Shown here: positions 1-64,000 of the stretch, piece by piece
Position numbering within the stretch: position 1 is the first letter of the stretch
Layout of the letters: every line of letters starts with the position of its first letter
Assembly (NCBI RefSeq): GCF_014850955.1
Contig: NZ_JACXSS010000001.1
Coordinates: forward strand, 3,968,001 to 4,032,000
DNA length: 64,000 bases
From: Methylomonas albis
GTDB taxonomy: Bacteria > Pseudomonadota > Gammaproteobacteria > Methylococcales > Methylomonadaceae
Reading direction: 5' to 3'
Translations under genes and position numbers: made by a program
The notes under the pieces: model-generated
Told to the model about the DNA's origin: nothing
Databases searched by the model: none
The model's input: the letters and a program-made list of their open reading frames with translations, nothing else

Positions 1-101
1 GCTCCGCTAAACAAATGAGTTTCGCCCGACTGTCGGTCGTAAAGCACCAATTCATCACCCCAATCGGCCACAGAAACTAGAGCTTGCCACTGGTAAACCA
101 C
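1..101 (-). CDS. PqqD-like peptide chaperone of the HPr-rel-A type (partial)
   Basis: Only the N-terminal part is inside the window; the gene continues past position 1. The minus-strand frame reads W-G-D-E-L-V-L-Y-D-R-Q-S-G-E-T-H-L, which matches the start of the short PqqD-like proteins of the HPr-rel-A system, where the partner genes encode an HprK-related kinase and a nucleotidyltransferase. PqqD-type proteins bind peptide substrates for modifying enzymes. An in-frame TGA lies just upstream, so a GTG at 101 is the likely start; no clear ribosome binding site is visible. It follows the exported protein gene by about 20 bases and is probably co-transcribed with it. Family call from a short stretch, so moderate confidence. 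Confidence 0.55.
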   Translation of the reverse strand, partial: MVYQWQALVSVADWGDELVLYDRQSGETHLFSG

Positions 102-121
102 AATAGCAAACGGGGTTCAGA

Positions 122-733
122 TTACACGCAATTAGAATAGAAGGTTGTAAATTCAGCCAAGGTTGCCTGACCACTTAGGAAATAGCTTGGTACGGTCTGC
201 TGTACTCCGCCAACCACAACAGCATTGTTAAGCACTGTCGCTATCTGATATGCCAACAATTGATTAGAAGGATCAGTCAAAGCGGCCAACAACGTCGCAG
301 TGGATGTACTTGACACCCCGCTAATCACAGAACTTGCCAAAACTTTGGCATTAGCGGCCTCCCAAGTTTTAACGGCAGCGAGGTCTTTGTTATTAGACCA
401 AAGAGTGGAGGTAAACTTTAGATTAGTAGGACTATAAGTGGCCTTACCACAACCAGCCGGCCATGTTGCAGCTAAAGCCCAAGCTGCCGGTGTTTTCCAG
501 TTAGTATTCTTAACATTAGCCACATTTGAGACGGCATGATTGGCATTAGAGAATGAAGTGAAACCCGATTGTGAACAGGTATCTGTAGCCCACGCCGACC
601 GATTGGTCAAAGTCATTATAATCGGCGCCACGACAGCCCCAACCTTAGCAAACGATCTACGAGAACTATTTACCTGTTCAGGTGCTTTATGGCTTTCAGA
701 CGCTGAATTTTGTTCATTATTTTTATATTCCAT
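122..733 (-). CDS. Exported protein of unknown function with twin-arginine-like signal
   Basis: I do not recognise a characterised family. The 203-residue product begins with a polar stretch, then S-R-R-S-F-A-K followed by a hydrophobic segment ending in S-A-W-A, which resembles a twin-arginine signal peptide with a signal peptidase I site. The mature part is rich in Ala, Thr, Ser and Asn and has only three cysteines, one close to the cleavage site, one in the middle and one as the penultimate residue. A GTG lies 12 bases upstream in frame, but the ATG at 733 is preferred. The gene sits between the AsnB-like amidotransferase and the PqqD-like gene, so it could be a substrate or partner of that system (inference). 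Confidence 0.6.
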   Translation of the reverse strand: MEYKNNEQNSASESHKAPEQVNSSRRSFAKVGAVVAPIIMTLTNRSAWATDTCSQSGFTSFSNANHAVSNVANVKNTNWKTPAAWALAATWPAGCGKATYSPTNLKFTSTLWSNNKDLAAVKTWEAANAKVLASSVISGVSSTSTATLLAALTDPSNQLLAYQIATVLNNAVVVGGVQQTVPSYFLSGQATLAEFTTFYSNCV

Positions 734-833
734 CGGACACACCACTGATTTATTTGAATTGGATCACACTTTAGCAAAACACCTTGTTTCTGTCTATCGC
801 ACAAACGTACAGGCTAGCCAGCAAAACGGAGCA

Positions 834-2723
834 TTATTCAAGATTATTTCTGATAAATGCTTCAAACATGAGTAAGGACCAAATCGGCGCACTGTAATCA
901 CGCAAACCTGCTTGATGCTGGCTAACTATATGCTGCAAATAGATTCCATCGAACCAGCCGGTGCTTCGTAATGTATCCCCCAATAAAGCCTGCTGCACCC
1001 GCTGCTTTAACGGCCCACGGAACCAACTGCTCAACGGCACTGCAAAACCCATTTTGGGTCGGTAAAGAATATCATTGGGCAAATAAGGTTCCAATGCTTT
1101 CTTAAAGAGATATTTGCCTTCCCGGCCATGTAGTTTCAAATCGGGCGGCAAAGTTGCCATCCATTCCACTAGCTTATGATCCAGCAACGGCACCCGCACT
1201 TCTAAGGCATGCGCCATGCTGGCCCGGTCGACTTTAGTCAAGATATCGCCAGCCAGATAAGTTTTCAAATCCAGATATTGCACCATCGATAATGGATGAT
1301 CCGGCGCTTGCTGACTATACCGACGGAACACTTCGATAGCCTGATACCCTTGCAACTCGCTTTTTAAACTATCACTAAATAATTGGCTGCGCATACCGTT
1401 GGAAAGTACCGATACGCTGTGAAAATAACCCTCCATCGAATCCCGGCCAATAGACTCAAGCGTCGTTTTCGCTCTTAATGCCTTGGGAGCCCAATCCAAC
1501 TTGGGATAGACCCTGCCAAAGGTCGAGAACAAAGGTACCCGTAAAGCATCGGGTAATAAAGCCCTCATCCGCTCTTCGTAAGTATGCCAGCGGTAGCGCC
1601 GGTAACCGGCCAGGTTCTCGTCGCCACCGTCGCCGGATAACACCACGGTCACCTGCTTCTTAGCCAGCTCGCAAACCCGATAAGTCGGTAATGCAGAACT
1701 GTCTGCATAAGGCTCGTCATACAAACCGGACAATTGATCAATCAGACTAAAGTCGTCCGGATCGACTTGCTCGACGCGGTGTGCAGTATGGTAGCGCTCG
1801 GCAACCTGAGCAGCGAATTGCGCTTCGTTAAATTTCGGGTCGCCGAACGAAATCGAACAAGTATTGACGGGCTCTTTAGACAAACCCGCCATCAATGCCA
1901 CTACACCACTGGAATCAACGCCGCCAGACAGAAATGCCCCCAAGGGCACATCAGCGACCATCCGAATTTTCACCGCCTCGCGTAAACGTTCGATTAGCTC
2001 CTCGCCGGCTTCGGCCGCATGGCCCGCAGAAGCGGTCTGAAATTTAACATCCCAATATTGTTTAGGACGAAAACCGTTCTGCCCACGTTTGATCGTCAGA
2101 CAATATCCAGGCTCGAGCTTATAAACACCACGGTAAATAGTCTTAGGATCAGGAATATATCCAAAACCGAAATAGTCTTCTATCGCGGTGGGATCAACCT
2201 CTTTAGGCAACAGTGGATGCTGTTTCAAGGCTTTCAGTTCGGAACCGAAAATGAATTGACCATTGCTGAGCTCGGCATAAAACAACGGCTTCACACCTAA
2301 ACGGTCACGCGCCAAAAACAAGGTCTGACTGGATCTATCCCAAATTGCAAACGCAAACATGCCACGCAAACGTTCGACGCTAGACTCACCCCAAGCCTGC
2401 CAAGCATAAAGAATCACTTCGGTATCGCAATGGGTCCTGAAGCTATATCCCAATGCTTCCAACTCTGCACGCAATTCCGGAAAATTATAAACCTCGCCGT
2501 TATAAGTCAACACTACATTGCCATCTTGGCTATGCATCGGTTGCTGGCCGCTGGACAAGTCGATAATAGATAGACGGCGATGGCCAAAGCCCAAACCAGG
2601 CTCGGTATGCAAACCACCTTCATCAGGCCCCCGGTGAAACTGGGACTCGTTCATCCGCGACAACAAATTGCGGTCTATTTCACTAGCACCTGTAATATCG
2701 AAAATACCGACTATGCCGCACAT
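834..2723 (-). CDS. AsnB-type amidotransferase of the XrtA/PEP-CTERM system
   Basis: A 629-residue glutamine-hydrolysing asparagine synthetase homologue. The mature N-terminus would expose the class II amidotransferase nucleophile Cys2 (M-C-G-I-V-G), with R-G-P-D-E-G-G, Y-N-G-E-V-Y-N and the D-T-E-V motif of the glutaminase domain in the first 105 residues. The ATP-pyrophosphatase loop S-G-G-V-D-S-S is at residues 266-272. The enzyme should transfer ammonia from glutamine to a carboxylate. In exosortase A loci this gene type is thought to amidate an envelope sugar or peptide substrate rather than make free asparagine. It starts 20 bases after the glycosyltransferase stop with an AGAGAGAA ribosome binding site, so it is the distal part of the same operon. 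Confidence 0.9.
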   Translation of the reverse strand: MCGIVGIFDITGASEIDRNLLSRMNESQFHRGPDEGGLHTEPGLGFGHRRLSIIDLSSGQQPMHSQDGNVVLTYNGEVYNFPELRAELEALGYSFRTHCDTEVILYAWQAWGESSVERLRGMFAFAIWDRSSQTLFLARDRLGVKPLFYAELSNGQFIFGSELKALKQHPLLPKEVDPTAIEDYFGFGYIPDPKTIYRGVYKLEPGYCLTIKRGQNGFRPKQYWDVKFQTASAGHAAEAGEELIERLREAVKIRMVADVPLGAFLSGGVDSSGVVALMAGLSKEPVNTCSISFGDPKFNEAQFAAQVAERYHTAHRVEQVDPDDFSLIDQLSGLYDEPYADSSALPTYRVCELAKKQVTVVLSGDGGDENLAGYRRYRWHTYEERMRALLPDALRVPLFSTFGRVYPKLDWAPKALRAKTTLESIGRDSMEGYFHSVSVLSNGMRSQLFSDSLKSELQGYQAIEVFRRYSQQAPDHPLSMVQYLDLKTYLAGDILTKVDRASMAHALEVRVPLLDHKLVEWMATLPPDLKLHGREGKYLFKKALEPYLPNDILYRPKMGFAVPLSSWFRGPLKQRVQQALLGDTLRSTGWFDGIYLQHIVSQHQAGLRDYSAPIWSLLMFEAFIRNNLE

Positions 2724-2743
2724 ATGAGTTCTCTCTGGATCAT

Positions 2744-3880
2744 TTACTGCTTGTCATAAACTTGCCGATAGCGATCCACCATGCTATCGATTGAAAATTC
2801 CGTCTGAATCCGTCGAACTGAAGCTTCGCCTAATCGCCTCCGCTTGTCGTCATCCACCACCAAATCCTGCATGGCACATGACAGTCCTTCGACGTCCTCT
2901 TTTTCTACCAAACAACCTGTCTGAGCATCCAGCACCAACTCGGGGTTGCCGCCGACGCGGGTAGCAATAACCGGTAAACCGCTAGCCATCGCTTCCAATA
3001 TAGTATTGGAAATACCTTCCGCCTTTGACGGCAATACGAAAATATCCAGGCTACGTAGAATTTCAGGGATGTCGTTACGTTCGCCGGGTAACCAGACTTT
3101 ATCGATCAGGCTGGCGGTATTCAACAATTCAATCGCTTCAGCGCGCAAAGGCCCATCACCTATCAAAAACAAGCGGGCAATTTTGGCAAATTCCGGCGAC
3201 TTTTCGCAAGCATCAATAAACGCCAGCACCAGCGTCAGCTGATCTTTAACACCGTGCATCCTCCCTACCGTGCCGATCACCAGCTTTTGATCTAAATCCA
3301 GCAAGCAGGCTTCCGGCACCCGCCGTTTCCCCATGCGAGGATAAAAGATTTTGGTGTCAACACCGTTACAAATCCGGGTAATTTTTTTTGCGGGAATACC
3401 GACGCGCGTCAGCAAATAATCCTGCAAATGCTGCGACAGTGGGATAACGCGGTGAATGATTAATCCCAAAATTCGCCGTAGCCATTGGTACTTAATATTA
3501 CTACCGTCCGGATCGAAGACATCCCAACCATGTTCGCTATGTACCCGGTAAGGCACACCAGCTAACAACGCGCAAATCTGATATTCGATAGCCGCTAAAT
3601 TACGGGTATGTACAATAGCCGGCTGCCATTGTTTCAACAACCGATAGACGCTATAGAACGACGCCCAATCCTGACCTGGCGGCTTATGTAACTGATGGAC
3701 AATCACATCTTGCCGTTTAATACGTTGGCTGAAATCCGTACTATCTGCCAAACAGATAATGGCGTGCCGATAGCTGTCTTCCGGTAAATTATTAATGATA
3801 TTAACCAGACCGTTCTCCAGGCCGCCAACGCCCAGCCGATAAATGATATGCACGATTAACGGCGACAAAGAACTGGACAT
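2744..3880 (-). CDS. GT4-type glycosyltransferase (XrtA system, TIGR03088-like)
   Basis: A 378-residue GT-B fold glycosyltransferase of family GT4. It begins with the glycine-rich acceptor loop G-V-G-G-L-E-N-G-L and carries the nucleotide-sugar binding segment E-G-I-S-N-T-I-L-E-A-M-A-S-G-L-P-V near residue 290, which holds the E-x7-E signature. It should add a sugar during assembly of the exopolysaccharide repeat unit at the cytoplasmic face of the membrane. Its ATG directly abuts the TAA of the preceding glycosyltransferase gene, so the two are translationally coupled. In most exosortase A loci the xrtA gene lies next to or between these two glycosyltransferases; here there is no room for it. 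Confidence 0.87.
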   Translation of the reverse strand: MSSSLSPLIVHIIYRLGVGGLENGLVNIINNLPEDSYRHAIICLADSTDFSQRIKRQDVIVHQLHKPPGQDWASFYSVYRLLKQWQPAIVHTRNLAAIEYQICALLAGVPYRVHSEHGWDVFDPDGSNIKYQWLRRILGLIIHRVIPLSQHLQDYLLTRVGIPAKKITRICNGVDTKIFYPRMGKRRVPEACLLDLDQKLVIGTVGRMHGVKDQLTLVLAFIDACEKSPEFAKIARLFLIGDGPLRAEAIELLNTASLIDKVWLPGERNDIPEILRSLDIFVLPSKAEGISNTILEAMASGLPVIATRVGGNPELVLDAQTGCLVEKEDVEGLSCAMQDLVVDDDKRRRLGEASVRRIQTEFSIDSMVDRYRQVYDKQ

Positions 3881-5086
3881 TTATGCAGACTCACCCGCCA
3901 ACAATCGGCACAAGTGCTGGCCGTTTTGCTCCCAACTGAAATCGCTTTCCACATAGCGGCGATTGGCCCCAACCAATTCGATCCGCTGCTCCAAAAACCT
4001 TAAAACCAGGCTGGCAAAGTCTTCGGCTGAGTCGGCTATCGCCACTTGTAAATCCGCTCCACCCGGTATGCCTTCCATAGCCGCTGTGGTAGCCACTATT
4101 GGCTTCGCCATCGCCATCGCTTCCAACACCTTGTTTTGAATACCTCTGGCAATCCGCAAGGGTGCAACGACAACGTCGGCATGAGCAACATACGGCCTGA
4201 CATCCTCAACTCGCCCTGTAACCATAACACCAGGATCGTTTTCCGCCAGTTGCAGCACCTCTCTGGCAGGCTTGGAACCAACTATGTAAAAATGCACGTC
4301 CGGTAGAGCGCTTCTAATAATCGGAAATACCTGCTCGGCAAACCATTTAACCGCATCAACATTAGCCCAATAATCCATCGCACCGGTGAACACAATAGCC
4401 TGCCGCACCGCCGGAAACGGCGTCTCCCATAGTAATTCCGGATCGAACCTATCGGTATCCACTCCGTTGTTTACAAAACTAATTTTTGCGGCGGATTCCG
4501 GCGCCAACGCTTTAAACAACCCAGCCTCCTGTTCGGAGACAAATATCGTCGCATCGGCCAATGCGGCGATGCGTTGCTCGTAGGCCAACAGTTTTTCGGC
4601 TTCTCGCCGATAAATCCAGCTTGCGGGCCAATGCTTACTGAGCGCATATTGCCGCCATTTGTCGGAATCGACATCGACAAAGTCGGCCAACCGATGCAAA
4701 TTGGTATATTTGTCAACATATTGCGCCATGGGTGATGAAAAAATCATTACCCGCTCTATACTCTGCTCGCGAATGGTTTTATCTACCCATTCTTGTAGCT
4801 GCTGATTGCGATAATAAGGCAAACTCAACGCTTCACCGCTGAGCAAACCTAGCAGACTCATAATTTTGCCAAGCCGGGGATTTAAATCGATACAACAAGC
4901 ATCCTGGCAGAATGTTTTTAAGGCATCGACAAATTCCCGGTCATCCGGATCATCAACAAAAGTACCGAGAAATATCTGATATTCCGCCGACAAGGCCTGC
5001 AAAAAGTGAAATGAACGAATCTTGTCGCCCTTGTTCGGCGGATAGGGAATACGATGAACTAAATACAGTAATTTAGGCTTGCTCAT
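3881..5086 (-). CDS. Glycosyltransferase (XrtA system, TIGR03087-like)
   Basis: A 401-residue GT4-like glycosyltransferase. The start M-S-K-P-K-L-L-Y-L-V-H-R-I-P-Y-P-P-N-K-G is typical of this family, and the ATG at 5086 overlaps the TAA of the FemAB gene (TAATG), so it is chosen over an upstream in-frame ATG at 5110 that would overlap FemAB by 25 bases. The C-terminal donor-site segment (I-Q-N-K-V-L-E-A-M-A-M-A-K-P-I-V) is conserved. It should act in exopolysaccharide repeat-unit synthesis in the cytoplasm. It is coupled at both ends to its neighbours within a long minus-strand operon. Confidence 0.87.
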   Translation of the reverse strand: MSKPKLLYLVHRIPYPPNKGDKIRSFHFLQALSAEYQIFLGTFVDDPDDREFVDALKTFCQDACCIDLNPRLGKIMSLLGLLSGEALSLPYYRNQQLQEWVDKTIREQSIERVMIFSSPMAQYVDKYTNLHRLADFVDVDSDKWRQYALSKHWPASWIYRREAEKLLAYEQRIAALADATIFVSEQEAGLFKALAPESAAKISFVNNGVDTDRFDPELLWETPFPAVRQAIVFTGAMDYWANVDAVKWFAEQVFPIIRSALPDVHFYIVGSKPAREVLQLAENDPGVMVTGRVEDVRPYVAHADVVVAPLRIARGIQNKVLEAMAMAKPIVATTAAMEGIPGGADLQVAIADSAEDFASLVLRFLEQRIELVGANRRYVESDFSWEQNGQHLCRLLAGESA

Positions 5087-6105
5087 TAGCCTAAGTCCTT
5101 GGCAAGCCAAGGACCGACCAACTGGCTAATCGGTAAAGGCAATCGCTTCCAAGCCGCAATGAACAAGCGGTATTTGGGATTCAGCGGATTGATTTCTGGT
5201 ATTTGTTTGGCCTTGACCAGATCGACTTCGTAAAACAGCGGCTCAGGTTCGAAACCCCAGTGTTTTTTAAAGCGATACGAGCCAGTACCGATTTTACTGC
5301 GACCGTAATCGAAAACCCGGCAACCCTTTTCCACCCCGCGCCGCATGACCTCCCAATACATGAAATCGTTACCTTTCAAATCACGGGCTGCATCGGTGCC
5401 GCCGCCGTAATAAGGCAAAACCTCATCCTTGAAATAAAAACTCATTACGCTGGCCACTAGCTCGCCCTCGTGCTCTATTGTCAGCACTTCGCAATTTTCG
5501 CCGAATACATCCTGCAAAATTTGAAAATATTTTTTCGGAAATACCGGTGTTCCCAGGTTTCTGACGCTTTCGGAATATGCGCGATGCAGTCGCTCGACGT
5601 TGTCGTCTATTACGCTAACCAAGCCCGCTTTGATACCTGCCCGAACCATCGCGCGCTGCTTGCGCGGAATGGCATTCAGATTCTTTTCGACATCCGGATC
5701 GAGTTCTTTTCTGAACGTGACATAGAGTTCTTTGTGCGGCCAGTCCGAATGACATTGCTGTCTGTTTCGCATCTCCAAGCTATCTACGCCCAACTCTCTA
5801 GCTAGTTGTTGCGCTTGGGTTTGTAACGCGCTAAAAGCCTCATCGTTACTGGCAACAATTCCCCCATAGACACAAAACGCATTTGAAACCAGAGAATTGC
5901 CAAACAATAAGCTATTGACGTGGGTCAAGGGCAAAATACCGGTAATTTCGCCATCTTGCTCGGTGTAATAATAATAAGTGTTATGTCCGAAAGCCTGCTT
6001 GATCACCTGCTGCCAGGCTGCTAAATGAAAAAAGCTGCCATCCGCCGCCGCCATGACATAGTGGTCCCAACGCTCGCTTTGGGCAGGCTCAAATAATTTG
6101 ATCAT
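5086..6105 (-). CDS. FemAB-related acyl/aminoacyl transferase of the XrtA system
   Basis: A 339-residue protein of the FemAB/GNAT-like superfamily. The N-terminal half (S-F-F-H-L-A-A-W-Q-Q-V-I) and the C-terminal Y-Y-G-G-G-T, F-D-Y-G-R-S-K and K-K-H-W-G-F segments are those of the PEP-CTERM/exosortase A associated FemAB group. FemAB proteins transfer amino acids from aminoacyl-tRNA to cell-wall precursors; what this branch transfers in exopolysaccharide loci is not established. The gene ends in TAATG overlap with the next glycosyltransferase and starts 3 bases after the deacetylase stop, so it is tightly embedded in the operon. Confidence 0.85.
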   Translation of the reverse strand: MIKLFEPAQSERWDHYVMAAADGSFFHLAAWQQVIKQAFGHNTYYYYTEQDGEITGILPLTHVNSLLFGNSLVSNAFCVYGGIVASNDEAFSALQTQAQQLARELGVDSLEMRNRQQCHSDWPHKELYVTFRKELDPDVEKNLNAIPRKQRAMVRAGIKAGLVSVIDDNVERLHRAYSESVRNLGTPVFPKKYFQILQDVFGENCEVLTIEHEGELVASVMSFYFKDEVLPYYGGGTDAARDLKGNDFMYWEVMRRGVEKGCRVFDYGRSKIGTGSYRFKKHWGFEPEPLFYEVDLVKAKQIPEINPLNPKYRLFIAAWKRLPLPISQLVGPWLAKDLG

Positions 6106-6108
6106 GAC

Positions 6109-6975
6109 TTATTTTGATGATTTGTCTGTTTGCTGGGTTAGAAACACGCTCTGCATGGTATCCCAAGCAAAATCGGTCAGTAAGCTGTTAAGGCGATTTT
6201 GCATTCGACCCAGATTCAGATAATGCCTGAAGCGGGTTTTAAACGACAGATTATGCTGCCGAGGCTGTTCGGGATCTATTTCCCAAGGGTGAAAATAAAA
6301 AATTCCAGACTGGTTTTCGTTCTTATTGATATGGCGGTAAGCCCATTTAGAAAACTGATACGGATACAATCTAAAAAACCCGCCTCCGCCACAAGGAATA
6401 TTACGATCCAAAATTTTCAATGTCGTAATGGGTATTTCCAGTAGCTTAGGCGCGTTATCCGGCCGGTAGGCAAAGCGAGGAGCGCCCGGCATACCGTATA
6501 AATCGTGCTTCACAGGATAAATACTGGAACTGTACTGAAAGCCTTCATCCTCCAAGACCTCCAGCGCCCAAAGGTTATTAGCGCCGATCGAATAGCTAGC
6601 CGCCCGATAACCCACGATTGGCTGGCCGCCAATATCTTCGAGAATCTGCCGGCTAAGCCTAAGGTCTTGCCGGAACTGTTCCGGAGTTTGTTCGGTTACT
6701 CGAGTGTGTTGGTAACCGTGGGAAGCTAGCTCATGCCCCTCATCGACAATCCGCCGAACCAGCTGTGGATAACGCTCAGCCACCCAGCCCAAGGTAAAAA
6801 ATGTCGCATTTACCTGAGTTTGAGCAAACAAATCCAGAATTCGTTGGGTATTCTGCTCCACCCGATGCGGCAAGCCGTCCCACTGACAACGCTGAATATT
6901 CGCCTCAAACGCCGAGACCTGAAAATAATCCTCGACATCGACCGTCATTGCATTGACACGCACTGGCAAAGTCAT
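6109..6975 (-). CDS. Polysaccharide deacetylase (XrtA system)
   Basis: A 288-residue carbohydrate esterase family 4 protein. It opens with N-A-M-T-V-D-V-E-D-Y-F-Q-V, whose paired acidic residues supply the catalytic base and a metal ligand, and carries the zinc-binding H-E-L-A-S-H-G (HxxxH-type motif) near residue 80 and Y-R-A-A-S-Y-S. The C-terminal Y-F-H-P-W-E-I-D supplies the conserved late histidine. It probably removes N-acetyl groups from hexosamines of the exopolysaccharide or its precursor. It has no signal peptide, so it probably acts at the cytoplasmic side. It starts 6 bases after the wecB stop. Confidence 0.88.
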   Translation of the reverse strand: MTLPVRVNAMTVDVEDYFQVSAFEANIQRCQWDGLPHRVEQNTQRILDLFAQTQVNATFFTLGWVAERYPQLVRRIVDEGHELASHGYQHTRVTEQTPEQFRQDLRLSRQILEDIGGQPIVGYRAASYSIGANNLWALEVLEDEGFQYSSSIYPVKHDLYGMPGAPRFAYRPDNAPKLLEIPITTLKILDRNIPCGGGGFFRLYPYQFSKWAYRHINKNENQSGIFYFHPWEIDPEQPRQHNLSFKTRFRHYLNLGRMQNRLNSLLTDFAWDTMQSVFLTQQTDKSSK

Positions 6976-6981
6976 ACAGCC

Positions 6982-8109
6982 TTAACCTGCCAACTGATAA
7001 CGACGTACAATTTCATCGACGATACGACCAGCGGCGTTACCATCCCAATACTCTGGAACTCGGCCGCTTTTACCGCCCGTGTGCAAAATATCATCGACGC
7101 ATTGCAAAATTTTAGTAGGATCGGTTCCGACAATAGTATTGGTGCCCTCCGCAATCGTAATGGGTCTTTCGGTATTTTCCCGTAACGTGACGCAAGGCAC
7201 GCCCAATGCAGTGGTCTCTTCTTGTAAGCCACCGGAGTCAGTCAACACCACTCGCGCGGATTGCATCAAGCCAAGCATTTCCAAATATGCCACGGGAGGC
7301 AACATGATGACCCTCTGTTCTGGCAGTACACTCAGCAAACCTGCTTCCGCAATTTTCTGTTGTGTGCGAGGGTGAACAGGAAATATCACCGGTAGTTTTT
7401 CACTGATGTCCCCCAAAACCCGAACCAAACGCGTTAATGTTTCGGGATCGTCGACGTTGGAGGGTCTGTGTAATGTTAACAATGCATAAGATTTTTCCAC
7501 GACAACCTGTTTTGAACCGTATCGTTGCAATGTTTCCAAAAACGGAGAGGCTTGTCGACAATTAGCAAGCAAGGTATCGATCATCACATTACCGGTAAAA
7601 CATATACGTTGCTCGGAAATACCTTCTTTAATCAAATTGTCGGCTGCGGCACGTTCCGTGGTAAATAACAGATCAGATAGCTGATCGGTCAAAATCCGGT
7701 TAATCTCTTCCGGCATTAGCCGGTCATAACTCCTCAAACCGGCTTCAACATGAATCAATGGAATATTTTTCTTAACGGCAACCAAACCGCAGGCGATTGT
7801 TGAGTTAACGTCACCCACGACCAACACCGCAAAAGGCTTCGCTTCGTCCAAAACCGGCTCAAAACGTAACATGACATTTGCAGTCTGCACAGCATGACTA
7901 CCGGAGCCAACACCCAAATCCTTATCCGGCTCCGGAATACCCAACTGCTGAAAAAAAGTATCTTTCATGGCTTGATCATAATGCTGGCCGGTATGCACTA
8001 GATAAGGCGTGATCAAATGCTTAACCGCTTGCAATTGCCTGATAATCGGCGCCATTTTCATAAAATTAGGCCGAGCGCCAACCACGCAAACCAATACTTT
8101 AGGGGACAT
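6982..8109 (-). CDS. wecB: UDP-N-acetylglucosamine 2-epimerase
   Basis: A 375-residue non-hydrolysing epimerase that interconverts UDP-GlcNAc and UDP-ManNAc in the cytoplasm. Family motifs visible are G-A-R-P-N-F-M-K-M-A-P at the N-terminus, T-G-Q-H-Y-D, H-V-E-A-G-L-R-S, P-E-E-I-N-R, L-T-L-H-R-P-S-N-V-D, and T-D-S-G-G-L-Q-E-E near residue 290. Its product would supply ManNAc-type sugars for the repeat unit of this exopolysaccharide, and the deacetylase immediately downstream may act on the same sugar (inference). It begins 5 bases after the ATPase gene stop, inside the operon. Confidence 0.93.
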   Translation of the reverse strand: MSPKVLVCVVGARPNFMKMAPIIRQLQAVKHLITPYLVHTGQHYDQAMKDTFFQQLGIPEPDKDLGVGSGSHAVQTANVMLRFEPVLDEAKPFAVLVVGDVNSTIACGLVAVKKNIPLIHVEAGLRSYDRLMPEEINRILTDQLSDLLFTTERAAADNLIKEGISEQRICFTGNVMIDTLLANCRQASPFLETLQRYGSKQVVVEKSYALLTLHRPSNVDDPETLTRLVRVLGDISEKLPVIFPVHPRTQQKIAEAGLLSVLPEQRVIMLPPVAYLEMLGLMQSARVVLTDSGGLQEETTALGVPCVTLRENTERPITIAEGTNTIVGTDPTKILQCVDDILHTGGKSGRVPEYWDGNAAGRIVDEIVRRYQLAG

Positions 8110-8114
8110 TTTTG

Positions 8115-9146
8115 TTAATCCAGGGTGGTTGTTTCGCTGTACACAGCATCCATATCTAATTGCAACAAAATAGCTTTTCTAAGCAGCGCTTTTTCTTTAT
8201 TCAAACTGCTCCGAAGATTGGTAACAACATCTTCGAGTCTAGCAATACGGTGCTCGAGAGATTCTCCATCACTACCACTATGACGATGTAAGGGCGGCAT
8301 CGAATTTTCAGACTCCTCATCAGCCACTTCCAGCAACATTTCTTCCTTTACCTCAACGATAACTTTCGTCACGGCCTGCTCATCCAGTAACGTCAACTCT
8401 TCCAAATAGCCAAACAATAGCAAACGATCACACAAGGAATTAATGCGCCTGGGAATACCACCACTAAACTCGTGAATAGCCTCAAACACCCTAGGTGTAA
8501 ACTCCGGAGTTCCTGACCAACCCGCAGTTTGCAGCCTAAACATTATGTATTCTTTGGTTTCTTCCAAATCCAGCGGATCAAGCTGAAATGTGGACACAAT
8601 CCGTTGCTTAAGCTGCTCCATATCCGCTGAATAAATGGTACGTTTCAATTCAGTTTGCCCAACCAAAAACACCTGAAAAACAGGGTTGCCATTAACGTCA
8701 AGATTGGTAAGCATCCGTAACTCTTCCAATGATTGTTTTGGCAGGTTCTGCGCTTCATCAACGATTAATAATAAGCGTCTACCTTCTCTGGCCTTTTCAA
8801 TAATAAACTTTTCGAAGCCTGATAATAAACTGGCCTTATCCGTCAGTGAAAATGCAAAACCAAATGTCGATGCCGCCATCCGCAAGGTATCTTCCGGACC
8901 AACCTGAGACGTCATCATGACTCCGATTAACAACTTCTCTTTATTTAAATTTTTTATCAAACTCTTTACTAGCATAGTTTTGCCCGTGCCAGGCGAGCCG
9001 ATAACCAGCACAAAGCCTTCACCTTGTGTCAGACCATAGTGCATATAAGCGAGAGCACGTTTATGTACCGAGCTTTGGAAAAAAAAATCGGGATCCGCAC
9101 TTAGTTGAAAAGGCTTTTGGGTAAGATTATAAAATCCGTCGTACAT
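8115..9146 (-). CDS. ExeA-like AAA ATPase of the XrtA locus
   Basis: A 343-residue ATPase similar to ExeA/GspA of type II secretion. Walker A G-S-P-G-T-G-K-T is at residues 50-57 and Walker B L-L-L-I-V-D-E at 125-131; the start M-Y-D-G-F-Y-N-L-T-Q-K-P-F is typical of the group. The C-terminus ends in a charged segment predicted to be coiled coil. Unlike ExeA there is no obvious transmembrane or peptidoglycan-binding domain. It is found in exosortase A exopolysaccharide loci and probably energises or organises export machinery; the exact task is unknown. It lies 11 bases downstream of the outer-membrane barrel gene. Confidence 0.85.
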   Translation of the reverse strand: MYDGFYNLTQKPFQLSADPDFFFQSSVHKRALAYMHYGLTQGEGFVLVIGSPGTGKTMLVKSLIKNLNKEKLLIGVMMTSQVGPEDTLRMAASTFGFAFSLTDKASLLSGFEKFIIEKAREGRRLLLIVDEAQNLPKQSLEELRMLTNLDVNGNPVFQVFLVGQTELKRTIYSADMEQLKQRIVSTFQLDPLDLEETKEYIMFRLQTAGWSGTPEFTPRVFEAIHEFSGGIPRRINSLCDRLLLFGYLEELTLLDEQAVTKVIVEVKEEMLLEVADEESENSMPPLHRHSGSDGESLEHRIARLEDVVTNLRSSLNKEKALLRKAILLQLDMDAVYSETTTLD

Positions 9147-9157
9147 GTGTTTGTTTT

Positions 9158-10828
9158 TTAGAATCGTACATTGAAGTTGGCCGTCGCTCTGTTTTCCACA
9201 TAGCCGCCAAATTGAGAGGAATCAGACGTTTGATTAATATGGCGCAATTCAAGCCCGGTATTCATTAATAAAGGTCGTCCGAGATTAATGGGGACAGACC
9301 GGCTGACACCCAACGCAACATCATATCTAGTATTACTAGAGAGACTGCCTTCGGTGTGCATCCAAGAAGGCTGCAAATAAAAGTTCAGCCTAGGCTCATA
9401 CTGCCACTGCCAACCACCCGATATTCCATAGGACAGATCTTCACCTGTGCGTTTGCCATAGGTGCGACGCTCATTAAACATTGAGGCGTTATAAGCACTT
9501 TTGCCAGTTTGAAAACTAAAAGTTAGATTACCTCGCTTTCTTATAATAACGTCATCTACTAAATCAAATGGATTAAAAACAAGCTGCGAATTATTATAAT
9601 TAGGCCCTTTAATCAAATTCCCCGAAGAATCAAGCGACAGGAAGCCCTGTGTAAACAAGTCTTGAGTGTTTGCGACCTGACTAAGATTGCCTGACGAATC
9701 TTTTAGAAAAAAACCCTGCTGTGTCAACAATTGTTGCAGAGTTGTCGTTTCCTGAGAATAATTAAACCCAATAGCTGCCTGTTTGAAAAGATAATTAAAA
9801 CTGGCATCCCAAGAACCACCAGTATTAAGACCTACAGACTTATCGCGATATGTAATAGTGGAATTTAAATTAGCTGAGGGGTTAAACTGCATCGTTACAT
9901 GTTTGTTATTACCATAACCTGCTTCTAATGAATACCAACGACTAGGACTCCACTGCCCTCCGAACGTATAGAAAAATCCATTATTAATACTATTGGACAA
10001 CGTTTGAAAATCGTTATTCGAATAACCTGCCTGCCCAAACACGTTAAATTTACGATTAATATAATAACGGGCATCGCCCTGATATTGTTCAAAGCGCACA
10101 TCTTGCCCAGAAACCCTATTTTGTTGCTGGGAAGAATAATTTAAGCCCCAACTAACCCTATTAAAAGCACTACCACTAGACAACCTAGCCTGCCTTGTAT
10201 AGGATTCGGAATCAGAAATTAAATTTAAGTTCGAGCTTAATAACGGAGAAACTGTCGAACCATTAGAGTTATCAAAAGAAGATTTATTATAGCCAACCTT
10301 AAAAAAACCATTCGCATACCGTCCAAAACTTGGAGTCCAGTAAGGGGAAATACTAAATGTCTTACTCTCAACCCGACTACCATTTCCGGAAATATTATCG
10401 GTCGAAACAAATGCATTGCTAACGTTCTGTTGACTTATCGAGCTACTGGTTTCTATAAATAGCTTATTCCTAATAGCCTGATATAGAGAGTTCATATTAA
10501 GCTGGTGATTTATATCAACGGCGTCCCTGCCGCCTGCATTGTATAGACCTTGCAAACGATAATTTAGGTTAAACGTACTCCAAGGTGACGATCCGTATAG
10601 GGATAGACCTGGATCAATCTCACTAACAAAACCGCTTTTTTTATTGTCCTGGGAAAGCGTAAGATTGTCTGAAAACACTTCCTTAGCAGATAAGCTAGGA
10701 GTGAGGCGCCAATCCAATGCCAAACTAGAACCCGAATACATACACGCACCGACACTTCCAATAGTAAATAGCGCGCCCAAACACCAATTACGCAGTGCTA
10801 TACAATCACAAATGTCCATATTTCCCAT
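9158..10828 (-). CDS. Outer-membrane beta-barrel protein of the XrtA locus (TIGR03016-like)
   Basis: A 556-residue protein with an N-terminal hydrophobic signal segment followed by alternating aromatic and polar strands throughout (for example F-N-L-N-Y-R-L-Q-G-L-Y) and a C-terminal phenylalanine (A-N-F-N-V-R-F), as expected of an outer-membrane barrel. It matches the hypothetical barrel family of PEP-CTERM exopolysaccharide loci; a role as export porin or secretin-like pore for the polymer is likely but not shown. The start at 10828 overlaps the kinase gene by 23 bases; an ATG at 10819 is an alternative. Base composition is more AT-rich here than in the flanking sugar genes. Confidence 0.8.
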   Translation of the reverse strand: MGNMDICDCIALRNWCLGALFTIGSVGACMYSGSSLALDWRLTPSLSAKEVFSDNLTLSQDNKKSGFVSEIDPGLSLYGSSPWSTFNLNYRLQGLYNAGGRDAVDINHQLNMNSLYQAIRNKLFIETSSSISQQNVSNAFVSTDNISGNGSRVESKTFSISPYWTPSFGRYANGFFKVGYNKSSFDNSNGSTVSPLLSSNLNLISDSESYTRQARLSSGSAFNRVSWGLNYSSQQQNRVSGQDVRFEQYQGDARYYINRKFNVFGQAGYSNNDFQTLSNSINNGFFYTFGGQWSPSRWYSLEAGYGNNKHVTMQFNPSANLNSTITYRDKSVGLNTGGSWDASFNYLFKQAAIGFNYSQETTTLQQLLTQQGFFLKDSSGNLSQVANTQDLFTQGFLSLDSSGNLIKGPNYNNSQLVFNPFDLVDDVIIRKRGNLTFSFQTGKSAYNASMFNERRTYGKRTGEDLSYGISGGWQWQYEPRLNFYLQPSWMHTEGSLSSNTRYDVALGVSRSVPINLGRPLLMNTGLELRHINQTSDSSQFGGYVENRATANFNVRF

Positions 10829-11705
10829 AACTATAGTTATGACCGTATATATCTATCTCTTTTCTTGTTTTATTTAAAAGAGTCATAACAACATCACAGT
10901 TACTAAGCTTCGCAACTGATTCATTAACTACGCTTTGAGGAGTAACCTCAGCCGCGATCACTAATACCACTTGCCCTACTAGTTCTGCTATTATTTGAGC
11001 CTGGGTGGCGACAAGCAATGGAGGCGAATCAAAAATTACTATGCGATCCTTATATCGTCGACTCACTTCTTCAGCAAATAGATACATCCTTTGGCTTGAC
11101 AACAACTCCGTGGAATATTTATGCCTTTTACCAGCTGTAATTAGACTAAAATTGGGAAGATCTGTTTTTAACAAAATATCAGAAAAAGTAACCTTATCGT
11201 CTTCTAAGTATTCAATTAAGCCACGAGAACTTTTAATTCCTAATTGTTTTGATATGCTTGGTTTTTCCACATCAGCATCTATCAGTAAAACGCTTTTATC
11301 TCTTTCGTTTGCAATACTCAAAGCCAAATTAATTGAAACAAATGTCTTTCCTTCTCCGGGCAAACTGCTACAAATAAGAATCAAATTAGAGCGATTAATA
11401 CCGTTATTTTCCGCACCCTGTATATTATTTACCAAAGGTCTTTTAATGACCCTAAACTCTTCAGCCAACTGAGATTTTGCATTATTATTATCTATAAAGC
11501 CATTTCCAGCCAACCCCACCCAGTCAACAATAACCTGCTGCTCGGATGAAAATACATTAGCAGACTCTTTTAACCCAGCTGATTCTAAATTGCTCTCGCT
11601 AGCCGCTCTGTTTGGCTTATTGATGATTACCGACTCTTGATTGCCATTTTCCACAACTAACCCTTGGCTTCCTGCCTTTTTTAGCGCATTTTCTATAATG
11701 CTCAT
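10806..11705 (-). CDS. Tyrosine autokinase for exopolysaccharide export (XrtA system)
   Basis: A 299-residue BY-kinase. Walker A S-S-L-P-G-E-G-K-T ends at residue 121, Walker A' L-I-D-A-D-V-E-K-P starts at 141, and Walker B is I-V-I-F-D-S-P-P-L. The C-terminus is a tyrosine cluster (Y-G-H-N-Y-S-Y-G-K-Y-G) typical of autophosphorylated tails. There are no membrane segments, so it should work with the separate chain-length protein encoded just upstream and control polymer length and export by phosphorylation cycles. It overlaps the barrel gene by 23 bases at its 3' end. Confidence 0.9.
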   Translation of the reverse strand: MSIIENALKKAGSQGLVVENGNQESVIINKPNRAASESNLESAGLKESANVFSSEQQVIVDWVGLAGNGFIDNNNAKSQLAEEFRVIKRPLVNNIQGAENNGINRSNLILICSSLPGEGKTFVSINLALSIANERDKSVLLIDADVEKPSISKQLGIKSSRGLIEYLEDDKVTFSDILLKTDLPNFSLITAGKRHKYSTELLSSQRMYLFAEEVSRRYKDRIVIFDSPPLLVATQAQIIAELVGQVVLVIAAEVTPQSVVNESVAKLSNCDVVMTLLNKTRKEIDIYGHNYSYGKYGHL

Positions 11706-11728
11706 ATGCTTACCTGTTTAATGCGCTT

Positions 11729-13276
11729 TTATTTGAGTATCTCAAATATCATGACACCAATGTAGCCACTTATCAGGACTACAAAAGTCGATATAAGCAG
11801 CCAGTCGATACTATTAGTCTGACTTATACCTTGAGAAGTAAGAGACACACTACCTAAAGATGGAAGTCCAGTTACAATTCTTACTTGCCTTGTTGACATA
11901 TATACTGGTCGAATAAAATACACTAAAAACGCCACGCCAAATCCCAAAAATACGCCAAACAAAAGAGCAAACGAGTAAAATAACTTTCTGTTTGGAGAAC
12001 TGGGTTTATTCGGCTTGCTAGGAGGATCTGCAATTTTGAATTTTAGGCGAGAAGTCTGGTCATCTACACGCTCCGTAATATGAGCCTGTTCTCGCCGATC
12101 TAATAACTCCGAATACTTCCCACTTATCGTTTCATAGTCGCGGTTCAGATTTTTCATTTCTGTTTCAATGGTCAATCTTTCATTCAAGCCCTCTTCAAGC
12201 TTTGCTACCCTGTTTCGAATAGACTCAACTAAAGTCTGACTAGAAGCGACTTCGGCCTGGGCATTATCAAACCCCATTTTTAACGCTTGAACATAAGGGT
12301 TTCCCATTTTCTCAGCCCCAATACTCTCCGATTTTCCGGCTTCAGAAACCCCATTTAATTCTGCTTGGCTAATCTTAGGTTCGCTCTCTTGCGTTTTTAG
12401 TGTATCAATTAATTTGTCGATTTCAATAATTTCGGGATGACGTTCGGTATATTTCAGCAACAACTCAGTCCGTTTATCTTTTAGCGATTCTATCCTTGCA
12501 TTATCAGCAGATGGCTCCTGAGTAGACGTAGGGAGTCCCCAATCTTCATCTGATTCTTGGATCTCAGCAACCTGTTCCGCCAGCACGTTTCTCCTAGAAA
12601 CCGCTTGATCGAGAGCAGTGTTAGCATCGAGATACTGTTCCTTCATTTTCTGCAAACTCTGAAATTGATCGGAGCCATTGAGCAAATCTATATTTGCCCG
12701 TTTGAACTCTTCTTTTGCTTTTTCGGCGTCTTGCAATCTGATCTCATACTCTCGTATTTGCTGCTCAATGAAGCGTTGCGCATCACTCGCATCAGCCAAT
12801 GCTTTTCCCTCAGTCTGCTCTGAAAACACAGTTAAAACGGCTTGAACCACACTCTTGGCAACGTCAGGGTCCTGAGAAGTATAAGCAATATCAAATATAT
12901 CTCCCTTGCCACCAGCTATTGTTATGTCTTTCTTCAGCTTTTCGATCAAATCAGTTGTTGATCCAGAGTTGTCTTGTGATCTACTTAGCTGCGATAACGA
13001 AATGATCTTTTCCAGATTAGGCCTAGTAAACATAAGCTGCTGAATTATTCTTATCAGCGCTGATATATCAGGCTCTATCACCATTCCCCTCATAAGTGGT
13101 CTTATAACTGTAGCTGAGTCTATGTGAACTTTAGCTTTTGACTCAAATTTATCAGGCATTACAAAAATATAAGACCACGCCCCCAAGCACACAACCAGAG
13201 CAAAAACAATCGCTAGGCGCTTGTACTTTAAAGTCCCTTTTAAATAAAAATAAACTTCGGAAAGATCTTGCTGCAT
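11729..13276 (-). CDS. Exopolysaccharide chain-length determinant, Wzz family
   Basis: A 515-residue polysaccharide co-polymerase. A transmembrane segment near residues 20-38 (L-A-I-V-F-A-L-V-V-C-L-G-A-W) and a second pair in the C-terminal 120 residues flank a long periplasmic region rich in Glu, Lys and Gln that is predicted to be coiled coil. The Pro-rich stretch P-S-K-P-N-K-P-S-S-P-N-R before the second membrane segment is the Wzz signature. It sets polymer length in the inner membrane with the tyrosine kinase encoded 23 bases downstream. Confidence 0.9.
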   Translation of the reverse strand: MQQDLSEVYFYLKGTLKYKRLAIVFALVVCLGAWSYIFVMPDKFESKAKVHIDSATVIRPLMRGMVIEPDISALIRIIQQLMFTRPNLEKIISLSQLSRSQDNSGSTTDLIEKLKKDITIAGGKGDIFDIAYTSQDPDVAKSVVQAVLTVFSEQTEGKALADASDAQRFIEQQIREYEIRLQDAEKAKEEFKRANIDLLNGSDQFQSLQKMKEQYLDANTALDQAVSRRNVLAEQVAEIQESDEDWGLPTSTQEPSADNARIESLKDKRTELLLKYTERHPEIIEIDKLIDTLKTQESEPKISQAELNGVSEAGKSESIGAEKMGNPYVQALKMGFDNAQAEVASSQTLVESIRNRVAKLEEGLNERLTIETEMKNLNRDYETISGKYSELLDRREQAHITERVDDQTSRLKFKIADPPSKPNKPSSPNRKLFYSFALLFGVFLGFGVAFLVYFIRPVYMSTRQVRIVTGLPSLGSVSLTSQGISQTNSIDWLLISTFVVLISGYIGVMIFEILK

Positions 13277-13352
13277 ATTAACAAGCCGTTGTTTCTAATC
13301 TAACATTAATGAATATACTATCCACAGAAGAAGCCTGGTTTTTTACCAAAAC

Positions 13353-14042
13353 CTAGAAATACGCATCCGGAATAATCAGTATATCGCCTGGCATCATCAA
13401 CACGTTAGCTGACAAATCAGTATCGTCAATCAGGTCGTCAATCCGAACACCGAACGGCTTCAACTCTCCATTCACATCTCTGATTACGCTAGCTCTGTTG
13501 CCATCGGCATACTGATTCAGACCAATCTGAATAATAACATCTAATAGAGTCATACCTCTTTCATATGGTATAGATTTTCCTTGGTACCGTCCCACACCTC
13601 CGCCACCTCCGCTACCTCCGCTACCTCCGCTACCTCCGCTACCTCCGCCAATTCTGCCAATAACCCGAATTTGCTGGGTACTAATCCCTTTGAAGCCACT
13701 TACCATCACAACTACCTGAGGGCTTTTAATGTAGGTTGACAGCACCTTTTCAATATCCCGGGCCAACTCAAATGGCGTTCTACCGCTAGCCAATAATTCT
13801 TCTACCAAAGGCACGGTTATCTTTCCATCGGGCCGCACTGGCGCTGAAGTGGATAACTCCGGGTTACCCCAAACAAATATATTGATACTATCTCCAGGCC
13901 CGATCTGATAAGTATAATCAGCCGCCTGCTGCACATCCTCGAGTAGCGGTTGCGAACAACCCATAATGTTCGAAACAAGGAAAACAGCTATCGCATAACA
14001 CAATAATTTTCTGTTAAATATCGGCATATTCATAATCTTCAT
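13353..14042 (-). CDS. Polysaccharide export lipoprotein, Wza-like (XrtA system)
   Basis: A 229-residue lipoprotein with a lipobox ending I-M-G-C at Cys29, followed by the polysaccharide export domain (Y-Q-I-G-P-G-D-S-I-N-I-F-V-W-G-N-P-E-L) and a soluble ligand-binding (SLBB) segment. It should form the outer-membrane or periplasmic export channel. Within the SLBB region is a run of Gly-Gly-Ser repeats encoded by a 9-base tandem repeat (13597-13649). The first of three close in-frame ATG codons is used, 6 bases after the PrsT stop. Confidence 0.9.
   Translation of the reverse strand: MKIMNMPIFNRKLLCYAIAVFLVSNIMGCSQPLLEDVQQAADYTYQIGPGDSINIFVWGNPELSTSAPVRPDGKITVPLVEELLASGRTPFELARDIEKVLSTYIKSPQVVVMVSGFKGISTQQIRVIGRIGGGSGGSGGSGGSGGGGGVGRYQGKSIPYERGMTLLDVIIQIGLNQYADGNRASVIRDVNGELKPFGVRIDDLIDDTDLSANVLMMPGDILIIPDAYF
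13597..13649 (-). repeat. 9-base tandem repeat coding Gly-Gly-Ser units
   Basis: On the plus strand the unit GCTACCTCC recurs in tandem, with degenerate flanking copies, inside the export lipoprotein gene. On the coding strand it gives repeated Gly-Gly-Ser followed by a polyglycine stretch. Gain or loss of a unit keeps the reading frame, so loop length could vary between strains. Confidence 0.85.
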
Positions 14043-14048
14043 AGTTAC

Positions 14049-16475
14049 TCAATTACCTGCAGAAGTCTCTATCTCTTTAAGCATCTTTTTTACTTCTTCT
14101 TTACCGGAAAAATTGCGCTTTTGATTTTCCGACAGGCTCACAGACTGTTTAAGCTCGCTTATTCCAGTAGCTCTATTGCCTGCGTTAATATGTGCAACAC
14201 CCAAATGGTATCTAAATTCCGGCAATTTAGGTTCTTTTAAAATAAGCGCCTGCAATAATATAAGCCCCTCGGGATTATTTCCAGTTTTGATCAATGCCCA
14301 AGCATATGTATCTTGAAAATACGGATTCTCAGAATCTTTAAATACCTCTGCCAACTCCATACCTTCTTTGACCTCATCCAAATCGCTCGATTCTATCAAT
14401 AATGACGCCAAATTATTAGTGGCCAAACTAACACCTGGATTTTTATTGAGCAAATCTTTATATACTTTTATTGCATTTTGCTTTTCGTTCAATTGCTCGT
14501 ACAAACCAGCTAAAGCCATAGACAGCTGCGGATCAGCTTGGTTAACTTCTAACCCTTGCAGATACACATTTTTAGCCGATGCAATATTTTTACTCGTCAT
14601 TGCCTCAACCTTTGCTAATGCAAGATAAAGTGATCCTACCTTAGGGGTGCGCTTAATCTGATCCATTAATAGTTTTTTAGTTTTGACAAAATCATTATTT
14701 GCCATGTACAGATCACTCAATACTCCGACGGAGTTTAATTCATCTGGATGATTAGCATTGTGCTTTTCTAAATAAGCAGTAGCTTTATCTCTTTGCTTGA
14801 GTGCCTCATACGACCTGACTAGATTAATCAGTGAATTGAGATGATTAGGAAACTGCTGTATCAACTTTTCATATACGCCAATTGCTTCGACGTACTTACC
14901 TTTACCCTGTAAAATATTGGCTTGGAGGTATATAGGCATCGATTTTTCTTTAGAAAATAACGCGAGGCGTTGAATAGCATCTTGGGCACCATCCCATTTT
15001 TTTTCCAAAATATCCAATTCCGCCTTGCTAGCAAGCAATGAAACATCATTTTGATTTTTAGCCAAAGCCTTTTCCAGATATTGCCTAGCGACGTCCTTTT
15101 GACCCGATTGCAAATAAGTACCATAAATCTGAGAAAAAGCTACTAAATTGGCTGGGTTAGCCTCTAATGCCTGCTTAAAATTCTTCTCAGCCTGTTTACG
15201 ATCCTGCTTTAATAGATAGGCTTGACCCAACAAGGAATAAACATCATCAGCATTGCTTTTATTCCATATAAGCTTGTTAAGAAACTCTATGGCTTCATCT
15301 GTTTTATTTTGCGCCAACAGCAAACGACATTTGAGCAAGTTTGCTTGCATAAACTCTGAATTAGCACCCAGAATATCCTTCAAGGAACTCTCTACCACAT
15401 CATATTGCTTATTTGTCAATGCAATTTCCGCCAAAATGACCTGAGATGCTAACCCTGTTTCGCTATTCCTTTCCAAATCAACGGCCTGTTGTAACCCCTT
15501 CTTAGCAACCTCAGCATATCCCGAAACGACCATCCATTTCGACAATTCCAATAATAATTTAGCTTGTTGCTGATTGGCACTAAGCATAGACTCGTATTCT
15601 GAAACAACTCGATCTTTCGCCCTAGCATTTAAAAACTCAAGTAAAACAATTTTAGGCTCAACTTTATCTTTTGACTTTTCCACCATTTCCCGCAGCAATA
15701 CCTCTGCATCACTAAGTTTATCGGTCATTGAATAAATGGAAGCCAAACTCAATTTAAAATTACTAGCATCTGGGTACAACTGAATAAGCTCTTGATAACC
15801 TTTTATTACACTATCGATATTATTGAGCCCGGCATCAATTTTAACTTTAAATAAGCGGATAGGGATATTTTTAGGATCTTTTTCCAATGCTTTATTAACC
15901 AAGCCCAAGGCTTGGTCTACTTCATTTTTTTCAAATAATAAAGCCGCCTGGATTGACAAAGCGTCGACATTATCTGGACTATATTTTAAAACCTTCTTAA
16001 CAATTTCTGCCGCTTGATCTTTTTTCGCTTGCTTAATGTACACGGATGCCTTTATCAATTCCGCATCAACGTTGCTTGACTCACTTGCCAACACTGACTC
16101 AGCTTGCTCTAGAGCTTTCTCCAAATCCCCAAAAAGAATATCGATCTTACCTAACTTTAACTTAGCTGAAACCAGTCCAGGCTCCAGTTCTAAGGCTCTA
16201 ATCAAGTTTTGTCGCATCGATTTGAAGTTATTATTTTTCTCATCCAAAAGTGCCATGTAATAATAAGCTTCACCAAACTTATCACTGGTTTGGCTGGATG
16301 TCTTTAACTCAAGCAAGGCCTTATCGAACTCGCCATTTTCAAAAAGCTCCTTACCTTTCTGTAAATGGTTCTGAGCCGCCTCTTCAGGAGACGAACACGC
16401 AACTGTTTGTAACAACAATGAACACGCAATAACTACAGAACTAATTTTATTAGCTTTCATTCTTTCTACTAACAC
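14049..16475 (-). CDS. prsT: PrsT: large TPR lipoprotein of the XrtA exopolysaccharide system
   Basis: An 808-residue protein made almost wholly of tetratricopeptide repeats after a lipoprotein signal (lipobox ending T-V-A-C, Cys27). Repeats such as A-Y-Y-Y-M-A-L and A-E-K-N-F-K-Q-A-L-E-A-N-P recur along the chain. Homologues sit beside PrsK/PrsR in PEP-CTERM loci and are thought to act as a scaffold for polymer export or modification in the periplasm. A GTG start at 16475 has a GGAG nine bases upstream; an internal ATG at 16460 is the alternative. It heads the minus-strand operon that runs through the export genes. Confidence 0.88.
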   Translation of the reverse strand: MLVERMKANKISSVVIACSLLLQTVACSSPEEAAQNHLQKGKELFENGEFDKALLELKTSSQTSDKFGEAYYYMALLDEKNNNFKSMRQNLIRALELEPGLVSAKLKLGKIDILFGDLEKALEQAESVLASESSNVDAELIKASVYIKQAKKDQAAEIVKKVLKYSPDNVDALSIQAALLFEKNEVDQALGLVNKALEKDPKNIPIRLFKVKIDAGLNNIDSVIKGYQELIQLYPDASNFKLSLASIYSMTDKLSDAEVLLREMVEKSKDKVEPKIVLLEFLNARAKDRVVSEYESMLSANQQQAKLLLELSKWMVVSGYAEVAKKGLQQAVDLERNSETGLASQVILAEIALTNKQYDVVESSLKDILGANSEFMQANLLKCRLLLAQNKTDEAIEFLNKLIWNKSNADDVYSLLGQAYLLKQDRKQAEKNFKQALEANPANLVAFSQIYGTYLQSGQKDVARQYLEKALAKNQNDVSLLASKAELDILEKKWDGAQDAIQRLALFSKEKSMPIYLQANILQGKGKYVEAIGVYEKLIQQFPNHLNSLINLVRSYEALKQRDKATAYLEKHNANHPDELNSVGVLSDLYMANNDFVKTKKLLMDQIKRTPKVGSLYLALAKVEAMTSKNIASAKNVYLQGLEVNQADPQLSMALAGLYEQLNEKQNAIKVYKDLLNKNPGVSLATNNLASLLIESSDLDEVKEGMELAEVFKDSENPYFQDTYAWALIKTGNNPEGLILLQALILKEPKLPEFRYHLGVAHINAGNRATGISELKQSVSLSENQKRNFSGKEEVKKMLKEIETSAGN

Positions 16476-16717
16476 TTACCAGTACTCCAAATTTTGATCT
16501 ACCAAGTTGTTGAAACAAACGTCGTTGGACCCCAAAAGAAAAAGATATTTACCATTGCGACCTTCATTTTCGCAATTAACTTTTAACAACTTAGGTTTTC
16601 AGGCTTGTCTTGAATTATGTTTTTTGACCCAAAGTGAAGAAAAAAATATATTTTTCAATAGCCTACTAACTACCTATTTACCGCCGAATACAATAAAATC
16701 CATTAAACCCTATCATA
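16476..16717. other. Intergenic region upstream of prsT
   Basis: This 242-base AT-rich stretch separates prsT from the acyltransferase gene and must hold any promoter for the export operon. I looked for a -24/-12 element on the minus strand, because the locus encodes the sigma-54 activator PrsR, and found no convincing match. No terminator hairpin is evident. Confidence 0.4.
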
Positions 16718-17458
16718 TCAGTTAACAATATTTTCTTTTATCCACGAATACAACTCTTGCAAATCTGGATGCAGATTCTCTAAAACCGCCTGGGTAGTAA
16801 TAAAATATGGGGCACGTATTCCATGATAGTCAATATCCTTACCAACACGCTGAAAGTCGATTCCCGACCTATGCATTAACCTCGGAAGAAACGGCTCCAT
16901 CATTGCAAACACATTCGTCCGCCCATCTGCTTCGGTTAAAACGGTCGCCGCAAAAAAACAAGCAACCGCTATGGACGAAAAGGTTCTCTGTTCTTGCGGC
17001 GAAAACTGTAAACCGTTAATTTCGCCGAAACGAGTCAAAGCCTCACCTGTGCGCCGGCGAAATGCACCGTCAACAGCTAGCCTAGATATTTCACATACTG
17101 TATTTCTTTGTAGCTTTAGGTTGTCGATAAATTTGTTATCTAGGCTAACACCGCAATACCTCTCTAACGGTAATGGGTCAACTTCTCTGTCTCCGATAGC
17201 AGGCACCAATCGCACACAGCCCGCTGGCATTCCCGTTTGCAGATGAGTAATCAAACAATGCCGGGAATATTGGTCATAATCATCTACTTCAAGGCGATTA
17301 GCAAAACGATCAACAGACTCATACTTAAACTCTTCGCAATAAACTCGGTACCTTATTTGAAAAACATATTCCTTCTGCGCGTCGCTTTCGGCTAGACCCA
17401 CATTAAAGTAACGACTAAAGCTTTCCGCCAAAGATGACTTAGGTGCTGCATCCATCAT
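16718..17458 (-). CDS. PEP-CTERM/exosortase system-associated acyltransferase (copy 1)
   Basis: A 246-residue GNAT-fold protein of the family found with exosortases and related to N-acyl amino acid and autoinducer synthases. Recognisable segments are F-Q-I-R-Y-R-V-Y-C-E-E near residue 35, the acidic D-D-Y-D-Q-Y-S-R-H-C, and C-E-I-S-R-L-A-V near residue 130. It may acylate a small molecule or sugar; its substrate is unknown. It is preceded by the cyclic-nucleotide-binding gene and followed by the prsT promoter region. A second divergent copy lies at 21593-22369. Confidence 0.85.
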   Translation of the reverse strand: MMDAAPKSSLAESFSRYFNVGLAESDAQKEYVFQIRYRVYCEEFKYESVDRFANRLEVDDYDQYSRHCLITHLQTGMPAGCVRLVPAIGDREVDPLPLERYCGVSLDNKFIDNLKLQRNTVCEISRLAVDGAFRRRTGEALTRFGEINGLQFSPQEQRTFSSIAVACFFAATVLTEADGRTNVFAMMEPFLPRLMHRSGIDFQRVGKDIDYHGIRAPYFITTQAVLENLHPDLQELYSWIKENIVN

Positions 17459-17487
17459 TTCCTCTCATTTCGACGAGCGTCATCCAA

Positions 17488-17961
17488 CTACAAATATTTA
17501 TCGATGTCATGCGCTTTAATTCCCCAGGCCAACAGATGCTCTATTCGATCATTTGCTAACCCCAATCGATTGGACATTGCCTGAAAAAGCGCCTTCAAGA
17601 ATAAATACCCTTGAACTGGATGATCGTCCAAATAAATACTTAGCATATCGCTACGAACTTCAAGCAGGCACACATCCGTTAATGAAACAACCGAAGCAGT
17701 TCTTTCTCTAAATTCGTACAAACATACATCGCCAAACACTGCTCCTGCCTCCAAATCGCACAAACCGGGACTGATCCGCCGATTTCCATCCAGCTCTGCG
17801 CCGCCCAAGACCCTAACAACACCTTCTTCTAAAAGAAATAAAGTATTCCCTTGCTCGCCTTTTTGAATAATAGTCTTCCCCGCATTTTGGCGATACCGTT
17901 TCCAGCCAGAACCTTCGGAGAATTGCGCATTAGCTAGTACGTCACTAAATAATTCTTTCAT
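17488..17961 (-). CDS. Cyclic nucleotide-binding domain protein
   Basis: A 157-residue protein that is one CRP-type effector domain. The beta-roll pattern I-I-Q-K-G-E-Q-G-N-T-L-F-L-L-E-E-G-V and the later A-G-A-V-F-G-D-V segment followed by R-E-R-T-A-S-V fit the phosphate-binding cassette. No DNA-binding helix-turn-helix follows, so it is not a classic transcription factor; it may bind cAMP or c-di-GMP and act through protein contact. It lies 29 bases upstream of the acyltransferase gene and is divergent from prsK, which suggests a regulatory role in the exopolysaccharide system (inference). Confidence 0.75.
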   Translation of the reverse strand: MKELFSDVLANAQFSEGSGWKRYRQNAGKTIIQKGEQGNTLFLLEEGVVRVLGGAELDGNRRISPGLCDLEAGAVFGDVCLYEFRERTASVVSLTDVCLLEVRSDMLSIYLDDHPVQGYLFLKALFQAMSNRLGLANDRIEHLLAWGIKAHDIDKYL

Positions 17962-18059
17962 GTCCGCCCAAGTTTACAAAGTAATGATCCAGCTTGCCAC
18001 ACCTAAGGTCGTATAATAAATACACAGCTATCTTCAAAACACTTAAACATCGACACTAA

Positions 18060-20159
18060 ATGCAAAGCTACATTTATTACAGTTACTTGAGCGCGACAAT
18101 TGCTTATCTTCTTTTGCTTTTATATGCGTGTTTCAGGAAAAACTGGCACCTTCCTTTTATAGTAGCAGTTTTATGCTCGTTAATATGGTCCTCAAGCGTA
18201 ATCACCGCCACAAAAAACAGCCCTTTCTTCTTCGCCGATACCTTACCGTACGAAACCCTCCGTAACGCAGCTTGGTTTTTTCAGCTTGGAATACTGTTAT
18301 CCAAGCAGAGATATAACGGTTACAAGCAACTCTTCAGGTCAAATACCAGCGTAGTCGCCTCGCTATTTTTGCTCCTGGTTTTTGTCATCGAACTATTTCC
18401 TAGTTACCTAACCCTCATTCGGAAGTCTCTGAATGTTGATCCTCGTTTCGCATCCCACGTCGTATTTGCTGTATTTGGCCTTATTCTAGTTGAACAGCTT
18501 TACCGCAGCACCCCCCTAAAACAAAGGTGGAACCTCAAATTTCTGTGTATAAGCCTAGGTTCGCTATTTACTGTGGACTTGCTGGTTTACAGCAAGTCAC
18601 TATTATTCAGCAGCCTGGATTTTGCACTCTGGCAGTCGCGAGGCGTAATCAACGCTTTAATGACACCATTTTTAGCGGTCACATTAAGTCGACTAAAGCT
18701 TAACAGTCATAGTGCGGAGCTGACAACACCCCGCAAAACTATTTTTTACACAACGATCCTGTTCGGTTGCGGCATCTATTTAATCCTTATGTCATTCGCT
18801 GGGTTTTATATCAAACGCGCAAATACGGACTGGGGCGAAGTAGCACAAACACTATTTATTTTTCTCGCCATTCTCCTGCTCGTTATCCCTTTCACATCCG
18901 GCAAAATCAGAGCAATCTCTAAAGTCTATTTTAGTAAACATTTTTTCCAATACAGCTACGATTATCGTGAAGAGTGGCTCAAAATCAGCAAATCACTCGC
19001 AAAACTCGAGTCCCTTGAAGAGCTAAAAGTATTCATCATAACCACCTTGACAGACTTAGTTGAAAGCGCGGGAGGTGGCTTATGGTTAAAAAACGAACAA
19101 GGTCATTTTTTTTTAGCCGCGGAGCAAAACCTTAAACTCACTCCGCAAGAAATTGAATACCTTCACAACATCGGTGATCTGCCTCAATACCTTGCGAACA
19201 AGCAATGGGTAATCGATTTTTTCGAACTCGCTCATGCTCCCGAAGTGTATGATGATATAGATCTTTCCCCCTGGTGTTACGAAGATAGCCAAGTGTGGCT
19301 TATTGTACCTCTGTTTCACCTGAACAAACTTGAAGCTTTTGTGGTGTTAACTCAAGCTCGCGCGCCACGCAAGCTTGACTGGGAAGACCATGATCTTTTA
19401 AAAACAGTTGGTATGCAACTTGCCAACGCGCTCGCTCTAAACCGGACTAGCGAAGAACTTGCCAACAATCGTCAGTTTGAAACCTATCATCGTTTGTCGG
19501 CATATTTGGTACATGACTTGAAAAACCTGGTGGCCCAAATCTCCCTGATTGTCAGAAATGCTGAAAAACACAAACATAACCCGGACTTCTTCGACGACAC
19601 AATCGACACCCTAAATAATGTGGTAAAAAAAATGCATCACATCGTCGAACAGTTGAAACAAGGCGAAACCAACAATACGAACGCTAACACGTTCATCAAT
19701 CTGGTGGAATTAGTTAAAAATATCGCACAACAACATCTCGGTACTCCGCCGTTGCAGATGAGCACAACACTTAGCGATTGCTTCGTGACAGCCGACAAAA
19801 TCAAACTGACCAATATCTTGACCAATTTGGTTCAAAACGCGCAAGACGCCGTTGCAACCAGCGAGGGCTGGGTTAAGCTTGAATTAACAAAAAACCAAGA
19901 CTATGCTGTCATCAAGATCATTGACAACGGCATAGGCATGGACCAACAATTCATTGCGGAACGCCTATTCAAACCGTTTGATACGACAAAAGGCAATGCC
20001 GGAATGGGTATCGGTGCCTATGAGGCGCGTGATTACATCTTAAAGCAGTCTGGAAATATCCAGGTTGATAGCCATCCTGGGCAGGGCACTGCTTTCACCA
20101 TTCAGATACCATTAGCACAGCGAATTTCCGCAAAACAAGGAAATAATGATCAACTCTAA
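18060..20159 (+). CDS. prsK: PrsK: membrane histidine kinase of the XrtA system
   Basis: A 699-residue sensor kinase. About eight to nine hydrophobic segments fill residues 1-280, then a GAF domain, then a histidine kinase core. The H-box V-H-D-L-K-N-L-V-A-Q-I has the phospho-acceptor at about residue 485, and the ATP domain shows N-L-V-Q-N-A-Q-D-A, D-N-G-I-G-M and G-M-G-I-G-A-Y-E. It should phosphorylate PrsR, whose gene overlaps its 3' end by 14 bases. PrsK/PrsR pairs control expression of PEP-CTERM proteins and exopolysaccharide genes in several proteobacteria. The signal is not known. Confidence 0.92.
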   Translation: MQSYIYYSYLSATIAYLLLLLYACFRKNWHLPFIVAVLCSLIWSSSVITATKNSPFFFADTLPYETLRNAAWFFQLGILLSKQRYNGYKQLFRSNTSVVASLFLLLVFVIELFPSYLTLIRKSLNVDPRFASHVVFAVFGLILVEQLYRSTPLKQRWNLKFLCISLGSLFTVDLLVYSKSLLFSSLDFALWQSRGVINALMTPFLAVTLSRLKLNSHSAELTTPRKTIFYTTILFGCGIYLILMSFAGFYIKRANTDWGEVAQTLFIFLAILLLVIPFTSGKIRAISKVYFSKHFFQYSYDYREEWLKISKSLAKLESLEELKVFIITTLTDLVESAGGGLWLKNEQGHFFLAAEQNLKLTPQEIEYLHNIGDLPQYLANKQWVIDFFELAHAPEVYDDIDLSPWCYEDSQVWLIVPLFHLNKLEAFVVLTQARAPRKLDWEDHDLLKTVGMQLANALALNRTSEELANNRQFETYHRLSAYLVHDLKNLVAQISLIVRNAEKHKHNPDFFDDTIDTLNNVVKKMHHIVEQLKQGETNNTNANTFINLVELVKNIAQQHLGTPPLQMSTTLSDCFVTADKIKLTNILTNLVQNAQDAVATSEGWVKLELTKNQDYAVIKIIDNGIGMDQQFIAERLFKPFDTTKGNAGMGIGAYEARDYILKQSGNIQVDSHPGQGTAFTIQIPLAQRISAKQGNNDQL

Positions 20160-21522
20160 AGTACTGTTAATTATCGAAGACGACCCAGGTTTACAAAAAC
20201 AGCTGAAGTGGAGCTTTGAACAATACGAAGTAGTAATAGCAGGTAATAGAGATGAAGCAATAGCGGCACTCAGACGCTACATGCCAAGCGTCGTTACCTT
20301 AGATCTAGGCTTACCACCCGACCCAAGCAACGCCAGCGAAGGTCTAGCCACTCTCAAAGAAATCCTGGCGCTAGCGCCAGCCACTAAAGTTATCGTGGTG
20401 ACCGGCAATGATGACCGCGCAAATGCTATTCATGCAGTAGCATTGGGTGCTTATGACTTTTATCAAAAGCCTGTCGATCCTGACGTCCTAAGCTTAATCA
20501 TCGAGAGAGCGTTTCAGCTAGACGCATTGGAGCGCGACTATCAAGTATTGCAACAGCAAAAGCCGTTGACGGGCGTGATCGCCACCAGCCCACAAATGCA
20601 GACTGTCATGCGAATGATCGAAAAAATTGCGCCAACTCAAGCAACCGTATTGCTAATCGGCGACAGCGGAACCGGTAAGGAGCTAATGGCAAAAGCCTTA
20701 CATCGCTTAAGCGCGCGAGCCTCACAGCCTTTTGTTGCGGTTAACTGCGCCGCCATTCCGGAAACATTGTTAGAAAGCGAATTATTCGGCTATGAAAAAG
20801 GCGCATTCACCGGTGCCGTGGCACAAACTAAAGGCAAAATCGAATATGCGCAAGGCGGCACATTCTTTTTAGACGAAATTGGTGACCTACCCTTTGCCTT
20901 GCAAGCCAAATTACTTCGATTCATTCAGGAGCGCGTTATAGAGCGACTGGGCGGCAGGAAAGAAATTCCTGTAGATGTACGTATCATATGCGCAACACAT
21001 CGTCAGCTATCTGATCTCATTGCGCAAGGCAATTTCCGGGGCGACTTATATTACCGACTCAGCGAAATCGTCGTTGATATCCCTCCCCTACGCGAGCGCG
21101 AAGGGGATATTATCACGATAGCCAATGTACTGTTACAGCGCTATTGCCGCGAGAACAATACCAAGGAAAAACACTTTTCCCACGACGCGGCCCGCGCGCT
21201 TGAGGCCTACGCCTGGCCAGGCAATATTCGCGAGATGGAGAACAAAATTAAACGCGCCGTAATTTTATCCGACAGCAATTTTGTTACAGCCGAAGAACTA
21301 GAGATTAGCAGTGATAACGACAAGTCTATGCCGCTTAATCTGAAATCAGTGCGAGAAGCGGCGGAAACCATAGCCATCAAACGAGCACTAACCTACGCAG
21401 ACAACAATGTGTCCGAAGCAGCCAAATTATTGGGAGTCACCCGCCCTACTTTGTACGGCTTATTTGAAAAGTACGGATTGCAAACCATGATCCGCAATCA
21501 CGCTGATGAGCATTCGGATTGA
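20146..21522 (+). CDS. prsR: PrsR: sigma-54-dependent response regulator
   Basis: A 458-residue NtrC-type activator. The receiver domain has the acidic pair E-D-D and the phosphorylation site Asp53 (T-L-D-L-G-L-P-P). The AAA+ domain carries Walker A G-D-S-G-T-G-K-E and the sigma-54 contact loop G-A-F-T-G-A, and the C-terminal Fis helix-turn-helix reads N-N-V-S-E-A-A-K-L-L-G-V-T-R-P-T-L-Y. Upon phosphorylation by PrsK it should switch on sigma-54 promoters of PEP-CTERM genes. The start codon overlaps prsK, so translation is coupled. Confidence 0.94.
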   Translation: MINSKVLLIIEDDPGLQKQLKWSFEQYEVVIAGNRDEAIAALRRYMPSVVTLDLGLPPDPSNASEGLATLKEILALAPATKVIVVTGNDDRANAIHAVALGAYDFYQKPVDPDVLSLIIERAFQLDALERDYQVLQQQKPLTGVIATSPQMQTVMRMIEKIAPTQATVLLIGDSGTGKELMAKALHRLSARASQPFVAVNCAAIPETLLESELFGYEKGAFTGAVAQTKGKIEYAQGGTFFLDEIGDLPFALQAKLLRFIQERVIERLGGRKEIPVDVRIICATHRQLSDLIAQGNFRGDLYYRLSEIVVDIPPLREREGDIITIANVLLQRYCRENNTKEKHFSHDAARALEAYAWPGNIREMENKIKRAVILSDSNFVTAEELEISSDNDKSMPLNLKSVREAAETIAIKRALTYADNNVSEAAKLLGVTRPTLYGLFEKYGLQTMIRNHADEHSD

Positions 21523-21592
21523 CGTGGAAAGCCCACTCAAGAAAACATCATAAGTTGTCGGCAAAAAATTAACTCCATTCAAACTTGGTAAA

Positions 21593-22369
21593 TTACATTC
21601 TCGAAACAAATGAAATAACGCCGATTTGCTTGACCTGACGCCGCCCAGCCATACTAGCCGAAGACTCATTGCCAATATCCGAATATAACCGGAAATCGTT
21701 TCTGTAATCTTCAAGCCATAAAGGGTTTTCTAACACCTGTTTTACATTCAAACAATACGGTAGGCGCAAGCTTTGGCGATTATTAGCCTCGCCTATTTGC
21801 TGTATATCAAAACCTTGCTTGTTAAAGAAATAAGCCAATGCTGGACTAGACAACATATACCAGTGCTTGATGCCCTGCTGAGCCGAATAACTCGCCGCTG
21901 CCCGATAGAGCCCCCACATAATATTTCTATTCTTATTGCCAGAATCTCGCAAATAACTAATTTTGCGACTTTCGTCCGCCACGTCTACAGCGGAGTCTCT
22001 AGAAGCAAAGCGCTTTGCTTCCTTAAGCATGCATAGCCTGGAAATTTCGACGGCATTTTTATATCTGACGATCGATATGCGCTTATGAGTAGCACTTCTT
22101 TCCTGAAAAGGAAAAACTTGCTCTTTGGGCCAGACTATCCTCAATCCGCCCAGCCAATGCCCAGTGTATCGGTGCCTAACTATGAAATGGACGGCACCGC
22201 TATCCCACTCATCTATTTCCTGTTGGTCCGGGAACTGCCCCTTGTCCTCAAAGCCCATTTCATCGCAATAAACTCGGTATCTGAGTAGGTAATGAATTTT
22301 TTTACTTTCCGGCGTATCCGCTAAAAAAACTTCAAAACAATTGTCGAAAGACTGCTTCTGTCGATTCAA
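21593..22369 (-). CDS. PEP-CTERM/exosortase system-associated acyltransferase (copy 2)
   Basis: A 258-residue paralogue of the protein at 16718-17458, with the shared L-L-R-Y-R-V-Y-C-D-E-M-G-F-E motif near residue 30 and V-E-I-S-R-L-C-M near residue 115. It converges on prsR, with 70 bases between the stop codons. Divergence between the copies is large, so this is not a recent duplication; they may acylate different substrates. Function is inferred from the family only. Confidence 0.83.
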   Translation of the reverse strand: MNRQKQSFDNCFEVFLADTPESKKIHYLLRYRVYCDEMGFEDKGQFPDQQEIDEWDSGAVHFIVRHRYTGHWLGGLRIVWPKEQVFPFQERSATHKRISIVRYKNAVEISRLCMLKEAKRFASRDSAVDVADESRKISYLRDSGNKNRNIMWGLYRAAASYSAQQGIKHWYMLSSPALAYFFNKQGFDIQQIGEANNRQSLRLPYCLNVKQVLENPLWLEDYRNDFRLYSDIGNESSASMAGRRQVKQIGVISFVSRM

Positions 22370-22532
22370 GAGACACCATACCTTATAAAAAACATCCCTA
22401 ACAAGTTCAAGTAACGATAGTTACTTTCTCTCGCCCCTTGACAAACAGGGTATAACAAATCGAGCTATTTTCAAGTTAAACTGAAAAAAAACAGACACTT
22501 GCCGATGATCGCTTTTAGTTACCGAGCACCAT

Positions 22533-25500
22533 CTACCCAGCATTCCAGCGTAAATCCAGCGTAAACGGATAGTCTTTATTTAATTCCTCTTCAGGCAATT
22601 CCAACACCGTCTCGGTCGGAGTATGGCCGTGCTGCCAAAAACGACTAACCCGTCGCCCTTCGGCTTCGTAAGCATTAACCGGCAGCGTGTCGTAATTACG
22701 GCCACCAGGATGGGAAACATGGTACGTACAACCACCAATAGACCGGCCATTCCAGGTATCGACCAAATCAAATACCAGTGGCGCCTGCACGCCTATAGTA
22801 GGATGCAACGCCGACGGTGGATTCCAGGCCCGGTAGCGAATACCGGCCACCAGTTCTCCCTGCTTGCCGGTCGCGTGTAGCTGAACCCTGCGGCCATTAC
22901 AGGTCAAAGCATAGCGTTCGCCCATTGCACCGCTGAGCGTAACTTGCAAGCGCTCCACCGAGGAATCCACATAGCGGGCAGTGCCGCTACTGGTGATTTC
23001 TTCGCCTAACACGTGCCAAGGCTCGATCGCCTGATACAGATCCAGTTGTAAATCATCAACCCGCAAGCTGCCTATCCTGGGAAAGCGAAACTCCAAAAAC
23101 GGCGCGAACCATTCTGTCTTGAATTCGTAGCCGGCCGCTTGTAAATCCCGTGCCACGTCCTGAATATCGCTGGTAATGAAATGCGGCAGCATAAACCGGT
23201 CGTGCAATTGCGTGCCCCAGCGCACCAAAGGCTTCTTGTAAGGCTCGCGCCAAAACCACGCCACCAGCGTTCTTAACAGCAGCATTTGCATCAGACTCAT
23301 ACGTGCATGCGGCGGCATTTCGAAAGCGCGCAGTTCCAGCAACCCGAGTCGTCCGGCATCAGTACCAGGCGCATATAGTTTGTCTATACAAAACTCGCTG
23401 CGATGGGTGTTGCCGGTCATATCCACCAACAAATTGCGGAATAATCTATCGACCAACCAGGGCGCGGCTACTTCGCCGTCCGGCATTTGTTGAAAGGCAA
23501 TTTCCAGTTCGTAAAGACTGTCATTGCGAGCTTCATCAACTCGCGGCGCCTGGCTGGTTGGACCGAGAAACAATCCGGAGAACAAATAGGACAAGGCTGG
23601 GTGATGCTGCCAATAGGTGACCAAACTACGCAACAAATCCGGGCGCCGTAAAATGGGACTATCGGCTGGGGTAATGCCACCCAAAGTGACGTGATTGCCA
23701 CCACCCGTACCAGTATGACGGCCATCCAGCATGAACTTTTCGGTGCCGAGCCGAGTTAGTCGGGCGAGCTCGTACAAAGTGGTGGTGTTATGCACCAGCT
23801 CTTTCCAACTGGCGGCCGGATGAATATTCACCTCTATAACACCTGGATCGGGTGTAACTGGCAACCGGGTCAGACGCAAATCGTGCGGCGGCTGATACCC
23901 CTCTATCACGACCGGCATTTTCAGAGCCCCCGCCGTGGCTTCCACAGAAGCAATGATATCCAGATAGTGTTCCAATTCGGTAGTGGGCGGCACGAATACA
24001 TATAAACGGCCTTCGCGGGTCTGTACCGACAACGCCGTATGCGGCACCCACTCTGGATCGTGCGGCGTTTCATCGTCGGCTGCGTCCATTTCGGTGGGAT
24101 GCGAGTCCTGCTTTGCCATTTGGCTGTAACGACGACTAACTTCCGAATCGATATCGCCCAGTGGTTCTACCACTTCATAAAGGCTGCGTTCGTGGGCGTG
24201 ATCTTGATCTTCGACAGGCACCCAAGGCAAGCTATTCAAAGGTAAACGTAAACCCATCGCGGAATCGCCAGGCACCAAGAACATCTCGCCACGCCGAAAC
24301 TCCCAAGCACTAGTGTTCCAAGCGCCGGCCTGATAACTCCAGTGTAGTGGCAATACATAACCAACCGGCGCACCGAGATCCGCGCTGAGCAATTTCGCCA
24401 AGCGCTGGCGCTCCAAGTCGTCCTTTAAATTGACTTGCAAAGGATCGAGGTTTTTCGGAACCAAACCCTCCTGTAATAAATAGTAAATAGGGTCTTCGAA
24501 CCCCGGCAGAATGAACTCGCCGGCCACGCCCAGTCGTTTGACCAAATCGCGGATAAAAGCTTCCGCCTGCTTGATGTCGAACCCATAATCGCGGGTCTCA
24601 TCCGCCAATAAGGCCGGATTCTTCCAAATCGGTTTGCCGTCCTTGCGCCAAAAACACGCCAACTGCCAGCGCGGCAACGGCTCGCCCGGATACCATTTGC
24701 CCTGACCGAAATACAACAAACCGCCCGGCGCAAAGCTGTCACGCAAACGTCTGACCAGTTTTCCGGCCAACTTGCGTTTTTCCTCGCCGTCGGCATCCGT
24801 GTTCCATTCCGGCGCATCCATGTTATCGATGGATACGAAAGTCGGCTCGCCGCCCATGGTTAGACGTACGTCGCCAGCTTTCAGCTCGGCATCGACCTTT
24901 TCACCCAGGCGTTCGATGTCTGTCCATTGCCTGTCAGTGTATGGTTTGGTAACCCGCGGATCCTCATGTATTCGGCTAACGCGATTGGAAAAACCGAAAG
25001 TAGTCTCGGCCTTGCCGATAAACCCGCCGCTGACCGGCGCCGCGCTGACATAGTCGGCGGTGCAGGCCAACGGAATATGCCCTTCTCCGGCGAACAAGCC
25101 GGACGTCGGGTCAAGGCCAACCCAACCCGCACCCGGAATGTACACCTCAGCCCAGGCATGTAAATCTGTAAAATCGTGATCGGTACCGGATGGGCCATCC
25201 AGCGATTTCACATCCGCTACCAGCTGCACCAAATATCCCGATACAAAGCGCGCGGCCAAACCCATGTGTCGCAAGACCTGCACCAGCAACCAGCCGGAAT
25301 CCCGGCAGGAACCCAGTTTTTTCTCCAGAGTTTCCTCACAGCTTTGTACGCCCGGCTCCATTCGGATCGCATAATTAACCGCCTGATTCACGGCTTGATT
25401 GATGCCAACCAGAAAATCAACGATACCCTGCTTGTCTCGATTCAGCCCTGCCAGAAAAGCTTGCAGCAACGGCCCCTGCTCGTGAAGTTCTCGGTACGGC

Positions 25501-25844
25501 GCCAGTTCCTTGGCTAATTGCTCAGGATAGGAAAACGGATAATGCTCGGCGTACTCTTCTAGAAAAAAATCGAAGGGATTGATCACAGTCATATCGGCGA
25601 TCAGATCCACTTCTATGGAGAATTCGGTGGTTTTTTCCGGGAACACCAAACGCGCCAGATAATTGCCGAACGGATCTTGCTGCCAATTGATGAAATGCTT
25701 GTCTGGCTTGATGGTCAGCGAATACGCGCTAACTGCAGTTCGTGAGTGCGAAGCCGGCCGCAATCGCAATACGTGCGGGCCCAGTTGGACCGGATGGTCG
25801 TAGTGGTAACTGGTTTTGTGATTAATCGCGACTCTGATACTCAT
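22533..25844 (-). CDS. Transglutaminase-like and DUF2126 fusion protein
   Basis: A 1103-residue protein. Residues 1-290 are a bacterial transglutaminase-like protease: an N-terminal beta domain, then the catalytic Cys in G-S-C-R-D-S-G-W, the His in D-L-H-A-W-A-E-V and the Asp in G-L-D-P-T-S-G. The remaining 800 residues are DUF2126, with M-G-G-E-P-T-F-V and T-G-T-G-G-G-N-H-V-T-L-G-G as landmark stretches and an amidoligase-like character. This architecture is regularly linked to the ATP-grasp and alpha-E genes upstream, so it may trim or ligate a peptide made by them. Its ATG overlaps the TGA of the HPPD-like gene (ATGA). No signal peptide is seen. Confidence 0.9.
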   Translation of the reverse strand: MSIRVAINHKTSYHYDHPVQLGPHVLRLRPASHSRTAVSAYSLTIKPDKHFINWQQDPFGNYLARLVFPEKTTEFSIEVDLIADMTVINPFDFFLEEYAEHYPFSYPEQLAKELAPYRELHEQGPLLQAFLAGLNRDKQGIVDFLVGINQAVNQAVNYAIRMEPGVQSCEETLEKKLGSCRDSGWLLVQVLRHMGLAARFVSGYLVQLVADVKSLDGPSGTDHDFTDLHAWAEVYIPGAGWVGLDPTSGLFAGEGHIPLACTADYVSAAPVSGGFIGKAETTFGFSNRVSRIHEDPRVTKPYTDRQWTDIERLGEKVDAELKAGDVRLTMGGEPTFVSIDNMDAPEWNTDADGEEKRKLAGKLVRRLRDSFAPGGLLYFGQGKWYPGEPLPRWQLACFWRKDGKPIWKNPALLADETRDYGFDIKQAEAFIRDLVKRLGVAGEFILPGFEDPIYYLLQEGLVPKNLDPLQVNLKDDLERQRLAKLLSADLGAPVGYVLPLHWSYQAGAWNTSAWEFRRGEMFLVPGDSAMGLRLPLNSLPWVPVEDQDHAHERSLYEVVEPLGDIDSEVSRRYSQMAKQDSHPTEMDAADDETPHDPEWVPHTALSVQTREGRLYVFVPPTTELEHYLDIIASVEATAGALKMPVVIEGYQPPHDLRLTRLPVTPDPGVIEVNIHPAASWKELVHNTTTLYELARLTRLGTEKFMLDGRHTGTGGGNHVTLGGITPADSPILRRPDLLRSLVTYWQHHPALSYLFSGLFLGPTSQAPRVDEARNDSLYELEIAFQQMPDGEVAAPWLVDRLFRNLLVDMTGNTHRSEFCIDKLYAPGTDAGRLGLLELRAFEMPPHARMSLMQMLLLRTLVAWFWREPYKKPLVRWGTQLHDRFMLPHFITSDIQDVARDLQAAGYEFKTEWFAPFLEFRFPRIGSLRVDDLQLDLYQAIEPWHVLGEEITSSGTARYVDSSVERLQVTLSGAMGERYALTCNGRRVQLHATGKQGELVAGIRYRAWNPPSALHPTIGVQAPLVFDLVDTWNGRSIGGCTYHVSHPGGRNYDTLPVNAYEAEGRRVSRFWQHGHTPTETVLELPEEELNKDYPFTLDLRWNAG

Positions 25845-27094
25845 GCTGACACCGGATTAGCTGCTTCGCTTTCAGCCTGCAGTAGCCTTAGGTTTTCTTC
25901 CACACCGGCCGCATGCGTCAATTCCGCAACATTTTGCTTGGTAAAAAAGCCATCGAAATCCCCAAAACGCTGTACATATTCGACGATCAACGACGAATGC
26001 TCGGAGGCGCTGGAAAAAATCTGTTTCAAGCCTTCCTCCCGCGATCCGATCACATCCAACAGAAAGTCCTTGCCCCTGGCCCTGATAGCCTGCACTACAT
26101 AATCGATATTGGCTAAGCCGTTAACCTCGCCATCCGCTACTTCCAAAGCCAGATGGTGCAAGCGTGGCCCATAGTTACGCACGAAACTTTCAGTCGGTGA
26201 CGGCAAACCCACCAGATGATTGACAAAATATGGATGATTGGCAGCGGTGAACACTTTGGCCGGACTGATCCGCTCCTCGGGGTAATGAATGCTTTTAGTA
26301 ACGTTGGTGGACGAGTTCTGACTGGCGATATCGTATGATCCCCAATAGTAATAGCTGGACAGGGTCAGATATTCCAAAATTGCCACTTCCCGGTTCTGAC
26401 TATACACACGGGTGGCTAAATGATCGATGGGCCGAATCAATTTGTCCAGCCCCAACTCTTCCTGAATCGCCTTGGCCGCACAGTAACCGCGATTCACATC
26501 GTCGAGAATCACGCTATTTCCCAAGGCATATACTCTTATGTCTTCCGGCGGCCGTTCCCAGTAAGCAACGATGTTATGGGTGTATGGCGACGGTTTGACG
26601 ATGGCCATATTGCCGGGCAATTCCAGCTTACGGATTTGATCCTGATTGAAGAAGCGTATCTCGCGGGCTTTTTGTTGCTCGACCACCTCATGCAGATTAC
26701 TTACCCGAAAAATCTCGCCCATATAGCGGGAATTAGGCTTGTGGGCACCAATTGGATACACCTCGTTCAAGCTACGAAAAATGTCGGCTCGACCAGGTGC
26801 GCGCACCTCCCGCACTAATATGTCGGGCGAGTCCATATCAATCCGCAGCACATGCGTCCAATGGCTTTCCGATTCCAGCGTCACCAGGTAGTGATAAGGC
26901 GTCATCAAGGCCAATTCGCTGACATAGGCTGCAGAACAGCCCGGTTCAACCGTTAGCATCAACGCGTCGATTTCGCGGATCATTTCGGTCAGGCCAGTAC
27001 GGTCCCGGTTTTCCAGCAATTTGACCAGAAACTCGTCAAACCAGGGCGAATTGGCCTTGTCGCCCTGTTTGGGGTGAATCAGTGAATTTATCAT
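25841..27094 (-). CDS. HPPD-like two-domain VOC dioxygenase homologue
   Basis: A 417-residue protein distantly related to 4-hydroxyphenylpyruvate dioxygenase. In the C-terminal half I see the spacing of the three iron ligands: His225 in P-I-D-H-L-A-T-R-V, His314 in L-H-H-L-A-L-E-V and Glu372 in L-I-V-E-Y-V-Q-R-F-G-D-F, the last closely resembling the HPPD E-I-I-Q-R region. An iron-dependent oxygenase is therefore plausible, but the substrate is unknown and the N-terminal 100 residues are unlike HPPD. It sits between alpha-E and transglutaminase genes, so it may modify the peptide product of that operon (inference). Confidence 0.62.
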   Translation of the reverse strand: MINSLIHPKQGDKANSPWFDEFLVKLLENRDRTGLTEMIREIDALMLTVEPGCSAAYVSELALMTPYHYLVTLESESHWTHVLRIDMDSPDILVREVRAPGRADIFRSLNEVYPIGAHKPNSRYMGEIFRVSNLHEVVEQQKAREIRFFNQDQIRKLELPGNMAIVKPSPYTHNIVAYWERPPEDIRVYALGNSVILDDVNRGYCAAKAIQEELGLDKLIRPIDHLATRVYSQNREVAILEYLTLSSYYYWGSYDIASQNSSTNVTKSIHYPEERISPAKVFTAANHPYFVNHLVGLPSPTESFVRNYGPRLHHLALEVADGEVNGLANIDYVVQAIRARGKDFLLDVIGSREEGLKQIFSSASEHSSLIVEYVQRFGDFDGFFTKQNVAELTHAAGVEENLRLLQAESEAANPVSA

Positions 27095-27182
27095 CCGTTT
27101 ACCTTTAACTCTATTTATCCGTTAGGCTGAAGCGCCAAAAAGCCCGTTGAACCGTCGGCAAATCACATTTTTTCAACATGGT

Positions 27183-28139
27183 TCAAGCAAGCGCTTGCTC
27201 AGGCCCATTTAGAAAAGTCCGCTGAATCTCGGCGCTTAGCGCGTTGTTTCGCAGAATAAAATCTTGTAAAAACTCATGCAAACCGACGCTAAAAATATCC
27301 GCCATCCGCCCGTAATGTAATCGAGCATGATTTTCACCGGCCAAGCGCAGACACTCCGTACCTCGCTGCCGACACAGCTGTTCCACAATCGGTGCCAGCT
27401 CATCGTAACAGGCGTGTAAGGAACGCGGCATGTCGTCGCGCAGCACCAGTAATTCCGCGACTTTCCAGGGCTCGATAGTATCCCGAAATACTTTTTGATA
27501 AGCCTCAAAAGCCGACACCGAACGCAGCAAGGAACTCCATTCGTAATAGTCGACCTGACCTTCCTGCGCTTCCACCACCGGCAACAGTAATTGATACTTG
27601 GCGTCTAATAATCGGGCTGTATTGTCGGCCCGCTCGACAAAACTCCCCAAACGCACAAACTTGTAACTATCGTCACGCAACATGGTGCCGAAGGTCACAC
27701 CGCGAAACAAATGCGAACGCGATTTTACCCAGTCGCAAAACTCGCAAATATCGGCTTCGTGCAAACCCTGCCGAATTCGCTGCCTAAGTTCCAACCACAA
27801 GGCATTAACGGTCTCCCACATTTCCGAAGACATCGCCACCCGCACTGCCCGGGCATTCTCACGGGCAGCACCTAATGCGCTAACAATGCTGGACGGATTA
27901 CGCTCGTCCAAAGCCATAAAGCGAATCACATTCACCGCGGTATAGCCGGAGTAATTTTTCTCGAAAGCCTCGATATCGTCGGCGATCTGCACCGGCGGTT
28001 TCCAGCGCGCCGTTTCGTCGTAGGCACTATTGGCGACCAGCGACATCCGATAGGTGACGTCCAGCACCCGCGCCATGTTCTCGGCGCGCTCTATATAACG
28101 CGCCATCCAGTAGAGATGATCGGCGGTACGGCTCAGCAT
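27183..28139 (-). CDS. Alpha-E domain-containing protein
   Basis: A 318-residue all-alpha protein of the family named for its conserved N-terminal M-L-S-R-T-A-D-H-L-Y-W-M-A-R-Y-I-E-R-A-E-N stretch (the run is split here as M-L-S-R-T-A-D then H-L-Y-W). The ATG at 28139 gives that canonical N-terminus and overlaps the ATP-grasp stop by 7 bases, so it is preferred over an in-frame ATG at 28163. The family accompanies circularly permuted ATP-grasp proteins and is thought to work with them in making a small peptide or amide; the biochemistry is not established. Confidence 0.88.
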   Translation of the reverse strand: MLSRTADHLYWMARYIERAENMARVLDVTYRMSLVANSAYDETARWKPPVQIADDIEAFEKNYSGYTAVNVIRFMALDERNPSSIVSALGAARENARAVRVAMSSEMWETVNALWLELRQRIRQGLHEADICEFCDWVKSRSHLFRGVTFGTMLRDDSYKFVRLGSFVERADNTARLLDAKYQLLLPVVEAQEGQVDYYEWSSLLRSVSAFEAYQKVFRDTIEPWKVAELLVLRDDMPRSLHACYDELAPIVEQLCRQRGTECLRLAGENHARLHYGRMADIFSVGLHEFLQDFILRNNALSAEIQRTFLNGPEQALA

Positions 28140-29566
28140 GGTGCGTCTCCATTCAATACCCAAGTGTCCTTAGTGCCGCCGCCCTGCGAGGAATTGACCA
28201 CCAGCGAACCTTCGCGCATCGCCACTCGGCATAAGCCGCCCGGCACCAGCGTCGTGGTTTTGCCCGACAACACAAATGGTCGCAAATCGACATGACGCGG
28301 TGCCACCCCTTGTTCAACCAAAGTCGGACAAGTCGACAATGCCAATGTAGGCTGAGCGATGTAATTGTCGGGCTCGGCCAAAATCCGTGCCCGAAAATCC
28401 TCGATCTGCTGTTTGGATGAGGTTGGACCCACCAACATGCCATAACCGCCGGAACCCTGTACTTCCTTGACCACCAGTTCCTCCAGATGCTCTAACACAT
28501 ATTTCAAATCGTCAGGATTTTCCAGCTTATACGTGGGCACATTCGACAGAATAGGCTCCTCACCCAGATAAAAACGCACCATCTCGGGTACATAGGTATA
28601 GGTGGCTTTGTCGTCGGCTACCCCCGTGCCGATCGCGTTAGCCAGCGTGACGCCGCCATTGCGATACACCGAGACCAAGCCCGGCACACCGAGCATCGAA
28701 TCTTCGCGAAACGCCAGCGGATCGAGAAAATCATCATCAATGCGCCGATAAATCACGTCAATCCGCTTCGGCCCTTCGGTGGTGCGCATGAACACTGCGT
28801 TGTCCTTGCAAAACAAATCCTGACCTTCCACCAGTTCTATACCCATTTGTTGCGCCAGAAACGCGTGCTCGAAATACGCGCTGTTATAGGCACCGGGCGT
28901 CAACAACACTACGGTCGGATCGTAAACACCCGGCTGCGCCACGGCCCGCAAATTGTTGAGCAATACCTGCGGATAATGCTCGACCGGCGCCACCGCGTAG
29001 CGACGGAACAACTCTGGAAACAGGCGCATCATCATCTTGCGGTCTTCCAACATGTAGGAAACCCCGGACGGCGTACGCAGATTGTCTTCCAACACATAAA
29101 ACTCGTTCTCGGCGGTGCGGACAATATCGACGCCGGCGATATGCGCATAAATACCGCCCGGCACGTCCACGCCCTGCATTTCCGGCCGATACATTTCGTT
29201 TTCCAGAATGCTGGCGGGAACGATACCGGCTTTGATGATTTCCTGATCGTGATACAGATCGTTCAAAAACGCATTCAGTGCCGTGACCCGCTGAATCACG
29301 CCAGCCGACAATACCCGCCATTCCGTGGCAGCCAGAATCCGCGGCACCACATCAAACGGAATCAGCCGCTCGGCGCCGGCCTCGTCGCCGTAGACATTGA
29401 AAGTAATTCCCACCCGCCTGAACAACATTTCCGCTTCGCGGGACTTTTGCATCAACTGGGCGTGATCGGTACCGCTCAGCCACTCTGAGAACGGTTGATA
29501 CAGGCGCCGGACGCTGCCGGTTGAGGTACGCATTTCATCGAAAAAAGTATTTATGTTCATGACCAT
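28133..29566 (-). CDS. Circularly permuted ATP-grasp type 2 ligase
   Basis: A 477-residue member of the circularly permuted ATP-grasp family. Landmarks are F-Y-V-L-E-D-N-L-R-T-P-S-G-V-S, then R-R-I-D-D-D-F-L-D-P, and G-S-G-G-Y-G-M-L-V-G near residue 375. ATP-grasp enzymes activate a carboxylate as acyl phosphate and join it to an amine. It is the first gene of the four-gene operon and overlaps alpha-E by 7 bases. A 216-base divergent region separates it from the PfkB kinase gene. Confidence 0.9.
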   Translation of the reverse strand: MVMNINTFFDEMRTSTGSVRRLYQPFSEWLSGTDHAQLMQKSREAEMLFRRVGITFNVYGDEAGAERLIPFDVVPRILAATEWRVLSAGVIQRVTALNAFLNDLYHDQEIIKAGIVPASILENEMYRPEMQGVDVPGGIYAHIAGVDIVRTAENEFYVLEDNLRTPSGVSYMLEDRKMMMRLFPELFRRYAVAPVEHYPQVLLNNLRAVAQPGVYDPTVVLLTPGAYNSAYFEHAFLAQQMGIELVEGQDLFCKDNAVFMRTTEGPKRIDVIYRRIDDDFLDPLAFREDSMLGVPGLVSVYRNGGVTLANAIGTGVADDKATYTYVPEMVRFYLGEEPILSNVPTYKLENPDDLKYVLEHLEELVVKEVQGSGGYGMLVGPTSSKQQIEDFRARILAEPDNYIAQPTLALSTCPTLVEQGVAPRHVDLRPFVLSGKTTTLVPGGLCRVAMREGSLVVNSSQGGGTKDTWVLNGDAPC

Positions 29567-29781
29567 CCTTCAGCAATCCACATGCCAATCTTATTAATGC
29601 CTATTTATCAAAAAGTTAAATCGCTGCCTAGTCACTTAAATCATATTACGCACCAGATAAGTGCAACAGCCACTTGCAAGCGCCCTGAAAACGAACAAAG
29701 TCGCTGAAAGCCGATTGCCATTTCCGCGCACTTTGCTTATTGTTACCGGCCTAAATCAGCAATCGCGGCGAGGCCAGACTG

Positions 29782-30663
29782 ATGCATACTGCTTTTTTCA
29801 CGATATTCGGCGAAGTGCTATTCGACAATTTTCCGGACGGCAATCGGATACTCGGCGGCGCACCATTTAATGTCGCCTGGCATCTGCACGCCTTAGGTCG
29901 GCAAACCCTGTTTATCAGTCGTGTGGGAGAAGATGAAGCCGGCCGTACAATCCTCGCGGCCATGCAAAACGCGGGTATGACGCGATCCGCCATGCAAATC
30001 GACGCTACTCACCCGACTGGCAGCGTGGCGATCAGCATAACAGATGGACAGCCCAGCTACAGTATTCTCGACCAGCAAGCTTATGACTATATCAATTCAG
30101 AGGCGCTGCAACACCTACCCCGGCATGGATTGCTCTACCATGGCAGTCTGGCATTACGCAACAACGTGTCCAGGCAAACCTTGCTCAATTTGCAACAGAG
30201 CTGGAGCGGCCCGGTGTTTCTGGATGTGAATCTTCGCGCACCCTGGTGGCAAGCGGATCAACTGCTGGAATGGGTAGCCGGCGCAGATTGGTTGAAACTG
30301 AACGACGAAGAATTGCAGTTACTGCTGCCCGGCAAGCAGAGCATAAGCGACAAGATGCACATACTAAAGCAGACTTATCAATTGAGCGGCGTAGTGCTTA
30401 CTCTCGGCAGACAAGGCGCGATGGCGCTAGACTCGTCGGGAGAATTATCCAGCATTACCCCCGACGGCAACATCGAAGTAGTCGATACCGTTGGTGCCGG
30501 TGACGCGTTTGCAGCGGTTTTGTTATTGGGGATTACCGAGAACTGGCCGATGGCTCTAACGCTAAAACGAGCACAGGATTTTGCGTCGGCATTGGTGGGT
30601 CGGAGGGGCGCTACCGTCGCCGACTTGGCGTTTTATCAAGGATTTATTGAAGCGTGGCGATAG
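29782..30663 (+). CDS. PfkB-family carbohydrate kinase (fructokinase-like)
   Basis: A 293-residue ribokinase-family enzyme. The N-terminal G-G-A-P-F-N-V-A-W-H-L-H-A-L-G binds sugar, and V-D-T-V-G-A-G-D-A-F-A-A near residue 240 provides the anion hole and catalytic Asp. The overall length and D-V-N-L-R-A-P-W-W segment are typical of fructokinases and related enzymes that phosphorylate a hexose with ATP. No other sugar gene is adjacent, so the substrate cannot be settled. A broken copy of the C-terminal half occurs at about 33.4-33.8 kb. Confidence 0.85.
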   Translation: MHTAFFTIFGEVLFDNFPDGNRILGGAPFNVAWHLHALGRQTLFISRVGEDEAGRTILAAMQNAGMTRSAMQIDATHPTGSVAISITDGQPSYSILDQQAYDYINSEALQHLPRHGLLYHGSLALRNNVSRQTLLNLQQSWSGPVFLDVNLRAPWWQADQLLEWVAGADWLKLNDEELQLLLPGKQSISDKMHILKQTYQLSGVVLTLGRQGAMALDSSGELSSITPDGNIEVVDTVGAGDAFAAVLLLGITENWPMALTLKRAQDFASALVGRRGATVADLAFYQGFIEAWR

Positions 30664-30668
30664 TCTCC

Positions 30669-30738
30669 GTAGCCTCGATGCAGCGTCAGCAGAAATGAGG
30701 GTAGTCACCCTTCGAATCCTCGATTCCATCAAGGCTAC
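30669..30738. repeat. Imperfect inverted repeat after the kinase gene
   Basis: GTAGCCTCGATG at 30669-30680 pairs with CATCAAGGCTAC at 30727-30738 with one mismatch, enclosing a smaller hairpin AGGGT-AGTC-ACCCT. It begins 6 bases after the kinase stop codon. There is no run of T after it, so a classical terminator is not supported. The rest of 30664-30910 shows no gene. Confidence 0.45.
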
Positions 30739-30910
30739 TTGCTCCGAAATTATGTTCGACTATCGGCCTTGCAGAGGTTTGGTATCGATCAGTCCCATTA
30801 TACCGAGTCAGTCACCTAATCTTTGACCGTTTCTGTTTTATTCTCCAGCTGCCGGGGCAAATCTCCCTACAAAGCGCTTGGGCAGCGGCCCCGAACTGCA
30901 ATTAAACAGT

Positions 30911-31621
30911 TTAATACGACTTTTGTAGCCTGCTGATACTAACCAAGGCTAGAAATCCTACAGCCCACAAACTAATGTCGCTGGGTTCGGGAACGGTTGT
31001 GGGTGTTGCGGACAAACTCACGTTATCGATGAGTAGGCCCGATGTCGCCAAGCCATCCCCCACGTCCACAATCGCAAAGCTCAAGCTGTGGTTACCGGCC
31101 GACAGAATCTGGCTAAAGCCTGCATAGCCGGTCTCCAGCAGAAACGGCGAATTTGAGGTTTTTAGCAATGAAGCGGTATTGGTAAGTGAAATCAAGTTGC
31201 CATCCAGCACAGCGAAGGCAAAATCATTAAATTCAACTTGGTTCGCCTGATCCGTCAAAAAATCCCAGCTAAAAGACAAGATATCCCCGGCATTGGCGGT
31301 AAAGCTCTGACCGATACCCGTGCCTTCAAACGCGCCCAGGGAAGCGGTTGGTAGATGTAGAAATGCTTCCAACTGATCGACGGCCACGGCGTCGATACCC
31401 GAGTAGTTATAACCATCGGTAGCCGTTGCCGCGTTGGTCAGCAAGGCCTGAAAAGTGCCCGTTACCGGTCCAATTCCGAAACCGGTATCGGTCACACTGG
31501 CGTCACCGAGGCTGCTCCAAATTTTAAAGTTACCTGTTTCGAAACCGCCATTTAGGAAGGCGGCTTGAACCGGCAACACCCAAAAGCTGATGGCCAGATA
31601 GCATAAGTGTAAGATTTTCAT
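30911..31621 (-). CDS. PEP-CTERM sorting-domain protein
   Basis: A 236-residue secreted protein with an N-terminal signal peptide ending near Q-A-A, a Gly/Asn-rich body beginning N-G-G-F-E-T-G-N-F, and the C-terminal sorting signal V-P-E-P-S followed by a hydrophobic segment and a basic end (S-R-L-Q-K-S). Such proteins are cut and anchored or released by an exosortase, so the genome must encode one even though none is in this window. It lies 22 bases downstream of the YVTN beta-propeller gene with an AAGGAGAA ribosome binding site, so the two are probably one transcript. Confidence 0.9.
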   Translation of the reverse strand: MKILHLCYLAISFWVLPVQAAFLNGGFETGNFKIWSSLGDASVTDTGFGIGPVTGTFQALLTNAATATDGYNYSGIDAVAVDQLEAFLHLPTASLGAFEGTGIGQSFTANAGDILSFSWDFLTDQANQVEFNDFAFAVLDGNLISLTNTASLLKTSNSPFLLETGYAGFSQILSAGNHSLSFAIVDVGDGLATSGLLIDNVSLSATPTTVPEPSDISLWAVGFLALVSISRLQKSY

Positions 31622-31643
31622 GAGCGTTCTCCTTGATTCGCGG

Positions 31644-32774
31644 CTACCGTGAAGTACCTTTTAGGGTGACGGATACTTGGTCGCCAACATGCACGACTAA
31701 GCCGGCTTTTTGGCAATCCCAGCGTTTGCCTGGATTGTTAAGATTAACGTTTTGGCGCGTCGTCAAGTTTTGGCAAAGCAGCTTATCCGTAGTCCGAAAA
31801 CCCAGCAAACTGCCGCTGAGATCGGCGCGTGGAACGATGAATTTACCAAACGCTATAGGGCTTTGGCCAACGGCTATATTTTCGGTCACGGCTGGCTGGG
31901 TCGGGTCGATGACCGAGACGGTATTGCTGCCACTATTCGCTACGTACACGCGACTGCCGTCCGGGGTCAGGGCCACACCAAAAGGACGGTTGCCCACTGT
32001 TACGTCGGTAACGAAGTAGTTGTTATTGGTATCAATCACCGACACAGTGTCGCTAAATTGATTCGTCACATAGACTTGGGTACCGTCCGGGCTAACGGCT
32101 ATGCCGGTAGGATTACGCCCCACCGACACATTAGTAATGACGGATTGAGTGGTCGTATCAATGATCGAGATCGTGTCGCTATCAAAGTTCGCCACGTAGA
32201 CTCGGGTGCCGTCTTGATTGATGGCTAAGCCCGCTGGGATTCTACCTACCGGCACGCGAGTGACCACGTGGCTGGCGGTGTTGATAAATGCGACAGCATT
32301 CGCTCTTTGATCTGACAAATACAGTGTGCCGCCATCCGGACTGACAGCCATTCCTTTTGGTGTATTCATACCCGGGAGAACTTGGGTGATACGGGTTACA
32401 GCTAGGGAGGCGGCGTCGACTTGAAATATATGCCCAAGTTCTCCGGTTACATAAATGCGAGTTCCATCGGGGCTGACCGCCAAAGTATTAACTAAATCAT
32501 CAATATTTTGCACCTCGGTCACGCTACGGGTATTGGCATCAATCACCGACATGCTATTGCTAGAAAAATTCGCGACATACACTTTGCTACCGTCCGGGCT
32601 CACTGCTACGGCCGTTGGGGCTCGACCCACCGCTAAGGTGGAAACGACTCGATTATCGGCGATATCGATGACCGAAACGTTATTGTGAGCTGCGTTAGGA
32701 ATATAGGCAAAAGGCGCGGCGCGCGCCTGGCCCAGCATGGTGAATAAGAACACGATACTTATCAGCTTTTTCAT
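31644..32774 (-). CDS. Secreted YVTN-type beta-propeller protein
   Basis: A 376-residue protein with signal peptide (M-K-K-L-I-S-I-V-F-L-F) and about seven repeats of the V-A-V-S-P-D-G-x-x-V-Y-V-A-N form, which fold as a beta-propeller. The last 60 residues leave the repeat pattern and carry two cysteines. The ATG at 32774 has a GGAG eight bases upstream and a proper signal peptide, so it is preferred over an in-frame start at 32876. Surface or periplasmic binding function is likely; no enzyme residues are recognised. Probably co-transcribed with the PEP-CTERM gene. Confidence 0.88.
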   Translation of the reverse strand: MKKLISIVFLFTMLGQARAAPFAYIPNAAHNNVSVIDIADNRVVSTLAVGRAPTAVAVSPDGSKVYVANFSSNSMSVIDANTRSVTEVQNIDDLVNTLAVSPDGTRIYVTGELGHIFQVDAASLAVTRITQVLPGMNTPKGMAVSPDGGTLYLSDQRANAVAFINTASHVVTRVPVGRIPAGLAINQDGTRVYVANFDSDTISIIDTTTQSVITNVSVGRNPTGIAVSPDGTQVYVTNQFSDTVSVIDTNNNYFVTDVTVGNRPFGVALTPDGSRVYVANSGSNTVSVIDPTQPAVTENIAVGQSPIAFGKFIVPRADLSGSLLGFRTTDKLLCQNLTTRQNVNLNNPGKRWDCQKAGLVVHVGDQVSVTLKGTSR

Positions 32775-33363
32775 CGGAATATCTCCAGTTAAATTAAATG
32801 AAACGGTATAGAAAAGGTTTTTTTGCATCGCTACGTAGTCTTTTGCTATTACTACGAGTGTTAAACAAACTCTCAATATCTGTGGCTAGTGCCTGAGTCT
32901 GTCTCTTAAACACAGTCAGGTTTTATGCCAACCTGGAGTTATTGCCTGGCGATAACTTTATATTGCTGATTTATGCGGGTTATATTCTGTCGTCATGGCG
33001 ATAAAACTGGATCAGCCAGTTTTCAATAGGCGTAATTACCATGATATTTCGTATTACTTACGGTATTCCGTACATAATTGAGACGGCAAGTTGCTGCGGT
33101 TTGTGCGTGATTACATGGCGCAGGGTAAGGGATCACACGAAATGGAAGAATATTGGCTAAATTCATGCGACTTGACGCCCATAACTCCCATAACCAAGGG
33201 CGTTCCCTTGTTAATTTATGTCGCTTTCAGGTTTAGGAGCAGACCGTAACCGACCAGGACTGAGAGGCAACTTGGGGTCGATTGCCCTTCGCGTATTGCC
33301 TTAAAAGCCTCTCCTAAAAATAGCTCTGACCGTTACCATAGTCCCCCGGCAATTTGCCATTCG
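32775..33363. other. 590-base region without a recognised gene
   Basis: The first 100 bases must hold the promoter of the beta-propeller gene. At 32899-32915 the sequence CTGTCTCTTAAACACAG resembles the ends of IS50-group (IS4 family) elements, but no matching second end or transposase remnant was found. Short open frames of about 40-55 codons occur; none has convincing coding character. Confidence 0.4.
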
Positions 33364-33800
33364 CCCCAGGATTGCTTAAGGTCCGAAATCGAACAATGGA
33401 TGGCTGAAGCCGATTGGCTGAAATTGAATAACAAGGAATTGCCGCTGTTGCTGCCCGGCCAACAGAGCCTGGAACAGAAGGTGGGGGTATTGCAGCATCG
33501 CTGTCAACTCAGCGGACTGGTAGTGACTTGCGGCAGCGAAGGCGCGTTGGCTTTAACGGCCGAGCAAGAGTTGACCAAGGTAACGCCGGCAGGCGATGTG
33601 GCCGTGGTTGATACGGTCGGTACCGGCGACGCGTTTGCTGCGATTTTGTTGCTGGGGATTGCCGAGAACTGGCCGCTGGCGTTGGCCCTAAAACGAGCGC
33701 AGGATTTTGCCTCGGCGCGGGTAAGTCAACGCGGTGCGACCGTCGCCGACACGGCGTTTTATCAGGATTTATGCGGCTTGGACATAGTAGAGACGCAAGC
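33364..33800 (+). pseudogene. Truncated second copy of the PfkB-type kinase
   Basis: This stretch encodes about 130 residues closely similar to the C-terminal half of the kinase at 29782-30663, from A-D-W-L-K-L-N to the G-A-T-V-A-D-x-A-F-Y-Q end, including V-D-T-V-G-T-G-D-A-F-A-A. The N-terminal sugar-binding half is missing and the natural stop codon is lost, apparently by a one-base change near 33767, so the frame runs on into the antisense of the next gene. It is a decayed partial duplicate, diverged well beyond a recent copy. Confidence 0.75.
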
Positions 33801-33822
33801 ACTTGCGCCTCTACCGCGCCAA

Positions 33823-34557
33823 TCAAGACTGCTGTCTGGCAGGCACACCGTCCGACCAATCGCCGGACTGGGCGGAGAAAAACTTTTTAAATTGCGGCAT
33901 GAAGCTGGCCGTGATGGGAATCGAGTAAAAACAATACATCGCCGCCGCTTCCCCGGTACTGACTCCGAACAGCCATTGCGGCATAAACAAGGTCATCATA
34001 GCCATCACAAAATGGTAAGAAGCAATCCGCCAATTGTTCTTCCAGATAAAACCACTCCAAGCCAAGGCAAACAAGGAACCATGGGTAACGAACAAGCCAA
34101 AGGCACTGGAGATGGCATAGCCAATGTGATAAATGCCCATGTACAGGCAAGACATCATATTGCCGATGAAATTAGGCTGAACACCGAATAACTGCCATTC
34201 CATGGGCAAAAACGAACAGATTATAAATAAGCTACTCAAAGTGGTGCCGATCATAAACGCTTTTTTCAGGGCTTGCGGATCGGTGGAATAAGTCGCCAAA
34301 GCCGGCATGATCGCAAAGGCCTGCAAGCTAATATGATACGTAGACAGCTCGCTCAAGAATAGGTTGGTGCCGTAACCGCACTGGTCCGCCACCGGATAGC
34401 CGAAATACTGAATAAACTCCATCAAGGAAAAATGGAAGATGGCATAGGCACGAGCCAGCCTGACCCAGAAAGTCTCGTCTTTATCCAGAAAAGTCACACT
34501 CGATGCGACCAGGCCCGCGACGCCCAATCCCAACGACATATTGGCACTAAAACACAT
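33823..34557 (-). CDS. Multi-pass membrane protein of unknown function
   Basis: A 244-residue protein with about seven hydrophobic segments, starting M-C-F-S-A-N-M-S-L-G-L-G. The N-terminal M-C-x-S pattern recalls the DUF5765 membrane family, but I cannot confirm membership. Conserved-looking residues inside the membrane (E-F-I-Q-Y, H-I-S-L-Q) suggest a functional pore or sensor; nothing more can be said. It stands alone between the broken kinase copy and the efflux operon. Confidence 0.65.
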   Translation of the reverse strand: MCFSANMSLGLGVAGLVASSVTFLDKDETFWVRLARAYAIFHFSLMEFIQYFGYPVADQCGYGTNLFLSELSTYHISLQAFAIMPALATYSTDPQALKKAFMIGTTLSSLFIICSFLPMEWQLFGVQPNFIGNMMSCLYMGIYHIGYAISSAFGLFVTHGSLFALAWSGFIWKNNWRIASYHFVMAMMTLFMPQWLFGVSTGEAAAMYCFYSIPITASFMPQFKKFFSAQSGDWSDGVPARQQS

Positions 34558-34724
34558 GGTTAATCCGTAATTTAAATTGATAGCATCGACGCGCGCCTTG
34601 CCGCGATCATCGGTTTAGTCTATTGGTTTCGGTCATGTTTACCGGAAAGCAAAGATACACGGAGCGGCGCTTTATTGCAGCAATTTTGTGGGAATTCACG
34701 GAACGCCGACCAGAAACGACCTAT

Positions 34725-35897
34725 TTAGTGCGGCCGATTGGCTCCCATGATCCGCTGGATCAACTGTTCAACACCCTCCAATTCCCGGTCGTAAACGTCG
34801 GTACGATAAGCCTCACCACTCAGTGCCACTGCGGATGCCGACACCTCACGTGCCGTATTCGCTATGTTGATTCGGGTTAAGGTGGACAGGCCGGGCTGTA
34901 AAGGATTTGCCTTAAGCTCTGCGGCATCCAGCGCGACCCGCACCTGCAAACGCTCGGCGATATGAATGAAATTGCCGGTGGCATTATCGGTCGGCAACAC
35001 TGCAAAGATACTGCCGGTACCTGGATTGATGCCTTGCACCCGGCCGTGATAAACCCGGTCGTCACCATACGCCGCGACGCGCACTTCCGCCGCCTGCCCC
35101 GGGCTGACCCCGGCGATCTGGCTTTCCAGAAAATTGGCTTCTATCCATAGATCGTCCAGCGGCACGATGGCCAGCAGCGGTGCGCTGGCTTTCAGCATAT
35201 CGCCAACTTGCACCTTGCGCTTAGCCACGCAACCGGACACCGGCGCGACCAGATTCCGGCGATGAAAATCCAGAAACGCCTGGCGCAAGCGGCTCTTGGC
35301 TTTTTCCACGACAGGATGATTATCGATACCCGAATCCAGCAATTGCGCCTCGACGCCGCTTTGTTCGGCGCGAATTTCTTTAATCGCCGCCTCCAGTTCG
35401 TGGCTTTTATCTTGGGCATTTTGTAGCTGTTGATCGGAAACCGCCCCATCCTTAGCCGCTGCGTTAAAGCGCGCCAAGTCGTGATTGACCTGTGCCAGTA
35501 AAGCTTGTTTCACCAAGGCCCGCTGCTTCAGCGTCTCGGCTTTGGCCTGCAAACTGACGATATTCCGCACCGCTTCCGCCAATTCGGCTTGCGTCTGCTG
35601 CAAGGCGATGCCGGCATGCACGCCATCCAGCCGCACCAAGACCTGGCCTTTTTCCACGCACAGCGTGTTTTCCGCCAATACTTGGACCACGGTACCGTCA
35701 GTCTGCGTTTTCAGTGTAATTAAATGTCCGGCCACGAAGGCGTCGTCAGTGGCAACCCAATCGCGATGCTCTAACCACCAATACGCCAGATAAGCCAAAC
35801 CGGCCAGCAGTAAAGCCAAAGTGACACCTTGCAAGCGGCGCCGGCGTTGGCGCAGAATTTCCCGAGGACGAATTTTTCTTGGCATGTTTGCGGTCAT
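34725..35897 (-). CDS. HlyD/EmrA-family periplasmic adaptor
   Basis: A 390-residue membrane fusion protein. One N-terminal transmembrane segment (near residues 24-42) is followed by W-V-A-T-D-D-A-F-V-A-G-H, the EmrA-type lipoyl entry, a coiled-coil hairpin rich in Gln, Glu and Ala, the second lipoyl half (R-R-N-L-V-A-P-V-S-G-C-V), and beta-barrel domains. It should link the DHA2 transporter to the outer-membrane channel. Its ATG overlaps the stop of the channel gene by 4 bases, so the operon is tightly coupled. Confidence 0.9.
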   Translation of the reverse strand: MTANMPRKIRPREILRQRRRRLQGVTLALLLAGLAYLAYWWLEHRDWVATDDAFVAGHLITLKTQTDGTVVQVLAENTLCVEKGQVLVRLDGVHAGIALQQTQAELAEAVRNIVSLQAKAETLKQRALVKQALLAQVNHDLARFNAAAKDGAVSDQQLQNAQDKSHELEAAIKEIRAEQSGVEAQLLDSGIDNHPVVEKAKSRLRQAFLDFHRRNLVAPVSGCVAKRKVQVGDMLKASAPLLAIVPLDDLWIEANFLESQIAGVSPGQAAEVRVAAYGDDRVYHGRVQGINPGTGSIFAVLPTDNATGNFIHIAERLQVRVALDAAELKANPLQPGLSTLTRINIANTAREVSASAVALSGEAYRTDVYDRELEGVEQLIQRIMGANRPH

Positions 35898-37339
35898 GGC
35901 GTTGCGGGTTTAGTTTCGCTGTAGCCGCCGCCCAGCGCTTTGATGATGTTGATCTCGGCTTTGTGTCGCTCGCCCACCAGAGCCGCCAAGCGAAACTGTT
36001 GCTGGTAGACCTCCAATTTAGCCAAACTCGGCGCGGCGCGATCAGACAAGCCATGACTTCGCAAACTGTCGGCCAGCTTGTCAGCGGCTAATGCATCAGC
36101 CAGGCTTTGCCGCTGTGCCGCCAAGCGCTCATCCAGCTCGCGCCAGCGGCTCAGCGCATCGGCCACTTCCTGCACCGCATGCACCAAGCTGCGGTTATAG
36201 CGCTCGACGGCCGCATCGTAAGCGGATTCTTGATACGTCAGATTGGCGCGCAGCCGGCCGCCTTCGAAAATCGGAAACTCGATGGACGGCCCGACCGCGT
36301 AAGCCAGGCTGGAACCTTGCAACAACACATCGCTCAAGCTGACGCTGTGCAGACCGGTGAATGCCACCAGATTGACGTCCGGATAAAAGGCGGTCTCGGC
36401 CACCTTGATTTCCTCGGCCGCTGCCTCGGCATGTAGTCGCGCCGCGCTAATATCGGGACGATGCGCCAGTAAATGCAGAGGCAAATCCACCGGCAGGGTT
36501 AAGGCTTGCTCAAGCTGATCGGGTTCGATGACGATGCCAGCTCCCCAATCAGGCCCCTTCCCGGCCAGCGCCGCCAACAGATTTTTATTTAACTCCACGT
36601 CGGCCCGCGCCGCAGCCAAACCTTGCTCGGCGTTGGCGAGGGCTATGCGAGCCTGCAATATGGGTGCGTCGGCCGTTAAACCGGTCGCCAGACGCGTCTG
36701 TTCGAATCTCAACAAGGCCTGACGCTCGGCGACGATCTGCTCGGCGATGCCTTGCTTTACGGCGGCCGCCAGCAATTCGAAATACCCCCTAGCCACGGTA
36801 GACGACAATAACAACCGCGCATCGGCCAATTCAGCCGCGGCCGCCAGCGAGCGGCCGACCGCACCTTGCAAAGCCGCTTCATCGCGCCCCCAAAAGTCCA
36901 GGTGGTAACGTAAGATCAAAGGATTAATCAGCATTTGCCGAAAGTTTTCGCCGGCCAGTTTGGCTTGCACGCTATTCGCAGAGAAGCGTTGCGCGGAGAA
37001 GCTGACGTTGGCGTCTATGGTCGGATACAGCTCTGCGGCCTGCGCATCGACCATCGCCTGCGACTGCCGCAACCGGGCGGCGGTGGCCTTCAAATCCGGA
37101 TTATCGGCCAGCGCCGTGCTTATCAAGCGCTGCAATTCCGGGCTGGCAAAGCCGGTCCACCAATCCTGCGCCGACCAGGCATCGCTGCTTGCGAAACTGC
37201 CGCGCGCCGCGGCGACGGTGTTGGTCATTTCCGGCATGGGTAAAAGACTGGCGCGCGCACTTTCTTCGTCGCCGAACCGGGCGCAGTTTGCCGAAATACC
37301 CAGTATCAACCCGAATGCAATCAGTCGGCTTACAGACAT
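35894..37339 (-). CDS. Outer-membrane efflux lipoprotein, NodT/OprM type
   Basis: A 481-residue TolC-like channel with a lipoprotein signal (I-S-A-N-C, Cys19) and the internal duplication of the outer-membrane efflux family: W-W-T-G-F-A-S-P-E-L-Q-R-L-I in the first half and Y-P-D-V-N-L-V-A-F-T in the second. It completes a tripartite pump with the EmrB-like and EmrA-like proteins. Its start shares one base with the transporter stop at 37339. Confidence 0.9.
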   Translation of the reverse strand: MSVSRLIAFGLILGISANCARFGDEESARASLLPMPEMTNTVAAARGSFASSDAWSAQDWWTGFASPELQRLISTALADNPDLKATAARLRQSQAMVDAQAAELYPTIDANVSFSAQRFSANSVQAKLAGENFRQMLINPLILRYHLDFWGRDEAALQGAVGRSLAAAAELADARLLLSSTVARGYFELLAAAVKQGIAEQIVAERQALLRFEQTRLATGLTADAPILQARIALANAEQGLAAARADVELNKNLLAALAGKGPDWGAGIVIEPDQLEQALTLPVDLPLHLLAHRPDISAARLHAEAAAEEIKVAETAFYPDVNLVAFTGLHSVSLSDVLLQGSSLAYAVGPSIEFPIFEGGRLRANLTYQESAYDAAVERYNRSLVHAVQEVADALSRWRELDERLAAQRQSLADALAADKLADSLRSHGLSDRAAPSLAKLEVYQQQFRLAALVGERHKAEINIIKALGGGYSETKPATP

Positions 37340-38919
37340 CAGGCCTCCTCAGCCAGCAGTTCCTGAGTTTCCCGGCGCAATTCCTGCTCGACACTGACTT
37401 TCACCGGGGTACGAGTCGGGTGCGCAAACCAGACCAAGGCCGCCATGCCGACAAACGCGCAACCAGCCATCCAGAACGCATCGTTCATAGCGTGCAACAC
37501 CGCATCGCGTCCCGCCAGCTTGGCATATTTGGCTAACGCCGCCGGTTCGGCAAATCCCAGGGAATTTAGCGTTGCCAAGGTAGGATGATCGGCCAATTCA
37601 AACGCGCCGTGATTTTCGGCAAAGCGGGTCAGATGCTGCGGCGCCCGCCGGTACAACACGATGCCTTGCAAGGCAATGCCGATTGCCCCGGCCGCTATCC
37701 GCAACAGATTCGCCAATTCCAGCGCCCGCCATTGCCGCTCGGCCGGCAAGCCGTGTAGCAGCAAAGCTGTCATCGGCACAAAAAAGCTACCCAGGCAGGC
37801 ACCCTCCAGCAATTTCGGCCAGAACAATTGTGCAAACGAGTCCGGGTCGTCGAAACGACTTAACCAGAAATAGGTGGCGGCAAATCCCAGCAAATTCGCA
37901 CTCGCCAACAGCCGGGCATCGCAGCGTTTGACAATCTCGTGAAAGACGCTGGCCATCGGTTTGGCGCAGATAGCCATCGGCAAAAATACCAAACCGGCTT
38001 CCCAAGACGAATAGCCGAACGCCAATTGTAACTGTACGATTAACAAGGACAACAAGCCTTGAAAACACAGAAAACCGGTGAATAAAATGAATACGCCGGA
38101 TGCAAAATTGCGATGGGTAAACAGGCGAATATCCAGAAATGGTCGACGCACACTCAAGCCCCAGACTATCCAGCAAATAAACGTGGCGCCTATAAATACG
38201 ATCAAGCCATTGATGTAGGCCGAATGGTTCCAATCCCAATCATTGCCCTGATTCAACAAAGTTTGCAAACCAAACACCACCATCACCAACAGCATAAATC
38301 CGACGCTGTCGAAGCGCTGCCAATGTCTCTGGTGACCGCGCCGATACAGCAGTGCGCCGACGATACCGGCAATCGCCAATGCCGCCGGGATGTTGAGCCA
38401 AAACAAGTAACGCCAGCCCAAGTTGTCGGCTATCCAGCCGCCCAAGGGTGGGCCGAAGGTGAAAGGCGTTAACGTGAATATGCTCCAAACGCCGATGCCG
38501 AGTGATTTACGTCTATCGGGATATTCTTTTAGCAACAGAGCCTGGCCCAATGGCAGCGTCAAACCGCCGGCAAAACCCAGTACGATGCGCCCCGCCAAAT
38601 AGGTGTAAAAGTACGTGCAATGCGCGCAGATGAAAGAAGCTATCCCAAAAACCAGGAAAGCCGCGACGAAGGGCCGGTATTCGCCAAAACGTCGCGCCAA
38701 CCAGCCGCCCACCGGAAACGCCAGCGCCAGCGCTATCATATAATCTGTCTGGGTCCAGGTCGCAAAACTGGGTGGTACGCCCAAGCCGCCGGCTACTCTG
38801 GGCAGCATGGCAATATAAGCGCCAGCATTGAAGATAACCAGCGCATGCCCGCAACCCAGACACAGATTAAATAAGCTAAAACGCCAGCCACGCAGGCGTT
38901 TGTGATAGACGACACTCAT
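37339..38919 (-). CDS. DHA2-family drug transporter, EmrB-like
   Basis: A 526-residue major facilitator with about 14 transmembrane segments. Motif A between segments 2 and 3 reads G-G-W-L-A-R-R-F-G-E-Y-R-P and the motif C-like G-P-P-L-G-G-W lies near residue 155. It should export toxic compounds through the inner membrane using the proton gradient, with its adaptor and outer-membrane partners encoded directly downstream. It lies 19 bases after the lipoprotein gene. Confidence 0.9.
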   Translation of the reverse strand: MSVVYHKRLRGWRFSLFNLCLGCGHALVIFNAGAYIAMLPRVAGGLGVPPSFATWTQTDYMIALALAFPVGGWLARRFGEYRPFVAAFLVFGIASFICAHCTYFYTYLAGRIVLGFAGGLTLPLGQALLLKEYPDRRKSLGIGVWSIFTLTPFTFGPPLGGWIADNLGWRYLFWLNIPAALAIAGIVGALLYRRGHQRHWQRFDSVGFMLLVMVVFGLQTLLNQGNDWDWNHSAYINGLIVFIGATFICWIVWGLSVRRPFLDIRLFTHRNFASGVFILFTGFLCFQGLLSLLIVQLQLAFGYSSWEAGLVFLPMAICAKPMASVFHEIVKRCDARLLASANLLGFAATYFWLSRFDDPDSFAQLFWPKLLEGACLGSFFVPMTALLLHGLPAERQWRALELANLLRIAAGAIGIALQGIVLYRRAPQHLTRFAENHGAFELADHPTLATLNSLGFAEPAALAKYAKLAGRDAVLHAMNDAFWMAGCAFVGMAALVWFAHPTRTPVKVSVEQELRRETQELLAEEA

Positions 38920-38938
38920 CCGTTTGCTGGCCCGCGCA

Positions 38939-39799
38939 CTAAGTCTCGTCGGCTTGCGATGCCATACGCAATCCTATATCGTCCAAAGTTTGCCGCAACA
39001 GCGGCACCGCCATATTGCCGATCAATTCTTTAAATGCTGCTCCACCGTCATCCAGAGAGGCAAACGCTTCATCATCGACCTTAAAGCTCTGCGCCAAGGT
39101 GCGGGCGATAACCCGGCGCGAGACGGGATCGATCAGCTTGACCATTAGCTGCAAAGACGTTTGCCCTTCGAAGATCCGATAAGCGCCTATCCCTACTTCC
39201 AAAATGGCATCGTAATCGCCTCTCTCAACATAATTGACCGGCGTCCAATCCAGTCCATACCAAGCCTGAATCGCCTCGTGCCAACGCGGTAAACTGGCGG
39301 AACCCTCCGCCCATGGCAAATGGTAGTAGTCTCGGCTCAATTCACTTTTCCGATTTTCCACGGCCAGCAGATTGCGCAGCTTTTGGGCGGAGACAAGGGC
39401 TGGCGTCCAAAGCAAATCGGTTTTCGCGGAGCCACCTGCAGCCGTTGGCGCGGCTTTGGTGATTGCGTCCGCATTCTGCGTTTGATCACCGTAAACCATA
39501 CCCGCAACGAGAATACCGCCTGCGGTTTGATACAGCTTGGTCGGCAGAGCTAAACCCAAGACCATGTTTTGAGCATGCCGGTAAGCCGGGTCGCGTCGTT
39601 CGATCAAATCCGGTATCACTTCCAAGGGCGGCGCTTCTACCGGCACAATCAAAATCCTGTGCAATTGCTCGACTTGTGACGCGGCCGGCCTGATGCTGGG
39701 CGCCGCGCACCCAACGAGCAAGATTGGCAACACCAAGCCAAGCAGAATTTTTTTGTGATCTTCAAATAACTGGGCAAACCAACGTGTTGAAGTTTTCAT
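38939..39799 (-). CDS. Lipoprotein of unknown function at head of efflux operon
   Basis: A 286-residue lipoprotein with the lipobox L-L-V-G-C. The ATG at 39799 has a strong GGAGGAAAG upstream and is preferred over an in-frame start at 39826. The body contains I-L-I-V-P-V-E-A-P-P-L-E and a C-terminal region (I-D-P-V-S-R-R-V-I-A-R) reminiscent of lipoproteins that assist envelope assembly, but I do not recognise the family. Position as first gene of the efflux operon suggests a role with the pump. Confidence 0.75.
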   Translation of the reverse strand: MKTSTRWFAQLFEDHKKILLGLVLPILLVGCAAPSIRPAASQVEQLHRILIVPVEAPPLEVIPDLIERRDPAYRHAQNMVLGLALPTKLYQTAGGILVAGMVYGDQTQNADAITKAAPTAAGGSAKTDLLWTPALVSAQKLRNLLAVENRKSELSRDYYHLPWAEGSASLPRWHEAIQAWYGLDWTPVNYVERGDYDAILEVGIGAYRIFEGQTSLQLMVKLIDPVSRRVIARTLAQSFKVDDEAFASLDDGGAAFKELIGNMAVPLLRQTLDDIGLRMASQADET

Positions 39800-39926
39800 G
39801 CTTTCCTCCGCACCCAACAATGCCATCGAATCGATACATTACAGGCTAGGCACTATAAAAACCGCATTGATATAAGACAAGCGATATTTATTGGACTTTA
39901 ATATCGATAAATGCAATATTAAAACC
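39800..39926. promoter_or_regulatory. Divergent control region of efflux operon and LysR gene
   Basis: This AT-rich 127-base gap separates two diverging genes. Several ATA...TAT half-sites, such as ATATTTATTGGACTTTAATAT, fit the T-N11-A style of LysR operators. Binding by the adjacent LysR protein is inference. Confidence 0.4.
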
Positions 39927-40823
39927 ATGGACATCGACCAAATCAGAACCTTTTTAAGCGTTGCGGCTAACGGCAGTTTTCTGGAAGCCGCCAACCGTTT
40001 GTACGTGACGCAATCCACGGTTAGCACCCGCATCCAGCGTCTAGAGACCTATTTGGGCGTAACGCTGTTTGTCCGCAATCGTTCCGGCGCCACCTTGACC
40101 CTGCCCGGCAGGCGTTTTTTACCGCACGCCAAATCCTTGCTATTAACCCTGGAGCAAGCCCGGCACGATATTGGTTTGCCCAGCCGATTTCGCGGCAGCA
40201 TCAGCATCGGCGCGCGGATTGCCTTGTGCAAAACCTTGTTGCCGGAATGGATAAGCGAGATAAGGCTAGTTATGCCCGATATTTCCATCCGCAGCGACAT
40301 AGGTTTTGAGGAAGACTTAATGCGCAGCTTGGTGGCAGGCGCATTGGACATCGGCTTGATGTACACCCCCCAACACAGCCCCGGCCTGCAAATAGAACCT
40401 TTGTTCGACGAAACCCTGGTGCTGCTGACCGCCGACCCCAGCCAGCCCTGGCCGAACGACGATTACATATATGTCGATTGGGCGCCCGGATTTTATGCTC
40501 AGCACAGTAATAGCTACCCCAACCTGGAACGGCCGGCGCAGGTGGTCAATATCGGCTGGATGGCGGTACAACTGATTCTGGCGCAAGGCCGCGGCTCCAG
40601 CTTCCTGCCGGTACGCCTGGCCGAACCGCTACTACAAGCCGGCAAACTGTTTCCGGTCGCCGACAGCCCGCAATTCAAATTGCCGGCTTATATGGTGTCG
40701 CAGCGCGATAACGATTCGGCGGTTTTGCAACAGGTGCTGGAACAGATCCGCGCCTTGGCGGCGCTGGAGCGGCAGAAGGTTTATGTGCTGCCCGATCAAT
40801 CCAAGGTTGCCGACGCGACATGA
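39927..40823 (+). CDS. LysR-family transcriptional regulator
   Basis: A 298-residue LysR protein. The helix-turn-helix lies in residues 1-60 (F-L-E-A-A-N-R-L-Y-V-T-Q-S-T-V-S-T-R-I), followed by the periplasmic-binding-like effector domain. The ATG at 39927 yields the family's usual M-D-I-D-Q-I-R-T-F-L start and is chosen over an in-frame ATG at 39891. It is divergent from the efflux operon and probably controls it. Its last 28 bases overlap the 3' end of the convergent reductase gene. Confidence 0.88.
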   Translation: MDIDQIRTFLSVAANGSFLEAANRLYVTQSTVSTRIQRLETYLGVTLFVRNRSGATLTLPGRRFLPHAKSLLLTLEQARHDIGLPSRFRGSISIGARIALCKTLLPEWISEIRLVMPDISIRSDIGFEEDLMRSLVAGALDIGLMYTPQHSPGLQIEPLFDETLVLLTADPSQPWPNDDYIYVDWAPGFYAQHSNSYPNLERPAQVVNIGWMAVQLILAQGRGSSFLPVRLAEPLLQAGKLFPVADSPQFKLPAYMVSQRDNDSAVLQQVLEQIRALAALERQKVYVLPDQSKVADAT

Positions 40824-41782
40824 AACGCGTCGGCATGAATGTCCTGCAAAGCCGCGCCATGCAAAAAAGCCTGGCGCTTGGTTTGATGCACCATATCTGG
40901 ATGGCCGCATAAATACAGCCGCCAACCTTTCAGACTGGGCAAACTCGCCATCGCCACATCATTGGCCCGACCCTTGGCCACACCTTCAGGTGCATCGCCA
41001 CGTGAAATACACGGTGTGTAATGAAAATTTGAGTACTGGCCGGCAAGCGCCTGCATTTCTTCGATCCAATACAATCCATCCATCTCGCGGCTGCCATGGA
41101 ATAGATGAATATCGCCGCTGTGGCCGTGGTGCAAAGCCTCGCTGACGATGCCCGCCAATGGCGCCAGACCACTGCCGGTGCCAATCAGCAATAGATTTTT
41201 CTCCGGGGTAGTCGGCAGGTAGTAACACAGCCCTTGCGGGTCGGACACCTCTAGCTTGTCGCCGACCTGAAGTTCCCGGTGTGCCCATTCACTGAAGCGT
41301 CCACCAGCCAAACGGCGAATATGAAAGCTGAGTTTATTGGCGTGCACACGGTTGTTAGCAATCGAATAACTACGGGTCAAACCGTCGGCGCGTTTCAGGT
41401 TTACGAACTGGCCGGCGTAATAATCCATGGTTTCCCGGCACTGCAAGGTCAGTTGCAGCGTTTCCGCATTCAACAAACTTTTTTCGATCACCGTCGCTTC
41501 AGTAAAAAAATCGGCGGGCGGACTAATGCTGATAGACATATCCTGCTGCGGATAACACAGGCAGGCCAGGAAATGGTGTTGATGGCGCAAAACCTCTTTT
41601 AAACCGTCTTGCGCCGCCAGTGGCGGCGGGCCCTGCAAGCTGCGCACCATGCAGCTTTGACAGGCACCCTGCCGACAACCATAGGGGATGTCGATGTTTT
41701 CGCGCAGACACGCGTCCAGCACGGTTTCGCCAGACTCGCAAACAATTTCACGGTCATTCACGCTAAGTTTATGCAAGCTCAT
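40796..41782 (-). CDS. [2Fe-2S] ferredoxin-FAD/NAD(P)H oxidoreductase
   Basis: A 328-residue electron-transfer protein. The N-terminal plant-type ferredoxin domain has Cys36, Cys41, Cys44 and Cys74 (C-x4-C-x2-C-x29-C). The FAD motif R-S-Y-S-I-A-N and the nucleotide motif G-T-G-S-G-L-A-P-L follow, with the C-terminal L-C-G-H-P-D-M. It resembles oxygenase reductases such as MmoC in layout. It lies 15 bases downstream of the truncated haemoglobin gene, so it probably re-reduces that haem protein, forming a two-protein equivalent of flavohaemoglobin (inference). Confidence 0.85.
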   Translation of the reverse strand: MSLHKLSVNDREIVCESGETVLDACLRENIDIPYGCRQGACQSCMVRSLQGPPPLAAQDGLKEVLRHQHHFLACLCYPQQDMSISISPPADFFTEATVIEKSLLNAETLQLTLQCRETMDYYAGQFVNLKRADGLTRSYSIANNRVHANKLSFHIRRLAGGRFSEWAHRELQVGDKLEVSDPQGLCYYLPTTPEKNLLLIGTGSGLAPLAGIVSEALHHGHSGDIHLFHGSREMDGLYWIEEMQALAGQYSNFHYTPCISRGDAPEGVAKGRANDVAMASLPSLKGWRLYLCGHPDMVHQTKRQAFLHGAALQDIHADAFHVASATLD

Positions 41783-41797
41783 CCCCTACTCCGGCAC

Positions 41798-42178
41798 CTA
41801 GCGGTCCAACACGTCGTTACGCGTGCTTTCGGCAATAGCCGCGACTTGATTGATCAACTCTTGCGGCACGTTCAATTCTTGTAAGGTAGCCGCCAGATTT
41901 TCGACCACCGCGTCAAAATGCGAGTCGTCCAACCCCAGTTTTTTAACCAGATGTGCATGGGCTTGGCGCATATCGGCGCCGGAATAGTTATTCGGACCGC
42001 CGAAGGCCATGGTCAAAAAGGATTTTTGTTTGGCGGCCTGTTTGTCCATATCGGTGTTATCGAAAAAGCGGTTGATGCGGTGATCGCTCAAGACTTTGCG
42101 ATAAAAAATATCGACAGCCGCGTTAACGGCCGCTTCGCCGCCCAATTGTTCGTAAAGAGTTGCGGTGGTTTCGCTCAT
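41798..42178 (-). CDS. Group I truncated haemoglobin
   Basis: A 126-residue 2-on-2 globin. The start L-Y-E-Q-L-G-G, the B10 tyrosine in I-F-Y-R-K-V-L (Tyr26), the glycine pair F-G-G-P-N-N-Y and the R-Q-A-H-A-H-L segment with the proximal His (residue 74 or 76) are those of the HbN group. Such proteins bind oxygen and can turn nitric oxide into nitrate when a reductase supplies electrons. The reductase is encoded immediately downstream and a likely iron-sulfur regulator is divergent upstream. Confidence 0.92.
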   Translation of the reverse strand: MSETTATLYEQLGGEAAVNAAVDIFYRKVLSDHRINRFFDNTDMDKQAAKQKSFLTMAFGGPNNYSGADMRQAHAHLVKKLGLDDSHFDAVVENLAATLQELNVPQELINQVAAIAESTRNDVLDR

Positions 42179-42375
42179 GATGGTCTGCCTTTCGTTGCCA
42201 ATTAAAAAAATGCGGCTGTTTAAAGCCGAGCGCAGAGTAAGCGAAAAAAACTACTTTTGCAATATTTTTATTATAAAAGTTATTTATATGTCAAAAATAG
42301 ACTTATAGCGCTTTGCGTGATAGCTGATCCGGCGTAGAATGCGGCATCACTTATTTCCGACCACCCGACACACAT
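42179..42375. promoter_or_regulatory. Divergent promoter region of globin operon and SufR-like gene
   Basis: This 197-base gap is very AT-rich around 42245-42300. An inverted repeat with arms ACTTTT (42253-42258) and AAAAGT (42275-42280) lies in it and could be an operator for the divergent regulator. No mapped promoter can be claimed. Confidence 0.4.
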
Positions 42376-43008
42376 ATGGTCAAACTTACCGGCTCGCGCC
42401 AAGAGCAAATCTTAAAATTACTGCTGTCCACCACGGCCGGCATGAGTATCGACGAGCTGGCCGCGCAATTGGAGATTTCCAGAAACGCCGTCAAGCAACA
42501 TCTCACCGGCCTGGAAAAAGATCAGTTGGTTCAGGAAGCCACGCTGAACAGCACCGGCGGCCGGCCTTCGCGCAATTACATACTGACCGAACAAGGCCGC
42601 AACCGTCTGCCCAAGCAATACCCCTGGTTTTGCAACTTGTTGCTAGGCGAGCTGAAAACTGAACTGGGCGAAGCGGCTTTAAGGCAAATGCTCTGGCGTA
42701 TGGGCGTCAATCTGGCGCAGTCGCTGGCCCCGCAATTCAGCGGCAAGGACCCGGCACAAAAGCAAAGCGCGCTGCTGGAATTGATGCAATCGCTGGGTTA
42801 TCACGCCGAAATGGATGCCGAACAAGCGCAGCCGACCATTAAAGCCGTTAACTGCGTTTATCACGATTTGGCGCAGCAGCACCCGGAACTGTGCGAATTT
42901 GATCGCGCGCTGATTACCACTTTGTTGGATAGGCCCGTCGAGCAAACCGCTTGCATGGCCTTGCAGGATTGCGCCTGCAAATTCAAAATCGGTAATACAG
43001 GCACCTAA
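42376..43008 (+). CDS. SufR-like winged-helix regulator with cysteine-rich C-terminus
   Basis: A 210-residue regulator. Residues 8-70 form a winged helix (I-D-E-L-A-A-Q-L-E-I-S-R-N-A-V-K-Q-H-L). The C-terminal part has Cys160 and Cys173 (C-x12-C), then Cys193, Cys199 and Cys201, resembling the iron-sulfur ligand region of cyanobacterial SufR, though the later spacing differs. A redox- or nitric-oxide-sensitive cluster is therefore likely. It is divergent from the truncated haemoglobin and reductase genes and probably represses them until the cluster is lost (inference). Confidence 0.75.
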   Translation: MVKLTGSRQEQILKLLLSTTAGMSIDELAAQLEISRNAVKQHLTGLEKDQLVQEATLNSTGGRPSRNYILTEQGRNRLPKQYPWFCNLLLGELKTELGEAALRQMLWRMGVNLAQSLAPQFSGKDPAQKQSALLELMQSLGYHAEMDAEQAQPTIKAVNCVYHDLAQQHPELCEFDRALITTLLDRPVEQTACMALQDCACKFKIGNTGT

Positions 43009-43149
43009 GCCGGCTTTCCAACTATTCCAAACACTTGCCAAACGCTCCGGTTGGACTTGAGCGCCTTAGCACAATACGCGGGTTTTTCTACGCAACGGCT
43101 CTCGGTGTTACAATGTTCCTTTCCAGAATGACTATTTTGAATTGCGACC

Positions 43150-44313
43150 ATGAGCCAACCTTACCGCACAACAACCAGCCTGTTTAGCGGGCTGCTGTTA
43201 TTGTTAACCGCCTTCTCGCTGCAAGCCGCCAGCCCGATTTTCACTCCCGCCGCCCCTAGCGTCGCAGCCTCCAGTTATTTTTTATTGGATTTTGACAGTG
43301 GCCGGGTATTAGCTGAAAAAGACGCTGACAAGCGCGTATCCCCTGCCAGTTTGACCAAAATCATGACCGCCTACGTGGTGTTCCGCGAGCTAAAAGCCGG
43401 TCATTTGACACTGGATGAGAAGGTCACGATCAGCCAAAACGCTTGGGAAACCGGCGGTTCGAAGATGTTCGTGGAAGTGAACAAACAAGTCGTGGTGGAA
43501 GACTTGCTGCAAGGCATGATCATTCAATCCGGCAACGATGCCAGCGTAGCCTTGGCCGAACACGTCGCAGGTAGCGAACAAACCTTCGCCACCATGATGA
43601 ACGAACAAGCCAGCCGTCTGGGCATGGCCAACAGCAACTTCGAAAACGCCACCGGCCTGCCCAGCCCCAACCATTACAGCTCGGCGCATGACCTGGCGAC
43701 CTTAGCCCGCGCGGTGATCAAAGAGTTCCCGGAATATTATCGCTGGGACAAGCAAAAGGAATTTACCTATAACGGTATCACCCAGCAAAACCGCAACCTG
43801 CTGCTGTGGCGCGATCCTTCCGTTGACGGCTTGAAAACCGGCTTTACCGACGATGCCGGCTATTGCATGGTGGCTTCAGCCAAGCGCGAAGACATGCGTT
43901 TGATTTCGGTAGTGATGGGCACAGCCAGTGCCGGCGCGCGTTCCAACGAGAGTCAATCGCTGCTGAATTACGGTTTCCGCTTCTTCGAAACCCATCGTCT
44001 GTACGAGGGCAATAAACCGCTGGGCGAAGCACGGGTCAGAAAAGGCGTGACCTCCAAAGTTGCGGTTGGCTTGCCGGAAGATCTGTATGTCACCGCCCCG
44101 CGCAAACACTTCAACGAATTAAAAGCCGAAACCCAGATCGACAAGGGCGTATTCGCGCCGTTGAACAAGGGCGATACCGTCGGCAACCTGAACATTTCAC
44201 TGGCGGGCGAAGCTATCCTCAGCAAACCGCTGGTGGCTTTGGATGCTGTCGCCGAGGGCGGCATTTTCCGCCGTCTGTACGACGCAGCCATTGGTTTACT
44301 GGAAAAAGAATGA
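43150..44313 (+). CDS. D-alanyl-D-alanine carboxypeptidase (PBP5/6 family)
   Basis: A 387-residue penicillin-binding protein with a signal peptide (cleavage near L-Q-A-A). Catalytic motifs are S-L-T-K at 67-70, S-G-N at 127-129 and K-T-G at 229-231, and the C-terminal PBP5 domain and amphipathic helix (Y-D-A-A-I-G-L-L-E-K) are present. It trims the terminal D-Ala from peptidoglycan stem peptides in the periplasm. Its stop overlaps the aminotransferase start (ATGA), which links D-alanine release to D-amino acid metabolism. Confidence 0.94.
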   Translation: MSQPYRTTTSLFSGLLLLLTAFSLQAASPIFTPAAPSVAASSYFLLDFDSGRVLAEKDADKRVSPASLTKIMTAYVVFRELKAGHLTLDEKVTISQNAWETGGSKMFVEVNKQVVVEDLLQGMIIQSGNDASVALAEHVAGSEQTFATMMNEQASRLGMANSNFENATGLPSPNHYSSAHDLATLARAVIKEFPEYYRWDKQKEFTYNGITQQNRNLLLWRDPSVDGLKTGFTDDAGYCMVASAKREDMRLISVVMGTASAGARSNESQSLLNYGFRFFETHRLYEGNKPLGEARVRKGVTSKVAVGLPEDLYVTAPRKHFNELKAETQIDKGVFAPLNKGDTVGNLNISLAGEAILSKPLVALDAVAEGGIFRRLYDAAIGLLEKE

Positions 44314-45149
44314 CCGAGCAAGTCTATCTGAACGGCGTTTATCTGCCATTAGCCGACGCGAAGGTGTCGGTGCTGGATCGCGGCTTTTTGTTCGGCGACG
44401 GTGTTTATGAAGTAATTCCGGCTTATAACGGCCGGCTGTTCAGACTGGAAGATCATATTGCCCGGCTCAACAACAGCCTGAACGGCATCCGTTTGCCGTT
44501 GCCGCATAGCGTCGCGGACTGGGAAGCGATTTTCCGGCCACTGCTGGCGGATGACCGGGATCAATGCATTTACTTGCAAATCACCCGCGGCTATGCGCCG
44601 AAACGCGATCACGGCTTTCCAGAGCACGTCGTACCGACCATATTTGCGATGTGTGCGGACATCAAGCCGTTCGCCGGCCGGGTCGACGGCATCAAGGCGA
44701 TTACACTGGACGACACCCGTTGGCAGCTCTGCAACATCAAAGCCATTACCTTGCTGGGCAATATTCTGCTCAGACAGGAAGCGCTGGATCAAGGTAGCGC
44801 GGAAGCGATACTGGTGCGCAACGGTTACGTCGTCGAAGGCGCGGCCAGTAATCTGTTTGCGGTGCTGGACGGTGAATTGATCACGCCGCCGAAAAGCCAT
44901 GAAATCCTGCCCGGCATTACCCGCGACGTGATTCTGGAACTGGCAGCGGCGCACAACATCCCGTATCAGGAAGATGTCATTGCCTTAGAAGCACTGCACA
45001 ACGCCAGCGAAATCTGGGTCGCCAGTTCCACCCGCGAGATTGTGCCGGTAGTCGAACTGGACGGCGAGCAAGTTGGCAACGGCAAACCCGGCCCCATTTG
45101 GAAACAGATGGACGACTTACTACAAGCTTACAAAAAATCACTGTCATGA
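44310..45149 (+). CDS. dat: D-amino acid aminotransferase
   Basis: A 279-residue fold type IV PLP enzyme. The start V-Y-L-N-G-V-Y-L-P and V-L-D-R-G-F-L-F-G-D-G-V-Y-E-V are family hallmarks, the PLP lysine lies in N-I-K-A-I-T-L-L-G-N near residue 145, and N-G-Y-V-V-E-G-A-A-S-N-L follows. It exchanges amino groups between D-amino acids and 2-oxo acids in the cytoplasm. It overlaps the upstream carboxypeptidase gene and the downstream ybeD gene by 4 bases each, the usual order dac-dat-ybeD-lipB-lipA in gammaproteobacteria. Confidence 0.93.
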   Translation: MTEQVYLNGVYLPLADAKVSVLDRGFLFGDGVYEVIPAYNGRLFRLEDHIARLNNSLNGIRLPLPHSVADWEAIFRPLLADDRDQCIYLQITRGYAPKRDHGFPEHVVPTIFAMCADIKPFAGRVDGIKAITLDDTRWQLCNIKAITLLGNILLRQEALDQGSAEAILVRNGYVVEGAASNLFAVLDGELITPPKSHEILPGITRDVILELAAAHNIPYQEDVIALEALHNASEIWVASSTREIVPVVELDGEQVGNGKPGPIWKQMDDLLQAYKKSLS

Positions 45150-45412
45150 GCGAAACTGAAAGCTTACTGGAATTTCCCTGCCAGTTCCCTATCAAGGCGA
45201 TGGGCAAGCATCGTGACGACTTCGACGCTATCGTCGTGGAAATCGTCCGCCGCCATGTCCCGGACATCCTGGAGGGCGCGGTCACCACCCGACCGAGCAA
45301 AGCCGGCAATTACCTGTCGGTAACCGTGATGATCGAAGCCCATAGCCGCGAACAGTTGGACGCGATCTACATGGGCTTGACCGCCTGCCCCGATGTGCTG
45401 ATGGCTTTGTAA
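45146..45412 (+). CDS. ybeD: YbeD/DUF493 family small protein
   Basis: An 88-residue protein beginning M-S-E-T-E-S-L-L-E-F-P-C-Q-F-P-I-K and ending C-P-D-V-L-M-A-L, typical of the DUF493 family with an ACT-like ferredoxin fold. The ATG at 45146 overlaps the aminotransferase TGA and removes the overlap implied by an upstream ATG at 45098. Its position before lipB is conserved across gammaproteobacteria and suggests a link to lipoate metabolism, but the role is not known. Confidence 0.92.
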   Translation: MSETESLLEFPCQFPIKAMGKHRDDFDAIVVEIVRRHVPDILEGAVTTRPSKAGNYLSVTVMIEAHSREQLDAIYMGLTACPDVLMAL

Positions 45413-45419
45413 AAACGCA

Positions 45420-46058
45420 GTGTCGTTAGCTGAGTTTATTCCATCCCAAGCGACCACCGCACTGCGCAATCTCGGGCAACAAGACTATCTCGGCGTTTGG
45501 CAGGCCATGCAGCACTTCACCGGTGAACGCAATGGCAACACCGCCGATGAAATCTGGATCGTCGAGCATCCGCCAGTTTACACCCTGGGTTTAAACGGCA
45601 AGCGCGAACATCTACTCAAAGCTAACGGTATCGACATTGTCGAAAGCGACCGCGGCGGTCAGGTAACCTATCACGGCCCCGGCCAATTAGTGGTTTACTT
45701 GCTGGTTGATTTGCGCCGCCTAAACAAAGGCCCCAGGCAAATGGTGACTATCCTGGAAAACGCGGTGATCAATACCCTGCGGCAATACGGCATCGCCGCC
45801 CAGGCAGAACCCAAGGCACCAGGCGTCTATGTCAATCAGCAAAAAATTGCCTCGCTGGGACTGCGGATCAAGCACGGATGCTGTTACCATGGCCTGAGCA
45901 TCAATAACGATATGGATTTAGCGCCGTTTGCAGACATCAATCCCTGCGGCTATGCCGGTTTACAAGTAACACAATTGGCCGATTTGGGGGTTAAGATAAG
46001 TACTCAGGAACTAGCGGTGCCGGTTGTGCATCAGTTACTGCAAGCAATAGAAATCTGA
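45420..46058 (+). CDS. lipB: Octanoyl-[ACP]:protein N-octanoyltransferase
   Basis: A 212-residue enzyme that moves octanoyl from acyl carrier protein to lipoyl domains. Conserved stretches are [13 protein letters not shown], the catalytic Lys142 in [15 protein letters not shown] and the nucleophile Cys176 in N-P-C-G-Y-A-G. The start codon is GTG, 7 bases after the ybeD stop. LipA follows 80 bases downstream and completes lipoate synthesis. Confidence 0.95.
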
Positions 46059-46138
46059 AACAAGCAAACTCGACAAGCGTCGCTAAAAACGCCAGGCTTG
46101 CGGAGATTAAAAAACCAACCCAAGTGCCCGGTGGCAAT

Positions 46139-47098
46139 ATGACACTCAACGCCCCTTCCCGCTCCACGCCAGAAACTCATCAACGTAATGCCGACAAGCT
46201 GTCGCGGATTCCGGTAAAAGTGGAAAAGCCCGAGCAAATCTTACGCAAGCCGGATTGGATCAGAATCAAACTGCCGACTGGCGACCAGGTCAACCGCATC
46301 AAACAATCTCTGCGCGAAAACCGCCTACACACGGTCTGCGAAGAAGCCGCCTGCCCCAACTTGAGCGAATGCTTTAACCACGGCACCGCCACTTTTATGA
46401 TCATGGGCGATTTGTGCACCCGCCGCTGTCCGTTCTGCGATGTCGCCCACGGCAAGCCGCAAGCTTTGGACGCGGAAGAACCGGCCAATCTGGCCGCGAC
46501 CATCGCCGCGATGGCTTTGAAATACGTGGTGATCACTTCTGTAAACCGCGATGATTTGCGCGACGGCGGCGCCAGCCATTTTGCCGCTTGCATTACGGCA
46601 GTTCGTAGCGAGTCCCCCAGCACCACCATTGAGGTATTAGTACCTGATTTTCGTGGCCGGATGGACACTGCGCTGGACATTCTGCAACAACAGCCCTGCG
46701 ATGTGTTCAATCACAATCTGGAAACCGTGCCGCGCCTGTATCTGCAAGCCCGCCCCGGCGCCGATTACCATGTCTCGCTGACACTCCTGCAACAACACGG
46801 CCAGCGCTTACCGAATGTGCCGACCAAGTCCGGCTTGATGCTGGGTATAGGCGAGACCGAAGCGGAAGTGATAGACGTGATGAAGGACTTGCTGGCCCAC
46901 GGCGTCAGCATGCTGACTTTGGGCCAATATTTACAGCCCAGCAAGGACCATTTGGCGGTACAGGAATACGTTCATCCCGACCAATTCCGGCGCTATGCGG
47001 AAATCGCCCGCGAACTGGGTTTTCAACAGGTTGCCAGCGCGCCATTGGTGAGGTCTTCTTATCATGCTGATTTGCAGGCAGCGGGTGTCGGTAAATAG
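46139..47098 (+). CDS. lipA: Lipoyl synthase
   Basis: A 319-residue radical SAM enzyme that inserts two sulfurs into octanoyl groups. Both clusters are visible: the auxiliary [12 protein letters not shown] and the radical [18 protein letters not shown] and [10 protein letters not shown] are also present, as is the C-terminal R-S-S-Y-H-A-D. The ATG at 46139 is chosen; an in-frame GTG 15 bases upstream is possible. Confidence 0.95.
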
Positions 47099-47161
47099 TG
47101 GCAATTCCAATGCTAAATTGTACTGAACATCGCTAATTTGGCGGTGTAGACAAAACCAGTT

Positions 47162-49027
47162 CTACCGATTCGTTTTATCGATGCCCAATTTCTGCATACG
47201 ATAGCGCAAGGTACTGGGTTTAAGGTTGAGCAGTTGTGCGGCACCGTTGGGGCCTTCTATGACCCAGCGCGTTTGTTCTAGAACGCTAAGGATATGTTCT
47301 TTGGCGACAGTATCCAGACTGGTATCGCTGGTTTGAGCGAGTTTGACACCGTTATCGGCAATTGCGGGCAATAGCTCCGGCTCGACTTCCAACATCGGCG
47401 CATCAGCGAGTATCACGGCGCGTTCGATGACATTTTCCAGCTCACGGATATTGCCGGGCCAGCGATAGCTCTGCAAGCGTTGCATCGATTTGGCGCTGAC
47501 GCCGGTTATTTTTTTACCGATTTTCAGCGCGAATTTAGCGATCAAAAAATTCACCAGCAGCGGAATATCTTCCAGCCGTTCCCGTAGCGGCGGCGTGGTC
47601 AGCGGAAACACATTCAGACGGTAAAACAGGTCTTCGCGGAAATTCTTTTCCGCCACTTCGGCCAGCAGGTTCCGATTCGTCGCGGTAATCACTCGCACAT
47701 CCATTTTGATGGGTATTTGCCCGCCCACCCGCTCGAATTCGCGTTCTTGAATCACCCGTAACAATTTGACCTGCACATCCAGCGGAATTTCGCCGACTTC
47801 ATCCAGGAACAGCGTGCCGCCTTCAGCCAATTCGAAGCGGCCAATACGTTTGTTGATAGCGCCGGTAAATGCGCCTTTTTCGTGGCCGAACAATTCGCTT
47901 TCGATCAGGCTGGCCGGTAGCGCCGCGCAATTGACTTTAATCAACGGCCGGTTTTTCCGGGGACTGGCGGCGTGAATAGCGCGGGCGATCAGTTCCTTAC
48001 CGGTCCCCGATTCGCCTTGGATCAATACCGACGCATCAGTCTGCGCGACCCGTTGCACTTGGTTTAACAAAGATTGCAGCGCCGGACTGCGGCCTATGAT
48101 GTCGTCAAAATTATGCGTCGATTTAATTTCTTCCTGTAAATACAGGTTTTGCGCTTGCAGTCTGGCTTGTTCCCGTTCCATCAACACCCGTTCGGTAATG
48201 TCGATAAACATGGTGCGCATGTACTGGCGGCTGGGGTCGAGTTTGGACCACCACTGTATCCAGATCGGCTGGTCGTTATCCTTGCGACGCAATTCCAGGA
48301 CAACGCCATCGCTATTCGTACCGTCTTCGATGGACTTGAGCGCTAGCTGTAATCGCTGTTGGGCTTGCAAAGTATCGGGTATGAACGAGCTGCCAATCAG
48401 ACCCGGCACCTGTTCCGGGGTGATGCCCAGGATGCGCATGGCGGCCTGGTTAGCGGCCAGGAAACGGGTATCGGTATCCTCGTGCACATAAGCAATCGGC
48501 GCTTCATCGAATAAGTCCTTATAGCGCTGTTCGCTTTGCTTTCGCAGTTCTTCGATGCGAATCCGATTAAGCTCCGCCGCCGCCCTGGCCGCGAAAATCT
48601 TGAACGTATAGAGCAATCTCGGTTCTTCGGGCATCGCCCGCTCATCGTATATCGCCAAATGTCCGAGGATATGACCGTCGGCATCTTGTAGCGGTACGCC
48701 AAGATAACTCTCTACGCCTTCTTCCTTGGGAAATATCTTTGAAAGGTCAGACGGGTAATGACACAGCTTGCCGGCCAACACGTCCACACAGGGCGTCCCC
48801 GCCAGTTCCCACTCTTGGTTGTCGATAAATTCGCCTTGCGTCCAATAAGCCAGGGACCTTATCCGGGTTTTATCAACGGTGAATTCGGCAATGAAGCCGT
48901 TCGCAACGTTGGTGGCAAGACACAGATTCCGCACCAGAGACCGTAAAAAGTCCTCGCCGGTGGTTTGTACTGTGCCTTCCACCAATGCTCGCAGTATGGC
49001 GAGTTCCGACGAATTGACTGTTTGCAT
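47162..49027 (-). CDS. Sigma-54 activator with GAF and PAS sensor domains
   Basis: A 621-residue FhlA-like activator. A GAF domain fills about residues 15-165, a PAS domain about 170-290 ([10 protein letters not shown]), and the AAA+ domain carries [18 protein letters not shown] and R-L-N-V-F-P-L. A Fis-type helix-turn-helix ends the protein ([14 protein letters not shown]). There is no receiver domain, so a small molecule or redox signal probably acts through GAF or PAS. The start ATG at 49027 is the most natural; upstream in-frame starts exist. It is divergent from the bufferin operon, whose promoter has a sigma-54 element. Confidence 0.9.
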
Positions 49028-49168
49028 GAGTTTTGTAATCCGGTTGCTAACGCTACCGGCCATTCTAACCAGTGGATTCCACAATACCAAGCCACAACTA
49101 TTCGCGGCAGCCGCAATTATTGGTGGCCACAAGAAACGTATGACCTTGGTTAAAATTCGCCATACCTT

Positions 49169-49204
49169 CTATAAGCAATTGTTTTAATAGAAAAATATAT
49201 TTTT
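49169..49204. promoter_or_regulatory. Candidate activator or IHF sites upstream of the buf promoter
   Basis: An imperfect palindrome centred on CAATTG spans 49169-49190 (outer arms CTAT and ATAG), and a perfect 14-base AT palindrome AAAAATATATTTTT follows at 49191-49204. Both lie 10-45 bases upstream of the -24 element. They could be an enhancer and an IHF or AT-bend site, but enhancers usually lie further upstream, so this is tentative. Confidence 0.35.
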
Positions 49205-49212
49205 ATTTAATG

Positions 49213-49230
49213 TTGGCATGCCGATTGCCA
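49213..49230 (+). promoter_or_regulatory. Sigma-54 (-24/-12) promoter of the bufferin operon
   Basis: TTGGCATGCCGATTGCCA contains GG at 49215-49216 and GC at 49227-49228 with exactly 10 bases between, and matches the TGGCAY-N5-TTGC consensus except for one position. Transcription would start near 49240, leaving a leader of about 55 bases before the precursor gene. The adjacent divergent gene encodes a sigma-54 activator. Confidence 0.75.
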
Positions 49231-49296
49231 TTAGTTAAGTGTCCGCTGCAAGCTTGGTGGACATAACTAAACCACATAATTTTTTGGAAAAGACCT

Positions 49297-49575
49297 ATGA
49301 AAAACGTAAACACTGTTGTATCGACCGCCATGGCTTCACTGATTGCCTTGGGTGCTTTGGGCTTGCAATCCGAAGCGTTTGCCGCCGACAAAAAAGACGT
49401 AGAGAAATGTTACGGCGTCGCCAAAGCCGGTAAGAACGACTGCAAAACACTCTCCAATGCCTGTGCCGGGCACTCCACTGCCGACAATCAAAAAGATGCG
49501 TTTATCGCCTTGCCTGCCGGTAGTTGCGAACGGATTGTCGGCGGCAGCCTGGAAGCGCCCGCGGATATGAAATAA
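49297..49575 (+). CDS. bufA1: BufA1-type bufferin precursor (DUF2282)
   Basis: A 92-residue precursor with a signal peptide (cleavage near A-F-A-A, residues 27-30) and four cysteines in the mature part: Cys38 in E-K-C-Y-G-V-A-K-A-G-K-N-D-C, Cys49 at its end, Cys56 in N-A-C-A-G-H-S and Cys77 in A-G-S-C-E-R-I-V-G-G-S. This is the DUF2282 pattern of bufferins, peptides whose cysteines are oxidised to thiooxazole-type heterocycles by a BufB/BufC pair and which bind copper in the periplasm. GGAAA lies ahead of the ATG. It is the first gene after a sigma-54 promoter. Confidence 0.9.
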   Translation: MKNVNTVVSTAMASLIALGALGLQSEAFAADKKDVEKCYGVAKAGKNDCKTLSNACAGHSTADNQKDAFIALPAGSCERIVGGSLEAPADMK

Positions 49576-49618
49576 CACCATGGCCCCCGTTCCCTTAACT
49601 CACTTTTAGTAGCTTCTT

Positions 49619-50719
49619 ATGAAAAACACATTCAAACGTACGGCAATTTCGCTTTGCCTGGCTTCATGCTTGCCTACGCTGGCTTTTGCCGATTATCGCC
49701 ACGAATCCGAAGAAACGCTGTACACGCTGTCCAACGCTGCCGTTCAGAATGAAGTGCTGGCATTTCAGCGCGCTGACGACGGTCATATGGAAGCCGTCGG
49801 CAGTTATGCCACTGGCGGCGTGGGAACGGGCAGCGGCCTTGGTAATCAAGGTGCTCTGGCGCTGAGCGAGAACAAACGCTTTCTGTTGGCGGTCAATGCC
49901 GGCAGCAACGATGTTTCGGTATTTCGAATTGAGCGGGACGGGCTCAAACTCGTCGATCGCGCCGCTGAACAGGGCTTGACGCCGGTTAGCGTGACCGTCA
50001 GCCATAACCGGGCTTACGTGGTTAACTCGGGCGACGATTCGATTTTCGGTTTCGAGTTCAATCCGGCCACCGGCAAACTGAAACCGCTGGCAAAATCCTA
50101 CCGTAAACTCAGCGCGCAAGGTTCCGGTCCGGCGCAAATCAGCTTTGATAGGGATGCGGACGCCTTGGTGGTGACCGAAAAAGCCACCAATAAAATCACC
50201 AGCTTTTCTTTGACCGAACAGGGTTTGCCGCACAGCCGCCATATTGTCGATTCTTCGGGAACCACGCCTTTCGGTTTCTCTTTCGGCCGGCACGGCCAGT
50301 TCTTTGTGGCCGAGGCCCAAGGCGGCGCGGTGAATGGCGCTACGGTTTCATCTTACCAATTGGAGGAAGACGGTTCTGCTCATCTGATCGATGGCGCGAT
50401 TGCGGTCGGGCAAACGGCAGCCTGCTGGCTGGTAACCACACCGAACGGCCGCATCGCATTTACCGCCGATACCCCGGCCAGTGCCATCTCCTCGTTCGCT
50501 ATCGATCGAACCGGACACCTCGACTTGCTGAATTCGAAAGCGGCCGAAGAAATTCGGCCGACCGATTTGGCCATGGCCACCGATGGTTCGGTTCTGTACA
50601 CCTTGAGCGGGGGTGACCACAGCATCGGCGTATATAGCATCAACAAGACTGGCGCCCTGAAAAAGTTGGAAAGCCTGGATACCTTACCGGCGGGCGTGAC
50701 CGGACTGGTCGTTCGTTAA
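49619..50719 (+). CDS. Secreted lactonase-like beta-propeller
   Basis: A 366-residue protein with signal peptide (cleavage near A-F-A, residue 24) and repeated blades of the 6-phosphogluconolactonase/muconate-lactonising type, for example F-L-L-A-V-N-A-G-S-N-D-V-S-V-F and V-L-Y-T-L-S-G-G-D-H-S-I-G-V-Y. Catalytic residues of lactonases cannot be confirmed by eye. It is placed between the bufferin precursor and bufB, where these operons usually have bufB directly, so it may bind the mature peptide or its metal, or act in the same stress response (inference). Confidence 0.8.
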   Translation: MKNTFKRTAISLCLASCLPTLAFADYRHESEETLYTLSNAAVQNEVLAFQRADDGHMEAVGSYATGGVGTGSGLGNQGALALSENKRFLLAVNAGSNDVSVFRIERDGLKLVDRAAEQGLTPVSVTVSHNRAYVVNSGDDSIFGFEFNPATGKLKPLAKSYRKLSAQGSGPAQISFDRDADALVVTEKATNKITSFSLTEQGLPHSRHIVDSSGTTPFGFSFGRHGQFFVAEAQGGAVNGATVSSYQLEEDGSAHLIDGAIAVGQTAACWLVTTPNGRIAFTADTPASAISSFAIDRTGHLDLLNSKAAEEIRPTDLAMATDGSVLYTLSGGDHSIGVYSINKTGALKKLESLDTLPAGVTGLVVR

Positions 50720-50749
50720 ACCGCTATTCGCAAACAGATAGAGTACGAC

Positions 50750-51631
50750 ATGGCCCTCACTCAGCAACAAGCTAGACATGCATCAGTGAGCTCGACGATT
50801 CCGGCCCGTGCCGGAATCGGACTCCGCTCGCCGCATCATCAGGATGCTTTACTCAGCCCCGTCCGGACTGGATGGTTGGAAGTGCATAGCGAAAATTATT
50901 TCGGCCAGGGCGGTATTCCGTTACGCGACCTGGAAGCTATCAGGGCCGATTATCCAATCAGCCTGCATGGCGTCGGCATGTCCCTGGGTTCCGTCGACGA
51001 GCTGGACCGACAACACTTACGCCAATTGCAAAATCTAATTCAACGCATCGAACCGGGATTAGTGTCCGAGCATTTAAGCTGGAGTTCCTTTGGCGGCAGG
51101 TATCTGAACGATCTGCTGCCGATGCCTTATACCGATGAAACGCTGACTCATTTAACCGCACGCATCTCTCAGGTACAGGATTACTTGGGCAGACAGCTAT
51201 TGATCGAAAACCCGTCCAGCTATCTCGAATACGGCTTTTCCAGTTATTCGGAAAGCTCATTTATCAATGAACTCGCGCAACGTTCCGGCTGCGGCATTTT
51301 GCTGGACGTGAATAATGTCTATGTGTCCTGTGTCAATCACGGCTGGAATGCGCTGGATTATTTATCGGATATAGCCGCTGACAAAGTCGGCGAAATTCAT
51401 CTGGCGGGGCATGCCGTCAAAACAGTAGGCGAGCAGAGCATTCTGATCGATACCCATAACGCACCGGTCAGCGACGCGGTCTGGCAACTGTACCAAACTG
51501 CAATTCAACACTTGGGCAACCGCCCGACCTTGATCGAATGGGATGCCGATTTACCCGCATGGCAAGTGTTAGTGGCGGAAGCCGCCACAGCCGATAGGTA
51601 TTTGGAGCAGGCTTATGTACAGGCTGCATGA
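50750..51631 (+). CDS. bufB: BufB: MNIO-family oxidase (DUF692) for bufferin maturation
   Basis: A 293-residue TIM-barrel protein of the multinuclear non-haem iron oxidase family. Likely iron ligands occur at Glu48 (H-S-E-N-Y), His73 (S-L-H-G-V-G), His108 (S-E-H-L-S-W), Glu153 (I-E-N-P), Asp186 (L-D-V-N-N), His217 (E-I-H-L-A-G-H) and Glu263 (I-E-W-D-A-D). Such enzymes oxidise precursor cysteines using oxygen. It overlaps bufC by 17 bases, as is usual for this pair. Confidence 0.93.
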   Translation: MALTQQQARHASVSSTIPARAGIGLRSPHHQDALLSPVRTGWLEVHSENYFGQGGIPLRDLEAIRADYPISLHGVGMSLGSVDELDRQHLRQLQNLIQRIEPGLVSEHLSWSSFGGRYLNDLLPMPYTDETLTHLTARISQVQDYLGRQLLIENPSSYLEYGFSSYSESSFINELAQRSGCGILLDVNNVYVSCVNHGWNALDYLSDIAADKVGEIHLAGHAVKTVGEQSILIDTHNAPVSDAVWQLYQTAIQHLGNRPTLIEWDADLPAWQVLVAEAATADRYLEQAYVQAA

Positions 51632-52385
51632 TCTGCAACGGGATTTTTCCCGCTTCGTTTGCCAAGAAACCCAACGATTGCCCCCGGACATAATGGCTAA
51701 TGGCTTGAGTGCCGCGCAACGTTTAAGCATTTATCGGAACAATACCCGGCTGGGTTTAACCGAAGCATTGCGCGACACCTATCCGGTGGTGAACTGCTTG
51801 GTCGGCGACGCGTTTTTTAATCGGCTGGCGGCCGACTATGTCAAATGCTATCCGTTGCAAGCGGCCAGCTTACTGACATACGGCGGGCATTTCGCCGAAC
51901 TGATAGCCCGGTTTGAGGCGGCGCAAGATTTACCGTATTTAGCCGATATCGCCAGGCTGGAATGGCTATGGCATGAAGCCTATCACGCAGGCGATGCACA
52001 GCCTTTGCCGCTGTCCGCACTTGCCCGTATCGATCCGGCTCAATACGCGCAATTGGCATTCAGGCTGCATCCCAGCGCACGCGTCATCGCTTCGGATTAT
52101 CCGATAGAACGGATCTGGGCAAGCAACCAGCCTGAATATCAAGGTCGTGAATACATCGATTTAGTTGCAGGTGGCTGTCGTTTACTGCTTTACCGACCAC
52201 AATGGCAGGTGGAAATCCATTATTTGGCAGCGGACGAATATCAATTTTTAACGCTACTGGGATCCGGGCAGGCCCTCAATCAAGCGGTCGAAACCGTGAT
52301 GCGCGATCACCCCGATATAAATATTCCGCTCCTTTTGCAACAGTGGTTGCGCAAAGGCTTATTGACCGATTTTTATCTGGTTTGA
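51615..52385 (+). CDS. bufC: BufC: DUF2063 partner protein
   Basis: A 256-residue DUF2063 protein. The N-terminal domain has R-L-S-I-Y-R-N-N-T-R-L-G-L-T-E-A-L and V-V-N-C-L-V-G-D-A-F-F, and the C-terminal half (R-L-L-L-Y-R-P) fits the precursor-binding domain that delivers bufferin to BufB. The start at 51615 gives the usual M-Y-R-L-H-D-L-Q. Overlap with bufB implies translational coupling and complex formation. Confidence 0.92.
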   Translation: MYRLHDLQRDFSRFVCQETQRLPPDIMANGLSAAQRLSIYRNNTRLGLTEALRDTYPVVNCLVGDAFFNRLAADYVKCYPLQAASLLTYGGHFAELIARFEAAQDLPYLADIARLEWLWHEAYHAGDAQPLPLSALARIDPAQYAQLAFRLHPSARVIASDYPIERIWASNQPEYQGREYIDLVAGGCRLLLYRPQWQVEIHYLAADEYQFLTLLGSGQALNQAVETVMRDHPDINIPLLLQQWLRKGLLTDFYLV

Positions 52386-52395
52386 TGTTACTGAT

Positions 52396-52917
52396 ATGAA
52401 CACACAAAACATATGCAAACTGATAGCACCCTTTTATCAAGCGAACGGCCGGTTTTTTAGATTCGTAAGCCTATTGGATAAGCTCGTGCCCTTGGGCAAT
52501 TTAATCCTGCGTTGCTGGGTAGCCTATGCGTTCTGGGTGTCGGGTTTACTCAAATTACAAAGCTGGGACAGCACCTTGTACCTGTTCGAAAACGAATACG
52601 CCGTGCCGCTATTGCCGGCAGAATTTGCCGCCATGTTGGGCACGGTGGTTGAACTGGCCGGTCCGCTGTTATTGGCAAGCGGTCTGTTTGGGCGGGGTGC
52701 GGCTGCGCTGCTGTTTCTGTTCAATCTCGTCGCGGTAATGTCCTACCCCGATTTGGGAGCAGCCGGCATTGAGCAGCATAAAGAATGGGGCATCATGCTG
52801 CTCGTCTGTTGGTTACAGGGATCGGGCAAGTTATCGCTCGATGCAGGGATAAAACGATGCCTTTTTCCACTGGTCGAATACAGCGTAGCGACGGCAAAAA
52901 ATCAGGAGAAAACATGA
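52396..52917 (+). CDS. DoxX-family membrane protein
   Basis: A 173-residue protein with four hydrophobic segments and the DoxX features S-G-L-L-K-L-Q-S-W and A-A-M-L-G-T-V-V-E-L-A-G-P. DoxX-like genes are common at the end of bufferin operons, where they may serve redox or thiol chemistry in the membrane; direct evidence is lacking. It starts 10 bases after bufC and its stop overlaps the next ATG (ATGA). Confidence 0.88.
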   Translation: MNTQNICKLIAPFYQANGRFFRFVSLLDKLVPLGNLILRCWVAYAFWVSGLLKLQSWDSTLYLFENEYAVPLLPAEFAAMLGTVVELAGPLLLASGLFGRGAAALLFLFNLVAVMSYPDLGAAGIEQHKEWGIMLLVCWLQGSGKLSLDAGIKRCLFPLVEYSVATAKNQEKT

Positions 52918-53645
52918 ATGCGTCAAATACTGCGCCGCCACTACAAGGCCAAACGGCATTAGTCGTTCAAGCCCATACGGGTATTGGTGCCGCGGTAGCG
53001 GAAGCGTTCGCCGCGGCCGGTGCCAAGGTGATGATTAATTATCTACATGAAAACGCGGGAGCCAACCAGGTTGCGCAACGTATTCGCATCAAACAAGGAC
53101 ACGCCATGATATTTCAAGCCGATGTTAGCCAGGAAAATCAAGTTAAAAGCATGTTTGATGTCCTTGTCGCTTATTGGGGTGGCCTGAATATATTGGTCAC
53201 TAATACCGAGTTGGACATTGATGGCTGGACGGGGAATATCAATCCGGAGCAATGGCGGGGAATCCTTATTCAGAATCTGAGCGGGCAATTTCTGTGCGTT
53301 CGGCAGGCCATGCGAGAATTTTCCAGACAAGGCTCCCGGCCTGAATCGCCAAGTTCAGCCGCCAACATCCTCTGTGTATCCTCTTTACAAAATGTTTCAA
53401 GTCCGCCCGGGCAAGTCAGGTACGCCGTCTGCAAGGCGGAGATGAGTAGTTTGTTCAACGCTTTTGCTTCAGAGTTGAATCAAGAAAATATCGACATTGC
53501 TCTCGCTTCAGCAATTACTCCCTGCGTTGCTGAATATGCGTATAGCTACCAAACGCCGGCAATAGCATCAGGCTCGACAGCGCTTATTTCGCGCGAACAG
53601 CAGGATATCGCAACAACCGCTGTCGGCTTGGCCGCGCTTGTATAG
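52914..53645 (+). CDS. Short-chain dehydrogenase-like protein with altered cofactor motif
   Basis: A 243-residue SDR-fold protein. The catalytic Y-A-V-C-K and an upstream Ser (V-S-S-L) remain, but the glycine-rich loop reads V-Q-A-H-T-G-I-G instead of T-G-x-x-x-G-x-G (Val18-Gln19 in place of Thr-Gly), the N-N-A-G motif is T-N-T-E, and the usual P-G segment after the active site is lost. It may bind NAD(P) weakly or be a pseudoenzyme. The ATG at 52914 overlaps the DoxX stop and has GGAG upstream, so it belongs to the bufferin operon; an in-frame ATG at 52785 inside DoxX is rejected. Confidence 0.75.
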   Translation: MNASNTAPPLQGQTALVVQAHTGIGAAVAEAFAAAGAKVMINYLHENAGANQVAQRIRIKQGHAMIFQADVSQENQVKSMFDVLVAYWGGLNILVTNTELDIDGWTGNINPEQWRGILIQNLSGQFLCVRQAMREFSRQGSRPESPSSAANILCVSSLQNVSSPPGQVRYAVCKAEMSSLFNAFASELNQENIDIALASAITPCVAEYAYSYQTPAIASGSTALISREQQDIATTAVGLAALV

Positions 53646-53696
53646 GTCAAATCACGCGACGAATTCAAATAACTTTCACCGTGGAGAATCGCCAAA

Positions 53697-53865
53697 ATGA
53701 AGCCCTACAAACCACTAGCCATCCCCCTCTTCGGAAATCACGCCGCAATCCTTGTTCGACGCTAAAAAATCCGCTTGCAGCGTGAGGGAACAGCAAACAC
53801 CACTGAAGGATGATAGCCGTTACAACAACTTTTATGAGTTTGACACCAGTATTTTAAAGCCATGA
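53697..53865 (+). pseudogene. msrP: Remnant of msrP (methionine sulfoxide reductase catalytic subunit)
   Basis: Only N-terminal pieces survive. From the ATG at 53697 the frame reads M-K-P-Y-K-P-L-A-I-P and is then shifted at a run of five C (53722-53726); removing one C restores P-S-S-E-I-T-P-Q-S-L-F, the usual MsrP start. After 13 unrelated residues the same frame gives Q-T-P-L-K-D-D-S-R-Y-N-N-F-Y-E-F, the MsrP/YedY signature, and then stops at 53863 overlapping msrQ. The signal region and the whole molybdenum-cofactor domain are missing. Confidence 0.8.
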
Positions 53866-54497
53866 CTATTAAAAATCTCGATAACCGCGCCCTGAGCTGC
53901 GTTAAAACCCTCGTGTTTTTACTGGCCTTGCTACCGCTAACCAAATTGGCCGTAGCCGCTTATTGGGACAATTTGGGCGCCAATCCCATTGAAAAAATCA
54001 CCCATAACACCGGATACTGGGCTTTGACCTTTTTGCTGATTACCTTGGCAGTCACCCCGCTACGGCGGATGTCGGGCTGGCTATGGTTGATACGTTTACG
54101 GCGCATGCTGGGCTTGTTTGCGTTTTTTTATGCCACACTGCACTTATCAACCTATTTGGTTTTGGACCAGTTTTTCGATTGGGACGCAATGGGGAAGGAC
54201 ATCGTCAAGCGGCCTTATATCAGCATCGGTTTTAGCGCGTTCATCATGCTGATTCCACTGGCCATCAGCTCCAGCGACGCCGCGATCCGGCGCCTGGGCG
54301 GCAAACGCTGGCGGGCATTGCACCGCTTGATCTATCCTTGCGCCGTTGCCGGTGTGGGCCATTTTTGGTGGCTGGTGAAGAAGGATCTAACCAGGCCCGT
54401 TATTTTCCTCGTATTACTGGGTTTGTTACTGGGCATACGCTTGGCTTACCGCTATTTAAACAATCGCAAACAAAAAGAAACGCTGTATGCGAACTAA
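53862..54497 (+). CDS. msrQ: MsrQ: haem-binding membrane subunit of the MsrPQ system
   Basis: A 211-residue membrane protein of the ferric reductase-like family with about six transmembrane segments. It keeps haem-binding histidines (T-L-H-L-S-T-Y and L-H-R-L-I-Y with G-H-F-W-W-L) and the R-R-M-L-G-L-F-A-F-F-Y-A motif. MsrQ passes electrons from the respiratory chain to periplasmic MsrP, which repairs oxidised methionine. Here its partner gene is reduced to a remnant whose stop overlaps the msrQ start, so MsrQ is either idle, served by an MsrP elsewhere, or used for another electron acceptor. Confidence 0.92.
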   Translation: MTIKNLDNRALSCVKTLVFLLALLPLTKLAVAAYWDNLGANPIEKITHNTGYWALTFLLITLAVTPLRRMSGWLWLIRLRRMLGLFAFFYATLHLSTYLVLDQFFDWDAMGKDIVKRPYISIGFSAFIMLIPLAISSSDAAIRRLGGKRWRALHRLIYPCAVAGVGHFWWLVKKDLTRPVIFLVLLGLLLGIRLAYRYLNNRKQKETLYAN

Positions 54498-54672
54498 GCA
54501 AACGAGAGCGCTTAACCGACGGTGATGTGTTGATTACCCGATCAAATTTAACGTCGCGTTCTAACGTTGACTCGAGCATCGCCTTACCATCTGCTTTTTG
54601 ATAGGCGACGGTTCAGATGAACTTACGGTAGTTTTAGGGCGCCATGCTCACTTCACTCAATACAGAAGCTCA

Positions 54673-54704
54673 GTGCAAAGACGCAAAACCTTGCGTCTTT
54701 GCAC
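54673..54704. repeat. Perfect 14-bp inverted repeat with 4-base loop
   Basis: GTGCAAAGACGCAA (54673-54686), loop AACC, then TTGCGTCTTTGCAC (54691-54704). No T-run follows on either strand, so a standard intrinsic terminator is not supported. It lies in the 253-base gap after msrQ, which otherwise shows no gene. Confidence 0.85.
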
Positions 54705-54750
54705 ATTACCGGTAAAACTAAGTCCTTTTTGAAGCCCGGCTCTCAAGCAT

Positions 54751-55194
54751 ATGAACTCATACAGACCCTTTATTTTGGCAACTACTGTTATTCTCGGAAT
54801 AGCATTAATCAGCGGCTGTTCGTTTTCCACCAGTTCCGAAAGCTCGTCCGACAGTAGCACTGGAATCTTCAAAAGCGCCTCCAGTCCATTTACCTCCAGC
54901 TCCGACTCGTCGCGTAACAAGCACGATAAATACGAAACCGACGTGGCCGACTATACCGCTACCTTCGTGGTATCCAGCAGCGGTTCGCTGGATAGTTTTC
55001 GCGGGCGCATCAGCGAACTGGCCGAAAGCCACGAAATTACCAATTGGGAAAGCGACCGCGATACTTACGTGGGCATAGGCCGTGGACTTGCTAAAGCCGG
55101 GCTCGGCAAGCCGCAAATTTCGGCATTTACCGAAAGTTTGAGCAATAACGAGCCTTGGAAGAAGCAAGCCATCGAAGAAGGTTTGAAAAAATAA
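54751..55194 (+). CDS. Small serine-rich lipoprotein
   Basis: A 147-residue lipoprotein with lipobox L-I-S-G-C (Cys23), a Ser-rich linker of about 35 residues, then a compact domain (D-Y-T-A-T-F-V-V-S-S-S-G-S-L and W-E-S-D-R-D-T-Y-V-G-I-G-R-G-L) that I do not assign to a studied family. It precedes the Lnb-like gene by 26 bases, so the two are likely one transcript with linked periplasmic roles. Confidence 0.75.
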   Translation: MNSYRPFILATTVILGIALISGCSFSTSSESSSDSSTGIFKSASSPFTSSSDSSRNKHDKYETDVADYTATFVVSSSGSLDSFRGRISELAESHEITNWESDRDTYVGIGRGLAKAGLGKPQISAFTESLSNNEPWKKQAIEEGLKK

Positions 55195-55220
55195 TTCGTC
55201 CACCAATCGCCCACTTAGCT

Positions 55221-57137
55221 ATGCCGATTGCTGGCTTGAAAAGCGCAAAGTGGGCGCTGCCGCTGGGCCTTTTATTGTGGATTACCGTTGCCGAAGCCGA
55301 CCTCGGTCATCACTTAGAATTCCTGTACATAGATGCCAACGAAGGCAGCGCCAGCGGCGGTCATGCCGCGCTTAAATTCGACCAGCAGGTCTTTCATTTT
55401 CAGCACATCGAACCCGGCCTGCTGCGTCTATACCGCAACGATGCTGCGGCTTTTGAATTTGCCTACGGCTTTCAGGAAAATCGCAGCATATACGGCCACC
55501 GCATCGACGTAAATGCGGATTTTTTCCAAGTGCTACGGGATGCCTTTAATCGCCGCCTGCTAATTCAAAACCAGCAATTATCTCTGCTGCAAGCACTGCA
55601 CGACGATCAAGCTCTGGCGTCAGACTTGCAAAATCCTGGTATGGCACCGCATATCTCGGTAAAAGGCCTGGGCTATTTTTTGACGCAGTATCGGCCGACT
55701 GCAACCCTACCTGTCGCTAGTGCCAATATTGCGCCCTCTAGCCAAGCGCTACAACAACTCCGCGACGCAATCGTCAAAGAATACGGACAAAACTTCTTGG
55801 TGGATAAGCGCCAGCAAACGTGGCAAAACTTGCAATCCCTCAAACCGGAATTAGCGTTTAAGACGGCAAGTGGCGAGCTGACAGATATGCGCTCTACCGC
55901 TACCAGCAGCGCATTTGCCGAGCGTTACCGCAATCAGTTATTGAATATGGCGGCAATGGATGTGCTACAAACAGGCTTGTCGCCGCGCACCGAGAGTTTA
56001 TTAGCTCTGCCGGAGGCCACATTCAAACTCAGCGCCGCGCAGCTTGCCAAGCTACAAGATTTTAGACAACGCTTATTGGCTGATTTAATTTCCCTGATGC
56101 GCAGCCAACGCAACGACTGGGGTTATCCACTACTGGTGGGCATGGCCCGCTTGCATGCGTTGGACTATTCCATCGCCTCGGGTTATCTGATCGTGTTGAA
56201 TCGCAGTCGCTCGGAAAATGACGATCCGCAAGCCACCATTATCGAGGATGCCAACGTGCCGGCAGCGCTGCAGTACAGTCAGCAGGTGTTTATGGCGGCG
56301 TCGGGACATCTCGATAGCCCCGCAGCACTTGATGAACTAGCTTACTCGGAGCTTGAGCTGAGCGCGACAGCGCTTATGCAATTGCATAAGCCGCGCGAGG
56401 ACCAGCAGCCTTTGAAATTGCTGCCATTGACAACTACCCCGTCGCGGCCGGCGGCGGCCGAACTGATCGGTTTGCCGATACCAGCAAAGAAATTGGCAGA
56501 TTTCCAAAACACTGTAACCGAGCAAATCGAAATATACCAAAATCAACTGCAGTCCCTGTATGGCTACAACCTGCTTAACCGCAATTGTGTCACTGAGATT
56601 TTCCGAGTCGTCAATCAGACTGTGGCCAGCATGGCAGTGGCAAACCAGGAAAGTACAAGGCAGGCATCACAACAGCTGCTGGGCGGTTACATGAATGAAC
56701 AGGGCTTGAACATGATTCCGTTTGTCGCCTACGCGCATATCGCTGATACGTATCGACTAAGCGCCAGCTTCCAACGCGAGCCCTACAGAGAGAGACGGCG
56801 TCAACTGCGTTACCGGCAGATGCCGCAATGGCAGGTGGATTTGCAGGAATCCAACGTCCTCAGCTCGACGATCTACGACCGAAATAGGGAAGACGCAGCA
56901 TTTTTATTCTTCACTCAAGATCAGATCTGGCCCAGACCATTGCTGGGTGGCTTCAATCTCGCAGTAGCTGGCGGCCAGGGGCTTTATGGTCTCTTCAGCT
57001 GGCCTTGGGATAGCGGGGATAATCTACACAAAAGCCTGAAAGGCATTGTCGTCAGCCTACCGGAGCTACTGTTCTTCAACATCCGTAAAGGCTCGTTTCC
57101 GGGATTGCTGCCAGAGGTAGGAATATATGTACCCTGA
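55221..57137 (+). CDS. Lnb/DUF4105-like periplasmic protein
   Basis: A 638-residue exported protein. After the signal peptide (cleavage near V-A-E-A) comes an Lnb N-terminal type domain with E-G-S-A-S-G-G-H-A-A-L-K-F; much later, near residue 450, is N-L-L-N-R-N-C-V-T-E-I-F. The His and Cys of these segments fit a permuted papain-like (NlpC/LRAT-type) catalytic pair, suggesting a peptidase or acyltransferase, which is inference. The ATG at 55221 is chosen because the frame upstream overlaps the lipoprotein gene. Confidence 0.72.
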   Translation: MPIAGLKSAKWALPLGLLLWITVAEADLGHHLEFLYIDANEGSASGGHAALKFDQQVFHFQHIEPGLLRLYRNDAAAFEFAYGFQENRSIYGHRIDVNADFFQVLRDAFNRRLLIQNQQLSLLQALHDDQALASDLQNPGMAPHISVKGLGYFLTQYRPTATLPVASANIAPSSQALQQLRDAIVKEYGQNFLVDKRQQTWQNLQSLKPELAFKTASGELTDMRSTATSSAFAERYRNQLLNMAAMDVLQTGLSPRTESLLALPEATFKLSAAQLAKLQDFRQRLLADLISLMRSQRNDWGYPLLVGMARLHALDYSIASGYLIVLNRSRSENDDPQATIIEDANVPAALQYSQQVFMAASGHLDSPAALDELAYSELELSATALMQLHKPREDQQPLKLLPLTTTPSRPAAAELIGLPIPAKKLADFQNTVTEQIEIYQNQLQSLYGYNLLNRNCVTEIFRVVNQTVASMAVANQESTRQASQQLLGGYMNEQGLNMIPFVAYAHIADTYRLSASFQREPYRERRRQLRYRQMPQWQVDLQESNVLSSTIYDRNREDAAFLFFTQDQIWPRPLLGGFNLAVAGGQGLYGLFSWPWDSGDNLHKSLKGIVVSLPELLFFNIRKGSFPGLLPEVGIYVP

Positions 57138-57256
57138 GATTTTTTAACAGGCTACTTTTGATCAGTCTGATGGTATGTCAACACTAGCCAGCAGCGGCCG
57201 TTGCCTGTGGCCCATCCAATTCCAGAGCAAGATGGTGACGACTGATGTTCCGGCCA

Positions 57257-57445
57257 TCAGGCTCGAACGTCAATAAATCTGCCTTTGCCACCCTCGTTAT
57301 TTCGATCTGCTTCTTTAGCAATCTGCTGGGTATTCTGGAACTGCTGGGCGGGGTTGTTTGGTTCGGCCTTTTTTACTATCGGAGTGTTCGCTCCGGCAAC
57401 TCTATGAATTTGGGATCCGCCGCTATTAATTGACATGTATGACAT
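57257..57445 (-). CDS. Possible small protein ending in I-D-V-R-A
   Basis: A 62-residue open frame rich in Gln, Asn and Ala, with an AGAGAG stretch 6-7 bases ahead of the ATG and a composition like real small proteins (Q-I-A-K-E-A-D-R-N, then G-G-K-G-R-F-I-D-V-R-A). It vaguely resembles YjfB-type motility-associated small proteins, but this is uncertain. The opposite strand also has an open frame of equal length that looks less like protein. Confidence 0.4.
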   Translation of the reverse strand: MSYMSINSGGSQIHRVAGANTPIVKKAEPNNPAQQFQNTQQIAKEADRNNEGGKGRFIDVRA

Positions 57446-57691
57446 GGGCTACTCTCTTGCTCTGGATTAAATCTGCTCTAGGTCGAATACTATTCCGAGC
57501 TCTCTGGCCGCGCTGCATGTTACCTCGCAGTTTCCGAAATCAGTACTCGCGGCTTACATCAAAGTGCGGCGCAACCGGCACTATTGAAAAATGACGACAT
57601 AAAAAACCTGAAGCTGACTGATATTTAACAGAAATTTTCTATAAACCCTGTCAAATTCGGGTCTTGGAGCGTTAGAAACAGAGAGGCTAAT
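57446..57691. other. Intergenic region between two small genes
   Basis: This 246-base stretch lies between diverging small genes and would hold their promoters. No hairpin, consensus promoter or larger open frame stands out. Confidence 0.35.
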
Positions 57692-57856
57692 ATGTATACG
57701 AAGAACTTTGACTCAACAGGGAAAAATAGAGCGTGCGGCCGTTGCCGCCACCAATCATTTCTAAAAGAATTTAGGCTCGGCGAGCCAACCGGGAACTACG
57801 TTTGCGCACACTGCGGGCGCCAGCTCTCGGAAATACTGAGAACAAATGACAAATAG
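57692..57856 (+). CDS. Small zinc-ribbon protein (copy A)
   Basis: A 54-residue protein with a GAGAGG ribosome binding site 7 bases upstream. It has C-G-R-C-R-H and, after 19 residues, P-T-G-N-Y-V-C-A-H-C-G, giving the zinc-ribbon ligands. The middle F-L-K-E-F-R-L-G-E-P-T-G-N matches the second small protein at 60493-60720, so both belong to one family. Function is unknown; a nucleic-acid or protein-binding role is possible. It ends 59 bases before the IS66 target duplication. Confidence 0.7.
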   Translation: MYTKNFDSTGKNRACGRCRHQSFLKEFRLGEPTGNYVCAHCGRQLSEILRTNDK

Positions 57857-57915
57857 AGACCAGCCAAACCAGTTGGCGGGCAATCATCAAATCTTAATAT
57901 ACGCATAATAAATAT

Positions 57916-57923
57916 TTAAGAAA
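57916..57923. repeat. IS66 target duplication, left copy
   Basis: TTAAGAAA directly precedes the left inverted repeat. The identical 8 bases follow the right inverted repeat at 60419-60426, the length typical for IS66 family insertion. Confidence 0.95.
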
Positions 57924-57960
57924 GTAAGCGCTTATTAAACACCACCCTTGACTGAGTTTA

Positions 57961-59556
57961 TTAACGTATGACAGAGGGTGTGAGTTGCCAAGGTAACAGG
58001 GCTTCAAAATCTTCTGCCGTTTTTGCCAAAGGCAGTTGCCGGAACACGGCAATCAAATAACCATAAGGCTCAATGCTATTGGCTTTGCAGGTTTCGATGA
58101 GCGAATAAAGACTGGCGCTGGCTTGTGCGCCACCCACCGTGTCGCTGAACAACCAGTTGCGACGGCCAATCACAAAGGGGCGAATCGCATTTTCGCAGGC
58201 GTTATTATCAATCGGCCAGCGGCCGTTCTCGACAAAACGGATCAGTTTTGGCCATTGGGCTGACAGGTAATGCAGTGCTTTGCCCAGTAAACTGTTAGGC
58301 ATCACGCCATGCAGGTGTTGTAGCAGCAGTGTTTCGATATTGGCCAGGATCTCGCGACTGTGCGTTTGCCTGAATTGCAGACGTTGTTCGGGACTGGCGT
58401 CTTTGGTCCGTGATTCAATGGCGTACAACTGGCCAATCGCGGTGATAAAGCGTGTCGCTAGTGGCTCAGACACTCGGGCTGGTTTGGGCTGCGCGGCTTC
58501 GGCTTCGACGAAATAGCGTCGGGCATGCGCCCAACACCCTAAGTGAATCAGGCCGTGACCGGCAGCCAAACCGTTATAGACCTCATAACCATCGCTCATC
58601 AGAACGCTGCCGGGTTTGATGCCTTCGTATAAGGGTTGCGCCTGGCTACGACCACGCCCCGGGGTATAGCTGAACAAGCGGATCGGAGGCCCAGAATCGG
58701 TCATCTGCACCCACAAATAGCTCTTGGTCTGTGCTGCGCGCCCCGGTTCTTTGAGCACTTGCACCACGGTCTCATCACCGTGAATGACATCCGCTTCCAG
58801 TAGTCGATCCCGCAACAGATTAATCAAAGGTTGCAACGCATGTCCTACGCGCACCACACTCGCAGCCAGCGTACTGCGGGATAAATCACCGCCAAAACGG
58901 CTCAACAGCGCGGCTTGCCGGTATAACGGCAGGCCGTCCTGATATTTACCGGTAATGACCCAGGCCAGTGCCGCCTCGGTGAGCAAGCCTTTCGGAATAA
59001 TCCGCACTGGTGCCGGGGTGACCCGGATACTGTCATCACAGCAGGGGCAGGCATATTTGATGCGTTGATGCTGTATCACCCGCACTTGTTGTGGAATGAT
59101 GTCCAGCTGTTCACTGATTTCGGCACCGATTTCCACCAATGGGCTGCCATCATGCGCGCATACCCGTTCCGACTCTGGCAATTCATGACGGACAATCTCG
59201 CGAGGCAGATAAGGATCCAGCGGCTTGCGACCGCGTTTCTTGCGGCTATGGGGGGCGATCTGGACTTCAGTATCGGGAATGCTTTCTTCAGCCACCGGCT
59301 GTCCGGTGGGCGCCAACGCTTCGGCTTCGTTGATGAACAAGTCGCGCTGAGCAGGATTAGCTCGGGCTTCAGATTTGGCAGCAAACAGCTGCCGTAAAAA
59401 GGCATCGACCCGCTGCTTGAGCAGATCACGCTCGACGGTGACTACACGTAGTTGTTGGGTGAGCATATGCACCAACTGCTGGTCAGCTAACCACGACTGC
59501 CGCTCGGCCAATAAGGCCGCATATTCGTCAGATGTCAGCGTGATAGTCGTCGTCAT
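57961..59556 (-). CDS. tnpC: IS66 transposase TnpC
   Basis: A 531-residue DDE transposase. The N-terminal coiled coil, a zinc-finger segment (Y-A-C-P-C-C) near residue 170, H-G-D-E-T-V near residue 265, L-G-C-W-A-H-A-R-R-Y and the catalytic glutamate in D-N-N-A-C-E-N-A-I-R-P are all present. Full length and undisturbed, so probably functional. A second, broken tnpC fragment lies at 60725-61083. Confidence 0.95.
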   Translation of the reverse strand: MTTTITLTSDEYAALLAERQSWLADQQLVHMLTQQLRVVTVERDLLKQRVDAFLRQLFAAKSEARANPAQRDLFINEAEALAPTGQPVAEESIPDTEVQIAPHSRKKRGRKPLDPYLPREIVRHELPESERVCAHDGSPLVEIGAEISEQLDIIPQQVRVIQHQRIKYACPCCDDSIRVTPAPVRIIPKGLLTEAALAWVITGKYQDGLPLYRQAALLSRFGGDLSRSTLAASVVRVGHALQPLINLLRDRLLEADVIHGDETVVQVLKEPGRAAQTKSYLWVQMTDSGPPIRLFSYTPGRGRSQAQPLYEGIKPGSVLMSDGYEVYNGLAAGHGLIHLGCWAHARRYFVEAEAAQPKPARVSEPLATRFITAIGQLYAIESRTKDASPEQRLQFRQTHSREILANIETLLLQHLHGVMPNSLLGKALHYLSAQWPKLIRFVENGRWPIDNNACENAIRPFVIGRRNWLFSDTVGGAQASASLYSLIETCKANSIEPYGYLIAVFRQLPLAKTAEDFEALLPWQLTPSVIR

Positions 59557-59592
59557 AAGTGCCTATTTTACAAGGTTTTTGACGACGAAACC

Positions 59593-59943
59593 TCAGCTAA
59601 TTTGGCTGTAGCTTCGGGCGGAATGTGGGCGCATGGCGGCCAGATCAATGCCCTCTAATAGCCAATGGAGTTGTTCCACGCTCAGCACCATCAGCGCCTC
59701 CTGCTTCGGCCAACGGAACCGGTCAGCCTCCAGGCGTTTAATCATTAACCAGAAGCCGTTGCGATCCCAGGCCAGTAACTTGATCCGATCACGGCGGCGA
59801 TTGCTAAACACAAACACCGCCGACTCAAACGGGTTGAGGCTGAGTCCCTGTTCGACCAGCAGCGCCAGACCATTGATTGCTTTACGGCCGTCCACCGGCT
59901 CACGGTACAGATAAACCTTTAACCCCGGGTCGAAGCGGAACAT
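59593..59943 (-). CDS. tnpB: IS66 accessory protein TnpB (Orf2)
   Basis: A 116-residue protein with the family stretches Y-L-Y-R-E-P-V-D-G-R-K-A-I-N-G-L and L-A-W-D-R-N-G-F-W-L. TnpB is needed for IS66 transposition together with TnpA and TnpC. It overlaps the tnpA end by 25 bases, which suggests translational coupling. Confidence 0.95.
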   Translation of the reverse strand: MFRFDPGLKVYLYREPVDGRKAINGLALLVEQGLSLNPFESAVFVFSNRRRDRIKLLAWDRNGFWLMIKRLEADRFRWPKQEALMVLSVEQLHWLLEGIDLAAMRPHSARSYSQIS

Positions 59944-60335
59944 GGCAAGTGGGCCAAGGTGTTTAATAGCGGTGATAGCTCAGCCAGGTCAATGGCCTGG
60001 AGCGTCATCTGCACACCGTTCACTAGGGTAATGGACAGCATCGCTTCGCACGTCTGAGACTTAATAACCGGTGTCAGCACCGGCACAAAAGCCGGTAGTG
60101 GCGGCACTAACTCATCGGCTTGGGTGTCACGCGCAGCGGCCTGATAGTGATTGATCCACTTTCGTAGTAGGTTAGCATTGATGCCATGCTCCAGCGCTTT
60201 GCGTGCAATCGACACACCCGGCTGCAAGCAACTCTGAACCAGCTCTTGTTTAGCGATCGGATCATAGCGGCATCGGCCATCACAGCGGTGACCGATGACT
60301 AACCGCCTGGATAACGCACTCTTTGTCTCTAGCAT
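59919..60335 (-). CDS. tnpA: IS66 accessory protein TnpA (Orf1)
   Basis: A 138-residue helix-turn-helix protein of the IS66 Orf1 group, with S-I-A-R-K-A-L-E-H-G-I-N-A-N-L-L-R-K-W-I near residue 45. It probably binds the element ends. The ATG at 60335 is used; an in-frame GTG lies 12 bases upstream. It begins 83 bases inside the right end of the element. Confidence 0.9.
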   Translation of the reverse strand: MLETKSALSRRLVIGHRCDGRCRYDPIAKQELVQSCLQPGVSIARKALEHGINANLLRKWINHYQAAARDTQADELVPPLPAFVPVLTPVIKSQTCEAMLSITLVNGVQMTLQAIDLAELSPLLNTLAHLPCSASTRG

Positions 60336-60418
60336 GTAGGTGTCCACTTAGTCGAAGGTGGACACCATCTTCGACTCTTTCAGTTATCGATGACAGACGT
60401 AGTTAAATGAGCGCTTAC

Positions 60419-60426
60419 TTAAGAAA
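60419..60426. repeat. IS66 target duplication, right copy
   Basis: TTAAGAAA follows the right inverted repeat and is identical to 57916-57923. Joining the flanks without the element leaves about 130 bases between the two zinc-ribbon genes. Confidence 0.95.
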
Positions 60427-60492
60427 GCTCGGATAAGCTAGTTACGCGCAATAGGATCTTGCTATTTGTCTCAAGCTTAACAAGGAAAAACC

Positions 60493-60720
60493 ATGATCAA
60501 TAAACAATCGAAATCGATAGCGTCAATTATCGAACCAAAACACTGCATTCATCCGGCATTGATTGAGGAATACGCGTATGGGGGACCAACGGGGAATTTC
60601 ATATGTGTGGAATGTGAGTCCTTGGTGTCAAACTCACCGACTAGACCGACCCGCGTGACCAAACACACCGCGCATTTAAAAACAGTCACGCCTTTGAGGT
60701 TGCCTGCTTTTATTGTTTAA
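60493..60720 (+). CDS. Small zinc-ribbon-like protein (copy B)
   Basis: A 75-residue relative of the protein at 57692-57856. The shared core runs from C-I-H-P-A-L-I-E-E-Y to G-P-T-G-N-F-I-C-V-E-C, with C-x-H and C-x-x-C ligands; copy A has C-R-H and C-A-H-C in the same places. AAGGAAAAA lies upstream of the ATG. The C-terminal 20 residues are extra. Function is unknown. Before the IS66 insertion the two genes were neighbours in the same direction. Confidence 0.68.
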   Translation: MINKQSKSIASIIEPKHCIHPALIEEYAYGGPTGNFICVECESLVSNSPTRPTRVTKHTAHLKTVTPLRLPAFIV

Positions 60721-60724
60721 GCCA

Positions 60725-61083
60725 CTACCGATACAAGACACTGGAATTATCCAATAAGGCATGTGCCCAGAACCGACTGGAATGGTCTTGGGCTTCAATG
60801 TTCGCCAAAACGGGTCGACTCTGTTCCTGGTGCCCACGCTGTTCCGCGCGGAGGTCTTTCGCTTTGACCTCAATGGCATACGGTTCGCCGATCACCACAA
60901 TAAACTGAGTCGCCAGTGATTCCGGCTCACACGCGGCTGTGGGGATGGCCGTTTCTGCTTCAACAAAATAACGGCGCGCATGCGCCCGGCAGCCGAAGTG
61001 AGTCGCACCACGCACCGCCGCAATGGCGTTATACACTTCATAGCCGTCGCTCATCAGTACTGCGCCGGGTTTAATGCCGATAG
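60725..61083 (-). pseudogene. IS66 tnpC fragment
   Basis: About 115 codons match the middle of the intact tnpC nearby: G-I-K-P-G-A-V-L-M-S-D-G-Y-E-V-Y-N, then F-G-C-R-A-H-A-R-R-Y-F-V-E-A-E, where the Trp of C-W-A-H is Arg. Both ends of the gene are missing and similarity fades before the stop. It is a relic of a second, older IS66 element. Confidence 0.88.
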
Positions 61084-62017
<934 letters not shown>

Positions 62018-62141
62018 CACTTATCCACAGCCGGCCACTCAAAAAACCGGCTCCAAGCCCTAGTCAAATTTCAATCGGGACGGGTGGTCAATTTTCTCCT
62101 GGCGCCAACAGAGGGATAGTGGGGGTTAAAAGAGCGCTTAC
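62018..62141 (-). mobile_element. Right end of an older IS66-like element
   Basis: Reading inward from 62141 the minus strand starts GTAAGCGCTCTTTTAAC, nearly the same as the right end of the intact IS66 (GTAAGCGCTCATTTAAC). With the tnpC fragment at 60725-61083 it brackets the IS3 relic, which suggests an IS3 element landed in, and later deleted, part of an older IS66. The end lies 3 bases from the stop codon of the GGDEF-EAL gene. Confidence 0.7.
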
Positions 62142-62144
62142 GAA

Positions 62145-64000
62145 TTACCCTTTTAGACGTGTTGGGCTACTTCTCACACCAGCTTTGCTAAACATTTTTT
62201 CGATCTCTTCAGCAGGAATGGGTTTGCTGAGCAAATAACCTTGAATTTCGTCGCAGCCGTATTCAGCCAAAATATCAAATTGGTTTTGGGTCTCTACGCC
62301 TTCGGCAATCACCATCATGCTCATGGAATGGGCAATGTTGATTAACATCTTGACAATTTTTTGGTCGTTCTCGTCGTCGCATATATCGATGATAAACGAT
62401 CTATCGATCTTTAAGTTGTCTACCGGTAGGTTTTTCAGATAACTCAAAGAAGAATAGCCGGTACCGAAATCATCGATGGATATTGCAATACCCCGACTGC
62501 TAAGTCGCTTTAAGGCTGTCAATGCCGATTGGAAATTATTCATCAACGTAGTTTCCGTCACTTCCAATTCCAGTTGTCTTGGTGCGATCTGGTATTCCGC
62601 GATGATCGCGAGGACTTTTTCAACAAAATCATCCTGTTTCAATTGCACAGCGGATAAATTCACGGCAATTTTGCGATTCATAAAGCCCATCTCCTCCCAC
62701 TGTTTGAGTTGATGGCAGGCCGTTCGGATTACCCATTCGCCGATTGTAACAATTAAGCCTCGTTGTTCGGCAAAGTCGATAAACTCAAAAGGTGCAAGTA
62801 GTCCCTTGCTGGGGTGTCTCCACCGAATCAAGGCTTCTACTCCAACGACGGCCTTGGTGGCGACATCCATTTTAGGTTGGTAAAACAATTCCCACTCTTG
62901 GGTCTGAATAGCCCTACGCAGTTCTTTATCTAAGTGCAGATGCTTGATCGACAATTCCTGCATCTGGTTGTCAAAAAACTGAAAGCTAGTTTCAGATGAT
63001 GTCTTTTTACAGAATGTTTTGGCCGTGATGGCATTGTTGATTAGGACATCAACCGAATTTGCATCGGCCGGATACAAGCTGATGCCGATGTGACCAGTAA
63101 TATAAATACTGTTGCCATCAATCTCGACTGGCACGCCTAAAGCACCTATCAGTCGCTCGACCATCCAGGTTACTCCTTCCTTATTCGGTAGTTCCGGAAT
63201 TAACACGGCAAATACATCGCCGCCGATTCGGGAAAGCGTCAAGCGCGAGATGTCGTCACTTTTTCTGAAGGTGACATTCAAGCGGTCGGCGATTTCTTTC
63301 AAAACCTTGTCGCCGACCTCACGGCCTAGGGTTGCGTTAATCATGCCGAACATACCGATATCGATCACAAATATGGCTGCCAAATGGCTATATCGATGAC
63401 CTCTTTCAATGACCTGATTAACCCTGTCGTAAAATAAAACCTGGTTGGGCAAGCCGGTAAGTTGGTCGTAGTGCTTGGAATAATCAAGTTCTGTCGAGAT
63501 TTGCGAGGCTATTTGTTCAAGTTCATCAACCCTTAGTTGCAATTTGGAGACTTTGCTGTCGTCCTCAGCCATCTCTGTATGAGTTGCAGTTTGGTTATTT
63601 TCGGCGGGCTGCGCATCGGATTTAACTTTTTCTGCAAATTCGTTTTGCAGTTGCCAGCGGACGACCCGGTTCCGGCCTGATTCCTTAGCAACATATAACG
63701 CTTCATCGGCAAATTTATTGAGTTCGCTCGGGTCTTCAGGTTTATCGAAGATACTGGCGACACCCAAACTGGCGGTGACCCATGGCCCGGTTTCGTAACG
63801 GGCGACCGATTCGGATTTGATGCGCAAGCGGATACGCTCGGCCACCGTAATGGCTTCGTCAACGCTTAAACCGGGTAACACCACGCAAAACTCTTCACCG
63901 CCGTAACGGCCAACCAAATCAATTTTGCGGGTGTTGGTGGTTAAGATTTCGGCCAGTAATTTGATGATGACATCACCGGTTGCATGGCCGTAATTATCGT
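62145..64000 (-). CDS. GGDEF-GGDEF-EAL cyclic-di-GMP protein (partial)
   Basis: The gene runs off the right edge; 618 codons are visible. The first GGDEF domain is seen from N-Y-G-H-A-T-G-D-V and has an intact active-site R-Y-G-G-E-E-F. After a charged linker a second GGDEF domain has the altered motif I-G-G-D-V-F, so it is probably inactive. The EAL domain keeps E-A-L-I-R-W, N-L-S-A-V-Q and D-D-F-G-T-G-Y-S-S-L, consistent with phosphodiesterase activity. It could both make and break c-di-GMP, a signal that fits control of exopolysaccharide in this genome. Upstream sensory domains are outside the window. Confidence 0.92.
   Translation of the reverse strand, partial: DNYGHATGDVIIKLLAEILTTNTRKIDLVGRYGGEEFCVVLPGLSVDEAITVAERIRLRIKSESVARYETGPWVTASLGVASIFDKPEDPSELNKFADEALYVAKESGRNRVVRWQLQNEFAEKVKSDAQPAENNQTATHTEMAEDDSKVSKLQLRVDELEQIASQISTELDYSKHYDQLTGLPNQVLFYDRVNQVIERGHRYSHLAAIFVIDIGMFGMINATLGREVGDKVLKEIADRLNVTFRKSDDISRLTLSRIGGDVFAVLIPELPNKEGVTWMVERLIGALGVPVEIDGNSIYITGHIGISLYPADANSVDVLINNAITAKTFCKKTSSETSFQFFDNQMQELSIKHLHLDKELRRAIQTQEWELFYQPKMDVATKAVVGVEALIRWRHPSKGLLAPFEFIDFAEQRGLIVTIGEWVIRTACHQLKQWEEMGFMNRKIAVNLSAVQLKQDDFVEKVLAIIAEYQIAPRQLELEVTETTLMNNFQSALTALKRLSSRGIAISIDDFGTGYSSLSYLKNLPVDNLKIDRSFIIDICDDENDQKIVKMLINIAHSMSMMVIAEGVETQNQFDILAEYGCDEIQGYLLSKPIPAEEIEKMFSKAGVRSSPTRLKG

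Follow-up and report, generated by a model that had tools for sequence, protein, structure and literature searches.

A beta-propeller gene within a bufferin operon of Methylomonas albis: probable accessory of an operon that appears to have its own sigma54 activator

In many methanotrophs, copper determines which methane monooxygenase is used, and its acquisition via methanobactin is well studied. A stretch of 64,000 nucleotides from Methylomonas albis (hereafter the window) holds an operon for a bufferin, a RiPP metallophore, in which a gene for a beta-propeller separates the precursor gene bufA1 from the maturase gene bufB. What is the propeller doing there? The preliminary description of this locus proposed that it binds or processes the mature peptide. 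Our analysis favours a different answer. We consider it probable that this is a Buf1 operon under its own divergently encoded sigma54 activator (bEBP), and that the propeller is an accessory working alongside the bufferin against the same stress, not in its making.

Table 1. Features of the bufferin locus, in window coordinates, with the evidence for each.
Feature	Position	Strand	Evidence
bEBP, 621 aa, GAF-PAS-sigma54 AAA+-Fis HTH activator, divergent from bufA	47162..49027	-	Pfam Sigma54_activat 251.3, GAF 30, PAS_4 28.6, HTH_8 27.6 bits, all above cut-off
Upstream enhancer (candidate), two 16-bp palindromes CCRCNANNNNTNGYGG, 3 bp apart	49092..49126	+	dyad scan and whole-genome profile search
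sigma54 -24/-12 promoter (predicted), 83 bp before bufA ATG	49214..49229	+	consensus match, 10/12 positions
bufA1, Buf1 bufferin precursor, 92 aa	49297..49575	+	PF10048 (DUF2282) 86 bits, cut-off 22.4
Propeller, Lactonase family, seven-bladed, 366 aa, signal peptide predicted by eye	49619..50719	+	PF10282 95.9 bits, cut-off 21.7
bufB, MNIO bufferin maturase	50750..51631	+	MbnB_TglH_ChrH 352.7 (cut-off 25); NF050167 MNIO_BufB 387.6 (equivalog cut-off 310)
bufC, DUF2063 partner of MNIO	51615..52385	+	PF09836 75.6 bits, cut-off 27.2
doxX-like membrane protein	52396..52917	+	PF07681 58.1 bits, cut-off 23.6
SDR (short-chain dehydrogenase/reductase)	52914..53645	+	PF00106 adh_short 97.9 bits, cut-off 26.6
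msrP remnant, fragments from within the first ~80 of 310 codons, frame disrupted	53697..53850	+	tblastn 44% over residues 10-81 of 310; blastn to intact msrP of G024
msrQ, haem-binding subunit of periplasmic methionine sulfoxide reductase	53862..54497	+	NF003831 194.1 bits, cut-off 130

The gene order reported earlier (bufA1, propeller, bufB, bufC, doxX, SDR) holds: the six genes lie on one strand at essentially the coordinates first given, and the arrangement is not due to chance because relatives keep the same genes. The assignment to a methanotroph also stands, the nearest named relative of the propeller (96% identical) being that of Methylomonas methanica NCIMB 11130 (L063). In the window, the propeller gene is 43 bp from its neighbour on the bufA side and 30 bp from that on the bufB side, and the SDR start overlaps the doxX stop (ATGA). 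The unit is wider than first described: it begins with the bEBP gene (47162), takes in the promoter region and extends as far as msrQ (54497); the msrP remnant lies between SDR and msrQ (table 1).

By its sequence the locus is assigned to the Buf1 type: a DUF2282 precursor with four cysteines (C38, C49, C56 and C77) and a signal peptide predicted by eye, a BufB-class MNIO, a DUF2063 partner and DoxX are all present, as they are in the Buf1 clusters (DUF2282-MNIO-DUF2063-DoxX) described in a survey (PMC12452194). A BufA2 identity for the precursor was rejected (NF050166 31.7, cut-off 60). All 21 related bufA loci contain bufABC and doxX, and in 16 of them doxX is followed by at least part of an SDR; a tail of doxX and SDR is common in such operons, and the propeller alone is unusual. 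Compared with the surveyed clusters, the operon and its relatives add SDR, MsrPQ, sometimes P460 and the propeller, which here splits bufA from bufB. According to the same survey, further conserved genes accompany the clusters extremely rarely, and the terms propeller, lactonase, SDR, short-chain and enhancer are absent from its main text. Regulation differs too: some of the surveyed Buf1 clusters contain ECF sigma/NrsF genes, whereas here we find a bEBP.

The operon appears, from its sequence, to be switched on by a dedicated regulator. The bEBP, whose ATG lies at 49027, carries what marks a sigma54 activator, namely an AAA+ sigma54-interaction domain, a GAFTGA loop (at residue 385) and a Fis-type HTH, and is predicted to act as one. 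Its gene adjoins bufA divergently in 17 of the 20 genomes that have both (the exceptions are G034, G005 and G007); the frame in G096 contains a TAG. A sample of 369 genomes of the class yielded the protein in 4 at E 1e-150, the window's own included, the other three being 47-48% identical. Two of these three have a relative of a query gene nearby, SDR only, within 1.5-kb flanks beyond which buf genes could lie. (Some bEBP query sequences started at 49036, nine bases before the ATG.) The best NCBIfam scores were those of NifA (412.1, equivalog cut-off 528.85), FhlA (402.9, cut-off 830) and NorR (361.2, cut-off 476), all under cut-off, and orthology to any of the three was rejected.

Five residues of the GAF domain (C80, C89, H90, H123 and M132) are invariant in 22/22 distinct core bEBPs; the alignment has 23 rows, one (L128) being the window's own gene again, and includes neither the incomplete bEBP of G040 nor the second copies of G115. 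In alignment A1, rows L036, L037 and L039 do not start at their own start codons. Compared by sequence with solved structures, the GAF region gave no match at 0.01, and therefore no known sensor can be named for it. We tentatively raise the possibility that the cysteines, histidines and methionine sense Cu(I) or redox state, so that the bEBP would drive a one-component copper/oxidant regulon of bufferin, MsrPQ, P460 and propeller in gammaproteobacterial methanotrophs. If true, this would be, to our knowledge, the first bufferin system under sigma54 control, and possibly a metal-sensing GAF-bEBP.

The putative promoter is conserved together with its enhancer. A sigma54 site with at least 10/12 consensus positions lies at -76 to -98 in 18 of the 21 related bufA loci and in none of the seven loci of other type; the three promoters lacking a full match are L041 and L043 (TTTGTA at -12) and L177. 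The enhancer dyad, the sole one in the window, occurs no more than 250 bp upstream of bufA in 18/21 related loci (the scan missed it in L165, L175 and L177), in 0/7 other-type loci and in none of 61 control loci, which amount to 896,811 bases with some overlapping records and include the seven other-type loci. Ten shuffles yielded no dyad; shuffles for this and the sigma54 scan preserve base make-up only. Dyad and promoter are spaced by 86-88 bp at 18 bufA loci, and by 89 bp at the two promoters of L055 and at L056. The 16-mer matrix behind the scan was built from 13 promoters read by eye, ten of which are among the 18 bufA promoters found. The held-out bufA promoters (the window, L041, L043, L162, L163, L170, L171 and L178) were recovered 8/8, several being near-copies of trained ones, and the non-buf sites (L061, L055 and L056) were likewise outside the matrix. 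On this conserved anatomy of a -24/-12 promoter with an upstream enhancer, the operon is predicted to be sigma54-dependent. A whole-genome profile search placed the window's enhancer at E=7.8e-9 and the next place at 0.016. Its model, R1, was trained on 19 sites including the window, L055, L056, L061 and L181, that is, on sites it then finds, and the genome searches therefore show uniqueness, not independent discovery.

From this anatomy and its conservation, we propose that the bEBP binds the two tandem 16-bp palindromes ~87 bp upstream of the -24/-12 promoter and activates RNA polymerase-sigma54, with copper or an oxidant as the presumed inducer. The operon would then yield a periplasmic metal/oxidant defence set of BufA, the maturation enzymes BufBC, DoxX and SDR. 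In many relatives MsrPQ would join the set, repairing oxidised methionines. Among relatives the buf operon often ends in msrP-msrQ; in the window msrP has decayed, and two further msrPQ loci remain in the genome. A parallel exists in E. coli, where one study describes hiuH-msrPQ under HprSR/CusSR, again periplasmic methionine repair under a copper-responsive regulator, with MsrPQ induced by copper and supporting copper efflux (PMC9302797); the regulators there are two-component systems and no RiPP is involved, whereas here the bEBP is a one-component regulator.

The stimulus could instead be nitrogen oxides or reactive chlorine rather than copper, with the bEBP working like NorR. Cytochrome P460 genes lie inside 3/21 buf operons (L041, L043 and L177) and in the wider regulon (L061), MsrPQ of E. 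coli answers HOCl according to the same study (PMC9302797), and NorR is among the family models that score best with the bEBP, all of them below cut-off. We judge this reading somewhat unlikely: bufABC-doxX is constant in the 21 loci while P460 accompanies only three, and a sequence search with the GAF part against solved structures found no relative at 0.01.

As for the propeller, a search for genomes with this gene between bufA and bufB, proposed in the preliminary description, was positive in three (the window, G024 and G013) and negative in 25 of 28 bufA-bearing genomes (121 genomes examined); the propeller as an obligate bufferin partner is thereby rejected. An absence of any link to buf in relatives, named at the outset as what would refute the proposal, holds for many relatives and not for all: in 12/22 close propeller loci, the DNA examined (for G090, 1.5 kb each side; for L066, a 5.9-kb contig) reveals no connection to buf, bEBP or enhancer. 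Most named propeller loci, including those of Nitrospira and Bacteroidota, have no buf gene in the DNA examined. Some ORFs were called by a simple script, not a gene caller. The neighbours of the propeller are often an OmpR-type response regulator and a HAMP kinase.

Propellers under the same enhancer may be far from any bufA or beside msrPQ. In G012/L061, dyad and sigma54 site (spacing 65) stand before an operon of P460 and propeller that is distant from buf; in L055 and L056 they stand before propeller-msrPQ operons. These separate operons share enhancer and promoter, and therefore the propeller is tied to the bufferin operon beyond its position. Searching G012 with the profile at E<=0.05 returned two places only, the bufA and the P460-propeller promoters, which are sites or near-copies in the training set.

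This shared control is needless for a mere passenger, that is, for a mobile stress gene that landed in the operon and is simply co-transcribed. Such a reading, which we regard as unlikely, draws on the response regulator and kinase found within 3 kb at 20/45 named propeller loci (one, L067, a weak match) and on the patchy presence of the propeller within the genus. It also draws on the bufB tree, which requires two or more changes to account for the insertion, so that the propeller is dispensable even within the genus; the bufA-bufB gap (~135 bp) of G023, G025 and G036 contains no propeller remnant detectable by eye in three-frame translation. Against a passenger also stands a propeller frame that is intact and 96% identical between the window and G024. 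Elsewhere, the L055 frame has an internal stop and that of L096 is broken. Together with L056, the in-operon propellers group in a single clade (SH-aLRT 95); grouped by themselves, the three reach a support of 38.

An active part in bufferin maturation or copper delivery, with the propeller binding the mature peptide or the metal in the periplasm, is in our view improbable. It would suit the position between precursor and MNIO in the three genomes, a propeller that seems, by eye, to be secreted like the bufferin, and the presence among the Foldseek matches of AztD, a propeller with a metal role. The propeller lies outside the buf operon in 25 of 28 bufA-bearing genomes and most genomes that bear it show no buf gene in the DNA examined; furthermore, no His or Met is conserved in its alignment and a single Cys is invariant, and a dedicated copper site is therefore unlikely. 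Nor does the fold help. The AF2 model (pLDDT 89.5) predicts seven blades and is matched best by the solved structure 6nau_A (Z 38.0, 314 aligned, 2.4 A, 19% identity). The Lactonase-family propellers YbhE/Pgl and periplasmic PpgL belong to the same Pfam family and share the modelled fold (Z 36-38, 2.3-2.5 A, 311-317 residues) at 16-19% identity, a likeness of fold and family only; 6-phosphogluconolactonase as an identity was rejected (NF008258 (PGL) 53.3, equivalog cut-off 370). At Z 37.4 an archaeal YVTN propeller is level with these, many unrelated propellers follow just below, and therefore the fold names no function.

Most likely, then, the propeller is an accessory of a methanotroph bEBP/sigma54 regulon comprising bufferin, MsrPQ, P460 and propeller. 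It looks like a movable extra on the same switch, not needed for making the peptide. It would be exported, having been recruited into the regulon, where three genomes have it within the buf operon and others before msrPQ or behind cytochrome P460, and may bind a ligand or carry out a lactonase-like reaction in the periplasm.

It is highly improbable that the bEBP is MmoR, known to activate soluble methane monooxygenase via sigma54, and that the operon belongs to the copper switch. MmoR is likewise a sigma54 activator and in some methanotrophs contains a GAF domain (PMC5874634), but the bEBP gene adjoins bufA in 17/20 genomes and has no match at E 1e-120 in M. capsulatus Texas (G087). The two systems are alike in their copper-linked pathway, sigma54 promoter consensus and bEBP; the target genes are other ones, and orthology is not indicated. 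In the open-licence PMC literature searched, no paper was found tying bufferin genes to sigma54/bEBP, methanotrophs, MsrPQ or P460, and the terms propeller, lactonase, DUF692 and DUF2282 are absent from the text of an M. capsulatus copper transcriptome (PMC4831470). The core of the system is the already known Buf1 cluster; within that literature, its predicted sigma54 control and the propeller are new. Through the shared control, a RiPP metallophore is connected with methionine repair and P460. An enhancer nearly unique in its genome offers a direct route, through one 260-bp region, to the inducing signal and to co-regulated proteins, and the locus offers a test of function for a propeller family spread from methanotrophs to Nitrospira.

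Weaker variants of the enhancer occur at bEBP-adjacent propellers (L058/G115 and L096, scoring 22.7 and 24.5), where the sigma54 sites match 9/12 positions and lack the GC of -12. The profile search at E 0.05 was empty in G073, G096 and G115, all carriers of the bEBP. Some bEBP genes (those of L036, L096, L143/L174, L182 and L186) also have dyads beyond their 3' ends, several with a sigma54-like site ~110 bp further on.

The locus is a true bufferin operon. Its propeller most likely belongs, as an optional component, to a regulon run by a divergent sigma54 activator (bEBP) and sigma54, which the preliminary description had not picked up. The order given there (bufA, propeller, bufB, bufC, doxX, SDR) is borne out by the open reading frames, which all read along the + strand and are separated by 43, 30 and 10 bp or else overlap. 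Pfam and NCBIfam assign these genes to DUF2282, Lactonase propeller, MNIO_BufB (387.6 against an NCBIfam cut-off of 310), DUF2063, DoxX and SDR. Beyond SDR lie methionine sulfoxide reductase genes, and the msrP that is broken here is whole at the same spot in the close relative Methylomonas methanica NCIMB 11130 (G024). Two more PF00174 genes elsewhere in the genome, each adjoined by msrQ, are 74% and 49% identical to the G024 msrP, so these msrPQ loci may cover the function lost from the window.

Coordinates of features in the window and in compared loci
Feature	Record	Position	Remark
bEBP, GAF-PAS-AAA+-Fis with GAFTGA loop	window	47162-49027	divergent from bufA
msrP remnant, broken	window	53697-53850	between SDR and msrQ
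msrQ, intact	window	53862-54497	directly after msrP remnant
660-aa open frame, no Pfam match	window	55155-57137	immediately after putative lipoprotein gene (NF033171)
IS66-family transposase	window	57964-58986	downstream of region
Second MNIO, 38% identical to bufB	L052 (own genome, C1 at ~4.86 Mb)	7724-9909	NGO1945-type DUF2063 partner, VTT-domain gene; DUF2282 absent at this locus
Two bufA around propeller	L035 (G013)	7936-9695	direct-repeat layout
bufB and SDR fragments	L181 (G018)	6326-6951	behind 12/12 sigma54 site and enhancer dyad
Propeller relative (42-44%)	L097 (Methylosinus sp. Ce-a6)	8001-12129	2.2 kb from MNIO 45% identical to bufB
Weak dyad just beyond bEBP 3' end	L036	11095	~110 bp from sigma54-like site; small STAS-like ORF (by eye) follows
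Weak dyad just beyond bEBP 3' end	L182	10491	~110 bp from sigma54-like site; small STAS-like ORF (by eye) follows
Weak dyad just beyond bEBP 3' end	L186	10349	~110 bp from sigma54-like site
Weak dyad just beyond bEBP 3' end	L096	3994	~110 bp from sigma54-like site

A genome-wide survey of bufferins (PMC12452194) gives precursor, MNIO, DUF2063 and DoxX as the core. It describes Buf1 clusters that also contain genes for ECF sigma and NrsF, and notes that EGKCG/oxazolin precursors have molybdopterin oxidoreductase and ferric-reductase genes nearby. Its main text mentions no propeller, SDR or enhancer, and no sigma54-controlled bufferin operon was found in the open-licence papers searched. The operon is of the known bufferin kind; within that search, the propeller and the predicted bEBP/sigma54 control are new, variant features.

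A DUF2282 precursor is present in 28 of 121 genomes, a set made up of the own genome and 120 relatives, and operon genes were mapped by tblastn on the bufA regions retrieved. The precursor is of the window type (at least 65% identity) in 21 of these and of another type in seven (42-57% over the matched part). All 21 window-type loci have bufB, bufC and doxX; SDR, at least partial, follows doxX in 16, and an intact msrP lies close downstream in 14 (one truncated by a contig end), the window's remnant being extra. P460, a cytochrome gene, sits inside the operon in three. A propeller between bufA and bufB is found in 3/21 (the window, G024 and G013), which requires at least two changes on the bufB tree (21 rows). 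In G013 the layout is bufA-propeller-bufA-bufB, with tandem precursors on both sides of the propeller, and recombination at this direct repeat could excise or insert it.

At E 1e-120, bEBP matches occur in 27/121 genomes, 23 with identities of at least 64% (a contig end leaves one of these partial, and another has an internal TAG) and four at 48-51%. Twenty of the 23 also have bufA, neighbouring and divergent in 17; in the other three (G034, G005, G007) bEBP is not next to bufA, yet bufA keeps its enhancer. Three genomes (G018, G073, G115) have bEBP and no DUF2282 match, and the G018 locus, where bEBP and msrPQ are intact, looks like a decayed buf operon.

Upstream of bufA, a sigma54 site matching at least 10 of 12 positions of the -24/-12 consensus YTGGCACGrNNNTTGCW (as printed in PMC5874634) lies 76-98 bp from the start in 18/21 window-type and 0/7 other-type loci. 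When the 400-bp upstream regions were shuffled base by base, 0 to 4 of 200 shuffles reached this level. Reading of these regions also gave the enhancer, two tandem palindromes CCRCNANNNNTNGYGG with 3 bp between them. A matrix built from 13 promoters, the window's excluded, locates this dyad no more than 250 bp upstream of bufA in 18/21 window-type and 0/7 other-type loci, and at the 18 its end is 86-88 bp from the promoter. The pair occurs once in the 64-kb window, never in ten shuffles of it, and never in 61 control loci (896,811 bases in total, some records overlapping). A profile search of the own genome, with a model trained on a set including the window site, gave that site E 7.8e-9 and nothing else better than 0.016. 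At 0.05 the profile matches in 21 of 31 chosen genomes, and three of the ten without a match (G073, G096, G115) do carry bEBP.

The same putative switch stands before other operons. In Methylomonas sp. SURF-1 (G012, L061), a dyad and sigma54 site 65 bp apart precede a P460-propeller operon, and the buf operon, on a separate contig, has a dyad of its own. At L055 and L056 they precede propeller-msrP-msrQ adjoining bEBP; L055 has a further dyad upstream of its buf operon, and its propeller frame is interrupted by an internal stop in that MAG. In G018 they precede msrPQ, with a spacing of 127 bp. Weaker dyads (22.7 and 24.5) precede bEBP-adjacent propellers in Methylocaldum 14B (L058, G115) and a Methyloversatilis-labelled MAG (L096, propeller broken), with 9/12 sigma54 sites in which the GC of -12 is missing. 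A buf-P460-msrPQ operon is followed 1.0-1.2 kb downstream by the propeller in M. koyamae (L060) and G005 (L043). At E 0.001, 29/121 genomes have a propeller match, 16 of them, own included, at 57% identity or more. These 16 and L055, L056, L057, L065, L066 and L096 make 22 close loci: three within buf operons, three with a strong site of their own, two with weak sites, two that follow a buf operon, and the remaining 12, where none of these links was seen (G090 viewed with 1.5-kb flanks, L066 on a 5.9-kb contig).

Beyond the observed gene content, synteny, promoter and enhancer, the last common to separate operons, a mechanism can be proposed. The bEBP would bind the dyad and contact sigma54-polymerase, firing on a metal or oxidant signal. 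BufA would be matured by BufBC ahead of export and the bufferin would buffer copper, while MsrPQ would repair oxidised methionine on the model of E. coli MsrPQ, which is copper-induced and has that activity (PMC9302797). Propeller and P460 would be optional periplasmic helpers. For the sensor, the bEBP GAF region offers a lead from its alignment: C80, C89, H90, H123 and M132 are invariant in 22/22 distinct core bEBPs (two of the 23 rows being the window's gene), and C89 and H90 are kept in 23/26 rows once three distant homologues (47-48%) are included.

As for the propeller itself, AlphaFold models it as a propeller with high confidence (pLDDT 89.5). The nearest solved folds are 6-phosphogluconolactonases, a YVTN propeller and PpgL; many other propellers rank next, and therefore the fold alone assigns no function. 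Across 34 sequences E187, C269, W270 and D316 are invariant and K188 and E232 nearly so, with no conserved His or Met, which argues against a copper site; the role may be ligand-binding or lactonase-like. A tree built from 38 copies groups the three in-operon propellers with that of L056 (SH-aLRT 95; the three alone, 38), nested in a clade of 16, mostly methanotrophs (support 100). At 20/45 named loci (L067 weak), including 12/13 of Nitrospira type, the propeller has a HAMP kinase and a response regulator of OmpR type within 3 kb; the thirteenth, L093, stops just past the propeller. Around these Nitrospira propellers (L073, L081-L085, L087-L090, L092, L099) a block recurs of VTT, disulphide reductase, DUF3047 and two-component system, often with an ECF sigma gene; at L082, the one locus put through Pfam, the disulphide reductase is MerA-like and its neighbours are a VTT protein, DUF3047 and an ECF sigma factor.
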